Position numbers and translations under genes: made by a program
Part shown: one piece after another, positions 1-64,000 of the stretch
Numbering within the stretch: position 1 is the stretch's first letter
Layout: each line of letters begins with the position of its first letter
Notes under the pieces: generated by a model
What the model was told of the DNA's origin: nothing
Seen by the model: the letters and a program-made list of their open reading frames with translations, nothing else
The model's database searches: none
From: Argopecten irradians
Taxonomy: Eukaryota > Mollusca > Bivalvia > Pectinida > Pectinidae
Length of the DNA: 64,000 nt
Assembly (NCBI RefSeq): GCF_041381155.1
Contig: NC_091143.1
Span: forward strand, 23,463,695 to 23,527,694
Reading direction: 5' to 3'

Positions 1-1500
1 ATCACATACCGTATTTGACCCATAAGCACCCCTCCCTCTTTTGAGGCCTCAATTTCAATTGCCAAAACTGTATAGGTTTGCAATACTTTTATCTTATCAA
101 AGCTGACAATGCAAGTTAAAAATTATTAAAAAGAATTTCTAAGAAATAAGTACATTTGTATTTCAAGAATCTTTTATGAGACATTCCCCTGTTGAGGACG
201 TACAGCCAGTTTTGTTTAACATTCGAACAACTCACCAACCCCTATGTAAAGCGCATAAATCGACACATGTGCGCTCAGTCATGTACATATACACCTAGCA
301 GTCTACAGTGTATCACCTACAACTAGGTAAACATGCCCTCACCTATAAAACTATATGGGGCTTGTTTTAGCAAAAAACATGTCAACTCCTCTAAGCCGTC
401 ATTTAGATGTTTGTCAAATTGAAATTTGAACACAAGTGAAAAGAAATCCAAACAATAATAAGTTCACATATTTCCACATATATCATGGTGCTCGATGCAC
501 TCAACTGACCACGTACATGTGACTACATACATATAAATGTACCTGTCCCAAAAGACAACAACAGATACCATAACAAATTAAAATCCAGTACGGCATAATA
601 CACCATAAATGGGCCACACTGCAGACATGCAGGCTACAAACAAGACTTATACTAACTACAAAACAATTCACAAATAATAGCCTTCAAACACACATCACAC
701 ATTCATACTCATCTAAGCAGATCACAGAACCAGACACACTCTAGATCTGCAGCATTCATGAATTCAGACAAAGCTGTTGCAATTCAAGGACACACTTAAA
801 TACTCCTCTTCCTCACAAGCAGTAATGCAATGAAATGTTCTCCTTGTTTAACTGCTTTACTCCTTACAGAACACTAGGTCGATCATTGATGACCATGGAA
901 GCAAATCGAAACGAAAAGATGAGAAAATAAAAGCAAAGAGTAAGACCTAAAGCCATTCACAGTCATACAGAAAATATATAGGTGTTAGGCAAATAAAGCA
1001 TCCCTTACATTTGAAAACAATTTTGGGTTAGGGCATGCCTCGACTTCTTAGACGTCGCAGAAAATTCTAACACCTCAAAAGTACAATAATACATGTATTT
1101 CTTCAAATGGGATTTCTACTTTCGTTTTGACTAGAATTTATTTCCTCTTCCTATTTTTAGAAACTGCAAACCTGCATTACGTCATTATCATAATAAACAT
1201 TTTAAAAAATCAAATAATTTTGCATTTGATGATTAATTCAATGACATAAAGATTAATCAAATAATTTATGATTTTATATTTTGACCATAAAGTGGCATTT
1301 ACCAACCTCTCCATGGCGGTCCCCTTGAAAATAATATACCCCGTTAATAAAGTCCGTATCTATAAACTTAGGTTAAATAAATTTTAGTGGATCTAGTTTT
1401 TTTATCATACACTTTACATTAGATTTGTTCCCTTTATATTCTTTGTAAGATTCTCACAAAATGATACTTATTTTTCCATTCGAAAACAACGAAAATTCGA
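1..1500. other. Non-coding flank, nothing recognised
   Basis: AT-rich sequence without a convincing open reading frame, splice-site pair or obvious repeat. The left part is A/C-rich with several ACACA/CATACA stretches and could be the 3' untranslated or downstream region of a gene lying outside the window on either strand, but nothing here decides this. Confidence 0.5.
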
Positions 1501-1534
1501 GAATATTGCCTTTAACAGTTATCTTCTTTCAGTT

Positions 1535-1695
1535 TCGATATTTTCCTTCCGGAATGGACGCCATTTTGTGTGCATTTTGATAAGTCACACAGCTACAGCT
1601 AGATGATGTTTTCATGCCTGATAATATCACGAAAACGCCGTCATTTGATAGAAATCACCGTGTTGAATGATGCAAATGGATCAAAGCTGTTGATT
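1535..1695 (+). promoter_or_regulatory. Probable promoter and 5' non-coding exon of gene 1
   Basis: A CpG-bearing patch in otherwise AT-rich DNA carries an ETS-like core (ttccggaa near 1550) directly followed by a YY1-like GCCATTTTG, a pair common at TATA-less metazoan promoters. It ends at 1695 in a strong donor (GATT followed by GTAAGT). The next acceptor on this strand with a following start codon is at 3808. I infer a first, untranslated exon ending at 1695 and spliced to 3808; the transcription start cannot be seen. Confidence 0.45.
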
Positions 1696-2119
1696 GTAAG
1701 TCACTTGATAGCAAATGTCACAATACAAGACCATAAATTTTATTTAAAGTCGCATATTTCTTACAATTAATATTGGCTCTTGTGGGCTAAACAAACAGTA
1801 TTATGGCGAAAAACAAAAGTAATAAACATAGACTGGTGATTTGGAAGGCTAGCTGTTCCACACCAAAGCGGCCTCAAAAGAAAATGATTTACAAATGTAT
1901 GACCATACTTAACCTTGTTAGTTATTTTGATGTCTGCTTTTTTTGTCTAAAGTGTCTGAAATTATAAAAAGAGGATTGTTTAATTGAGATCTTGTTTACT
2001 ATTTTAAAACCTCGCAGGCTAAATCACGAAGTCTCTTAACATGTAAACTTGTCACTTGTTGAAGTTGATACTGGTAACTGTTACTCAAATGGGTAACGGT
2101 TACCCAGAATGGTGTCGGA

Positions 2120-2252
2120 TCGCAGACATTGTACGTTGTGTGTGACGGATGCGATCACGATTTCCACCCACAGTGCATTGGGATTATAGCGAAGCTAACG
2201 TTAAAAAAGAAAGAAGGTTCTATGCAGAGATTGCAAATTTGAAAAAAAATAA
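2120..2252 (+). pseudogene. PHD-finger exon remnant
   Basis: Within the presumed first intron of gene 1, reading from 2141 gives CDGCDHDFHPQCIGI, the core of a PHD zinc finger (Cys-x2-Cys, then His-x2-Cys). About 75 bases later, in another frame, CRDCKFEKK and a stop follow, which is the final Cys-x2-Cys pair of the same fold. At least one small frameshift separates the halves, and the first Cys pair and any start are not visible. It is best read as a broken copy of a PHD-finger exon, perhaps retroposed or carried by a transposon. Confidence 0.5.
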
Positions 2253-3807
2253 GAAGTAAATAAAATATTGATCTTTATCTCATTTTTCTTCTATAATGCT
2301 CCGTTTTCATCTGCAAATTAGTATGTACTTTCATTCTGCCTTTGGTATTTTAGTATGTTCCTTTGTTTTGTCGTTCCGTCGTTCCTTGTTTTAGTAAAAG
2401 GCCCTGACTGAATGCGGGTACCCAGATCGGGTTTATTTTAAAACTGCAATACAAAAGTCAACAATTAATTTCATTGAACGCTTTTCTCCATATTAGTTTT
2501 TAGAATAATTTACGTTAAAATCAATGTATTCAATCACAGGTATATAATTTCATCTTTTTGGTATCACTTGCCTAACTTATGTGATAAACAAACTATAAAT
2601 GACATAAGGGAAGTAACTCTTGGAATTTTAAGTGCTATTCACATTTGTTTGATTTTGCATGTGTACATTATCGTAGATGACAATTTAAACACTAGAAATT
2701 TGACAGAAGAATACAGCTCTGAATTAGAAACTACCAAATAACTTACAACTTTATGGAGAAAATTTGTATTCTAGACATAGTTTGTACCATTTCCCCACTT
2801 TTTAAACCAGAATTTTTAGCAAATAAAGGAAAACTATATTTATCACACAAGGCAATATTTGCCATAACACTTGATTTCAGATATTATCTCAAGTTTGTGG
2901 CGGTAAAACAATCCTGCTAGTTATGGTCATGCAGAAATATCGCCATTTCAATATTTCTTGAAGATCAAGGAATAATTATAGCAACAGCTAAAAGAAAATT
3001 TCCAAAGTGAATTGAAACGGGAGCATTATTAGCAAAAAGTGTGCCATTTTGTGTAACATGATGTTTCAGAGAATAATTGATTTACAATGTATTTTCATTA
3101 CAAAATATGTAGTTACATCAGTGATATATCTCGATATGCTTACAGGAATCAAACTTAATAATTGAGATCTAGTTTGATTAGGAGAAACAATATTTATATA
3201 TATAATGCTACATTTATGTATGTCAGTTAGCTAAAGGATGACAAAAACTTACAATATTTACTACATTTGTATGTATATAATTGTATATTAATTGTACATT
3301 GATGTCTGAATCCATTTTTTTTCTATGATACTGAAATAGAAATAAAAAGGTACATGTAAGCTTGAATGATTTAGATATTTTCAGTAAAGATATAAAAACA
3401 AGTTAATAGGATTTTAACTAACCAGATGAAATTAATAATTGTTTAAATATGATCAAGACAGCCAGAATTAATTAAGATAGATTTTATGCTTGACAGGATT
3501 TTAAAAAAGGCTTCAGATAAGTATACACTATTTAAAATATTGTTTTGTATTAATCAAGAGCCTGGAATATTGAAAAAAAAGTAAACATATGATTGACATG
3601 TATTATGATCATATCTTAATTAATTACCTGACCCATGATTTCTCGAAACTGTCTTTTAAAAACAGCCTGAAATAAAACATAATTTTACAAAAGAAAAAAA
3701 AATAGATTTGACCTTGAGTTGGTGCTTTTTAAATGTTTCGAGAAATTAGGGCCTGGTAAATGTAAATTGATTAATTAATGAAAAAAAACACCTTTTATAT
3801 TTTTCAG

Positions 3808-3918
3808 ATAATACATGAATAATGAGTTCTCCACAGCTTCATACTGTTGTCATCATCAAAGACAATGGAACGCCTGTTTTGAGGCGAATCAAAGTGAATC
3901 TTCTAGGCAGAAGAGATG
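3808..3918 (+). CDS. Gene 1 coding exon 1 (5'UTR end and start codon)
   Basis: The acceptor ttttcag precedes 3808 and the ATG is at 3822. The exon encodes MSSPQLHTVVIIKD... and ends in GAGATG before GTGAGA, leaving one base of a split codon. No in-frame upstream ATG is present in this exon, so this start is chosen. The donor region is tandemly repeated immediately downstream. Confidence 0.75.
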
Positions 3919-6900
3919 GTGAGATGAAAATGTATTAGATAAGATAATTTAAAAAAAAATGTCTTGATCAAGTCATGAAGAGATGATGAGATGAAAATGT
4001 ATTAGATAAGATAATTTAAAAAAAAATGTCTTGATCAAGTCATGAAGAGATGATGAGATGAAAATGTATTAAATAAAAAAAAAAAATTTAAAGTGTCTTG
4101 ATCTTGATCGACTTGTTTTTTCATTACCGTAATATATATACGTATCTAAAAATAATAAAAATAATAAATATTTTTAAAAAATCTGCCTTCCCTAACGCTT
4201 TCGCAGCTACCACTGCTTAAAGGGATATTTAATGATGACGCTGATAAGGCAACAACACAAACAACAAGGATTATATAAATATATATATAAGGAAAGATGG
4301 AGCTTTAAAATAAGCAATTTTGAAGCAAACATTATAAAGATGCAAGTACAGGTTTATCATACTCTTTCAGCTCATAATATACATTTTTAAAGAAAATCTT
4401 GTCTTATTCACTATAGAATGCAAAGTTTTTTATCACCTTTCTGGTAAGAACGAAAAAAGGAATTGGTGTCATAAAGTTTAAGCAGGGCACAAATTAAAAA
4501 AAAAAAAATCGAAAAAGAAACATCAGAAAATTTAATATGCAAATATTATGAGCTGACAGTGTAGACAGTTTTCTGCAATTATACAAAATTTGGTTATAAT
4601 CCATCAATATATGAGATCTGCAGGAAATCTTGAAGAGAAAAATGGATGGAATTCATAAATGTAGAGTAAAATAACAGTGGGGATCATTTTGGCTCGGCAC
4701 TGTACTGTGTATAAAGTAAAATGGTTTTGTTGGCATGCCATATATATGTCAACAACGTGGTTATAATTTAAAGTTTATTAAACCCATGAGTCTGAAGGTG
4801 TTAATTGTCATTATTACCCTTTAGCATTGTGATAAAATGTAAGTATAAATATCATCCTGTTATTGTAGCTCTTTATACATATCTACTGGTTAATCATGAC
4901 AATCTAATTCAATTCAATCCTGCTCATTTATTTCCTCCTTAGAAAATGAGTATGCTAGAACCACTGCATCACATTAAAGTTGTTTTGTTTTCCTTGTCAT
5001 TTCAGAGATTTTCCCAAGGCATAGCTTTATTATAAAATTCAAAGATGAGTACTCATGTAACGGAGAAATGGAGAAGTATGGCCTAGAAAGTAACACAAGT
5101 ACAAAAGGTAATCGGAACGCAAACAACCCACGTACATTTACACACTATGTCAGCAAGGGCTTGACAGAAAAATTACTGCAAGATCTGATTGAGTCTTCAG
5201 ATGTTCTAGAGGACTATACTAGACATCTCCTGGACCGCGATATCCATTTTAATAAGCTTGACCTTACACGAAACCAGCTGCAGTTTGAAGTGATCTTTAA
5301 AGACAAAGAAGACTATGAGGAAACGGTGAAAACGTGTACAACCCCATTTAATAGCCAATTCTGGAGGCCAAAAAATGCAACTAAAAGTAAGTTTCCGGGA
5401 TTTCAATCTGTTCCAACTTTACATGATATGTCAGAAGACACCAATCAGGGCTCATCAAGTCAGGAAATAATGCCTTTTGGTAGTGGTCGGGGACCAGATA
5501 GACTGAAGGAATCTGTTTCCAGGGGAATTGAGAAACTTTCTAATGCAGAAAATGTGGTGTTGGATGGAATGAAGGAATGTGATACGTTATCATTAGATGA
5601 CCTGGTGATCCAGGGTTTGTTAAATGAGGATAAATCACCTGATGAAATCAGTGCACTTACAGAAAAATCTAGAGGCACAGATAAATCTAGTGACAATGAA
5701 AAATCGAAAAGCACGAAGAAATCTAGAGGCACAGAAAAATCTAATGACAAATTTGATGCAGACCACTTCTCAAAAGAAAGATTTGTAATTTCTTGTGAGG
5801 GAAAGTCACCTACACAGGAATACGTTCCATGTGATGGGGACTTGGGCAAGGACTTAGAGACAGCATTAAAACAATCCTCACCGGCCAAGTCAAAGAGAAG
5901 TTCAAGACCACAAAGGAGGACGACAGATACACATATTTCTAAATCTACTGAGGACATTGAGGGCAAAGTGCCAACATCCAAGTCTGTGCGTTTAGCGGAA
6001 GAATCGTTAGAAAAGGTAGTTTATTTATTTGTAATTACACAGTTACTGTAATGTCATACAGCCATGTTATAAATATCATAATGTACACAATCATGTAATA
6101 ATTAACTCTCTTGTAATGTCACAGCTAGGTAATAATGACGTCATAATCAAAATTATAATATCACATCGCACTATTGTCTCGATAGAAACATCAAATATTA
6201 AAGCATGATTTTGCAACCCTTATACAGAAACAAAATCAAAAGTTTTGTCTGTATTACCATAAATACTAGTTATGTGATAAATAAAATCTTATTGATTATG
6301 ACATAGCCAATAAGATTTTATTTATCACATAACTAGTATTTGTGGTATTATAGACAAAACTTTTGATTTTGTTACATTACATAATGTAATATAAAATTTA
6401 TTCAACTTTTGATAATCCACTTGCCAGAAGGCTCATCAAGGCATATCATTGTTGAACTTGTTACATATAATTAATAATTTTCATATTGCATACAATCAAG
6501 TTACTTGTCATATAATAAGTAAGATTCTCTGTTTACTGTTATTGATTTCGTAAACTAGATTTAGCCATTTATTTACATCTGTTTAGGGTTTTTTAAGGTA
6601 AATCTACAGGCAGTAGTGTAAGGGACCAAACAATTATTTTGTCATATGGCTTACTGTAACTGTAATTTTGAGTGCACATGTGAAAGAAAGTTGAATGAAA
6701 CATCTGTTATCAGATCAATTTTTGTATGTATTTTTTTTTTCACTTTAATCAGAGGAATTTGAGAAATGTTGAAACTTCAAGATTTATGAAAAGAGAAGAC
6801 TACCCTATACTTGGTAGTGAACAGGAACTGGTAAGTTTATATATATTTGTAGTCATTGAAATGAAGTGCCTTAAAGGCCGATGTTTTATTGCCTTTGCTG

Positions 6901-9900
6901 TAAGACTATAGCTATCTAAATATCAAAGAAACACAATTTAACAAAGTATCACAATTTATTGACTCGTTCCCTATCCGGGCCTCGAACTCACGATCTACTG
7001 CACCCAATCACCTCCATATTGCACAAATGTCCGGGAAGGAACCTTGCATTGTATACGTATAATGACTTCCAGTCTGGAACCCAGTACAGTATAGAAAAAG
7101 TTAAAGCAGGGCGAGATATTTAATACTGCAATTTTTTAATACATTTTAGGCTTACAGGCTTCATTTCATCTTTTGATTTATTTCCATGTAGAACTTACTT
7201 TTGTAGTTCATTGAATCAAATTTAAAGTGTAGTTAGCAAATACCAGTGAATAGTGAATACCAAGTAGTCTGGTAATATGTATTTTTCATTGCATTTTTCC
7301 TTGAGTTAGATCTCCTATATACACATAATTTATCACTTTATTTGATTGTTCCTATCAGAATATTAAACATGGCCAATAAAAATACTTTTAATAATATAAC
7401 ACATAATGTTAATAAATTGCAAAATATTGATATACTTTCACTAAGGATATATTTAAATCTATTTCAGGGTTGATGAGTAGAAGTGATTTTAGAAATATTT
7501 CTATCTTTACAGGAGTGTTGTGCATGTGGCCTTGATGAACCAGATGTTACAGCCAGATCCAGGAAGTACCTTGAACTGTTAATGGAAGCTGTCATTTCTG
7601 GCCAAAGTAAAGCTCTTCTTGGCCTGAAAGAAGTGTATGTCAGCCTGCAATCAGATATGTCCATTTACTTCTTCAACAAATACCATTACTACGATGTGCA
7701 GACCGATTCTAAACAGCTAATACTGCTTGTAAGTGATTATAAACCTACTGAGATCAGACATTCCTTATGGTGTTGTCAGAAACCTACATAACTCAGACAT
7801 AACGATTCGAACTCCGACTGTTGACATTACAAACCGACATAGTCAAATCCAGGATCTCATCTTTTCTCATCTTCCAAACTTTATACTTTCGTCTTCATTA
7901 TATCTCCTGAACTCCACCTCTTTTATGGTCTCGCTCGCCCCTGTAAGGAAGACTCAGGGTTCTCTCCCCTGGCCAAGACACCATAGTATATAAAACTGGT
8001 AGTTTGAATGTTTTTAATTGCTAAAAGTAAACTTTGAAAGTAACATACTCCTCCACATATTCTGAACCCTCCCTATTTATCAATGCCATTGCCAGGCCAT
8101 TATTTTTTCAGTGTAATAATTGGAATGAAAACTGTTTCTAAAGCACTTCAAGTGCATCTTGAATTCGATTGTGTTGACCATTAGCAAAATGCCCAAAATA
8201 CTATCCATAGAGTGAGCCTAGTCAGTATATAATGTATCTGGGTGGGTTGTACTTGTTTGGGGTCTTCGGCGTCAGGCTTGAGGTAGCACTTGTAATAAAA
8301 AGGGCAAGAGTTCCAGTATCAGGGAGTCTAATGTGTGTTGATATGCGAAAGTTTAAATTGGGATGCGAAGCAAACATGGATTCGAAAACTCTGTTTCACG
8401 TATCAACCATGATTTTTTTTATAAATTACTCGTGTCTCTTCTATGGATTCATGCAACACTTTTATAAATATTGCATTTTGGTGACAAAGTGATTGCAGTT
8501 TCTAAACGTGCATGAGATGGTTACTGCCCTCATTTATTTAAAATTCTATTGAAGAAAAACCATGCAATTTTTTGCGCAAAAACAGCACCTGGATATGGTT
8601 TTGTTTGGCTGAAGGTGAAATGTGCGTGTAGTTCGTGAGAACAGTTGTATATATAAGACAGAATATTGTAAAATAATCTATCAGACATTGTTTATCATCT
8701 TTACACTTGGAGAAATCGCTGAAATTACAGTTCCAATCATTTTATTTTCGGTGCGATTTTAGAAACTGCAATCGTTTTGTCTCCAAAACGCAATATCTAT
8801 AACAGTGTTGCATGAATTCATAAAAAAACATTTTTTCTGGTTTCTGTGACTTTTTCTGGGTTGTGATTTTTCACTAGTTGGCTGCTAAACCTGTCACCTA
8901 CGTATATATATTATAAATGCCACTTACTATTATTTGACTGAAAAACCACATGTTTATTACCTAAGAGATTTTGATAAAAATATCAAATGGAGAAATCAAC
9001 AACTAACAGTTACTGTGTTTCCTTAATTATTTTGTTTCAACAAAATCACAAACTTTTATATTGCAGCTAGCAGTAGCTGGATTAAATGATGGAAAAGGTG
9101 TCAATCTACTGGACTTCTCTCAGGTTGAAAACACCCAGGTAAACCACAGCAAAACTAGTCGACCCTTGCCTTATGACAAGCCCTATCGTAATGATAGGAG
9201 TAAGAAATGGGGAGGTAACTCTATCAAGGCTTTGGATAAATCTGGTCGAGTTTCTCCAGAAGGGGGAAATGATGAGGATAACTCTGGACCGCCAAAGAGT
9301 GCCAACGGGAATTTAGGACAGTCCGCATGGGAGGTGAAGGAAATGATTATGGATAAAAGGCTATCTTCTGGTCTTCCATCGGGGTTCTTTGATGAAAGAG
9401 TTGACACTGATGTTGGTGACCTTGAACAAGACAATGCCAATCCAAGTGACCTTCAACAAAATGGCATCCCTACTGGGCACGCTCCCAGAGAAGAGGTGCA
9501 ACAGAACAGTCGTACCCCTGAATCTGATACAGAAGTAATTATTGAAGCTAATTCTTTCAGTGATGAGGAAAATAATGAAAATGAAGATGAGAGTGATGAA
9601 TCTGATGAAGATTTAGACTTTAACAGTAATCTGCCTGGTGTGCGGACAGTACCTGAAGGTGCCTCAGACTCTGGTGGTGCTATGGGAGGATACACTGGTG
9701 AACAGGCTTTCAGTGAGAGACACAGACCATATGTGCAATCTTGGAATGTTAACCTTGGAGACAATGGACAAAAATGCTTGTATGCGGCTTTGAAAGGTAA
9801 TTAATGAAAAATTAAGAAGAAAAATCTGTGTTTTAATTCTCCTAACAGTGATATGGGATGGTGGAAATAAAGCTTGTAAGTACCGTATATTGACAGAATA

Positions 9901-12900
9901 AACCTAAGTATTTGACTCTGTAGATAACTTAGCCTTTATGGTGACTGATAAATAATTATTTATTTTATCAATAGGGTTAGGTGGAGTACAACACTTGGAT
10001 CCTGATAAACAATTATTTATACAGATAAATAATCCTTTTTATTATGTCATGGTGCGTCGTCCGTCCGTCCGTCGTCCGTCCGTCCGTCAACATTTAATTT
10101 AAATCGCTACTAGTCATAGAGTTCCGCATGGATTGTGACCAAATTTGGCGATAAACATTCTTGGGGGAAGGGGAACAGAACTTGTATAAATTTTGGCTCT
10201 GACCCCCCAGGGGCAGGAGGGGCGGGGCCCAATAGGGGTAATAGAGGTAAATCCTATAAATCGCTACTTGTCCTAGAGTTCTACATGGATTGTAACCAAA
10301 TTTGGCCACAAACATCCTTGGGGGAAGGGGAACAGAACTTGTATAAATTTTTGCTCTGACCCCCCCGGAGGCAGGAGGGGCGGGGCCCAATAGGGAATTT
10401 AGAACCTGTATTCAGAACATTACTTGGCATTACAAACCAGGTGAGCGATACAGGCCCCCTTGGCCTCTTGTTTCATTATTAGGTTTAGACGGAGTACAAC
10501 ACTCAGATCCCAGTACCATGTTCCTTCTAGACCTATCCAATAGCATGCAGCAGCCTGGCAAGATAGACGAAATGAAAAGCAAGGTCAAAAGTATTCTGGA
10601 AGGTGAGCTTATCCTGACAGTTATCCCCTTTTCCTTTATTTTGGGTGGATTATAACCAAATGGGTCTACCACATTGTTTTAAAATACCATATGGCCAGTT
10701 TTAACAGTTTTAAATTTTCTCAATATTTTGGGGATCAATTTTTCACGACATTAGCAATTTCCTGTGAATTCGCAAAAATAACATAGTATACACCAGTTTA
10801 ACAAAAATACAAATCATTTTATATTTATGGAAACAAGACTAGTTGTACTCTGTTAGGGCCTGGCATCAAGATTCAGGTGCCCTATATATAGTAACCTGTC
10901 GGTCAATCCGGCCATCCATTGACATCATTTATTAATGGTATAAAGTGCCATGATATGTTTTTCTTGTTAACACAGTGGCAGGGAGTAAGCACTTTGGATG
11001 CCAGATGTCGGAGACCTTCGGTATAGCAGTCTTTGGTCACACTTCCAAAGTACTGTTATATCCTTCCAGAGACCTGGGTGCTGTACAGGAAACATTAGGT
11101 AACTTATCAAGTACCAGTGATATCTAAACTCTTCATTACAGCCATGCCTATCAGAGACAGCTTAAATCTATTGGTCAGTTTGTCAAGCTATACTTGTTTG
11201 AATTTTTCAATAAATTAACTGGCCAATTAACTTGAAATTTATTTAATTTGTTCACAAAATACAAAACATATTAGTCTAAGAATACTGTTAAAAATATCAA
11301 AGTTCAAGATTAGCATTTTGGCATGGTGAACATTTGTTAATACTATGAAGCAAGGATAATGCAGAAAAGTTGACAATTTTTTAAAATCTTACCTGCCTGG
11401 TATGTTTAAGTCAAGGTCAAGGTCATTTCAAAGGTCAATGTCATATTTTGTATTTCTTTTACTAAGTTTTAGGTCACCTGACCATAGGTCATGTTGACCT
11501 ATAAGATAGTCTTTTGTCATGCGTCGTCTGTTAACATTGTCTTGTGAACACGATAACTTTAAACTGGTAAATTTAAACCGAGCTAAATGAAACTTTGTAT
11601 GTAGACTAATATGGGAAAGATCTCAGACGAGTTTGGAAATCAGCTTTATTCAACTGTAATTTACGGAGTTATTGCCCTATGCACTAATAATTACTACTGG
11701 ACCTTGTGAATATGATAACTTTGAATAAATATGCACTCAGCTTCATGAAACTTTGTATTCAGGCTATAAAATTGGAATTATCTTGGACAAGTTAAAAAAT
11801 CGACATGATTAGATAATAACTTACAGAGTTATTTCCCTTTGCAATTACATATATTGAATGTTATGAACGTAATGACTTGAGTAAATATGCACAGAGCTTA
11901 ATGAAAATTTGTATGTAGACCTATTAGATGTGAGTAAATATGCACAGAGCTTAATGAAAATTTGTATGTAGACCTATTAGATGTATGTTCTATTTCGTGA
12001 ACAGATAGTGCAGGTTTAAATATATAATTCTCCTTGTCAAAACTCTTTAGTTGTTTTATGTTTATTAAGAAACCAGGAAAGAAACTTAAAATATTCTGCC
12101 ATAGACTTATTGGTTAATTCATGTTGTATATGATTTGGTGTTTCTTACAGATTCGCCAAACTTCCCTGTAGCTGCCGGACGATCTCCCCTAGCCCTGGGT
12201 CTGCTTCTTTGTACCTGTGTCTGGTTTACAGAAAAAGGTAATTGTAAACTCGTCTACATTCACAGTTTGTAATCTCTCGCCTGGAGTTATCTGGTACTGA
12301 TTTAATGTGCATTTTGTATTGCATTCAACTTCATAGATGTTTTTTTCATATTCTTTTCATAAAATTGTAAAAATATTTTGATGAATATGCAATAATTGGT
12401 TAAGAAATAATTAAAAAAACATATTGATGTATATTCACCCTTATTAATGTATTGATGTATTTTCACTCTTGATTAAATATTTAAGGAATAGATTTTTATA
12501 TTGTTGAGGTTATGAGGGTATAATGATAATGGAGCCCATGTAAATTTTTTGCCAGGGTTACATAATTTACATGGGCTCCATTATCATTATACCCTCAGAA
12601 CCTCAATAAAATAAACACCCATTCCTTCTATTTGCAGTTTTTCATGCAAGCAAATATTTTTTATTCTCGTGATAGTTGCATATTTTTTTTAAAATACCAA
12701 TATCTCTTGTCATCGTCAACAAATTCGATTGAACAGTTGATTGTGACTGAGTTATTCAAATGTTCCCACCAAAAATGGGGTCATGACCCACATTTCCCAC
12801 TGCATTGCTACACAAGTGGCTATTCACGTACCAACAGAATTATCGTATGTGTTGTACTAACATTAAACACTGATAATGATACCAGGTAATACTAGAAAGC

Positions 12901-15900
12901 ATGAGTCCATATGACGGTGAAAAGTGTAAATATTGATGTATCTTCATCTCTGATTAAAATATTTATGTATTTATATTCACCTTAATTAACATATTGATGT
13001 ATTTTCACCCTTTATTAACAGATTGATAAACATATATGTTCTTTCTTTATTAAATTCACAGGAACAGGAGGCACTGTCTGGTTACATGGCCGGAAAATCC
13101 GTCCACGCATTATCGTTATCAGTGACTTGGAGTTTAATGAAACAGCAACTGGAGGGGAAGCAGACGACACAGATGCTCTGGCCTTCGTATGTACGGTTTT
13201 TTGTATAGCATCATTCATCATCAATATTCCAGGCTTAGCTTAATTTCCTCTTCATGACATTTACTGAATCATCAGAATTACATAATAATATAGCATTGAA
13301 TCAGCATTGATTCAGTATTTATAGCTTATCTTATTAAAACTTTTAATGATATTTGACTACTCTCAAAACTACTGAACCAAATTCACAAAACTTTCTTTAG
13401 TAAAGATCAACCAAAATGGCATCGTCGGTGACCCACGGTAGATTGCACTACACTATGCTACACTTATCACCCATGGGACAGCTCGATCTCAGAGCACTGT
13501 TTAAATGATGTCACACTATAAATAGAAACCAATCAATATAACTTTTTTAAAATGAGAACTCCTCAGTTTGGAAGGAGAATATTTATGGATATCAATGTTG
13601 TTTATGTACAGCTTCTGTGAAGCATATGTTACCTCCAATCTCATTTGCTAAAAAATCGGCAGGAAAATCTGTCGGGGGGCCAATCAGATAACACTTGGCA
13701 AAAGCGATGCTCTGAGATCCAGGGGGTGATAAGTGTAACATAGTGTAGTGCAATCAACCATGGGTCACCGACGATGCCAAAATGGTAAATATATATCATG
13801 GTCCTCACCGATGACCATGATTGTCCCTGGTCCTATTAATTTTTGTTTGTTTGTTTGTTTGAAGTGTTAGATAATTATGGATAGAGTTAGAATGAATAAT
13901 CCCAGCTATTGATAAGACATATCTATTCTGCAGACAAATGATGTGCTGAATCAGCTGATTACAATAGCACTGAAACTGAAAGCTTTGGGAATACCAGTCT
14001 ATGTCATGTCAGTCGGAAATGGACCCCAGGTCAGTAATTGATCTTTCTATCAATAGTATAGGAGTCTAGTATCAGCAGATGTCACAACTCAATCGAGTCA
14101 TATCAAACACTTTAGATTTTTGATCAAAAGTTCCTCAATAAAACGGAACTCTGGTAATGTGCTGTTGATGATTTTTGCCTGATGTGTTATGACTGCTGAT
14201 ACAAACCCTGTCTTATAGGATTGTGCTGGAATTAAGGTCCAATTTTAATGAAGTGTGAACTGTTCTTTTTAAATAAGTTTGAACACAGATATTTATTTCT
14301 GATAATATTATCTTAATGATAACAAAGCATTTTGGTCTATACAGTTATACAAATGTGTTGATAAAAAATCATGGAGAGCAACTTACACAAATTTTAATTG
14401 ATCACATTTTTGAAAGTATAAAAAAAAAATTGCATGTGAGTACATTTGCTTTAAAGTATTAGGTTCAAAATTCAAGCTTATGTTTTTTAAGATATGTTAG
14501 GACTAATTGTGAGTTTACTGTGTACTAGTTGAATGACCTTCGCACAAGGTTGGGCCCCCCAATAAGGATGACTGGAGGGAAAATCATGGAGAAATCAGAA
14601 GAACTGCTAGGTCGACAGGCCTGGCAACAGGTAGGATTAATAGAATCTTACAGGGTTCTGCAAGTGGACAGGGATATCTCAACCCTAGTGAAAGTTGTTA
14701 TTTGTCAATATACCATGATTCAAAATACCATGCTACACCGCTAATATAACATAAAATTTTTGTGGTGTAGAATTTTTTGTTATTTTCTTGGTGGTTATGG
14801 AACCACAAATAAAAAAACGACAAATGATGTTTGATACATCTTTGTTATCTCTGTGTCACAAAATCAAGAAGCCAAAAATAATTCATGTTATAATATTAAT
14901 TAACAGTAAAAGGTATAAATACATTTAACACAAGTAGGTTAAAGATGGAGCATTATATAATTATATACAATCATGTAGTATTGGCCATGTTCATCTTGTC
15001 CCTTACAATTCTAATTTCATTTGGAAGTTTATCTTAAATTTTGTTATTATGGTATCAGAGGATTTCAAAAGTGACATTTTAGTGCATCCCTGAAACCCCC
15101 TAGCTAATTTACAATTTTTGGCAGAACTATACGATCACATTTGAGTTTTCTTTAGGCCTGTTAAAAGCAGATAACATTCCAGGTAGTTTTGTCACTATGT
15201 TAAACAGTCTTGCTAACTGAAACTTCTCTTACTTAAAGTACTGGCGTGGGGTTCCTTATCAGACCAAATGTCGAAGGTCAAGGTTACTGTAAATTATAAA
15301 TAGAAAATTTATTAGGTGTTATAACTTCACCTTTCTTCGGCCGATCAAGGTCAACTTTATGGTAAACTTTTATCGTGTGTTTCACAGATACTATCTTGTA
15401 ACATACTGGATATGCTGGATAATGTGTGGGGCCCTATGACACCCGAAGAAAAACTAGAAATCATCAAGTCATTCGCTGGTGAGGATCCTGAGGACAGGGT
15501 AAGTTGTTCTTGATGTCATTTTGACCCTGCAGGTAGGGCATTAGAATTGTACCTGCTACTCCATTGCATGATCGTAAAAGGCGACTAGATTTAGGATCTT
15601 ATCTTTTCTTTCTTAAGTTACTTTCTTCTTCCTGACATCTCCCTTGACACCACCTCACTTTTGGCCTTTTGTTGAATGCCCATCCCTGTAAAGAAGGATC
15701 TGGGTTCTGTCCCCAGGTCAAGACAAAACAAAGTCTGTAAAAGTGGCAGTTTTTGCTCCTGCTAAGCGCTTAGCATACAGGGAGTGGGATGACTGGTTTG
15801 CCCGTTGTCAGTATAATGTGACCAGTTGGGGTGTTTTACTTGGTGTCTTTGGTGGCATGCTTAAGTGATATAGCACTATAAAAATGGCAACAGTTTCACT

Positions 15901-18900
15901 ATACAAGAAGACACAACACGAACATACTGCAGTCTCCTAAAACACGCAACTCGCACTACACACACCCTGCACACTGCAAACGTAGGGAGGGGGGGGGGGC
16001 GTCCTTACATGACCCTGGCTATTGATAGGACATAAATTAAACAAACAATGCTCTGATTTACAGCTTTCATCATTTTAATAAAACAATTGTACAGATGTTA
16101 TGAAAGAACTATAATTGAAGCCCACTGCTTTCATGAAATGTATAGATCAATATTATCTGCATGCATCTATGCAGCATAAACCTTCAACTATGACTATGTA
16201 GCCTAGTCTCTCCTTAGATTTTGTGTGGAGAGTTAGATTTTATTGAAATGGCCATGTTGTAGTTTAATAGATATATATATACTGATAAAGATAAATTTAT
16301 TATTATATACATTGCATTAAATTAATAACAATAATGATATATTGTTTCTTCAACACTTGCAGGAAAGTATTAGAAAAATGATGGCAGAGCGAAAAGAGAA
16401 AGAAAGAAACGAGGAAGAAATCTGTTCCCTCTTGAGACATACAGGAGAACCAGGAGAACAACTGTGGAGAGAGTTCCCTATGGGTGACCGGGTACAAGAT
16501 ATACAGCATGTCAACACAGCAGGCACTATTGTGGGTCATTTACCAAACAGTGAGTGTTTCCTTAATTTCCAAGAGCATCCATGTCTTTCTATAGGTTTAG
16601 GTTGAGAGTAAATAAATATGCTTCTATTGAAGCTATCTGTTTAAAACTATCAGCTGAGAGGAAAGTGACCTTGGTAATGTAGTTTGAAATATGAAACGTT
16701 ATAGTAACAGTTATTGACTTTGTTTCCACAGGGAGAGTGTTGATACAGTGGGATAGTGGAAACAATGGCGAGTTTGCATCCTTAGAGATGTCACGATTGG
16801 TAATAGGTACAGCAAGAGACTGCCGAGAGTACGAAGGAGAGACCCACCGAGTTGGATCAAGGGTCCGTAGAGGTAGGTTTAATTTATTACTCATGATTGA
16901 CATTCTCGCAAATTAGTGCGTTGAAACAAATTGCTGTTGGTTTTCAGGGAATTGGGAAAGATTTATCACTACTGGAATATAGTCCATGAAAATGTCATGA
17001 ATTAGATTATAAAAAAGCAATGAAAAAATCATTGGCAAACCGCATGAAAATGGCCATGAAAAAGGTAAAGTAATTATGATCATAAAAAATCAATAAAATT
17101 TATATTTCATGCCCATTAAATTTTATGATCTTAATTTCATGGTCATGAAATTTTACAATAGCTTCATGACCATGATTTTAATTCAGTATTTTTATGACCA
17201 TGAATATATATATTTTTTCTGGCCGTGAACATGATTATGGCCATGAATAAGGTAAAGTAATCATGGGGTAGTTGAAAGTTCATGGTTTTTTCATTACTAA
17301 ATGAAATTATTTATGGCCCTGATATTTCTAACAACTGTTTCAAATCTTTATCAATGAAACTTCATCATGAAGAGAATTGTATTTTTAGGTCATCTGACCC
17401 AAAGGGTCAGGATGACCTATAGTCATCATGCACCGTCCGTCGTCGTCCGTCGTCGTCCGTCGTCCGCCGTCCGCCGTGCGTAAACTTTTCATTCAAACAA
17501 CTTCTTCTCAATAACCGTAAGGCCCACAGTACTCATATTTGGCCTGTAGCATACTTGGATGAAGGGCTATCAAAGTTGTTAAAATAAATGACCTTGACCT
17601 GCTTTCAAGGTCACATGGGTCAAATAGGCTAAATTCTTTGAACGACTTCTTCTAACTAACCAAAAGGTCCAGGGTACTCATATTTGGCCTGTAGCATGCT
17701 GGGATGAAGGGCTACAAAAGTTGTGAAAATTAGTGACCTTGACGTACTGTCAAGGTCACCAGGGGTCAAATAGGCTAAAATCTTTGAACAACTTCTTCTA
17801 ACTAACTGAAAGGTCCAGGGTGCTCATATTTGGCCTGTAGCATGCTGGGATGAAGGGCTACAAAAGTTGTGAAAATTAGTGACCTTGACGTACTGTCAAG
17901 GTCACCAGGAGTCAAATAGGCTAAGATCTTTGAACGACTTCTTCTAACTAACCAAAAGGTCCAGGATACTCATATTTAGCCTGTAGCATGCTGGGATGAA
18001 GGGCTACAAAAGTTGTGAAAATTAATGACCTTGACGTATTGTCAAGGTCACCGGGGGTCAAATAGGCTAAAATCTTTGAACGACTTCTTCTAACTAACCG
18101 AAAGGTCCAGGGTACTCATATTTGGCCTTTGGCATGCTGGGATGAAGGGCTACCAAAGTTGTGAAAATAAATAACCTTGACCTACTTTCAAGGTCACAGG
18201 GGTCAAATAGGCTCAAATCTTTGAACGACTTCTTCTAACTAACCAAAAGGTCCAGGGTACTCATATTTAGCCAGTAGCATGCTGGGATGAAGGGCTACAA
18301 AATATATGAAAACTAATGACCTTGACGTATTGTCAAGGTCACGGGGGGTCAAATAGGCTAAAATCTTTGAACGACTTCTTTTAACTAACCAAAAGGTCCA
18401 GGGTACTCATATTTGGACTGTAGCATGCTGGGATGAAGAGTTACAAAAGTTGTGAAACTTAATGACCTTGACATATTGTCAAGGTTACCGGGGGTCAAAT
18501 AGGCTAAAATCTTTGAACGACTTCTTTTAACTTACCGAAAGATCCAGGGTACTCATATTTGGCCTATAAAATGCTGGGATGAAGGGCTACCAAAGTTGTG
18601 AAAATGAATGACCTTGACCTACTTGGAAGGTCCCAGGGGTCAAATAGGCTAAAATCTTTGAACAATTTTTGTTAACTAACACAAAAGTCCAGGATACTCA
18701 TATTTTGCTGGTGGCATGCTGGGATGAAGGGTTACCATAGTTATAAAAATGAATGACCTTGACTTTCTTTCAAGGTCACAGGGGTCAATTAAGCTAAAAT
18801 CTTTTAACTACACCTTTTAATTAGCCAAAAGGTCCAGGGTATTCACATTTAGTCAATAGCATGCTGAGATAAAGGGCTATCAAAGTTGTGGAAATGAATA

Positions 18901-21900
18901 ACCTTGACCTACTTTCAAGGTTACGAGAGTCAAATATTCCAAAATCTTGAATTTTGAACTTCTTCTCAAGTTCTAGCAGTGTGATTAAGCTGAAACCTGC
19001 ATGAAATGATCCTGACATGGTCCCGACCAAGTGTTGTTATATTTTATGTTGATCCAAAATCCAAGATGGCTGCCACAGATGATCCAAGATGGCTGCCACA
19101 GATGCCATCTTGAAAACACATTTGAACTTCTTCTCAAGTTCTACCAGTGCAATTTAACTGAAACTTGAAACATGAAATGCGACTGACATGATCTTGTCAA
19201 AGTGTTGTTATATCTCTGGTTGATCCCAGATTGGAGATGGCTACCATGACACGATATCTAATTATTTTCCTATACAGCTATTGCCAAGATAGTCAGATGA
19301 CCGTTAAGGCCCTTGGGCCTCTTGTTCATGAATAAACTTCAAGGCCATGATAAATTTCCATCTTCTCCATCTGCCTTTAATTATAATTCACTACAGTAAC
19401 TACACATGGAAACCATGAGAAAAATGATATTACCAAGAAACTTGAACATGTATTACAAGCTACATTAGCTTGCTACATAGCATTATATATATATATAAAT
19501 TTATATCCCTAATCTGCCCAATGCATTATCAATAGATTCATAATATTCCCGTAACAATCGCAATACTTCTATAAAAGTGGTCGTTTCTGTTTAGTGTTCA
19601 GCGAAATGGGAGTGGGGCGACTAATTCACCCATTGTCAGTACAATATAAGCAGATGGGGTGTGCTGGTTTGGTGTCTTCGGTGCCATACTTCAGTAATAT
19701 CACACTATATAAAAGGGCTATTACAAGTAGACACAACACAAATCTACCCCAGTCTCACAAAAGGAAGCACCTCACACTTCACACATGGAACACAGGTCAT
19801 TACCTTGGCTGTTAATAAGACAATAGGAATTCATTTTTTTAACCAAAACACCAATTGTAAATTGTCTATATGGTCATGCATGCTTTAAATACAACGTTAC
19901 TATGCATTTCTGTTTTTCTCCAGTTATTCCTGGAAGTGTACCACATGAAACTCGTTTAGATGACACAGATGTGGGCACTGTGGTGACTTTGTCTGCCCTA
20001 CAGCCGAATGTAGTTTATGTGAGTATGGACATGTAGTTTATGTGAGTATGGACATGTAGTTTATGTGAGTATGGAAATGAAATTAATGTGAGTATGGAAA
20101 TGTAGTTAATGTGAGTATGGAAATGTAGTTTATGTGAGTATGGAAATGTAGTTTATGTGAGTATGGAAATGTAGTTTATGTGAGTGTGGAAATGTAGTTT
20201 ATGTGAGTATGGAAATGTAGTTTATGTGAGTATGGACATGTAGTTTATGTGAGTGTGGAAATGTAGTTTATGTGAGTATGAAAATGTAGTTTATGTGAGT
20301 ATGGAAATGAAATTAATGTGAGTATGGAAATGTAGTTAATGTGAGTATGGACATGTAGTTTATGTGAGTATGGAAATGTAGTTTATGTGAGTGTGGAAAT
20401 GTAGTTTATGTGAGTATGGAAATGTAGTTAATGTGAGTATGGACATGTAGTTTATGGGAGTATGGAAATGTAGTTTAAGTGAGTATGGAAATGAAATTAA
20501 TGTGAGTATGGAAATGTAGTTAATGTGAGTATGGAAATGTAGTTTATGTGAGTATGGAAATGTAGTTTATGTGAGTGTGGAAATGTAGTTTATGTGAGTA
20601 TGGAAATGTAGTTTATGTGAGTATGGAAATGTAGTTTATGTGAGTATGGAAATGTAGTTTATGTGAGTATGGAAATGTAGTTTATGTGAGTATGGAAATG
20701 TAGTTTATGTGAGTATGGATATGTAGTTTTTGTGAGTATGGACATGTAGTTTATGTGAGTATGGAAATGTAGTATTTGTGGGTATGGACATGTAGTTTAA
20801 TGTAGTTTATGTGAGTATAGAAATGAAGTTTATGTGAGTACAGACATGTAGTTTTTGTGAGTATGGATATGTAGTTTGATGTAGTTTATGTGAGTATAGA
20901 AATGAAGTTGATGTTAGTATGGAAATGTAGTTTATGTGAGTATGGAAATGTAGTTTATGTGAGTATGGACATGTAGTTTATGTGAGTATGAAAATGTAGT
21001 TTATGTGAGTATGGTAATGTAGTTTTTGTGGGTATGGACATGTAGTTTAATGTAGTTTATGTGAGTATAGAAATGAAGTTTATGTTAGTATGGAAATGTA
21101 ATTTATGTGAGTATGGAAATTTAGTTTATGTTATTATGGAAATGTAGTTTATGTAAGTATGGAAATGTAGTTTATGTGAGTATGGTAATCTAGTTTTTGT
21201 GAGTATGGACATGTAGTTTAATGTAGTTTATGTGAGTATAGAAATTAAGTTGATGTAAGTATGGAAATATAGTTTATGTGAGTATGAAAATGAAGTATAT
21301 GTGAGTATGGAAATGTTGTGTATATGAGTATGGAAATGTAGTTTATGTCAGTATGGAAATGTAGTATATGTGAGTATGGTAATATGTAGTTTATGTGAGT
21401 ATGAAAATGTAGTTTATGTGAGTATGGTAATATGTAGTTTATGTGAGTATGAAAATGTAGTTTATGTGAGTATGGAAATGTAGTTTATGTCAGTATGGAA
21501 ATGTAGTTTATGTGAGTATGGAAATGTAGTTTATGTGAGTATGGAAATGTAGTTCATATGAGTATGGATATGTCCTTGACAATGTTGTACAGTCTACAAA
21601 TTTACAGATGGACAGACACACAATCTGATTCCAGTATATATCCCCCTCCCCCAGAAAAGCTAAGGGGGATATACTGGAATCAGGTGTCTGTCTGTCCATC
21701 TGTCTATCTGCAGTCTGTGCAATTTTGTCCGGTGAACTCCTCCTAAACAACTTAACAGATTTTGATAAAATGTAAAATTTGGTACACAGAACCTTGACAT
21801 AAAGGGGAGTTGAGTAAACTGTATAGGGTTCTGCAATGTCCCCTATTTATGGAGTTATTACTAAATTTGTGCAGCGGAGGGTATTAGTCAACATATTTAT

Positions 21901-24900
21901 TGCTCGCTAAATGATGATGTCATAATATTAACTTGCAAGTGCAGGTAAAATGTGTAATTATGCAAAATAGGCATTATTGTTAATTTAAAATGTGTAAAAT
22001 TAATATTTGTATCCCAACCTTTGCAATTATCTAAACCTGGATTTTCAAATTTTTTTCTCTCTCTAAAAGGAGTATTTAGAGACATTAAAGTTTTAAAGTG
22101 AACTAAAGTAAATGTAACAGTGTAATTTGTATAAACTAGATGTCACTGGGCCAGCATATATATTTGGCCGGTATAGCAAGGTCTCCAGATTATACAGGGT
22201 CCCAGTTTTAATTACTATAGGTTAAGGTAGACCGTCCCTTCTGGTTTCCTCTCATAGATTTCGTTCATTTTTTGATATTTTGATTTTAGGTATACCCTGA
22301 TCACAAAAACCGCATAAAAATCATATGTCACCGAGTTAATTTTTCTTCCAGGGTTGTTTAAAGATATGTACAAATGACTTAACAATCCAGATTTTAAGGA
22401 TTTTTAAACAAATAATATTTCCTCCCTGTGGCTTCCCTTAACATATAAATAATATGCCTGTAGCATGTTCATACCTTCAGTAGGTGATATAGAATTCATA
22501 ACTATATCAAATAAGCTGGGTTTTCCACAATCAAACGAAATATCGTTATTTTAAAATTAAGTCCGGACCCAATTTTAGTGAAAAATTGCATCAAAATAGT
22601 CATGTTTTTCTTTTTCTTTTTATCTGAAAAAATGATCCCAAGAAAAATCGATTTTTTAGAATTTCCATGAAGATTGGCTTATTTGCAATACGAAAAGCCA
22701 ATAAAAAAAGTATACCTCACTATCAAATGTTTCATCTTGATGTATGGAAATGTAGTTTATGTGACATGATATGTGATGTGGAAATTTGCCGGCATATGCA
22801 TGAGTTTTGGAAATGTAGTTTAAGCGTTTGGATAATGTATTAATGTAGTTGTTTATGTGATATCCTGTTGAGTGTGGAACATGTAGTTTATATGAAAAAG
22901 TTTCAATGAAATAAAGTATGACATGTAGTTTATTGAGTATTGAAATTAGTTTGTTGTTGAGAATATGAAATTTTGAATATGGAAAATGTTCTAATTATGA
23001 ATGGACATGTTGTTTAAATATAGGATGGAAATGTAGTTTATTTGTATGAATATTGTTTTAAGTAAAATGAAATTAATGTAGTATGTATATGTGTGATATA
23101 AATGATTATGTCAATCTGAGTACCAGTATGAGTATAATGTGTTTATGTGAGTGTTGTAATTTAGTTTTATTGTAGAAAAAATATTTGTAGTTGGAAATTT
23201 GTTTATGTTTTAGAAAAAGGTAAATATTTATATTTAATTTCTTTTTAGCCCAAACAGTGGGTTTTAATTTGTTCTCTGCATCTTTTCCTTGTAATGTAAA
23301 AACTGATTCTGAGAAATATGCCTTACTAATTACAATTTTTTATAGACAATGGATTTAAATTCTCAGTGAATTTTTGTTGCTATTTGTTTTTGCTTATGAT
23401 AAATCTGATAATAAAAAGTCTTTTTTGGCTAGCATTAATCTTATCAGTCAGATTACCTAAAACACAATTTTTTTAAAGGAAAAAATGCATGTTTAAAGAA
23501 GTTCAAGATGGTCAAAAGCTGAAATCTACATTATAATATAATTTCAACAAACCCCTTAAAAGTATATGTCAAAGGCAGACTTTACTGTTTATCAAATAAC
23601 TTTAACTTTGATGAGCTTGGAAATCATAGTTAATGTTTTATGGAAATGTAGTTTATGTTTAATGAAATAAAAGTAAAAATGATATTAAATGTTAGTTTTG
23701 TCTAAATAGTAAATCTTTTATATGGAAATGTAAATTTTGAAATTTGAAATGTAGGAAATAAAATATGGTTGATGTAGTTTATATTGAGTATAAAAATACT
23801 ACAGTTTCATGGAAAAAGCCTTTAAATGAGTATGTAGTAAAAATCCACCCAATATCAAGTGAGTTTATGTGATATGGATATTTTATGTACCGGTATGTCA
23901 CAGTTTGATGAGTATAATGTAGTTTATGTAGTACTAGAAATGGGTAGATATAAGTATTGAGTTTGTCATGGCCTGACGTAATAATGAATTTATGTGAGTA
24001 TGTAATGTCAGGATTTTGTCGGGACGTCAACAAAAGGGTGAGTATGCTGGATTCTAGAACACATGTAATTTGTTTTTGTGAGTATAAAATGTAGGTTTAA
24101 AATCTTTATGTGATAAGAAGTGAGTCTGTTAGATTTGCGATCATCTGAAATGAAATCTTATTGAAACTGGTTTTCAAAATACTAATTTTTGCTTTCCAAG
24201 GCTTGCAAGAAATGTAAAAAGTATTTTTAGAATTTCGTTTCATAAAATCTCAGATGAAATAAACACTTGTTTAAGATCCTGCATGGTATTTCAAGATTCA
24301 TGATTTCTTCTGGTTGTTCCGGATAGTGGACAATGGCAGACATGTAGTTGAAATGTAGTTTTATGTGAGTATGGAAATGTAGTTCATATGAGTATGGGAT
24401 TGCATATGAGTATGGATATGTCCCTTGACAATGTTGTACAGTCTACAAATTTACAGATGGACAGACACACAATCTGATTCCAGTATATATCTCCCTCCCC
24501 CAGAAAAGCTAAGGGGGATATACTGGAATCAGGTGTCTGTCTGTCCATCTGTCTATCTGCAGTCTGTGCAATTTTGTCCGGTGAACTCCTCCTAAACAAC
24601 TTAACAGATTTTGATAAAATGTAAAATTTGGTACACAGAACCTTGACATAAAGGGGAGTTGAGTAAACTGTATAGGGTTCTGCAATGTCCCCTATTTATG
24701 GAGTTATTACTAAATTTGTGCAGCGGAGGGTATTAGTCAACATATTTATTGCTCGCTAAATGATGATGTCATAATATTAACTTGCAAGTGCAGGTAAAAT
24801 GTGTAATTATGCAAAATAGGCATTATTGTTAATTTAAAATGTGTAAAATTAATATTTGTATCCCAACCTATGCAATTATCTAAACCTGGATTTTGGCCGG

Positions 24901-27900
24901 TATAGCAAGGTCTCCAGATTATACAGGGTCCCAGTTTTAATTACTATGAATTAAGAAAGAAAATGTCATATTTTTCCAGATTAGACAAGTGCTTAAATTG
25001 ATATAACAAGTTATAACTGTATATAACCATTTCTAATAAATCTTTCAACTTTTGAAGGTTGCTTGGGATAAATGTGGGATACGCCGGCATTCATGTTTTG
25101 ATATCTGCAGGTAAGCGTTTTGATTAATATCAGTTGTTACTTTTATTTCCTGTGACACAGTAATATGCAAGTGCTCAATATATAAATCATGACTGATTGT
25201 TTTTTTGTTTTTTGTTGTTAAGCAGATAACTTGAATATATGTTCTAATTAGATAATTCTTGTTTTCAATATAGGAGGTCTTTGCTGACTATATTGTTGTT
25301 AACAAAACTGTAAAATGGATCAAGTTTGATAATTCAATCTGAGTACCAGGGTATGTGTGTAATTTTGTATTATGTTAAAACATTTTCTTTTCAGGTTTAT
25401 AGAAAAAGGTAAATATTTATTTAATTTCTTTTTAGCCCAAACAGTGGGTTTTAATTTGTTCTCTGCATCTTTTCTTGTAATGTAAAACTGATTCTGAGAA
25501 ATAGGCTTACTAATACAATTTTATATAGACAATGGATTTAATTCTCAGTGAATTTTGTTGCTATTTGTTTGCTTGATGATAAATCTGATAAAAAGTTTTT
25601 TGGCTGGCACTAATCTTATCAGTCAGATTACCTAAAACACAATTTTTTTAAAGGAAAAAATGCATGTTTAAAGAAGTTCAAGATGGTCAAAAGCTGAAAT
25701 CTACATTATAATATATTTCAACAAACCCCTTAAAAGTTGTCAAAGGCAGACTTTACTGTTGTCAAATAACTTTAACTTTGTGAGCTTGTTAGAATCATAG
25801 ATTAGATGTTTCAGCAAATAAAGTTTATTAAATGATAGTTTTGTCTAAATAGTAAATCTCCTTATGCCAAATAAATTTTGAAATTTGAAATTAAGGAAAT
25901 AAAATTGGGTTGATTAAATTTCTATTGCTTAAAAATACTACAGTTTTCATATCAAAGGCCTCTAAATCCTCATGCAATCCACCCAATATCAAGTGACTTC
26001 GCCCGTATAATATTTATGCGTACCGGTATGTCACTTGATAAAAAATTAATATACTAGAACTATGGGCTAGATATGTTCAGCTTGATGTCATGGCCTGACG
26101 TAAATAAGCATTGAAGTGACGTCAGGATTTAAGGACGTCATGACAAAAGGGTGGTGTCTGCTGGAGTCTAGCAACACATTTTGTTCCCTTAAATTTGGCC
26201 TGACGTAAATAAGCATTGAAGTGACGTCAGGATTTAAGGACGTCATGACAAAAGGGTGGCGTCTGCTGGAGTCTAGCAACACATTCTGTTCCCTTAAATT
26301 GTAGGTTGTAAAATCTTTATGTGATAAGAAGTGAGTCTTTAGATTTGCGATCATCTGAAATGAAATCTTATGAAACTGGTTTCAAAATACTAATTTTTGC
26401 TTTCCAAGGCTTGCAAAAAATGAAAAGTATTTTTAGACTCGTTTCATAAAATCTCAGATGAAATAAACACTTGTTTAAGATCCTGCATGGTATTTCAGAT
26501 GACATGTACGACTATGATTTCTTCTGGTTGTTCCGGGATAGTGGACAATGGCAACCATTTCCTGTGACCAATTCCAAAAATATTGAAGAAAAGTATGGAA
26601 AATGCCGAACCATGAATTTAACGCTTGGAGAAAAAGGGTTAGTAGAAAATTTCTTCTGCAGTCTCAATTACTTAAGGCAAGGACAGACAGAGCTATAGAC
26701 AAAATCTAAGTTTTAAATTATTACAAAGTTACATCACTCTTTCTCGGAAAGTACTGATTAAGAAGTGACTTTTCTGAAATTTCATTAGAACAAAGACCTT
26801 TATTAACACCTCCCAGCGATCTGATTAAAAGTGGACTTAGTAGCGAGGTGGTCATAATTCTGAAGTTGACCAGATTCTATCCGTTTATAAAATCTCAATC
26901 TCTTCTATTTTACTTCTAAACTGCCTTTGGTCCCTATGTAGAATGTATAGGAAGAAGGAAAGCAAGGAAAAAATCAGAAGAAAATAAAATCATACTGTGA
27001 ACCAACTTTTCCTTGAATTTCACTATCCAGGTGCATTCACGATCCAAGTACATTTGTGATCCAAGTACATTTATGACCCAAGTACATTCACGATCCAAGT
27101 ACATTCATGATCCAAGTAAATTCACAATCCAAGAACATTCGCGATCCAAGTACATTAGCGATCCAAGTACATTCACAAAGGTTTATTTCAGCATTTTAGT
27201 ATTTCCAGTCAATTTCATTTTCGCAAATGTTAACTTTCAGGAACTTGTATTGAAATGGAAGTCGTGAAATTAAGTAGCTGCAAAAGAAAGTTGGTTTACA
27301 GTATTGAGACTATTCAGTGATGGACTCCTTGTAACACTATATGTATCTACATTTATATACTAGACAAAGATTCCTGCAGCAATACCTACAGTGTTTTCTC
27401 CTCTCATTATTTAGATAAATTTTATTTGAATTAGATCTTTATTAATGATACATTTATTCAATTCAGATGAGCTATACATTAAATTTAGCTTAAATCAAAT
27501 CCCACCTGGCAATGATGCTATTTCTACACTTCAGAATCAGTTAACTATAAAATGTCAGAGATGGTTTCTGATTGGCAGATAATTCTATTCATATATGGTA
27601 ATGGTGTTGCTATCTGAATATGACTTGTTATATTTAAATATCTACCTTGTATGATCTTCATGGTAGATTCTCATCCAGATAAGTAGACATTACTATTGGT
27701 AACAGATTTGTATTTCAATCAGATAGACAAGCTACATATGATCTATCACCATGGTAACGATGTTTTAATTGATGACATTAATATTCATTTTAAAGATACC
27801 GGTTGATGTTCAAAGACATGAAGATGAGACTCACCAGTAATCAAATCCCAGGCGCTTTTAATCCTGTTTTCCGACAAGGTATCAAAATAATGTACTTTTT

Positions 27901-28124
27901 TATGTTCCTTATATAATAATAGCAGTACTCATTACCAGTTTAACAATTTTAAAATATTAAAAATAGATATAAAACTTATCTGATAAAAGAAACAGACTTG
28001 AGGATAAATCATAAAGATTGATATTTGTTTCAGATATGTAAATTGCAACTTTTCCTTTATTTAACATTATAATTTACAAAAGAATTAACATTAGCTATAT
28101 TTTTTAGCTGTGCTGCCAACATGA
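3822..28124 (+). CDS. Gene 1: vWA + two MIB/HERC2-like + WWE-like domain protein (20 coding exons)
   Basis: The spliced product is 1207 residues, assembled from 20 exons whose phases all agree. Residues 1-370 are a charged, Ser/Lys-rich N-terminal part. About 396-467 is a Cys/aromatic-rich segment (CCACGLDEPD at its start) that I do not recognise. 560-690 is acidic and disordered. About 705-895 is a von Willebrand A domain with MIDAS residues D727-x-S729-x-S731, S803 in the usual Thr position and D842 in VISDLEF. 966-985 is a short charged helix. About 1004-1055 and 1064-1124 resemble MIB/HERC2 (SH3-like) modules, with VLIQWDSG and VVYVAWDKCG strands. About 1131-1200 resembles a WWE domain (FFWLFRDSGQW, then NIEEKYG). 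There is no signal peptide or membrane segment, so it is probably intracellular. MIB/HERC2 and WWE domains are typical of ubiquitin and ADP-ribose pathways; no RING or HECT domain is seen, so the function is open. Confidence 0.82.
3911..4062 (+). repeat. 67-bp tandem repeat that includes the exon 1 donor
   Basis: About 2.3 copies of a 67-bp unit start at 3911, 3978 and 4045. The first copy contains the last eight exon bases and the working donor (AAGAGATG then GTGAGATG). The second and third read AAGAGATG then ATGAGATG, with the donor G at +1 changed to A. The rest of the unit is nearly identical (a run of A, then tcttgatcaagtcatga). Confidence 0.9.
5006..6015 (+). CDS. Gene 1 coding exon 2 (long charged exon)
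   Basis: Acceptor ttgtcatttcag; 336 codons after completing the split Glu codon; ends AAG before GTAGTT, phase 0. It begins EIFPRHSFIIKFKDEYSC, in frame with the long open stretch from the Met at 5068, which is therefore internal and not the start. The second half has Lys/Ser-rich short repeats (EKSRGTDKS, EKSRGTEKS) and is probably disordered. Confidence 0.85.
6231..6371. repeat. Near-perfect palindromic hairpin element
   Basis: Two arms of about 64 bases are inverted around a spacer of about 12 bases: the left arm begins caaaatcaaaagttttgtc and the right arm ends in its near-exact complement. It lies in the intron between coding exons 2 and 3 and looks like a fold-back MITE. The low divergence of the arms suggests recent insertion or arm homogenisation. 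Confidence 0.85.
6753..6830 (+). CDS. Gene 1 coding exon 3
   Basis: 26 codons, phase 0 on both sides: acceptor ctttaatcag, donor GTAAGT. Encodes RNLRNVETSRFMKRED followed by YPILGSEQEL. An alternative acceptor two bases downstream would break the frame. Confidence 0.75.
7513..7728 (+). CDS. Gene 1 coding exon 4 (Cys-rich start)
   Basis: 72 codons, phase 0 on both sides: acceptor tctttacag, donor GTAAGT. It opens ECCACGLDEPDVTARSRKYL and continues with a helical stretch and aromatic residues (IYFFNKYHYYD). No named domain was recognised; the fold may be a small alpha-helical module. Confidence 0.8.
7850..8330 (+). repeat. Dispersed repeat family A, split by a family B insertion
   Basis: 7850-8003 matches the left half (ctgtaaggaagactcagggttct) and 8222-8330 the right half (gtcagtatataatgt, ggggtcttcggcg) of the element that is complete at about 15530-16047. 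The two halves are separated by a copy of repeat family B, so this is a nested insertion in the intron between coding exons 4 and 5. Family A is probably a short non-autonomous element; no tRNA-like promoter boxes were established. Confidence 0.65.
8005..8218 (+). repeat. Dispersed repeat family B, copy 1
   Basis: Runs from ttttaattgctaaaagtaaac to attagcaaaatgcccaaaat and actatccatagagtgag, closely matching a second copy at about 48120-48455 in the same orientation within gene 2. It is inserted inside a family A element. No protein is encoded. Confidence 0.7.
9067..9796 (+). CDS. Gene 1 coding exon 5 (acidic linker before vWA)
   Basis: Acceptor tatattgcag, donor GTAATT; 243 codons plus one base. 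It encodes residues 468-710: LAVAGLNDGKGVNLLDFSQ, a disordered polar region, a strongly acidic Asp/Glu/Ser stretch (about 9560-9620), then the segment leading into vWA (WNVNLGDNGQKCLYAALKG). Confidence 0.85.
9975..10010 (+). pseudogene. Decayed duplicate of the first vWA exon
   Basis: Preceded by an acceptor-like tatcaatag, this stretch reads GLGGVQHLDPDK in the same phase as the genuine exon at 10483, which reads GLDGVQHSDPST. Over 31 aligned bases the two differ at about seven positions, all of them transitions. Beyond that the copy loses the MIDAS Asp. A repeat insertion lies between the copies. It looks like an exon duplicate no longer able to code. Confidence 0.6.
10035..10478 (+). repeat. 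Dispersed repeat family C, short copy
   Basis: It starts with a cgtccgtccgtcgtccgtc tract and holds two tandem units of about 185 bases (tagagttc..catggattgt.accaaatttgg, then ggcaggaggggcggggccc). It ends gtgagcgatacaggccccc / ttggcctcttgttt. The same terminal motif occurs at 28895-28932 and in related form at 19297-19327. It sits directly before the acceptor of coding exon 6. Confidence 0.75.
10483..10602 (+). CDS. Gene 1 coding exon 6 (vWA strand 1, MIDAS)
   Basis: Encodes residues 711-750 including FLLDLSNSM. D727, S729 and S731 form the DxSxS metal-ion-dependent adhesion site. Acceptor cattattag, donor GTGAGC, phase 1 on both sides. Confidence 0.85.
10976..11098 (+). CDS. Gene 1 coding exon 7 (vWA)
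   Basis: Residues 751-791, with the central vWA strand FGIAVFGHTSKVLLYP. Acceptor ttgttaacacag, donor GTAACT, phase 1 on both sides. Confidence 0.85.
11465..12000 (+). repeat. Dispersed repeat family C fragment with a 53-bp tandem duplication
   Basis: Begins ttttaggtcacctgaccata, like the left end of the long family C element at 17385. It continues with diverged tandem units (gaacacgataactttaaact, tatgcact.agcttcatgaaact). Its end carries a direct duplication of about 53 bases (gagtaaatatgcacagagct ... acctattagatgt, at about 11880 and 11933). Just upstream (11410-11440) are overlapping AGGTCA direct repeats. Confidence 0.65.
12151..12237 (+). CDS. Gene 1 coding exon 8 (vWA)
   Basis: Residues 792-820. 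GRSPLALGLL holds S803 where vWA domains usually have the third MIDAS residue (Thr). Acceptor tttcttacag, donor GTAATT, phase 1. Confidence 0.82.
12502..12608. repeat. Hairpin element with about 42-bp arms
   Basis: The arms ttgttgaggttatgagggta... and its complement ...taccctcagaacctcaataa flank a loop of about 20 bases, and both arms contain aatttacatgggctcc or its complement. It is a fold-back repeat in the intron between coding exons 8 and 9. Confidence 0.8.
13062..13186 (+). CDS. Gene 1 coding exon 9 (vWA)
   Basis: Residues 821-862 include PRIIVISDLEFNETATGG, the vWA strand ending in D842, the fourth MIDAS position. Acceptor aaattcacag, donor GTATGT; it ends in phase 0. Confidence 0.85.
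13418..13778. mobile_element. 361-bp MITE with TIRs and AAAAT target duplication
   Basis: The terminal inverted repeats begin GGCATCGTCGGTGACCCA on both ends and remain similar for about 80 bases (ttgcactacactatg.tacacttatcaccc). AAAAT is present on each side (13413-13417 and 13779-13783). There is no coding capacity. It lies in the intron between coding exons 9 and 10. Confidence 0.85.
13934..14029 (+). CDS. Gene 1 coding exon 10 (end of vWA)
   Basis: 32 codons, phase 0: TNDVLNQLITIALKLKALGI then PVYVMSVGNGPQ, the last helix and strand of the vWA fold. Acceptor ctattctgcag; the donor GTCAGT is slightly weaker than its neighbours. Confidence 0.85.
14529..14630 (+). CDS. Gene 1 coding exon 11
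   Basis: 34 codons, phase 0: LNDLRTRLGPPIRMTGGKIM then EKSEELLGRQAWQQ. The acceptor tgtgtactag has a poor pyrimidine tract; donor GTAGGA. This links vWA to the following helical segment. Confidence 0.75.
15388..15498 (+). CDS. Gene 1 coding exon 12
   Basis: 37 codons, phase 0: ILSCNILDMLDNVWGPMTPE followed by EKLEIIKSFAGEDPEDR. Acceptor tgtgtttcacag, donor GTAAGT. Amphipathic helices, no named domain. Confidence 0.82.
15530..16047 (+). repeat. Dispersed repeat family A, most complete copy
   Basis: Runs from gtacctgctactccattgca and tgatcgtaaaaggcgactag, through ttctgtccccaggtcaagac and ccgttgtcagtataatgtga, to the tail ctggctattgataggacata and an A-rich end. Partial copies are at 7850-8330, 19563-19827 and 33418-33620. 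A run of about ten G is at 15990. Confidence 0.75.
16363..16549 (+). CDS. Gene 1 coding exon 13 (first MIB/HERC2-like module begins)
   Basis: 62 codons plus one base: a charged helix (ESIRKMMAERKEKERNEEEI), then FPMGDRVQDIQHVNTAGTIV, the opening of an SH3-like MIB/HERC2 module. Acceptor acacttgcag, donor GTGAGT. Confidence 0.85.
16732..16872 (+). CDS. Gene 1 coding exon 14 (MIB/HERC2-like)
   Basis: Residues 1028-1074: RRVLIQWDSGNNGEFASLEM closes module 1 with the conserved VxxQWDxG strand, and YEGETHRVGSRVRR begins module 2. Acceptor gtttccacag, donor GTAGGT. Confidence 0.85.
16970..17330. repeat. Low-complexity catgaaaa / atggccatgaa repeats
   Basis: Degenerate, partly inverted repetition of short words such as catgaaaatggccatgaa, ttcatggtcatgaaa and gaccatga. 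This is an AT-rich simple-sequence region in the intron after coding exon 14, with no coding potential. Confidence 0.6.
17385..19327 (+). repeat. Long family C element with about ten 147-bp tandem units
   Basis: The left end is taggtcatctgacccaaagg followed by a cgtccgtcgtccgccg tract; the right end is gtcagatgaccgttaaggcc then gggcctcttgtt, so the termini are partly inverted (GGTCATCTGAC / GTCAGATGACC). The core repeats a unit of 146-148 bases about nine to ten times (ggtccagggtactcatattt .. gcatgctgggatgaaggg .. gaacgacttcttctaactaa). Most units carry TGACCTTGAC facing GTCAAGGTCA. No protein is encoded. Confidence 0.85.
19563..19827 (+). repeat. Dispersed repeat family A, partial copy
   Basis: Matches the right part of the 15530-16047 element: aaaagtggtcgtttctg, ccattgtcagtacaatataa, gtgtcttcggtgccatactt, and the tail ccttggctgttaataagac. 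It ends about 100 bases before the acceptor of coding exon 15. Confidence 0.7.
19924..20018 (+). CDS. Gene 1 coding exon 15 (MIB/HERC2-like; donor seeds the minisatellite)
   Basis: Residues 1075-1106, VIPGSVPHETRLDDTDVGTV through LSALQPNVVY, phase 0 at the end. The acceptor tttttctccag is strong. The last 12 exon bases plus the donor (AATGTAGTTTAT then GTGAGTATGG) are exactly the core of the tandem array that follows. Reading through the first donor meets a TAG after five codons. Confidence 0.85.
20007..21570 (+). repeat. 23-bp minisatellite built on the 5' splice site
   Basis: About 68 head-to-tail copies of a 23-base unit, GTAGTTTATGTGAGTATGG plus AAAT or ACAT. The first copy overlaps the end of coding exon 15 and its donor, so almost every unit carries a perfect TAT|GTGAGTATGG 5' splice site. 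Variants (aaattaatgtgagtatgg, tagttttt) recur at intervals of eight to ten units, which suggests higher-order expansion. The right third is more diverged. Confidence 0.95.
21575..22230 (+). repeat. Segment D copy 1, duplicated at 24413-24946
   Basis: Starts after the minisatellite at ccttgacaatgttgtacagt and ends at tacagggtcccagttttaat. It recurs at 24413-24946 nearly base for base, lacking only about 120 bases (roughly 22036-22160). It contains a hairpin (21605-21705; arms agatggacagacacacaatc and its complement) of a dispersed type ending ggtgaactcctcctaaacaa. Confidence 0.85.
22231..22737. other. Intronic sequence, probable insertion
   Basis: About 500 bases (gaccgtcccttctggtttcc onward) with no counterpart after the second copy of segment D. 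Its opening resembles a dispersed repeat, but only one copy is in the window. No coding potential. Confidence 0.4.
22738..24412 (+). other. Blend of minisatellite and the exon 16 to exon 18 region; likely assembly artefact
   Basis: The order of landmarks is that of 25058-26560: gccggcat of coding exon 16 near 22790, tttagaaaaaggtaaatat of the microexon near 23210, about 430 bases nearly identical to 25408-25860, the gacgtc repeat near 24000, and tcttctggttgttccgg of coding exon 18 near 24308. Everywhere, extra bases spelling atgtag, ttatgtgag or tatggaaatg are inserted or substituted. Reading frames are destroyed. A real duplicate would mutate at random; here the changes spell the minisatellite. 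Confidence 0.8.
24413..24946 (+). repeat. Segment D copy 2
   Basis: Near-identical repeat of 21575-22230, beginning gtcccttgacaatgttgtac, with an internal deletion and one changed dinucleotide. It is followed by the unique lead-in to the genuine coding exon 16. Its presence supports a false or real duplication of about 2.8 kb here. Confidence 0.85.
25058..25110 (+). CDS. Gene 1 coding exon 16 (MIB/HERC2-like strand)
   Basis: 17 codons plus two bases: VAWDKCGIRRHSCFDIC. It joins exon 15 to give NVVYVAWDKCG, the characteristic core strand of the module. Acceptor acttttgaag, donor GTAAGC. Splicing directly to coding exon 18 would give an immediate TGA; the microexon resolves this. Confidence 0.85.
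25395..25408 (+). CDS. Gene 1 microexon of 14 nt (coding exon 17)
   Basis: Flanked by ttttcttttcag and GTAAAT. It completes the split Arg codon, encodes Phe-Ile-Glu-Lys and leaves one base that makes Asp with the next exon. Its length (3n+2) is exactly what is needed to restore frame between coding exons 16 and 18, giving ICRFIEKDDMYDYDFFW. No other candidate exon was seen in this intron. Confidence 0.78.
26092..26301 (+). repeat. 105-bp tandem duplication containing CRE-like palindromes
   Basis: Two nearly identical units start at 26092 and 26197 (ggcctgacgtaaataagcat ... tctagcaacacatt). Each contains the palindrome TGACGTCA and a nearby GGACGTCATG. The blended copy at about 23965-24065 shows only one unit, so the duplication may be allelic. 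Confidence 0.85.
26499..26637 (+). CDS. Gene 1 coding exon 18 (WWE-like domain)
   Basis: Encodes residues 1129-1174: DFFWLFRDSGQWQPFP, then NIEEKYG, the Trp-containing strands and the I-E-x2-Y helix typical of WWE domains. Acceptor atggtatttcag; donor GTTAGT (a less common GTT start). It ends with two bases of a split Gly codon. Confidence 0.82.
27030..27178 (+). repeat. 17-bp minisatellite, about nine copies
   Basis: Unit gatccaagtacattcac with single-base variants (acatttgt, acatttat, aaattcac). It lies in the intron between coding exons 18 and 19 and contains no splice motif. Confidence 0.9.
27796..27878 (+). CDS. Gene 1 coding exon 19 (end of WWE-like domain)
   Basis: Residues 1175-1202: GYRLMFKDMKMRLTSNQIPG then AFNPVFRQ. 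The YxxxFxxMxxR pattern matches the last strand of WWE domains. Acceptor attttaaag, donor GTATCA; one base left over. Confidence 0.78.
28108..28124 (+). CDS. Gene 1 last coding exon (AVLPT, stop)
   Basis: Acceptor tatattttttag. The split codon gives Ala, then VLPT and TGA. No clear AATAAA is found in the first two kilobases beyond the stop, so the transcript end is undefined. Confidence 0.6.
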
Positions 28125-28221
28125 GATGAGACCTCAGCATGCATATAAATTTGGAAACGAGAGGAGGAACTTTGGTGCTGGACTGTTTATAGCTGTTCTA
28201 TCTATAACAGCATTACAAGTA

Positions 28222-28745
28222 ATGGCTTGAAATAGTCTCACCAAGACTGAATTGTCTGGCTTCAGTGATGTCACCAAGACTGAATTGTCTGGCTTCAGTG
28301 AAGTCACCAATACTGAATCGTCTAGCTTCAGTGATGTCACAAAGACTGAATTGTCTGGCTTCAGTGAAGTCACAGACGTACAAAGACTGAATTGTTTGGC
28401 TTCAGTGATGTCACCAAGACTGTATTATTTGGCTTCATTGATACCTCCAACGCAGAATTGTTTGGCCTCAGTGATGTCACCAATACTGAATTGTCTGGCT
28501 TTAGTCATTTCACCAAGACTGAATTGTCTGGCTTCAGTAATGTCACCAAGACTGAATCGTCTGGCTTCATTGATAATTCCCAAGACTGAATTGTCTGACT
28601 TCAGTATTTCACCAAGACTGAGTTGTTTGGCTTCATTGAGTTCACCAAGACTGAATTGTCTGGCTTCGTAATACCTCCAAAACTGAATTGTTTGGCTTCA
28701 GTATTGTCAACAAGGCTGCATTGTAAAACTAATTTTGCAGGCTTC
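28222..28745. repeat. 33-bp minisatellite, about 15 copies, in the presumed 3' UTR of gene 1
   Basis: Unit tcaccaagactgaattgtct + ggcttcagtgatg. Because 33 is a multiple of three, both strands stay open for long stretches, giving 11-residue repeats such as SGFSDVTKTEL on the plus strand. No start context, splice site or domain supports translation, so I treat it as non-coding satellite. Confidence 0.85.
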
Positions 28746-28892
28746 AGTAATATAAGCTTCAAGATGGATTTTGATGGTCTTTACCCTTGTTTTTTTTTGT
28801 TATTTGAAGTGATTTTACTACAACACTGTATATAACTAGGTGATTCGCTTATTACATATACAATGTAGAATAGTTCCTCACAGTTTTTTAAT

Positions 28893-28934
28893 TTCATGGT
28901 GAGTGATACAGGCCCTCTGGGCCTCTTGTTTAAT
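28893..28934 (+). repeat. Solo right end of repeat family C
   Basis: ggtgagtgatacaggccctc followed by tgggcctcttgttt matches the right end of the 10035-10478 element. The rest of the element is absent. Confidence 0.6.
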
Positions 28935-30100
28935 TTCGTGGTGTAAAACTCCGCAACTTATTGTTTGGGACTTATTCACATGGAATTCTTTTTTTAATTT
29001 TTTTTTCTAGCTTTGAAAGTGACAATTACCTGACAAAAATTTGATTAATATGTTAAAAAAAATATTATTTATGACAAACGTAAGGTATTAAATTGTTCAA
29101 ATCTTGGCGACTTGGTAAACAGCAAAATTAAATACAGCGCAAATATTAGCAACCATACAACAAGATGTTTCAGCAATAGAAATTTACTCCACCACACTGC
29201 TCTTATCGCTGGAGTATTTACATGTTATTGGATTAGAATGATTTGTCTCTAGCATATCTGTGATAATGTTTTTGTGATGTTTTTAAAGTATTTTTGTATG
29301 TGTACAGTTACTGTAGTAAATAATCTGAGAATGATGCTAGGGTGCATAATTGTCTTACTGGTACCTATATGTTAAGTTATACATTATGAAAGTATAATAA
29401 TATATTAAATTCATATGTGATAATTATCACTATTTAGCTCACCTGCCTGATGGACTGCAGATTTTTGGCTGTAGTATGGTTCTGACATTTTGCCACTTAA
29501 ATGTTGAGTTTGCTACAATAGGCTTATATAAGCATGAAATATGTTAGAATAGCCCTCTCGATAGTTTCAGAGACCTAACATCTTGGTCCATGGCATTATT
29601 GTTTTAGATATACAAATTCTTCTCTAGGAATTTGACAGGTGAGCAATGTTGTTAGATCTGGCCCATTTCATTACAAATGTAGACTTACATGTATAACTTT
29701 ATTGTCTCATGCGTGTATTATAATACCATTATGTTTAATTGATCTTACCATTCCCATTTATTCAATGTGCAATATTAATGGTCTTGATATCAGATTGAGG
29801 TGCCATCTAATCAAAACACTAACTATCATGTTTGAAGTTTGTCTTGTACTATGTCTGAGATGTTATTTTCGAGCAGAAAATTACCTGATCCTCGTTGGAT
29901 GTCATTGGTGATTTCTGCCAAAGAATGATTTATAAGTTAACATAGAGAGAGAGGAGACAGAAATAAGATAGAGGAGAAAATGTTGGGAGAGAGAGAGAGA
30001 ACGCGCGATGGGAGAGGAGGGAGTGAAGGAATGGTGCTTGCATGGTTTGAAAAGAAACTTCATAGATTGCAAGAGGAATGTTTTAATAGATATATGTATT
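28935..30100. other. Intergenic, AT-rich; purine tract at 29940-30030
   Basis: No gene seen. 29940-30030 is a GA-rich tract (gagagagaggagacag, gggagagagagagagaacg). An open frame at 29639-29911 has no supporting features. Confidence 0.45.
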
Positions 30101-30105
30101 GTTAC

Positions 30106-30790
30106 TTAAAAGTGGTCGCTACCTATGCATTGTTCAAAATAAATTAGAATGTAATAAACGAAATATTGCATATGAGGTCGTCGTGATCCAGTCCTATCAT
30201 TTGAGGGTTGTGAATGACTTGCGGCATTTGTATTCATACACTGACCCACCATTTTGGTCAAATACTCCACTTGGCGACTGAGTTCCTTAATGGTGTTATG
30301 GCTATCAACTTCGAACTCCTCCTTCTGGACTGCTGCCAGAACATGAACAGGCCTAGAATAATCCGTCTGTCGCCATCCAGAAGCCTCACCGAGCTTGTCC
30401 TGAGTTAAAGCGGTCATAATATCTTTAATTGCACCTGCACCCACAAACAAGCGTAGCTTATCTGGCAATCCGCTAATAAACTTCCCCAAAATCTCATTGT
30501 CTGGTTTGCCAAGTATAATGCCCTTTTCCATTACATTATAATGAAAATCTTCGATTGGCTGACCAGCTGATAATGTAAGGTTTGAAAAATTCTCCATTTC
30601 AAGAAAGAGTGATGGGTTTTCTCCACTATTGAGAAAAAAAATTGTTCTGAAAGCTGTCTATACACATTCCCAAGTCTTGTCTGTTAATGTGTTAAAACCA
30701 CGACACAGCTGGTCTACGTAAGTGTAAATGAAAGGCAGCTACTTTTCGAGAATCTTGATTCATTGAGTCATTCAAGTTCAGGAATTGAGC
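30106..30790 (-). pseudogene. Retrotransposon gag-like remnant
   Basis: The minus strand from 30597 down is open for 163 codons with a gag-type helical pattern (residues 10-60 include ILGKFISGLPDKLRLFVGAG). Just upstream on the same strand, in shifted frames, come LNLNDSMN, KVAAFHLHLRRPAVSWFNTL and LTDKTWE, the usual N-terminal capsid motifs of Gypsy-type gag. Frameshifts and missing flanks (no LTR, protease or polymerase recognised) mark it as a fragment. It is unrelated in sequence to the gag at 36561. Confidence 0.6.
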
Positions 30791-30799
30791 ATATCACTT

Positions 30800-32450
30800 A
30801 AACTGGGATAGAAATTTTGATGCATTTTCTTGGGGATACCCAGATAATGTGTCGCACACCACTTAGTTTACTAGCCATAGTATTTACACCAATGTCTTTT
30901 GACGATGTTATACATTTAACACGGCTGTTACTATCCAATGGGGACAATGATCTTAAATGTGTTAAATTGTCTATAGATAACCCTTTAAATCAGTTTTCTA
31001 ACTGTTCTACAACTGGAGTTCGTAGACTGTTAACTATGGATCCCGGTGATGACGTGTTGGTAAAAGGTAAAGGTTTTACAAAATTTGGTGACAATATATC
31101 AGAACATCTGTCCGTTGTATATGAAAGACTCTGGTTCAAGGAAGCATCGCAGTTTTCCATGTTATGTACCAGTCACACATTATCCATATTTTTCCCGCTC
31201 AACCATCGTGCGGCTGACCACGTGCACGTGGGAAAAAACATCACACCACCACGATTTCCAATCAATGTTATTTTCAGTTAAAAGTCACTGTCATACAATA
31301 ATGGAAAGCACACATTATTCATTGATGTTTTCAATACCTCAAGACTTCGGATTATCCACCATGTGATCGGGGAATTATTATATATTTCAATATTTTAGAT
31401 GCGCACACAAAACACTACAGCTTCTTCTTGATCTCCGTTTTCTTTATGAGACTTCTCTAGAAAAGAGTTCCAAACATATCGTAATAAATGCCGCATGGGA
31501 CTATTCAGTAGGTCAATTAGTGACAAGAAGCAAACAATCACTTTTAACATCTTCACCCATTCCATATACACAACACTGACTTCTGTCTCCAAATGGTACC
31601 AATTAAGTCTTCTTTCTAAAACCGTGAAGTTTCTTCTAAACCTTAGTTTAGTACATGTACTAGCCCTATTGGTGACTGAAACACCGACACGTTCCAGCGT
31701 GCTATTTTCCAGATTAAGCATAACACAAAAGAGGCATAAAGCTACCTGTATGCGTGTTTGGTCATCCTCTACCCATAGACTGCCAGGCCGGTACATTTCA
31801 CACACCACTTGGCAAGAATCACGAGGAGAAACTACGAAACTGTCGCATGCGACAACTTGAACGTTGGTCTTGCATTTTGGAATCATATGAGTATTCGAAA
31901 TCAGTTTGGTTCTCACCTTTTCAGATGGGACAAGACATCAGTCATCAGATCCCCATTTTGTTGATGTGTGTTTCGAGACGACGTGTGTGGCCATGCCGAA
32001 GTTCCTAAGACAAATTATGTGTTCCCATCACTACACCACCAGCACGCATGTCAATCGATAACGATATGGGATCTTCCCATCGTACGACATCCCCTATCAT
32101 CTCAAACGAGAGGAAACAAAGCTCCTTGTAAGGGAACGAGTCATTTACTTCATTTACTCCGTCGTCTACCGGCACCGTTTATCCTTCTAATGTTGATCAA
32201 CATCGGGATCGATTCTTCCCCGCAATCTGATGTCCGAGACATCTCCAGTTACCATCATCTTAAATTCGATTCTCCTGCCACCATATTTGACAAAGCCATC
32301 ACGCCTTCTGTTACGGTTCCTGCAACCTCGACACTTTGCCACATGTGGTACAGTGTAGTTCCATCCCCTGTGTCGATCCAGACATGTGACCATCACAAAG
32401 AAACCAACTAGACAGTGCTCTCGGCACAACAAATAACGATTGCACACATC
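30800..32450. other. Compositionally unusual region with overlapping open frames
   Basis: GC content is higher than in the flanks, and long open frames occur on both strands (for example 30817-31281 and 31968-32411 on plus, 31395-31916 and 32187-32447 on minus). No domain was recognised. The minus frame contains VACDSFVVSPRDSCQVV, faintly like the segment before reverse transcriptase in Gypsy polyproteins, and it sits next to the minus-strand gag remnant. Most likely decayed retroelement DNA. Confidence 0.35.
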
Positions 32451-33230
32451 AATGCATAGGATTGCCCTAACATCCGGCTATCCTGCAAGCATTAACATTT
32501 ACACTTACACTTCAAAGACTTTATTATACTGATGTATTTTTCACACTACTGCCCCGGATTTGAACTACAGTAGATATGATAAAGGTAACAGTCGGGTGTT
32601 TGTGTGAAATAACCTTCTTAAATATCGATATCCTTTCCAGTCAGAAGAATGAGTTTCAGAATGCGTACTAAAACAGGTATATACAATGGTTTTGAAAGAA
32701 TATGCACCCAAATAAAGCTCAAAAATGAAGAATCCCTCCAATTGCATATCACCACTCATGCTGAATTAATAGAATTTTTCTCTCGGACCCAAAAGAGGCA
32801 GCTAACTTCCTCAAATGATAGTTTCATTCGCCCAGAAAATCAGCATTAACCAATTTATCAACTCAATCCATATGTAATCAGCATACAACATCATTTCGGA
32901 TCTGACCATCACAGAGCAAGGACACCAAAGGGGGCATGAGACTACTGAGGAACCTGAACCTACATTGAGCTGCTGACCCGATAACTTTCTGACAGAAATG
33001 GTTGGTCACCTCTTGCCGATACATGCACTTACTATCATCTTCTCACTCCCTATAGAATTACTGTAAACCACCTCTCCTTCGCCTGCACATTGCTTTCGCG
33101 AATTGAGCCATCCGGGCAAAAAATTGCGAAAATTTATCTCCGATATTTAATATAAAAAACGTGACCATTACAGCTTCAGAGACATAGTAAGACCAAACAG
33201 AGACGGTCGTTGTTGTTAGAGAAAAATCGG
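32451..33230. other. No recognisable feature
   Basis: Moderately complex sequence without convincing coding potential or repeats. A short open frame at 32649-32849 has no support. Confidence 0.4.
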
Positions 33231-33239
33231 GCAATGTAG

Positions 33240-33420
33240 ATGAAGTGCCCAGCCTGTTCTACCTAGGAATTGTCCACAGCCCTGTTCTACCTAAGAAGTG
33301 CCCAGCCAGTTCTACCTAGGAATTGTCCAGCCAGTTCTACCTAAGAAGTGTCCAGCCAGTTCTACCTAAGAAGTGTCCAGCCTGTTCTACCCAAGAATTG
33401 TCCAGCCTGTTGTACCTTAG
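33240..33420. repeat. 25-bp minisatellite, about seven copies
   Basis: Unit tgtccagccagttctaccta + agaag, alternating with variants in tgcccagcctgttc and ctaggaat. Confidence 0.88.
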
Positions 33421-33620
33421 GGCGATGTCACTGCCTCACTTTTGGCATTGAGTTGAGCGTTCGCCCCAGTGAAGAAAGCTCTGTGATTTAGACACAACAA
33501 AGACTATTTCAAAAGTGGTCGTTTCTGCTCCTGAGTGGCGTTCGGTTTGGTTGATATGACAATTGTCAGTGTAATGTGATGGATAGATAAGTTGTTCAGT
33601 TTCTTTGGCGACATGCTGCA
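33418..33620 (+). repeat. Dispersed repeat family A, partial copy
   Basis: Diverged match to the middle of the 15530-16047 element: gcctcacttttggcattgag, ttcaaaagtggtcgtttctg, caattgtcagtgtaatgtga, ctttggcgacatgctgcagt. Confidence 0.6.
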
Positions 33621-34144
33621 GTACATCCTCGATATTCGTTACTATCACTTTCGTCATCTCCACCCCTGGATAATCTCGTAGTAAAACTTTTACAGTTCCT
33701 TTTTTGTACCTTTTGCATATTAATAATCAGGGCATCCAGTTGACCCTTGAATTTTAGCAAACTCATGAGTCAAATCACCATTTCTCAGAAATCTGAAGAG
33801 TCAAAACATGACAAATAGACACTTGCTTCAAACTCAAGAGTCAAATCTGATTTTGGGAGTCAAAAACATACTCTCAAGGGTCAACTGGATGCGCTGTTAA
33901 TAGCATCTGCGGAAAAGCAAATCAGTCCATCGGATTCTGGAAACGGAACGTTGATATTAATCCTGAAAGCATCAAATTCGGTGCATGCACCACATTAGTC
34001 AAATCAATCCTGAAATACTCTAATATTGCCAAGTACCAGGAAGAAACGACAACAGGTCACTTAATTTGCCACCAAAACCTACCGAAGACCAGCAGATGAT
34101 TAGAGGTCGTCACCATTCTAGCATACCTAGACTTGATCAATCCA

Positions 34145-34700
34145 CCACAACGTATGGAACGCCATAGCTGCCTTAAGACTAGATGTTTTATTGCATCACG
34201 TCTCCATGTTATAGCATCGTGTCACCATGTTATAGCATCGTGTCACCATGTTATAGCATCGTGTCAACATGTTATAGCATCGTGTCACCATGTATAGCAT
34301 CGTGTCACCATGTTATAGCATGAGGTCACCGTATTATTGCATCATGTCACCATATTATAGCATCGTGTTACCATATTATAGCATGATGTCACCATGTTAA
34401 AACATGATGTCACCGTGTTATTGCATCGTGTCACCATATTATAACATGATGTCACCGCGTTATTGCATCGTGTCGCCATGTTATAGCATGATGTCACCGT
34501 TTTATTGCATCGTGTCACCATTTTATAGCATCGTGTCACAATATTATTGCATCGTGTCACCAAGTTATAGCATCGTGTCACCGCGTTATTGCATCGTGTC
34601 GCCAAGTTATTAAGACGTTTTCTAGTAAGACTACTCGGAAAGCATTTGGATTTTACCATACAGTCAAGCACAAAGACGATCCCGATCACCTGCTAGGCCC
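34145..34700 (+). repeat. Satellite-bearing element E, left copy
   Basis: Flank atggaacgccatagctgcct, then about 20 copies of a 21-bp unit (tatagcatcgtgtcaccatgt with cattattg and gatgtc variants), then a flank containing ttaagacgttttc, ggaaagcatttggattttac and gacgatcccgatcacctgc. The same flanks and unit occur in reverse complement at 43150-44085. The unit of seven codons keeps frames open on both strands but is not credibly coding. Confidence 0.9.
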
Positions 34701-35040
34701 AATCGGAACACCTCGCCTATTTTTTGACAAACTGTTTTGAGATCCGCAGGACAACGGCCAAATTACCTACTACCTGTACATGTACATGTATACATGTATC
34801 ACAGGGGGTTACCTCCCTTGTAAATCATAAAGCGTTTTTTTCGTCTATTTCATATCTCTACCTTTTTTCTACATGTGCATTGGAGAAATTCATCCAACGA
34901 TAACCTTTTAAGAATAGAATATATAACTTAAAGCCGCATGATCCGTATCTTTCAGGGTCTGTAAAACAAAAAATGACAAGATATGGTGTAATAGCCCTAA
35001 AAAGTTATGAACTTTCCCCAAATTACAAGTCTAGAAAGTT

Positions 35041-36300
35041 AAGAGGTCCAAAGATATAAATATACAAAATTTTATTTTAGACTTACGCGCGGTCCGACAG
35101 AAAGTCAAAAGTTAACGCCTCCAAAGCTTCGAAATGCTACTTTGCGCATGTCCGGAAATAAAAGTTGTTTACCGCAATGGAGCGAGCTTTGCAGTGAAAG
35201 CTCGCCGGCTTAGAATCAACTGCTGATTCGAAGTGAATAAGGAAGTTATATCAACTAAAAATGTTCTGAATTGCTAAGAATATTATATGGAAACGAATTC
35301 GAGCTATGACAACAACTATGATTTGTGAATGATCTACCAAAACCACATAAACTGACTTCTCTTCGTCTCTATAAGGTGAGTGGGGCCCCGAAGGGGTAGG
35401 CCTACGGGTTATATTCTGTAAGTGTTTGGTCGCTTTTTGGAATTGGTACCATAGTAAAATAGAGATTAGAAATCAGGAAAAGTGTTGATAAATTTGGGAA
35501 CATATAACAGATTTAATCATGGATTACAACAGAAGCATTAATAGAGTCATACAAAAAATGTACGTGTTTCCTTAAAAGATGATCACATTCTTCAGTGTTA
35601 TACATGTACGATATACATGTAATGTTAGCTACTGTTACAGGCTTACAGCGTCAGGAGTGTGATATCTTTTCTGATATCTATTTGTGTATTGATGTATATC
35701 AGTGATATATATCCTTTTACTGCATGCTATGGATATTATTGTATTAAAGAAGCCACTTTCAAACTTAATTCATCAGTGTTCGTGTGTATAAGATTGTATT
35801 TTTTTAGACTTACAGTCACTTAGTCACGTACTCGTTATCCTATCTGCTGGTCTTAATTATATAAAATTCACACCAATACATCATAAGTGGTGTGAGTAAA
35901 GAATAGTAATTGACTTTTTTAAATATGTATTATATATTATGTCCAATATATTTAGGCTACATAAATTCTGGCACTAATTAGAACCATTACTCTTCACATG
36001 AAAATGCCTAGACCTCTGTAATTCAATAAATGACTAACTTAGTGTCTAGTGAGGTTTGATTTTGATAAATGTGTTCAAAAACTGTGTAATTGTTATAAAT
36101 TTGTGTTTGACATAAAACAATTGGAACTAGTTTGATTTACATGTAGGCTTGTATACAGTATTTATCTATGTACATAACTGACATTTACTCCACATTTTCT
36201 TTATAGAATATATGGGACCTTCAACCAGATGACAGAAGTGCAAGATGTGATGGCAGCTCGCCCAAAAATAAAAGGGAAAAACAACTACATGTATCTCTGA
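35041..36300 (+). other. Interior of the TTAA element, left part
   Basis: 35150-35210 is CpG-rich with a ccggaa motif and resembles a promoter patch. A donor-like ataag|GTGAGT lies at about 35377 and an acceptor-like ttctttatag at 36207, followed by a short open stretch (NIWDLQPDDRSARCDGSS) up to the LTR. These could be remnants of an intron-containing gene carried by the element, but the support is thin. Confidence 0.3.
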
Positions 36301-36474
36301 TGTAGTATCATGTGTATTATACTTTAGTGGTGTGCGACCTTAAATGTGACTAGTCGAGTTTACATGTTAGAGTTACTGCCCCTAGTTCGCTCTCTAATAA
36401 AGCGCCATCTTTGAAGAGGACGTTTCTGTGGTTTGTCCGATTAAATTCGTCGATTAGATTCGTTAGACACTACA
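36301..36474 (+). mobile_element. 5' LTR of a Gypsy-like retrotransposon (174 bp)
   Basis: Begins TGTAGT and ends ACTACA, a perfect 6-bp inverted terminus, and contains AATAAA (about 36396). TGGCGACGAGAG begins three to four bases after it, where a tRNA primer-binding site is expected. A gag frame follows at 36561. The size is close to the short LTRs I recall for the bivalve Steamer family. No matching 3' LTR was found in the window. Confidence 0.75.
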
Positions 36475-36560
36475 ATTTGGCGACGAGAGATGTGCCAATT
36501 GGTTAATAAAATCACCAGTGACATTTAAGAATTGAATTCGAGTGGTGAAAAGGTAAAATC

Positions 36561-38262
36561 ATGGCACAAATCGAACTCAATGCGGTGAAACCGTTCGACG
36601 CACATGGTGATCCAGGTCACGTGAATCAGGAATGGAAACGCTGGCTTCGTAGTTTTGAACTGTATGCAGAGGGGAAAGGTGTTACTGACAAGAAACAATT
36701 AAAGTCGTTGTTATTACATTGTGCAGGCTTGTCTGTTCAAGATATTTTCTTCACGTTGACACTAGAAGATGGTGATGATGATTATGACAAAGTAAAAAAG
36801 ACACTGAACAAACATTTTGAGACAAAAATAAATGTCCCCTATGAACGTTATGTTTTCCGATCAATGAATCAAGGTGATGAATCAATTGAACAATATATAA
36901 CAAGACTCAGAACACAGGCATTATTGTGTGAATTTGGAAATGACAGTGAACAAATAAGAGACCAAGTGATCGAGAAATGTAAATCTCATAAACTCCGAAC
37001 AAAATGCTTGGAAAAGGGGAAAGACTTGACATTAGATCAGTTAAGAACTATTGCTGCGACAATGGAAATGGCAAATGTTCAGGCCAAGAAAATGGAAAAT
37101 CCATCAGGATCGGTCAACGTTGTAAATTTGGACAAAAGTAACAAACCCTCCGCAAGTTCTAGAGCAACTAGTGTAAATAAAGGAAACGCCTGTTACCGGT
37201 GTGGCCTCGAAGGTCATTTCGCGAAAAGTCAGAACCAGGGGTGTAAAAATTTATTTCAAAGCACTAGCCCAGGGCTAGTAGACACCAAAATCTCACTAGC
37301 CCGGCCTAAATATCTACTAGCCCAGCCAAAAAAAAAATGAAAAATTTATAATACCAGTATTTTTTATACTGTATAAATTCAAATATTTTTAATTGAGTGA
37401 GTATTTTTTATTATTTGCATCTACTTTTTTTTATTTAAATTAAAATAAACATTAAGAAAATCTTTAATCTGTGATATTTCTAGAACACAATTTTTAGATT
37501 TTTTTTAATCCTGAAACCGGATTCTGGATTCCCGACCTTTGACCCGGATATTAGAATAACCATAACAAATATGGCTGCCTGCTGCAGGCATGGCTTTGCT
37601 GCCGACTTTTTGAGGAATAGATTCCAGTTCTTTAACATCGTTTTTGTAACTATTAAAATTTACTGATCTGATAGCTGAGATGACTTATTTGATGGTTTGT
37701 ATATTGTTTTTCTAGAACTTGTGTTGCAAATTACGTAACTTTCACATGAAATGCTATGCATCACTATTCACTGTGGTGATCGGGAGGTCTACTGTACCTG
37801 TCTACAGTCGTAAATAAATTAGACAACATGACTCCAGATTAATATTTAAAGTTAGATACAAATATTACATAGAATTGCAATGTTTTAAAGTGTTATTATG
37901 ACTAAATATTGACGTTTTTCGTTTTGAGATATCTTTGAAAAAAGTCACTAGCCCCGGGCTAGTATGGCTAAAATTTCCACTAGCCCAAGCTGAAAATTTG
38001 GTAGCCCCGGGCGTCGGGCTAGTGGATTTTTACACCCCTGAGAACTGTCCGGCTAGAAACAAGAAATGTACAAAATGTGGGCGGATACGACATTTTCGTA
38101 TCTGTTGTAACACGAAAAACCCACAAGGTCAAAGTTCACAGAGGAGAGGAGATTATGTGAAACTTCCACAAAAAGGTCAAGGTCGTGGAAAGGTCAATGT
38201 TGTCGAAGATGATGACGATTCGTATGCATTCACGCTACAAAGCGGTCAACACGAAAAGATAG
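36561..38262 (+). pseudogene. Gag-like retrotransposon gene, split by a hAT-like insertion and truncated
   Basis: The first part (36561-37235) encodes about 225 residues of a capsid-like protein: an N-terminal WKRWLRSFELYAEGKG segment, a helix-rich middle, and the first CCHC knuckle beginning CYRCGLEGHF. It is then interrupted by the 805-bp element, after which the second knuckle and a basic, Gly/Gln-rich tail continue from 38041. An acidic segment (EDDDDSYAF, near 38205) resembles the gag-protease junction. The homology ends near 38260, with no protease, reverse transcriptase or integrase, so the copy cannot move by itself. The lineage resembles Mag/Steamer-type Gypsy elements; this is inferred from layout and motif style, not from a search. 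Confidence 0.72.
37236..38040. mobile_element. 805-bp non-autonomous hAT-like element
   Basis: The ends read CAGGGGTGTAAAAAT and, in complement, CAGGGGTGTAAAAAT, the style of hAT termini. Subterminal copies of actagcccgggctagt-like palindromes occur at both ends (37262-37325 and 37948-38020). The flanks tcagaacc and tgagaact fit a mutated 8-bp target duplication. No transposase. It falls between the two zinc knuckles of the gag gene. Confidence 0.78.
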
Positions 38263-38269
38263 AATTTTA

Positions 38270-39590
38270 CTGCAATTACTCTGATGACATTATAATATCA
38301 TGCTATGGTCAGCTTATTTGCTACTGGATGCTATTTTGAACTCCAATCATTTTTCTATTGACTTAGAATTCAATGCACAATATGTGTACATGACACTACA
38401 ATGCATATGAATGTGCTATTTGTGCATGAATATGATTGTATAAGAAACATCTAGGTCTTTTATTATGCATGTTTCTGATTAATTTGATTCAGAGGCAAAT
38501 TCACGGCTGGACATCATATTATATGGTAGCTATATGGTTCATTGGCAAGCTATCGTGTACATGTACATCACAAATTTAACTAAGGGAGCTGTCTTCATTA
38601 TCTACACAGAAAATATATACATTTATAATTGCATGTTAGACATTCAGAACTTTTAAACACACATTAAACCACCTTATTGCAACCTCAACCCCCATTTTTT
38701 TTTTAATTTTCTGTAATCCTTGAAATCATATAACCAAATGTTTATAGTTTCACCAGAAATTTATCATCATGTTTTTAACGAACATGGAGCTTTTCCAACA
38801 TAAATATCAGAAATATACATAAAATAACATGTATTAAGTTTTATACTGGTTTATGGCGGTACATGGTGATTATTTAACTAATAGATATGTATACATGTAT
38901 ACACATATGATATTGAACAAAAATGCATATTATGTCAAGTTTGCTCTCCGTGCTTATTTTACTTGATTTGTTATTATATTTCATTTGGACCTTTATAAAA
39001 CAAGTTATATGGTTATCCAAGGCAAGTCAAATATCGTCTGAGATATTTATTTTAAAATATATCACCAGAGTAGAAAACCATTTTCGTCTCTATATAGTAC
39101 GATGTGTCTTGTCTATTTCATTATTTATCAACACCATTATTTATATATCTGGTACATTTTTGTACAATTTATTATCTTGTCTAGTACGTTGTATGGTATC
39201 GCAACACGTACATATGTATTTTATACGAAGTTTAAATACCGTTCCCACAGAAATCCCTCCGGTGGCCCCCAGAAATTAGGCAAAGCATAGTCAACCGATC
39301 GCCGTATAGTAAACACTCAAAATGACCGAATGGAAGTATTGTTTACACGACGTTAATGTATATATATTGTTCTGAGGGACTCTTTAACTTCATCACATAA
39401 CAAAACATTCACTTGTTCATGATAAGTAACAAGTTCTTCCGTAGAAGTTCCTGCTAACGTGAACGACACACTTTTGACTGGGCACGCCATTTCGTTTGGT
39501 CTGGAAAGTCACGTGATCGTCTACGATTGAAAATGCATATTCAAACACTCTGGATTATCGAATTTTTAATCATTAATTTCTTTTGAACTC
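38270..39590. other. Interior of the TTAA element, right part
   Basis: AT-rich. An open frame at 38923-39279 is hydrophobic (LLSVLILLDLLLYFIWTFI) but has no recognisable family and may be chance. 39430-39530 has a CpG-rich patch partly mirroring 35150-35210. Confidence 0.35.
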
Positions 39591-39702
39591 GGGACTTTTT
39601 GGATGTGTAATTAGGGGAAAGTTGATAACTTTTATAATATATGTACCCTAATTTTTTTTGTTGATTTACGAACCCTGAAAGATACGGATTATGCGGCTTT
39701 AA

Positions 39703-41700
39703 CAATTACGTATTTTTTGAAGATTGTGTATACTGTAATGTCATTTATACCCCAGTTATGTGCGTTATTAAACCGTTAATTTTTTACCAAAATATCAGTG
39801 TAATTATGTATGATGATCGTTCGATATTGGAACTCCAAAGGCCAGATACATATGATATATGTCGTTGTGTACACCGGTAAGTTTTTGTTTATTTATCATA
39901 AGAAAACTGTATAGTCGTTTATATCTAATTTGGCTTCAGTCCGTGATTTTGGTATTTTTTGCGCGGCCGATCTTCAGATTTCAAGCAATATATCATTAAT
40001 ATAATTGTTATTCTACCAGTAAAATAAATTATATAAATACAATGTATATATACCATTAATATATACAAATTAAGGGATAACAATTATACGTAAAATATCA
40101 CAATAACGCAATCTCCCTCTCCACCTCCTTCACTTCTAAATTATTAAATTAAGGCCCAGTATCTGGTCTGTACCTGTTTAGTTGCTGTACCAGTTAGGGG
40201 ACCTCTTACAGAACTGGTAGAGATCTAGCATTGGTTTTTTTATTGGATTTATTTGTAAATTCTAAAGATTATAAGGATATAACATTATATGCAACTTTTT
40301 TATCGTTCAAAATCTTTCACTTCAAAGTTTTCATCTTTGTGTAAGACCCTCTTCCTCTTGTCTGTGGGCAATTCACAGTGAGATCCCAATTCACCAGTGA
40401 GTAGAGTCGTGTAAAGGATTATGTTTTCTTGTTATAAAAACGTTTTCACTTCTTCAAACAAAATTGTTGATGTCAGGTTACAAAAATTTGTTACTGGTCA
40501 CATGTAGCGCTGTCTAAACTATGATTTGTTCTTCAGTTATCGCCCTTTCTAGAATTTATATGAATTTACAAGCAATCCTCATAGAGTCGACTACAATTGT
40601 AATCTAGTGTTCATTTAATGCTTAGGTTTTTTTGTGTGTTTGTGTTGTTGTGGACTCTCTAAAAAAGGGGACATGTAACTAAACCGCCCGTCAACTGTTT
40701 GTTACAAAAAATACAAAAAAACTTTGGTGAGGCGGGATGTTGTGCTGTGGCAGCAGCAGAGACTCAGAGATAGGAGACATGTAAAAAAAGAACAAAAAAA
40801 AAGAAGGAAAGAAGATAAAGAAAAGAAAAGAAACAATAACATAAACAACCCCTCAGCCCCTCAGGCAAAAAAAGGTTTATTGTTAAGTGTTATTATAGCA
40901 CAAAGGTCCAATTGTGATTTTTAAAAGGGATTTTTCAAATTTACCTTTTCCTTATTTTGCAAGATCAGTGTCAATAATGGCGTTTTAGGGCAGGCAGTGA
41001 TAAGAAAGATGTATATGAACCGTTAAGGGCCGCGAGGTGCGTTCGAAGCCCCGGTCAACACCCCGTGAACATTTGGGGGGGGACGGGTGTAAAGGAAATC
41101 GTGACAGGGGGGAAGCGAGGGGAAGGTCTCTCAATATTTTGTAAAACCACCTCTCTTATTTTTACCCTCCTCCCCACTCTCACATAGAAACCGCCCCCCT
41201 AATCCCCCCCCCCAAGCCGCCCTGCACCCACATGGATACTTTAATTTTTTTCCTATATCTTGGATAATATATCCGTGTACAACAGCTATGAGACAGTTGC
41301 GTCGCTATCAGGAAATTATTATGAATACACCACAAAGTAAGCTATGTGCGTTAGCGACAGAGGTCTCGATATTTTTGAATGATTTGGGTGGGTTGCCTGG
41401 GGGTTGGATACCCCCCTCGGAGAAAGAAAAGTATTAAGATTCAGACATGAGGCTGAGTATGTTGGTTTCTTAAGGATGTATTTTGATGATATTGAGAGAG
41501 CTGAATTAGTCGCGGAGATTAGATCTGTTTTATAGTCGTTTGGTAGATGTCGATGGAGCAGGGGTGTCGCTCCGAAAAGATACTTACGATTAAGATAATG
41601 GCGCCCTTGATGATTCATGAGGATGTAGTATGTTACGGATGATTTTGCAAGCACGAAGAGAAGACAGCTGTGAGGTGATTTTTGGATGTGTGTTTGGGGG
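39703..41700. other. No gene seen; low-complexity G and C runs
   Basis: Contains a Lys-rich open frame (40724-40924) that is only an A-rich tract, and G/C homopolymer-rich patches at 41070-41220 (ggggggggacggg, ccccccccccaag). Confidence 0.4.
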
Positions 41701-41704
41701 AGTC

Positions 41705-42355
41705 CAGGGCGTAGGATGGTGGTTCTCGTCCGGGATAAAAAAAAATAATAGATTACTCGATTTAGAAATGGATCTGTGAGATGAGTTTTGTTACAGAGAG
41801 TATTTTCGGTTGCATTTACATAAGCAGTTTATTAACAGGCGTTATTTTTTATTTATAGTACTCCTGCATGTTGCGATATAAGATAATGTGTGGAATGTCG
41901 ACGAGATTACCATTATGCAAAACCCCTCGCTGCGATTCTCTGAATATGTTACCAGGTATAACGGCTTAACCTGCCATGGGCAGATTGTTTGTTGTTATCT
42001 CAAAAATATATAATGCTTTAATTGTCTTGATATAACTGTATTAACAAATGTATCTTTTTAAGTGACAATTTTTTCTGAAACACTTTAATCTCTTGATGGG
42101 CAATTTTAGTCCTTGTGTTTGTGTATATTGTAGTTATCATTATTACAAGGTTTGAACATTACATGCTTGAAAGTTTTGGGAAAACACGCCGCGCAGCGGG
42201 GAAATTTTCTAAAATGAATTAGGAAAAATGTGCAGGATGACCCTTTATTTTATTTTCAATGTGCATTTTTTAGACCATCTCACTTGGCGAAAATGGGGGG
42301 ACATGTTTGCAAAAACATGTTTGCCGCCCCCCCCCCCCAGCCTCCTACGCCCCTG
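41705..42355. mobile_element. Possible second hAT-like MITE (about 650 bp)
   Basis: The left end CAGGGCGTAGGATGGTGG and the right end (complement) CAGGGGCGTAGGAGGCTGG are inverted. The expected 8-bp target duplication is not evident, and a C-homopolymer adjoins the right end. Offered at low confidence. Confidence 0.35.
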
Positions 42356-43140
42356 AGTGTTAATGACTGTATCTGTACAGATTGAAGAACTAAAATGCCG
42401 CGTTACCACAAGAAATTTGAAGACAACAACTATCGGACATCAGTTTCATAATACAGGTACGTAATTTAAAAAAAAACCTCACTTTATATTTGACCCATAT
42501 TTTCCACATTTTCTCTATCAACTAACTTCAAAGGATTTTTTTTAGAGAGACGTGCGAAATTTTGGCCTAACTTGTTCACTTGATACCTTCGAATCAGCCA
42601 AAATGTAATAAATATATTTATGCCTATGATTATTACTACCGAAGCAATAAAAACTCAATTCTAGACATTAAGCAATTTAGTATTTTAAAACAATTATATG
42701 AAAAAAAAAGAAAGATGAAAAACACGATAATTATTAATTGATCGATTTTACTTTCTATTGTTTTATTTACATGTACATGTACTTTCATACCACAATACTT
42801 TGAACTATTCAACGTAAACAGTTGAAATATTAATAAACAACAAAGCCGTAATATGTTTCTTGAATTTTAATAGAAACAGAACCGTTGTGTATAATCTTTT
42901 CACTGGGACCTTTTAAAACTAAGCACTTCTGTTTGACTGTACACCGCCAAAAATAGAGCGACTGTATCATAATAAAAAAGGAGAGACACCTTTTCAAAGA
43001 TACGAAACTATTATGAAACAGAATATATATTCGCTACCTATTTCATTAGTCATAAAAAACCATTAGAAAATTGTCATTTTGTAGCTGTATATCTAACAAT
43101 AGATCTAATCATACCTACCAAACGTCCTCCCACCAAACAA
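42356..43140. other. No recognisable feature
   Basis: AT-rich sequence leading up to the right satellite element; no coding or repeat signal was identified. Confidence 0.4.
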
Positions 43141-43149
43141 CACTGAAGA

Positions 43150-44085
43150 TAATTTCCGGCTAGCAGATGGGTGATCGGGATCGTCTTTTCGCTTGACTGT
43201 AAGGTAAAATCCAAATGCATTACGAGTAGTCTTAATAGAAAACGTCTTAATAACTAACTTGGCTACACGATGCTATAACCTGGTGGACATGATGCTATGA
43301 CATGGTGACACGATGCAATAATACGGTGACATAATGCTATAACATGACGACACGATACAATAACTCTGTGACATCATGCTATAACATGGTGACACGATGC
43401 TATAAACATGGTGACACGATGCTATAAACATGGTGACATGATGCTATGATATGGGGACACGATGCTATAACATGGTGACACGATGCTATAACATGGAGAC
43501 ACTATGCAATAATACGGTGACATAATGCTATAACATGACGACACGATACAATAACTCTGATATGATGCTATGTCATGGTGACACGATGCTATAACATGGT
43601 GACACGATGCAATAATATGGTGACACGATGCTATAACATAGGGACGTGATGCAATAAAACGGTGACATCATCATGCTATAATATGGTGACACGATGCAAT
43701 GATATGTTGACACGATGCTATAACATGGTATCTCAATGATATAACATGGTGACACGATGCAATAACACGGTGACATCATGCTATAACATGGTGACACGAT
43801 GCAATCACACGGTGACATCATGCTATAACATGGTGACACGATGCAATCACACGGTGACATCATGCTATAACATGGTGTCACGATGCTATAACATGGTGAC
43901 ACGATGCTATGACATGGTGACACGATGATATGACATGGTGACACGATGCTGTAACATGGTGACACGATGCTATAACATGGTGACACTATTGCTATGACAT
44001 GGTGACACGATGCTATGACATGGTGACGTGATGCAATAAAACATCTAGTCTTAAGGCAGCTATGGCGTTCCATAACAACGCCGTA
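43150..44085 (-). repeat. Satellite-bearing element E, right copy (inverted)
   Basis: Reverse-complement arrangement of 34145-34700: flank gtgatcgggatcgtctttt, about 37 copies of the 21-bp unit (acacgatgctataacatggtg), and outer flank aaaacatctagtcttaaggc + agctatggcgttccata. Here the array is roughly twice as long as in the left copy. Confidence 0.9.
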
Positions 44086-44099
44086 AGTATCCAACATAT

Positions 44100-45480
44100 C
44101 ATCAGACTATTATATCTAATAGAATAGTTCACTGTTCTATCTACAATTTACCATGTATCTACTAGTCACCATACTATGTACAGTTCTCATATTACATACT
44201 AGTATATGAGCATTGTACTCACGTTAATCGGGGAATGGAAGAGAACTCGATCACACCTATTAAGCTTTCCTATAGCTAGATGTCTTTAATTGTATGTTGG
44301 CAGAAACATATATATACATAGATCTTGGAAACTCTATATTTGTTGACATGCAGCGGGACCTCCGGTTTACCGGAAGTGCATTTTGTTTTATTAATAATAT
44401 ATATATGTAAGTTAATATATTATTTTTTTCTATCCACAATAATACTCAAACCATCTGAGAATTGCTGAACAAAGTTATTCTGTTGTATTCAATAATTTAA
44501 GAGTTTATCTAAAAACCCTAAGCACATACAGAGGTAGATCTGCCGATCGTTTGTATATACATGTATGTTTATGATGTTGGCAGCGACTTAGACTAATTTA
44601 TGGTTTTTATATATAACTACCAAAGGAGTCAAAGTACTGAACAAGACAACTGGTACTATATGGTTAACTCCCAAATGTCCAATCTGGCTGTGTCTTTACC
44701 TCTATTCTCTTACTTCAAACTAACTGAAATAGAATGCTACAATTACGAAGTAGATACCTTTTCCCAGGCCAAATTCTAAAGATCTTATAGTAACATATCA
44801 AGTTTGAACAAAAGGATTCGTCAGTAAAAACTTATTTTGAATTCAATTTTCCTTTTTCATGCCCGACGACGTTTCCATGCCGATTTATATTCAGGTTTTA
44901 TGTTCAGGATCTCCTAGTTGTACTGTAGCTGTGCTAGGAACACTTTCGCAGCAATGAGTGAAATGCGCGAAATACGAAAATCACTTTATTTACTGTAATC
45001 TAATGGAGTTTAAACATTACTATTCCCGATATGTACTTAATATCATTAAATTTGCTCAATAAAAGAGGCCGTATTGTAGAAAAGCTGATACAGTATGTAT
45101 TAATTAGACGAGCGACACATTAAATAATCACAGTGCATTATTGATGCTCTTTTCTGACGACACACCCAATTATATTGATTATATTTCTATTATTGACCCG
45201 TATGTTTTCCCCGGATGAATGGCCAGGCTATTCAACAATATTGTGTTAATTTAATTTCTATATGCATAAGCCTACATCGTGTCAAGATATTCCACAGTGG
45301 TTGTGAATGCTGGTATTAGAAGACGCACTGAGTCAATGATTAATTCAAAAAGTCCATCTTTGCGACCATTTATTTATATGAATAATGATAGCGTTGATGA
45401 TATAACGTTACTTATATTTGTTGAATAAGAATTGCTTCCTTGAGCAAATGTATAGTTAAATATCCTATCAAGACATCGCT
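44100..45480. other. Upstream flank of gene 2, nothing recognised
   Basis: AT-rich, with no coding signal. It may hold distal control elements of gene 2 but none can be named. Confidence 0.45.
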
Positions 45481-45496
45481 CCGAACAAAGCTAGGG

Positions 45497-45530
45497 TATA
45501 AATAGCCATCGATCTATTGTCAGCCCACGC
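45497..45530 (+). promoter_or_regulatory. TATA box and likely start of gene 2
   Basis: TATAAATAG lies at 45497-45505 with a TCAG initiator-like match about 25-30 bases downstream (attgtcagccc). This would give a 5' untranslated region of about 280 bases before the ATG at 45812. A second AT run (tatatatatataaaa at 45766-45780) is too close to the ATG to be the main promoter but cannot be excluded. Confidence 0.6.
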
Positions 45531-45811
45531 TTCCTGGAGCGGAATCGATTTTCGCCTCCGTCCCTATGGCAACCTGTCATTGAAAACTGCGCGTCATCAA
45601 CACGGAATGATTATGTTAATGCGACAGTGTTGATGGTTTTAGAAGTATATAGATATCGGCTCGTTATCAGGGCGGACCTATACCTGTGTGGAAACAAGAC
45701 AGGTGTACACATATAAGTCACTACATCATGTAGAGGACAACAGATTTACCTGTATTTCCGTATCGTATATATATATAAAAACACATTTAGGAAGAAAACA
45801 GTGATAGCACG

Positions 45812-45940
45812 ATGAACCGTGTGGGGCTTAGTGTCGTGTTCCTTCTAGTGGTGCTGGCCTGTGGGGGCCGGGCACGACCCTCCCAAGGGTACGAGGAATA
45901 TATCTGGGAGCACCTTCCGGAGTTACTGGACAGACTACAG
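45812..45940 (+). CDS. PAL: Gene 2 exon 1 (signal peptide)
   Basis: 43 codons: a hydrophobic core ([14 protein letters not shown]), cleavage probably near Gly-Arg-Ala, then [17 protein letters not shown]. Donor GTAAAT, phase 0. Confidence 0.9.
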
Positions 45941-48900
45941 GTAAATACTGACCATGTGGGAGTTCCGTACCTTGATTAGATGTGTTTATCATAAGTGTAT
46001 AACAAACATATTGTATCTATATAGAACTCTACCAACACGTCACGGTGTATGTATTTCTTTGCTAAATATAATTCTAATTCATGTAATTTCATATGGATTT
46101 CATTTTGTATTGTGGCCATTTCTCAAGCACAGAATGGTTTACAGCGCGAGGAGTTATTTATAGAGGTTTCTTGTCTTAAGAACGCTCTATGTTATTGTCT
46201 TGTCTGGTTCATCTTAATTTCGCCTCAGGTCATCGCCATATTGTGAGATCGTTTCCTACAGGATTATTCGCGGTAATACATCACTTCTTATAAGGTCTCG
46301 TTCGGCAAGATTTATATGTTAAATAGAACAATACACTATTCTTAATCTAACATCTCAAATATTAACGATTTAAGAAACTGTTTGATGTCCCTATTAACTT
46401 TAGTAATTACCATATATATATCAAAACTGGTTAGGATCGTAGCTGTACATTATTTCAACAACTAGTACAGTTTATATATGTACATGTTACAAAAATGCTC
46501 ATCCTTTATACCCGTTTTGGCCATATGATTATGCCAGTTAATTACAAATTAATGATGAATTACATGCCTATATAAGACACCAACTCACAACTAATGCCTT
46601 TGAACTGCATTACTGTGGTTTTTACCATCTGTAGGCTTATCACATTTAATGCTTACACATACATTATATGTATATCCTTAAGGATCTTGGCGTAAACGGG
46701 AAGGTAACATTATACAACATTTCATAAAGATTGACAGGTCTGACTAACCAGTACTTAACGAAAAAAATCTACTAGCGTCTGTCAGGTACCAGTGCAGGGA
46801 CCTTAAACCATACTGTGTACCGCTTGATGAATATGAAGAAAATCTTTATCAATGAAATATGGGAAACGGAGGAGAGTTTCCGTGCTTCATTTTTTTTGGA
46901 TGATGATTGTCATATCCTATAAACTCATTGAAATGAATTAATAAAAATGCATTGAAATATATTTCATTGTTGAATAAAAAAAGGATTGGAAGGATGTATA
47001 AAAAGATAAGATTTTAGTCTGGCTATCGGGTCCCTGTCTGTTCACATAAGGAATTATTTAATGATAATAAAACCAGATTCAGACATAGAAATTTTAAGTT
47101 AGAATGAAACAGTTTTTATCTAAACATATTTCGGAATGTTTTATGAAACAGTTCACATATAAAACGTACGGATACATTTATATTAAAAAGTATGATATAC
47201 TGTATCAAGCAGCTGGCCATTTTGACCTATCAGCGTTACTTCCCTTTGTTTTACTCCGTCAGTACTGACATCAGAATGGTAGATGGCATATATAAATATA
47301 TACATATACAGTATATCTCATTAATTATTTTGTATATTACTATGTATTTACAAAGCAATTAAGGTTTATATGATATTTTTAAAGCGATGTTGTCAAGGTA
47401 GATGGAAATTCCAACCCAAAATTGAAAAAAAAGGAATGAAATAAAAATATTGAAATTATTGTGAAGTCTAAATATATTATGAGAGTTTAATTGGGCTTTA
47501 CTGGATGCCAGTTTACCACCTAGCACATCTATAGTTTCTTGTGAACCCGACCTGGAGCCAGTTTCCTGAACTAAGGATAATTCCTTAATCTGATATTTTA
47601 TTGGGAAAGCATTATAGAATTTAAGGAAATTTTTAAATTCTGTAATGTTTTTATGGAGAATTTTAAGTTCAAAATTTCTTTTAAGATAAGGAATATTACA
47701 GTATTTAAACTGACCCTGTTATACATTGTAAGATGTTATTTCTCATATGCTTCCAGCGCCTTGACTATGCCGACGCACCCCTCATAAACAGCCGGGAGCC
47801 CCGTGTTGAGCCACATTGGCCAGCTAATGACGTCAAGATCGGACAAGTTGGGGGTATAGCCGTCGACCCCACAAATGGTGACGTCATAGTATTCCATCGA
47901 GGAGAGAGAGCGTGGGGATATGGGTGAGTGTATATACCCGAAATATAAACGCCACACTTACCACTGGTAACTCTAGATCAGAAAATTGTTATAACCTTTC
48001 TTTTTTTCTTCAGCTACACAAAAATGTTTTTAGCAGAACGCACCTTGTGGCCGATCAAGTAACTTTTTTGTCCTTTAAAAAATACTAAAAATATGAATAA
48101 AACAATAGCGCATAGGGCAAAATTTGCAATGCTTTTAATTGCCAAAAGTAAACTTAGAAAATGATAAAGATATTTTATACTTCTCCACATATATATTCTT
48201 CCCTAATTCTCAAGGCCATAACCAGGCCATCTTTCATTGTAACACTTGGAATGACAAATTCCATATTGAATCATATGGCTTTAATAGCTCAGGTTATTAG
48301 AATGAACCAAAACAATGAAACTAGAAATAAATACATACATGTATTCTTTCCTCGGTCAAAAATAGCTTAGCAAAAAATGCTAAAATGATTATTTCCATTT
48401 TAGCAATTAGTGTCTGCCATTAGCAAAATGCCCAAAATGCTATCCATAGAGTGAGAACAGCTTATGACATACTGACATAACGTCATGGAAATTTGTTTCC
48501 CTCGAAATGATGAGTAATTGAGATAAGTTGGAAATTGAGTTTGATACTGGTTATATAAGCTCCATAAAACATCCTCTGAAATCTAAGGATCATATTTGTA
48601 TTATATAGTAACTTAGAATACATGTAATCATGTTTTGTTTTGCATCTTTTACGAATACAAAAAAAATTGATGAGTCATTGTGTCGCTCTCTTGCACAACG
48701 TTTCAAATATATTTAGTCTTGATATTACACGTCATTATGGAATGATTGCGCGAGTGTGCATTATAATGTTTTATTACTGCCTGGATTTTTGATGCTGTGA
48801 AACAGCAATCATAGGTACGCTAAGCGAGCCTGAGCACATCAAAACAAATAATAAGAATCCGCGATGAAAATTAAATACTGTTTTGTTACTTTCACACCCT

Positions 48901-51900
48901 AATTGAAGGTATAGAATAATAAAACACACATGTACAATAATTGTCACAACGATAATCGATGTGTACAATTAAGCAATCAGTGATATTTTTCCGATGTGTA
49001 CTTAGAACTATTTCATTTTGATCTTGGTTCAGATATTGTATATTCCCGAAAATCACACACAACGCCATCTTAATTTATTCCTCCGCAGCAGATTTTCTTA
49101 GTTTTTCTATCTTGTTGAATGTTACAAAATTGATGCTATAAAAGATGTTTAATTATATTTGTTTTAATTTTTTATACAAAAAGAGGGATTTTAATGTGCT
49201 TGCAAAAGTCTTTTATTTGGATGACTTTGCGAACTACATCTGTTGCAATTACTACGCTCTCTCCCATCTAGAGTCTTAAACGCCATTGCTATTAGGCCTT
49301 TCATTGCAGGAAGTTATTATTTATAGCTACCTTTAATTATTTAATTAAAATCAAATCAAACAAATACATATGGAAATTATACATGAGGTGTCAATCTCTA
49401 GTCAACATTAATTCCATCTTTCTTTTTTTCTGAAAACATGTACGGCCGTAACACTGCTATATTACCGTAGTAAACCGAACTACTGTATATCTGATGAAAT
49501 TACTACGCTCTCTTCCATCTAGAGACGACTTGTTCAAGCCGTGTTTAAACAAACATACACAGCACATTTGCAACAATGTTTCATATCAAAGGATTGTTGT
49601 AATAGGTAACCAAATTATGACTTTTTATTTGACAAAAGTATCTGGCCATGATTTATAAGCCAAAAGTCGGCAAAGCAAAGTGATACACTTGCAAGCAGCC
49701 ATGTTAGTCTTTCTAACAAGGAAATCACTATATAATCTGGAAATCGCAATATTTCTGTTGTTATTATATGAATATTAATTAAATTATTTTCTTTTTTTTA
49801 AAGAGACATTGGTGAAATTGATAATTTCAGTAATTAATCAATATGTGTACTGTATATAGATTGCTTACATGTATTAAACGAAAATGGCACTCAGACTTTT
49901 ACCAGATTTATTGGTTTAATAAATCTCCTTATTTCAGAAATAAGAAATTTTAATACATGTATATGAAATATATTACAGTCATTAACCTATTTAACTTATG
50001 GTGGTTGAATCAAATTTAATTATAATAAAATGATAAATATCTTTTGTTTAACTCCAAAATTCAACATTATACATTATATATATAAATACAATGTTCTACA
50101 ACATGTTAACTAAATTTAATATATATATATATATATATATGATAAACCAATTCTTTTATTCCTTTGTTTGAGTCCTTCATTCACAGCGTCTATGAGTAGC
50201 CTTGGCACTTTGATTTCTAGTTGAAATCAGATGCCTAATAACGTTCTGGAGTACTCCCAGAACTGTACTAATTAGTTAGTTAATATGCTTTCAACCAGGG
50301 TGTCAAAACCTGCATGAGTGTCTGATCATGACATGGCGTTAATTATTGTCACTTCCAACGAAAATCTACGAGGATTTATGTAAGATATGTTTAACACCTG
50401 TGTAATGTATACGCACTCGCTGATTGACTTGTTTGTGATATACGAGTGATAATGCCGCAATTCACACCACGTGGACAGTTGCTTTGGAAATAGGAAAAAA
50501 GACAAATCAGAAATTAAATGACAGCCATTTTTCGTAGTCAAAAGTATCATGTTTTTTACGAGTGTACGCGCGATCGTACATTCTCCTTTCTAGGAATTAA
50601 ATGTTGTAAACGCCGAGTCATTTAAGTTGAAATTCAATCTTTTAACGTTGGTAAATTTTGGGCATTTTGAACCTTCTTTCAACTTTCCAGTAAAGTTAAT
50701 AAAAAGCACATCGGCAAGCTGTAATCTATGTATTTATTGTATGGAATGCTACCTACCGTCCATTGTGATTCTGAGTTCTTGAGTTGAAGCATCGGAAGCC
50801 AGATGTCATTGTGCAAAATTCGTTTCAAGGTCCTTTTAAAATCTATAATATCTTGGCGCTAAAAAGTATTATGGCGATTTATTTAGACGTCTAGCGTGAC
50901 TCATAGTTTTCCGGTCACTTACAATCGGTTTTTAACATCATGAAATATGATTGCCGAGTTTATATATTTCCCGATGCGTTATTTACCAGGAAATAGACAA
51001 ATGATAGAACTGAAGCTGACACGTGGTGCTTAGGCCCCTGGTCACGAATGTGTTTGATAGAGATGTGCATGAGTCATGCGTCTCAAGGGCCTTGACACAG
51101 CCAGAACCCCAAACACGCTGGTCTTTATAAATAGCACCATGAATTCACCATGTGTTCTTGTCGTAGGATTAAATGCAACACTTTTTTTAGTTAAAACCTA
51201 TTACATCTATAATTATCTGATATTGATCTGTATATATTTTATATTAGGACTAATTTATTTCTTTCAATACAATATTGGATTGACTTATTTTTCCAAATAT
51301 GTGATTACCATGTTTGCTCATGCCAGAGATGATATGGCGCTGAAAAAAGGCGATATGAAATTGTGTTTGTAATGCGAATTCGATTGACTTTTATCGCAGA
51401 TGAAACGCTTGTTATATATATCAGTCGGGAAACCTCCCACGCACGTTTATCAGCAGTAGCCGAAGTTCAACGCTCCAGAGCACAGACGCCGCGTATTATA
51501 GGGTTTTGATGCAATAGTTATTCTCCATTCTCATCCATTATACATAGTCTTTACCGCCTTGGAGCGTATTCGATCAGCTATTTTTTTTTTACCGTATACT
51601 GTCCCTAAATAAAACAACCAACAGAAGTATTCACATGCTATCTTTGTGGTTTGTTGACAATACAAACGATGCCTGCCTAACATCTGTGCATCTTAGAATA
51701 CAAAATTCAAGAAATAAGTGACATGTCGTTGACATGAAAGCCGTATTTTAAACTCAATTATTGCAATATATTAATGTTGATTCCATACACAAGACAATAA
51801 ACTAGACGATCGTCCCTGATTTCATAACGAAGGCATTTCAAGATAAAATTATTCCCTTCATTGCATGCCCACAGTGTATGATTTCTAAATGGTTTCTGAT

Positions 51901-54900
51901 TTTGTGATATATTTGGACATTGAGTTCGTCAATTTTAAAACTTATCGATTTGGTTTTATTTATAGTATAACGCCAAAATAAAAGTCTCGGTGGTAGTCGT
52001 AGAAAAACATCGACCTGTTGCCAGTATCTGCCAAATTGGTCCCATGATCGCGACCTGAGCTCAGCTAGTGTACCGTACTCTCTTACATATCCAAAATTGC
52101 GTTCAAACCCGTTCCATATTATAGCTCTGGTGATGCTGATAGTTTTTAAAAAAGATAATTGTTGGTAACTCAATTAGAGTTCATTGATTTAATTGGTTTA
52201 CTTCAAGCATAAACCTGCATCCCTGAAACCTTGATATGCCAAAAGTAAATAAAGGAACATTTTGACTGACCGTAACGACCAGTAACATTGGTTTTATCTA
52301 TTGATTTAGATTAATATTGTCATTTCACCGTTTCGTGTTGTTTCCAATAAAAATTCTCTCACGAGAGGTTGGCGCATGTAGCCATCTACACGAAAACGAT
52401 TAAAGGCAAAGCAATAAGCGTGAAAATATTGCCCTGTCGCGAAACTCTTGTTGCCTTTCGACATTTTGCTATTATATATCGTTGATATTCAGTTGTTCTC
52501 AGATCTGGCCTTTTGTCTCTCGAAATCATCATGCCATTGTATGTAGTGAAATGCCTTGCAAACAACTCATTTTACTGAATACATTGAGTGTCCCTTGACA
52601 TTACATTTATACAACAATAGCAAACTAAACATTTTGACGCACCTTTTGCTACTAAAACTTTTTGTACATCATACAATACCCCGGTATTTTAATTTGAATG
52701 TGGTAATGCAATGCGGTAATGCAGTTGGACACTAGTCTATCCAGACAACTTCGGTACTATTACTTTGTTTTGGGATTCGGTTGTGGTTTAAAGTGCACGC
52801 TTTTTTTTTTCTCTCTAATCTTTAAAGCACCATGACTTTCGTTCTTTAGGCACATCCATTAATTACATGTATAACCTTTAGACAAGCAAGGAGATTTCTG
52901 ACCCTTGTTTCTTTCACAGCTCTTTTGTTGGGGATGAGTTCGCGCCCGGCCAAGGTACCATTAAAAACGACACCATCCTCCGCCTAGACAGTCAGACAGG
53001 ACAGATTAAGGAGAGTTTTGGGGCCGACAGGTAAAGAACGCGAATATAAATAAAATGCTAGACCTTGATAATGCTTTTCTGTTTTGGAGCATACACGGGA
53101 ATTACTATTTTAACATTCCACAGTTTCATTGTTGTCAGATAAAAGAAGGGATTGGTCCAATTATGGAAACATTCTATAACTTTAACAATAAGCTGACGAT
53201 TTGTTTCCCTATCATTTACATGCATCCATGCTATCTTGAATCGTTCTAGATTTTAATTTTATTTTCACTGCTATATTACTAATGATAATACTACCCTTGA
53301 TGATTTTGATGACGTACCATGAATACCTATGCACGATCATATGTGTCCCCTCATAACTGCGTTATGGACCTTGAGTAACTAACATCAATAATTTTGTTAT
53401 TTTGAAGGTTCTATATGCCCCATGGTCTGACTGTAGACAATGCAGGGAATCTGTGGGTGACGGATGTCGCCTTACACCAGGTAAAACAATCAGTATTCTG
53501 TTCTAACGTCATTACTTATTGTACTTTATTGCAAATGCACGTTAAAAGATTCCATTACTTAGCATTAACGTTAGGTAATCGTAAAATGTGCTTTTTCGAA
53601 GCATTCCAGTGAGACTTTTAAATACGTAAAGGTCTCAAACTTGTAAACGAGAGACTAAAGTGTTATATATTGCAAATGATTTTTAAGTTACATTTCCCAA
53701 ACTTACAACTTTAATTAGAACGCGAATTTGTCTTCGTTGAAGCTCACATGGGGGTACAAGTGTTTTGGGTATGATTTATGCAATGTGTGCAGGCTTTCGA
53801 TAAAATCACGTGAATGAAAGCACAGTATGATTTGTATAAGGAATCTGAGCTAAACGTATGCACTATGCATGCTTTATTTGTTAATGTCCAGAAACATTTA
53901 CTTTCATTATGCGATTTTACATGCAATTTACAGTCTAACTTTGTTATCTCCATGTCAATAGCATCACGGTATCACTTGGAATTATTCGATAATTCGAGTT
54001 AGGTTTACATACTGTTAAAATGTTAGTCGAGGCTAAGGAAATTCTTTGTGTTTGAGATAGCTAGATAAGGCTTAATATAAATATGTTTATATTTTTTTAT
54101 CATTCCGAATATATTGCATATTAAAGAGGTATCTTTCTTTGTGGTTAGATATTGATTGTGACGTCGTTTGTTTGAGAACGTAACGTCATATTTTTTTATA
54201 GAAAAGACGTGACTTTTGCTCACAAAATAATACCCTCACAATCGATATCGTCCAGCAAAGGAGATAGCTCTATATTATACCTAGATGGAATATAGTTTTT
54301 ACAATAACCGAGTATTTTCACCACAGGTAATGATGTTTCCAAAAGGCAGCCATGATCCATCAGACATCGTCCTGGGCGAGGCCATGGTCCCCGGAAGTGA
54401 CGACGACCACTTTTGCAAACCTACAGATGTCGCTGTAGCATCTAACGGCGATTTCTTTGTTTCTGACGGGTAAGAATCACGGTTATAGTAAAATACATTA
54501 TTAGGTGTTTGTGTTGTCGAAAATTATAACACCAAACAAAACCATTGGAAAGATCAGGCAAATGCAGTGCACCTATGATCATACTTTCGGAGGCCATTTT
54601 ATTTTCGTCAATAAATCAAAACCGACATTTTCGTGTGCATCGACGATGCATTTACGAATTTATATTTATGCTTTTCAGATATTGCAACGGAAGAATAATG
54701 AAATTCAACAAGGAGGGACATCTCATATCACAGTGGGGCAAAAAGTCCAATGGAGGTAAGTCGTTGTTATATGATGTATGGTATCCATATGTTACAATAG
54801 ACATGAGTAGCCAGGAGTACAATAAAAGAACTAGGCCACCAATGATCAAAAACAGTATTAGCGTTAAATATGAGACATTATACAATTATTGACTTTTTTT

Positions 54901-56472
54901 TAGGTTAATACAAGGACTTGTTAACTCTGAGATATTCCATGTGGCCAATGGAACATTTCCTTTATCATGTTAGCATTTCATCTCGATAACCTACAATGTA
55001 CGAGTCTATAACTATACTTAAAATACCTGGAGAATAATTGCAGTATACTGTTGTTTTCATTTAAAATCCAATATTCCCAAATTTGGCAAGAAATACGTTT
55101 GTTTGTATGTTTTTATTCAATATGTGAACAGTTGAATTACAATTGAATTAAACTGCATTACAATTGAAATACTATTGAATTACATATGTAAATATGTATT
55201 TTTTCAGTACACGAACAGTTGAATTACAATTGAATTAAATTTAATTACAGCTGAAATACTATTGAATTACAATTGAATTACACACCATCACTTATAGATG
55301 TGATCTATAATATGATCTTGATATGATCTGTTGACAGGACAAGTAGGTCCCCTGAGCGAAGACGAGTTCTTTGTGCCACACAGCCTCGCATTGATTGAGG
55401 CCAGGAACGTCATCTGTGTGGCCGACAGAGAACACGGCAGGTACGTCATCAATGAAGCTTTTCTTGTCATAAATTACTCTGAAAAATGATAGCATATGGC
55501 GAACATATGCAAATTAATAAGCGTTATTTTTTTCTTCATAAAATAGTTATGCATACAATGTTTAGATATCACATAGATGGAAATAATTTATTGCGTGGAT
55601 GATATGTTCATTTTCTGTATTGTTGTCCAGGATCCAGTGTTTCACCGCCGGAATTAATGGAACAGAAGCCGGTCACTTCTTACGCTCTTTTGATAACAAA
55701 GAATTCGGAAAGGTCTTCGCCATTGCTTATGATAACAATGGTACGTAACCCACATTGCACAACTCAAATTATGTTTAAACAATTTTTTCTACATCAACAT
55801 TCATGTTCCCGAAGGCAGAAGGACAAACACATTCAGCGTAAAATATTACTAGTTACCAAATAATGTACACAAGCTTTGCATTGTAGAACGCTATGACATA
55901 TTGCGTTTAATAATATTTCCTTGATTTGCTGATGAGCTGGAAAGCGCAAATCTAATAAAGAGCTACTAAAACTGAGCATTGATACAGCTAAACAAGGGAG
56001 ATAATCTAAACCTAACTACATTTGTATATGTAAAATGTACCTTACAGGTCCTGAAGAGGCTATATACCTCGTGAGCGGCCCTATGCCTAACGCCTACCTA
56101 TACAAAATGGATCTCAGTGGCCAAATCATTTATAGGACAGAGCCACCAAACCGGATAGTAGGGGGAGATAACTTCATGGTAGGTATAAATATTTGCAAAA
56201 TTTTACTTTTCATAAAAGCATTGTTATTCGCAAAACAAAAGAGGATTTTCTTTCTCCCTGAACGCATTCTCGAATGGGAGAATAAAACGAATAGAAATGA
56301 CTTGCAGTTGGTTTTGTTAAACTATTACCATTGTTTTTTGTTATTACCAATTAATTTCCTTTTTCTGCAGGGTTTTGGACAGCCACATGACATCGCGGTG
56401 TCACTTGATGGTCGCGACATCTATACTGGGGAGATTGTTCCTAAAAGAGTCCTCAAGTTCCGGCAGATGTAA
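45812..56472 (+). CDS. PAL: Gene 2: stand-alone peptidyl-alpha-hydroxyglycine alpha-amidating lyase (10 exons)
   Basis: The product is 381 residues. PAL catalyses the second step of peptide amidation, cleaving peptidyl-alpha-hydroxyglycine to the amidated peptide and glyoxylate in the secretory pathway. A signal peptide ([19 protein letters not shown]) leads into a six-bladed NHL-type propeller. The residues known as essential in mammalian PAL have clear equivalents: Arg91 ([10 protein letters not shown]), zinc ligands His141 (MPHG), His248 (VPHS) and His354 (QPHD), catalytic Tyr209 (DGYCNGR) and Asp355. The two disulfides are also present (HFCKP with GYCNG; VICVAD with IQCFTAG). There is no hydroxylase (PHM) domain and no transmembrane tail, so the enzyme is predicted to be soluble and separate, as in insects. 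All ten exons keep phase; the stop is followed by AATAAA at 57062. Confidence 0.95.
47757..47923 (+). CDS. PAL: Gene 2 exon 2 (catalytic Arg)
   Basis: Residues 44-98: [20 protein letters not shown] is the first propeller strand pair, followed by [10 protein letters not shown] with Arg91. Acceptor tatgcttccag, donor GTGAGT; two bases left over. Confidence 0.93.
48120..48455 (+). repeat. Dispersed repeat family B, copy 2
   Basis: Same orientation and landmarks as 8005-8218 (cttttaattgccaaaagtaa, ggccataaccaggccatctt, attagcaaaatgcccaaaat + gctatccatagagtgag), about 120 bases longer internally. It lies in intron 2 of gene 2. Confidence 0.7.
48460..52900. other. Gene 2 intron 2, largely featureless
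   Basis: AT-rich intron. A (TA)n tract is at about 50119-50140. Open frames at 51076-51372 (plus) and 51838-52173 (minus) lack domains and splice support. Confidence 0.5.
52920..53030 (+). CDS. PAL: Gene 2 exon 3
   Basis: Residues 99-135: [41 protein letters not shown] is a potential N-glycosylation site. Acceptor tctttcacag, donor GTAAAG. Confidence 0.92.
53408..53480 (+). CDS. PAL: Gene 2 exon 4 (first zinc His)
   Basis: Residues 136-160: [20 protein letters not shown], with His141 and the NHL-type repeat signature. Acceptor tattttgaag, donor GTAAAA, phase 0. Confidence 0.92.
54113..54278. repeat. Diverged inverted-repeat MITE in gene 2 intron 4
   Basis: gcatattaaagaggtatctt, gattgtgacgtcgtttg and gagaacgtaacgtcat match, with many changes, the element at 60557-60722. 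The right end reads aaaggagatagctctatatt, the expected inverted terminus. It ends about 50 bases before the acceptor of exon 5. Confidence 0.6.
54327..54469 (+). CDS. PAL: Gene 2 exon 5
   Basis: Residues 161-207: [40 protein letters not shown]. Holds the first Cys of disulfide 1. Acceptor ttttcaccacag, donor GTAAGA. Confidence 0.93.
54679..54755 (+). CDS. PAL: Gene 2 exon 6 (catalytic Tyr)
   Basis: Residues 208-233: [20 protein letters not shown], with Tyr209 and the partner Cys210 of disulfide 1. Acceptor tatgcttttcag, donor GTAAGT. Confidence 0.93.
55130..55280. repeat. Short repeats of gaattacaattgaatta
   Basis: Imperfect local repetition of attgaattacaattgaatt words, itself palindromic (caattg), in intron 6 of gene 2. 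Confidence 0.65.
55338..55440 (+). CDS. PAL: Gene 2 exon 7 (second zinc His)
   Basis: Residues 234-267: [30 protein letters not shown]; His248 is the second metal ligand. Acceptor ctgttgacag, donor GTACGT. Confidence 0.93.
55631..55740 (+). CDS. PAL: Gene 2 exon 8
   Basis: Residues 268-304: [37 protein letters not shown]. Completes disulfide 2; NGT is a possible glycosylation site. Acceptor attgttgtccag, donor GTACGT. Confidence 0.93.
56048..56178 (+). CDS. PAL: Gene 2 exon 9
   Basis: Residues 305-348: [40 protein letters not shown]. Acceptor gtaccttacag, donor GTAGGT, phase 0. Confidence 0.93.
56371..56472 (+). CDS. PAL: Gene 2 exon 10 (third zinc His, stop)
   Basis: Residues 349-381: [33 protein letters not shown], stop TAA. 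His354 and Asp355 complete the active site. Acceptor tttctgcag. Confidence 0.94.
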   Translation, partial: GFGQPHDIAVSLDGRDIYTGEIVPKRVLKFRQM

Positions 56473-57061
56473 GGGGAGACAGCTCAACAAGTAGTCTTGT
56501 TTCCAATATGAGATTGTCGTATTTTGAAGTAAAATCGTTGTCAACGTGTGGAGGAATTATCCATATAGTTCATTTGTTTTGTGCATCAGTAACATCATCC
56601 AAAGTCATGTAAGAAAAAACTCAATCGTGGCAACAGAATGACAACTTTCTACAGATCATTGCCATCATCATTTGTTTTAAATTGTTTAGATTTGTTTTTT
56701 GAGGTCACATTAATTTTTTATTGTTTATTATGAACATAATACTGCCATTAACATTACGTTAGATGTTGTTTAAAAATTATGTATGTTCATGATTAAACGA
56801 ATTAACATTCAAGGTTTAATTTTACGGGTAATTTTAAAACTTCTGTTCAACCGATATTTCAATTCAATGTTTTATTAAATTGCCTTCTATTCATATTATG
56901 TTCTTACTTTGATTTTAAAAGCACCTTTGGTTCCAAGTCATTTCTAAAATAAGTGTATAATATCACCCGGTTTTAGATAGATCCAATATGAACGTCACTA
57001 AATGTCCATTTTATTAATGTTGATCATTGTTGGGTTTCGTTATAACATTGTGATTCGTTCC

Positions 57062-57067
57062 AATAAA
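57062..57067 (+). terminator. Polyadenylation signal of gene 2
   Basis: AATAAA about 590 bases beyond the stop codon, in the first convincing position downstream. The cleavage site is not determinable. Confidence 0.6.
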
Positions 57068-57549
57068 GATATAAACTTTATATTTCGTTACGTCTTGGTA
57101 CATCAACTATTCACATCGACAGTTTTTATCCAGAGTCAAGGCATACTGTAGACCAATTTTACAATCAAAAACAAAACATTTTCAGTATCTACGTAAGTTC
57201 TCGAGAGCTCTAACGCGACTTCAAATGTTTCTTGGATTATATATATAAAATATCAGTTTACCAATTGCGAATTCAAAACTGAATTTATGCATTTGCAATT
57301 ATCTTATAAAGGACAGGAAATACTGGTATATAGTACACTATTGGTAGTGTTCATGGAGGAAGGAAGACGCTGGTACAACCAACATCACCAACATTGTGAA
57401 TTGTTATACCCCTATTAAATAGTTTCTATATAAACTCCATTGACAAAAATGCCAATAAATTAATGGTTTCGTCTAGCGGTCAAAATAACTTAAAATCGAC
57501 TGTTAAAATGTGCTGTTGACCGGAGTTACGTTACAATGGGGTATAACAA

Positions 57550-58840
57550 AACAGTTATCGACTGGGTTTTCAGGCAACAGATGATATGTTGGACCCTCAT
57601 ACAAACTGTTGCCCGTTTCCTTAGGTCGCCATATACCCTTACCTATATCAGCGAAAAAATGTTCCTAAACTTACAAAAGACACTTGCCACATTTTGATGA
57701 CGGTTCAAGAATAAAATGGCGATCGAGAATAAATGGTCATACGAACGCGACTTCATTTATTTTTATTTGATACCCTCAATCGTGATCTAGAATTCCTGAA
57801 TCAATGGGCGAAGAAATGGTTGGTTACTTAAAATCCAAATAAAACCAATGTTCTTTTTAGTACAGATTATAATGAAGTAGACGAAGTGATAGAATTGTCT
57901 TTTGACAACATTTTTTAGATCACGGGCATTGAGGAGTATCTTTGAATTTTGACGCGAAATGGGGCGATCATATCGACGAAAATTTTAAGTCTCTAAAAAA
58001 ATGTCCCGAGATAACTTAAAATGACTTAAAAACGTGACTCTCTTCTAAAAAAATTGAAACATTTATATTGCAGGTTTTAGAGTATATCTGTTTAAGGGAT
58101 GGTTGTACCAGTTCAGACACTGAAAGACTAAATATTATAACTGGTTTACCATCGTAGATTACAAACAATGCCTTATATTTTGAGACGGGTCTCGAAAAAT
58201 TATGTCAAACTTCGTTAACTTTGCATAATAAACTTGTTCCCGAATATTTATTCACATTATTACAACCAACAGGTGGTCAGCATACCCAATATGTAATGAA
58301 AAAATGGTGAAGGTTATATAATACTTTTTATGGCCTATCATAGACTATTAGTTCTTTAATTTCCTCCCATCAACACCATGTTTATGAATTGCTTTAGATT
58401 TAAAAACCATTTCTCTTCCTACACTTCGGTCATTTAATCAAGCGATACTCTCTGGTCATAACAGACCAAATCCCCCTCCTAAATATTTCAATGTAGGCAA
58501 ACGAAATTTCATTATTTTACATACAAACTCAGACATCAAAGTAGTCCATTACAGTACGATCTTTTTTTCGGGTAGGACTAGAGGTGGAACCAACTTGTGA
58601 TGTGGATATCCACGTGAAAATACTTTTCACTACCTTTTAGAATGTCCACTTTATATCAGACAGAGATACAACTTGTCTAACTTCTTGATTAGATTGAATG
58701 TTCCAATTGATTTAAACTTAGCGCTAAATGGAAGCGAAAAATTGTCTGATGAAATTAATTTAAATTTATTTGCTCAGGTACAAAATTACATTGGGTCCAG
58801 TAGGTTTGAAGAAAAAAAATGTTTTATTAATTTGTCACTC
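57550..58840 (+). pseudogene. Degenerate LINE reverse-transcriptase remnant
   Basis: Reading past several stops and frameshifts shows typical non-LTR polymerase pieces in the right order: LEFLNQWAKKW near 57790, FDAKWGDHI near 57950, and FHYLLECPLYIRQRYNLSNF near 58630, the Cys-rich C-terminal motif of such proteins. The reading frame is broken many times. It represents a 3' fragment of an old insertion lying between the convergent genes 2 and 3. Confidence 0.7.
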
Positions 58841-59371
58841 TAATCCACACGTATTTATGTACTCACTTTGTTGTATTTTGGGCAAGGGTCTTTGTTAAGT
58901 TGTATTAACTTTTACCCAATCCGTTATCCCATTCACTGTATAGGTAATGGACACAAAAAAATACATGGTAACCGGCACCTGAAATGGCAGAAACCCAAGA
59001 TGGTATCTAGTTACAATGTAGCTCTATGTTTGGACCAATCCCAATCTGCACATCGAGCAGCTACAAAACTATGAACCAATAATGCCAATTAATATTCCTC
59101 CAGTACATTTTTGAAAATAGCTATAAAAGAATTGCATTTGCACGAATGGTCGCCGGCCCACGGACGTAAGCGTGTCCCGATCTTAAAAAATAACACCTGA
59201 CAACTTCTTCACTTGATCGGGTTTTAATGAAACTGGTCTTGTGTCGACAAAGTAAATTTTAAACTAACAATAAATTAAATCTTATGAAGTTTTTCCAATA
59301 AACTGAGCGTAAATTTCACAAGCAAAACCCAGCACATGCATAATCTGTCCAGTCCAATGAGTCCATGTTTG

Positions 59372-59803
59372 TCATTTTGAAGGCAGTGCGATTGGTGAGC
59401 AGTTTGAAGCATTTCCCTTAGGTGGTTGTTTACATACGTTTTTATTTTTATCCTCCACGGCCCCTGTCGCTATCTTTTGGTCCTTACTGGGAGATTTGTT
59501 GTTCTTAGAGTCGAGTTTAGTGAAAGCCTGTGACCTTTGATCCGGTTTGGGTGACGGCTGGTTCTTCTGGTCGTGTTTATAGGACATTTTGTCGTCCTGT
59601 TTGGTCGACTTTGTGTCATTTTTGTTCTCCTTTAGGTCACCTTTTTGTGTGTTCTGTTGTCCTTTGTCGTTCTGTTGCCCCTTCTGCTGTCCTTTGTCGT
59701 TATATTGTCCTTTGTCGTTATTTTGTCCTTTGTCATTTTGGTGACCTTTGTCGTCCGGTTTCGGAGGCTGTTGTCCTGTCTTTGACACCTCTGGTTTGTT
59801 ATC
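59372..59803 (-). CDS. Gene 3 last exon (NDKGQ repeats)
   Basis: Entered through acceptor TATACTCAG in phase 0: DNKPEVSKTGQQPPKPDDKG, then repeats of NDKGQ/KGQQ and a Lys/Ser/Gln-rich tail ending CSPIALPSK and a stop. The open frame extends further upstream, but that part is intron. The composition (few hydrophobics) argues for disorder. Confidence 0.75.
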   Translation of the reverse strand, partial: DNKPEVSKTGQQPPKPDDKGHQNDKGQNNDKGQYNDKGQQKGQQNDKGQQNTQKGDLKENKNDTKSTKQDDKMSYKHDQKNQPSPKPDQRSQAFTKLDSKNNKSPSKDQKIATGAVEDKNKNVCKQPPKGNASNCSPIALPSK

Positions 59804-62800
59804 CTGAGTATATAACACATTATTTAATGACAGATTTGGTTGTATGTCAACGACTGCACTATGGAGTTGCATGAATGAAAGAAAATAAAGCCAAAAAATA
59901 TTACAAAGATGTAATATACAGTATCTACCATATTTCGAGCCCAACTCGATTTGACTTTTACTTCAATTACTCACATTATCTCGTTTTATATCTTCCGCCG
60001 TCTACCTCCCTTCTGAGAAAAACACAAACGGAGTTGGCCTATACGATTAGCTTGAAACTAAAAAGGATACATGCCCTGTTTTATTCTTACCTTTTCTTTG
60101 AGTTGGTACATTTCCTCGCCCATTTTTTCGGCCTCCAATTCGCCCTCACTTTCCCCCTCATCAGATTCTATACTGATGTCGCTCATACTGCTGTCTGTCG
60201 GCTGGAAAATAGCAGTGTAGTCTTAGTAATCCAAGTTTGCTTCTAACAAGCCTTCCCTTGGCTTAAAATGTTATAACATACAAAATGACGTCGAATTGTG
60301 TTATGTGGACTCTGATTGGCGGATACAACAGCGTATTGATTTCATAACAAAAAAGACCGCAAGGAAAGCTGGATTTTCATATGACAGATTGAATTAAAAT
60401 GATTTACTTCTTTGTTTTTTTCTTAGAGAGTTAATCACAAAAATCAGTAAAATATATAGTTAATTCTAAAATGACCAATAAGATGTTTTATAACATTGCA
60501 CAATGTCAGTCTCAAATCAATTGCAAAAGAAGTTTATATAAAACAATTCCGTCTTTGCATATTACAGAGTTAGCTCCCTTGCGGGTAGGTATCGATTGTT
60601 ACGTCATTATTTTGTGAACGCAATTCACGTCGTTTTCTCCGAAATGTATGACGTTACGCTCCAAAACACATGACGTCACAATCAATACCTACCCGCAATG
60701 GCAGATAACTCTGTAATATGCAAATAATTAATTTTCTCTTTGTTACTGGCTTTCTGATTGGTCTATTCATTTTTTTCATTCCACGATGAAAAAAAATCCG
60801 AGAATGGCGCGGAATTCCCAACGTTATCATGACGTCACAATAGAAACATTGACGTTGCGTATTGATTTGGAAAAAATAATCCCCTGGAAAAAATCAATGG
60901 AATCGTACGTGTAAATGTATTTCATTTTATAAAGTAGCCTGGGAAATTAATTATAAGTATTGAAGTCACTATTTTTTAATTTCATCGGGGTATGAAATAA
61001 ATTTTGTTTGCAAACTTTTGTGAGAATCCACTACGCGATGAAATTAAAAAATAGTGACTGTAATATGCAAATACAGAATTGCGGTATAAGGATTGTTATT
61101 TATTATTAACTTCATTCAATCTGCCTTGGAATACATGTACATGGTGAGTGAATTAGAGGCATGATAGCAGAAAGGACATTTGAGGGGCATGGTATCTATC
61201 AGTGGATGTGTGGACTATACCTCGTAGTCTGGATCCTCCTCCGACTCGTAATCGTCTAAGTCCATGTACATCAAGTCCTCGTCTGTAGACTCTGACCCGT
61301 CAGACATATCGTCATGTTTCCTCTTCTTCTCGGATTCGTCACCATCCACCACGGGGTCAAGGTTCAAACCTCCTGGAAATTAGCACGGAATGTGTTTAAA
61401 AAGACATGCTCACATAAATTGTGACGTCGCTGCCTATTTACAGTGTGCTGTTGGTCATATCACCTCGTGTCTTTGAACAGAACATGAAACGCTCCATATT
61501 TGTTCACAAATACTAAATAATTAATTTTCTCTTTGTTACTGGCTTTCTGATTGGCCTATTCATTTTTTTCATTCCACGATGAAAAAAAATCCGAGAATGG
61601 CGCGGAAATCCCGACGTTATCGTGACGTCACAATAGAAACATTGACGTTGCGTATTGATTTGGAAAAAATAATCCCTTGGAAAAAATCAATGGAATCGTA
61701 CGTGTAAACGTATTTCATTTTATAAAGTAGCCTGGAAAATTAATTATAAGCATTGAAGTCACTATTTTTTAATTTCATCGGGGTATGAAATAAATTTTGT
61801 TTGCAAACTTTTGTGAGAATCCGCTACGCGGATTCACACAGTTTGCAAACAAAATTTCTTTCATACCCCGATGAAATTAAAAAATAGTGACTTCAATACT
61901 AATGAACAGAATCTCAACTAATCATTTTTTGGGGTACTTGTTCCAGAAGAACGATATCAATCGATATAAAATATGTATACGTAATTTAGTGCTCCACACA
62001 CTAGTTAAGGTTAAAACATCATTGCGCTGATTAAATTTTGTCGGTTATACAAGCAAGCGCGAATTTAACATAGCAATACTGTTTAGGATAATTTAGTTTA
62101 AATCATATTTTAATTAAGTACATAAGTATCAATATATTATGAAGTAAAGATTCAGAAAAAAGTATAAAAAAATTATATTAATCTGCCTCCTTTTTATTAT
62201 TAGTATATATAAATATAACACTAAATAGAGAACTAGCTAAGTTTTACATGTATGTCGGGATATTATCAGTGTACATTATATTAAAACGTCTGTAACATGC
62301 ATTGCATGTAGTGTTTGGGGCCGCGGTGGCAGAATATTGGTTGGTGGGTTTTTTTCTCCTCTGAGTACTCTCTCTTTCCTCCATGACCGTTAAAGATACT
62401 CCACCGCTGACAAATGGTATTTTTTCACTATCAAAAACAGGAGTAGACGATTTTGTATTTTTCTTCAGTTTCAAAAGTTACTTACTTTACACCATTACCA
62501 CCATTGAAAAGTTTGAGCTTCTTATTTTACTTCATGTTAAAAATATGAAAAATAATTATTTGCATCCTGAAAAAAATCTGTGGCACTATATCTTATATGG
62601 AATGAAGTAATGATTGCGCATGCACCAAAGACAAAATAAATTATTTTATGTTATTTTTGTGTTAATTAGGCATATATACATGCATACACGATTAAACACC
62701 AATTATTGTTCAAATGATGAATATCATTTATGCTCTGTCGGCGATGGAGCACCTTTAATAGTATCGTAAACTAACAAAACCAATATCGTTACGTACATTG

Positions 62801-63532
62801 GCCATTTTAAAGTAAGAATGTAAAAATTTGTACTGTTAACCACTCACGATGTTTGCTACATTTGATGAAGTCACGGATGTCGCTCTGTTTTTTAGCAGAT
62901 GTATCATCCAGACCCAGTACACGGCATGTTACCCTCTTAAGATTCCCTAGCAGTGACGACTGGATCCGCTTTTTTGGGGATACCTATAGTAAACAGTGAT
63001 ACATAGATACAAATGTACATTTCCTGTATATAGATACTGAATAACTAATTATTTCAGTAAACCACAATTCACATTTTTCTGTTCACATTTAGCATATATA
63101 ACTGCCAATCAGTTTAATACACATTGCCTAGCTCAAAAATACGTACCTTTCGCCTCGATTCGATCTCCATCTTTTTCTCTGGAGACATTTCTGTAGGTTT
63201 TCCTTTCCGTGCAGATTTCCGACTAGGCGCCGACTTTTTAGCGCCAGGTATAGAGTCGTGAACTTTCCGCAGGAATTCTACCTATAGTGAGAACATAAAT
63301 AATAATATTCTCGCAAGGCTCATGGAATATCTTTAACAAGGCTTTTATCATTTTCTTAAAAGCATCATTTTTGTCACAAATTTATACTTATTTTTTCAAA
63401 ATGATGTACTTCACATTTCCTGTCCAAAACGGTGAAAACGGATTATATTACCATTAATTCCAGTGGGAACAGCAAGACTTCCATGAAATACATCTGAAGT
63501 TTGGACGCTGAACCTTCGTCAGCAAGGGCTTC
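59372..63532 (-). CDS. Gene 3 (5' partial): acidic/basic low-complexity, probably nuclear protein
   Basis: Six exons on the minus strand join in phase to give the last 348 residues. The first visible exon is helical and hydrophobic (KLQMYFMEVLLFPLELM). Next come a Lys/Arg/Ser-rich basic segment (KKSAPSRKSARKGKP, EKKMEIESRRK), a segment with KKRIQSSLLGNLKRVTCRVL, a strongly acidic stretch of about 90 residues (SDGSESTDEDLMYMDLDDYE), and a polar C-terminal exon with NDKGQ repeats. Alternating basic and acidic stretches are typical of chromatin or nucleolar proteins. I do not recognise the family. The start codon lies upstream, outside the window or beyond what I can detect at 63540-64000. Confidence 0.78.
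60091..60201 (-). CDS. Gene 3 exon (acidic)
   Basis: 37 codons, phase 0: PTDSSMSDISIESDEGESEG, ELEAEKMGEEMYQLKEK. Acceptor TATTTTCCAG, donor GTAAGA. Confidence 0.82.
60557..60722. mobile_element. 165-bp MITE with CRE-like motifs
   Basis: Inverted ends gcatattacagagttagctc and its complement ...ataactctgtaatatgc. The inner arms include tgcgggtaggta and a tgacgtcacaatcaatacct match. It lies in an intron of gene 3; a diverged relative is at 54113-54278. Confidence 0.82.
60730..61060. repeat. Repeat family F, copy 1 (right arm lost)
   Basis: About 97% identical to the start of 61517-61902 (ttaattttctctttgttact ... gtttgcaaacttttgtgaga). It is truncated at atccactacgcgatgaaatt, so most of the inverted arm is missing. 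Confidence 0.88.
61221..61372 (-). CDS. Gene 3 exon (Asp/Glu-rich)
   Basis: GLNLDPVVDGDESEKKRKHD, DMSDGSESTDEDLMYMDLDD, YESEEDPDYE. KKRKH is a possible nuclear localisation signal. Acceptor AATTTCCAG, donor GTATAG. Confidence 0.82.
61517..61902. repeat. Repeat family F, copy 2 with about 150-bp palindrome
   Basis: Near-identical to copy 1 over about 310 bases. From 61748 to 61902 it forms a nearly perfect palindrome centred on gaatccgctacgcggattc, with arms containing aatttcatcggggtatgaaa. Both copies lie in neighbouring introns of gene 3 and in the same orientation. Confidence 0.88.
61903..62840. other. Gene 3 intron, nothing recognised
   Basis: AT-rich; the short open frames at 62244-62474 and 62383-62610 have no support. 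Confidence 0.5.
62848..62983 (-). CDS. Gene 3 exon
   Basis: VSPKKRIQSSLLGNLKRVTC, RVLGLDDTSAKKQSDIRDFI, KCSKH; ends with one base of a split Arg codon. Acceptor TTTACTATAG, donor GTGAGT. Confidence 0.82.
63147..63281 (-). CDS. Gene 3 exon (basic)
   Basis: 45 codons, phase 0: VEFLRKVHDSIPGAKKSAPS, RKSARKGKPTEMSPEKKMEI, ESRRK. Acceptor TCTCACTATAG, donor GTACGT. Confidence 0.82.
63452..63532 (-). CDS. Gene 3, first exon visible in window
   Basis: 27 codons, phase 0: EALADEGSASKLQMYFMEVL, LFPLELM. Acceptor TGTTTTAACAG, donor GTAATA. The hydrophobic helix could belong to a larger folded domain encoded upstream. Confidence 0.78.
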
Positions 63533-63779
63533 CTGTTAAAACAAGACATTTGACATTACACTGTATTAAGATAGTTGACGGCATGACCTCAATTATCATT
63601 AGTTAACCCAAAGGTTTTTTTAATGAAAATTGTTCTCAAGGCATTTTGCAGCAATACCTATGTCTGGTTCCGGATAAAAATGAATAGTATTCAGTACTGG
63701 GCCAAAAGAATCTTTGTCTAGACCTATCAATTTGCCTTGTGATCAGACCACCAAAGCAATTTTTTGTTCATGGAGCGTC

Positions 63780-64000
63780 CTTACCATTTTGTTTGATGCT
63801 ATCTGACCATTTTGTGTTTGATCATGTGACCATAGCATTTTGTGTTTGATAATCTGACCTTAGCATTTTGTGTTTGATCATGTGACCTTACCATTTTGTG
63901 CTTGATCACGTGACCTTGCCATTTTCTATTTATCATGCTACGTTGCCATTTTCTGACTGATCATGTGACCTTACCATTCTGTGTTTGATCATGTGACCTT
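63780..64000. repeat. 28-bp minisatellite running off the window
   Basis: About eight units of cattttgtgtttgatcatgt + gaccttac with variants. Every unit has an E-box-like CATGTG or CACGTG. On the minus strand, the strand of gene 3, most units read AAAATG followed by GTAAGG, GCAAGG or GCTAAGG, several of them donor-like. Confidence 0.88.

Follow-up and report, generated by a model that had tools for sequence, protein, structure and literature searches.

A scallop gene for a protein with VWA and WWE domains has the genuine donor of one of its exons embedded in a tandem array, as in the ABCA7 and IFI6 kind of VNTR. This raises the question of which donor is chosen when dozens of near-identical copies follow one another, and of what happens to the message when a later copy is taken. 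We address it here in a stretch of 64,000 nucleotides of Argopecten irradians DNA, which we call the window as a whole; the array and the parts of the gene described below lie on its forward strand.

The array and the exon end that it contains

The array is a minisatellite with a period of 23 that extends from 20007 to 21573 and amounts to 68.2 copies, with 83% matches and 4% indels according to TRF. The initial annotation had counted about 68 copies of 23 bp and ended them at 21570; the count stands, and the end is corrected to about 21573. The unit reads AATGTAGTTTAT followed by GTGAGTATGGA, and in unit 1 the first of these is the exon end (20007-20018) and the second is the donor. Decomposition of the array into units gave 71 rows, partial units included, with 19 exact consensus units, and it recovered GTGAGT 54 times, GTRAGT 56 times and the identical 15-nt context TTTATGTGAGTATGG in 27 copies. 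Among the 65 full-length units that were scored, the register of 23 bp is exact throughout the first 34, which show a mean of 0.91 differences per unit, and the last 31 show a mean of 1.55; the partial units fall in this second part, where three of 10 bp and one of 13 bp break the register of the 3' half. GT is kept in 62 of these 65 units and GTRAGT in 55, which means that the description of nearly every unit as a candidate donor holds for the dinucleotide and is generous for the hexamer.

When the exact 22-mer AATGTAGTTTATGTGAGTATGG was searched in the 846-Mb assembly, at least 22 matches were found, and all the 22 that were listed fall within the array on the + strand, while its reversed control gave 0 matches in the same assembly. 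This search takes exact matches only and its repeat counts are lower bounds; within these limits, the unit looks locally produced and does not look like part of a dispersed satellite. A dispersed satellite that would have been inserted by chance at the exon end could be suggested by the other tandem arrays, which are common in the window, but we give it hardly any credence, both because each of the 22 matches listed for the unit core falls in the array (exact matches only) and because unit 1 holds 12 nt of coding sequence that specify residues kept by two further scallop species.

The gene was modelled over 10483-28124 as 15 exons in a single frame, with GT at 14 of the 14 donors and AG at 15 of the 15 acceptors. 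In this model, the exon that the initial annotation numbers as coding exon 15 (19924-20018, 95 nt) ends in ALQPNVVY, its last 12 nt being the exon half of unit 1, and the first, canonical donor GTGAGT (20019-20024) comes right after it. Beyond the intron lie coding exon 16 (25058-25110, 53 nt, VAWDKCGIRRHSCFDIC), a 14-nt microexon (25395-25408, FIEK), which is required if the reading is to pass in frame from exon 16 to the exons of the WWE domain, and the last three exons (26499-26637, 27796-27878 and 28108-28124), which carry the WWE domain (Pfam, 2.4e-6) and the stop codon.

Three proteins came out of a protein search that scored only the 8000 candidates with the most words in common. P0001, 1183 aa long and 99% identical, comes from a contig no longer than 3902 nt, whereas its matches span 5005-28124 of the window, and we therefore infer that it derives from spliced RNA. 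It joins the first donor to 25058 and contains the residues of the microexon. P0002, from Pecten maximus, and P0003, from Ylistrum balloti, show 62% and 56% identity over 98-99% of the query, which fits an origin of the window in a scallop or near kin. Across the boundary, LSALQPN(VV/II)Y followed by VAW is read in 3 of the 3 proteins, and the splice at the first donor fits P0001 as well as the two orthologous proteins. The proposal that the array includes a real exon-intron junction is thus borne out by a frame-consistent model and by the join seen in P0001, whose transcript-like reading also upholds 20018 as the exon end, a point on which the initial annotation depended. Since the boundary residues are conserved in P0001-P0003, the 12 exon bases of the unit are old coding sequence that the array copied, and not the reverse. 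Judging from these proteins, the exon end predates the array, and we retain the claim that the array grew out of the junction, given the conservation of these residues in Pecten and Ylistrum. Use of the first donor in RNA is attested by one transcript-like protein, P0001, which differs from the window at several residues, and the animal that it comes from may have a different array or no array; evidence of this type also has to be read with the knowledge that an assembly that collapses repeats would hide isoforms retaining array units.

Pfam finds VWA_2 and WWE in the gene model. For a cut-off of 21.1 bits, WWE (PF02825) scores 28.2 bits in the model, 27.5 in P0001 and 21.2 in P0002, and it falls just below in P0003, with 19.7 bits. 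The label of MIB/HERC2-like module, which had been given to the region where the truncated protein would stop, finds no support: MIB_HERC2 (PF06701) has no Pfam match up to E = 1 in the model or in P0001-P0003, and 0 of the 28 places listed by a profile search of the genome are within the window. The 224-residue C-terminal part gave 0 matches up to E = 1 among solved structures.

Donor strength and the use of later donors

The first donor forms a U1 duplex of -7.4 kcal/mol, and this same value is found for 51 of the 55 other GTRAGT sites, including 35 array donors that share its 12-base context; over all 56 sites, the values range from -6.9 to -7.6 kcal/mol. Within the modelled part of the gene, it is the ninth of 14 donors in U1 duplex. 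Strength fails to set the first donor apart from the rest of the array. As for the later donors, the hexamer shows no significant reduction in variability relative to the rest of the unit (13 changes, 20.6 expected, P = 0.15), in a test that is weak, with 23 columns, and that points slightly towards conservation. The columns give no clear sign, at this P value and with so weak a test, that selection would have kept the later donors for use.

Reading on past the Y of the exon end gives V-S-M-D-M and then a stop, the in-frame TAG at 20034-20036, which is met with any later donor and also with intron retention. It had been predicted that any donor but the first adds an in-frame TAG, and we find that it is the same stop each time, any later donor leading to one 1087-residue reading (1082 residues to the exon end, plus 5). 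The loss of the WWE domain that was predicted along with it is supported, the stop preceding the WWE exons. The further suggestion that array length could tune a truncated isoform does not hold for the product, as the stop sits in unit 2 for every later donor and the truncated protein is independent of array length; only its amount could vary. A premature stop upstream of exon junctions is expected to trigger NMD. Five junctions lie downstream of 20034-20036, the last one at least 294 nt away by the exon lengths of the model, so that the later-donor mRNA would be expected to undergo NMD.

We consider it probable that the array is a neutral-to-mildly-costly junction minisatellite, in which the first donor is used and slips give the NMD-prone 1087-residue reading. 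A tandem duplication across the exon-intron junction of the VWA-WWE protein gene would have seeded it, selection on the protein would hold the exon half of unit 1, and the remaining array would have grown and homogenised within the intron. The first donor would usually win by its position, which closes a normal-sized exon of 95 nt beside the exon's own signals. The later donors, with their equal U1 pairing, could be used at a low level, perhaps mostly the second or the third, and their mRNA, with its premature stop, would be degraded or would give one 1087-residue protein without the WWE domain. Special regulation would be unnecessary. Work on competing equal donors favours the sites that are closer to the acceptor, which is the opposite of the use of the first donor in P0001 and counts against this explanation.

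Donor-containing minisatellites in human genes

According to De Roeck et al. 2018 (PMC5954066), intron 18 of human ABCA7 carries a 25-bp VNTR, and the donor of exon 18 is the first GT of this VNTR. When the second donor is used, one unit stays in the mRNA, with a frameshift and a premature stop; this retention occurs at a low level and is unaffected by VNTR length, which goes from ~300 bp to >10 kb. In the same work, longer VNTRs go with increased skipping of exon 19 and decreased expression, and isoform shares and disease association were measured (PMC5954066); PMC6660495 repeats the ABCA7 work. The human array resembles that of the scallop in its similar unit size (25 vs 23 bp), in coming directly after an exon and including its donor, in having a donor in each unit, in the premature stop that follows use of the second donor, and in being hard to assemble and genotype. 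It differs in that it begins at the donor GT, whereas the scallop unit takes in 12 nt of exon sequence as well, and in that its length, isoform and disease data were measured, whereas the scallop array is known from sequence, and belongs to another gene and another phylum with another unit. The statement that splicing must pick the first among dozens of sites thus describes something that has a measured human parallel and is not unprecedented, and the choice need not be regulated.

ABCA7 also bears on whether array length, or a splicing factor, could shift the use of later donors or the skipping of the 53-nt exon and thereby set the level of the full-length protein. The same premature stop reached from every later donor would make an effective off-switch, the donor hexamer varies slightly less than the other columns, though the difference is not significant, and in ABCA7 the longer forms of a donor-containing VNTR of similar unit size went with skipping of the exon that follows and with reduced expression (PMC5954066), which leaves room for an effect of array length. 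We nevertheless hold such tuning to be unlikely, in view of later donors that are without significant conservation (P = 0.15) and of the retention of one ABCA7 unit, which did not vary with VNTR length (PMC5954066). That array length itself would set the slipping past the first donor, or the skipping of the 53-nt exon, as a heritable and hypervariable rheostat of the dosage of the WWE protein, we take as a long shot. If true, it would operate in a wild and highly polymorphic animal, through a self-copying 5' splice site.

The minisatellite of human IFI6 (6-16) has a unit of 12 bp. It lies in exon 2 and provides multiple donors, two downstream units being used as donors to give three mRNAs (Turri et al. 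1995, cited in PMC4526556). Like the scallop array, this minisatellite places several donors at a single exon end. It is unlike it in that the donors of downstream units are used in RNA, whereas the later donors of the scallop are only candidates, and in that its isoforms encode proteins, whereas the 23 bp unit of the scallop has a stop in unit 2. A regulated isoform switch, by which later donors would deliberately give a stable 1087-residue protein without WWE, could draw on this precedent of repeat-unit donors that make isoforms (PMC4526556) and on the convergence of all later donors on one product with the tail V-S-M-D-M. We judge it very unlikely: the stop lies upstream of the five junctions already mentioned, so that NMD would be expected, P0001 is the full-length form, and the IFI6 isoforms are described as encoded proteins, whereas the length of the scallop unit is not divisible by 3 and the unit contains a stop.

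In the human polyubiquitin gene UBC, dual-specific splice sites are found in tandem repeats (PMC10809524). Here too a tandem array carries splice sites and offers several equal candidates, but the UBC repeats are coding and each site can serve as a donor or as an acceptor, whereas the scallop array repeats donors only, in an intron. Other candidates were considered: PMC3039753, PMC6692358 and PMC2572611 are less close parallels. A literature search on minisatellites in scallop introns or splicing returned no paper, and the titles listed by the other searches mention no scallop or other mollusc.

The scallop array is a molluscan case of the known donor-containing minisatellites, and the situation is not new; what is particular to it is that its unit spans the exon-intron boundary and that every slip brings in a stop. 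This suggests that such minisatellites are not confined to humans. The locus also offers a natural experiment on the choice that the spliceosome makes among dozens of near-identical 5' splice sites, in which strength is near constant and position varies, and in which each wrong choice is marked by an insertion of roughly +23n and by the same stop codon.

The assembled intron and the other repeats of the window

Comparison of the window with itself showed that 21498-22045 is repeated at 24350-24894 (97.6%) and that 22163-22226 matches 24892-24955, and it also aligned 23208-24064 with 25397-26179 (80.7%) and 23969-24338 with 26196-26553 (82.4%). In a base-by-base alignment, 22742-24338 tracks ~25050-26553, exon 16 included, with array fragments between its bases. 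Array 12-mers cover 13.0% of 22742-24338 vs 0.0% of 25040-26560; in the controls, coverage does not exceed 3.0% for 50 shuffles or 0.8% for 8 other stretches. The stretch from 22742 to ~24349 is best read as a two-haplotype consensus artefact, that is, a base-level blend in which exon 16 and intron 16 are interleaved with array fragments and which would not be the real sequence of any single molecule. Interleaving by single bases is the pattern expected if reads of two haplotypes had been misaligned and merged into one consensus, and it is not the pattern expected of duplication followed by mutation.

A real and ancient duplication of exon 16 and intron 16, invaded by array units within an intron of truly ~5 kb, would also have most of 22742-24349 align to ~25050-26553. 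It appears most improbable to us, as the alignment over 22760-24070 has insertions at 83 places, totalling 255 bases, and deletions at 32 places, totalling 57, vs 67 substitutions, as 8-mers of the array account for 165 of these 255 extra bases vs 333 of the 1056 shared ones, and as the adjoining pair of flanks shows 2 differences in 466 aligned bases. These k-mer and insertion tests replaced a permissive two-parent alignment of the blend, which scored 1475 with the array unit and intron 16, 1385-1468 with 8 shuffled units and intron 16, and 1267-1329 with shuffled or other partners in the place of the intron; as shuffled units score nearly as well, it was rejected as a test of the array component and supports the intron 16 component only. 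The collinearity of the array fragments of the blend with the order of the array is partly consistent and partly not. The blend also leaves a garbled second exon 16.

Around the blend, 21574-22741 would be the 3' flank of the array in one allele, with a shared part (21574-22226) and a part without counterpart in the second copy (22227-22741), and 24350-25057 would be the array end and the 3' flank, up to the acceptor, in a second allele. The two flanks differ by an indel of ~118 bp and in the sequence that follows (~22227-22741 vs 24956-25057), and they may be two alleles. Since an array end precedes both copies, the second array being lost in the blend, both alleles, if they are alleles, would carry the array. 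The real intron is probably ~2.2-2.7 kb long, vs 5,039 bp as assembled (20019-25057), because it would consist of the array plus either ~0.64 kb (24422-25057) or ~1.17 kb (21574 to ~22742). The intron that had been annotated from the exon end at 20018 to 25058 therefore keeps its junction, but 20019-25057 should not be taken at face value, as it appears to contain the blend. This serves as a warning that, at such arrays, a consensus may interleave two haplotypes into a plausible but false intron sequence. The stretch 22227-22741, which follows one flank copy and not the other, is perhaps an allele-specific insertion.

Other repeats are present in and around the gene. TRF reports a 146-bp tandem repeat of 10 copies (17496-18948) in the intron just upstream of the 95-nt exon, and a 33-bp array of 14.5 copies (28238-28724) that starts ~110 bp past the stop codon of the gene. 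An 18-bp repeat of 4.7 copies (5659-5743), KSRGT-like, lies within a long coding exon of the VWA-WWE gene. Finally, two 21-bp arrays, at 34188-34610 and 43265-44039, belong to one family in opposite orientation, 319 of the 761 15-mers of the reverse-complemented second array being present in the first.
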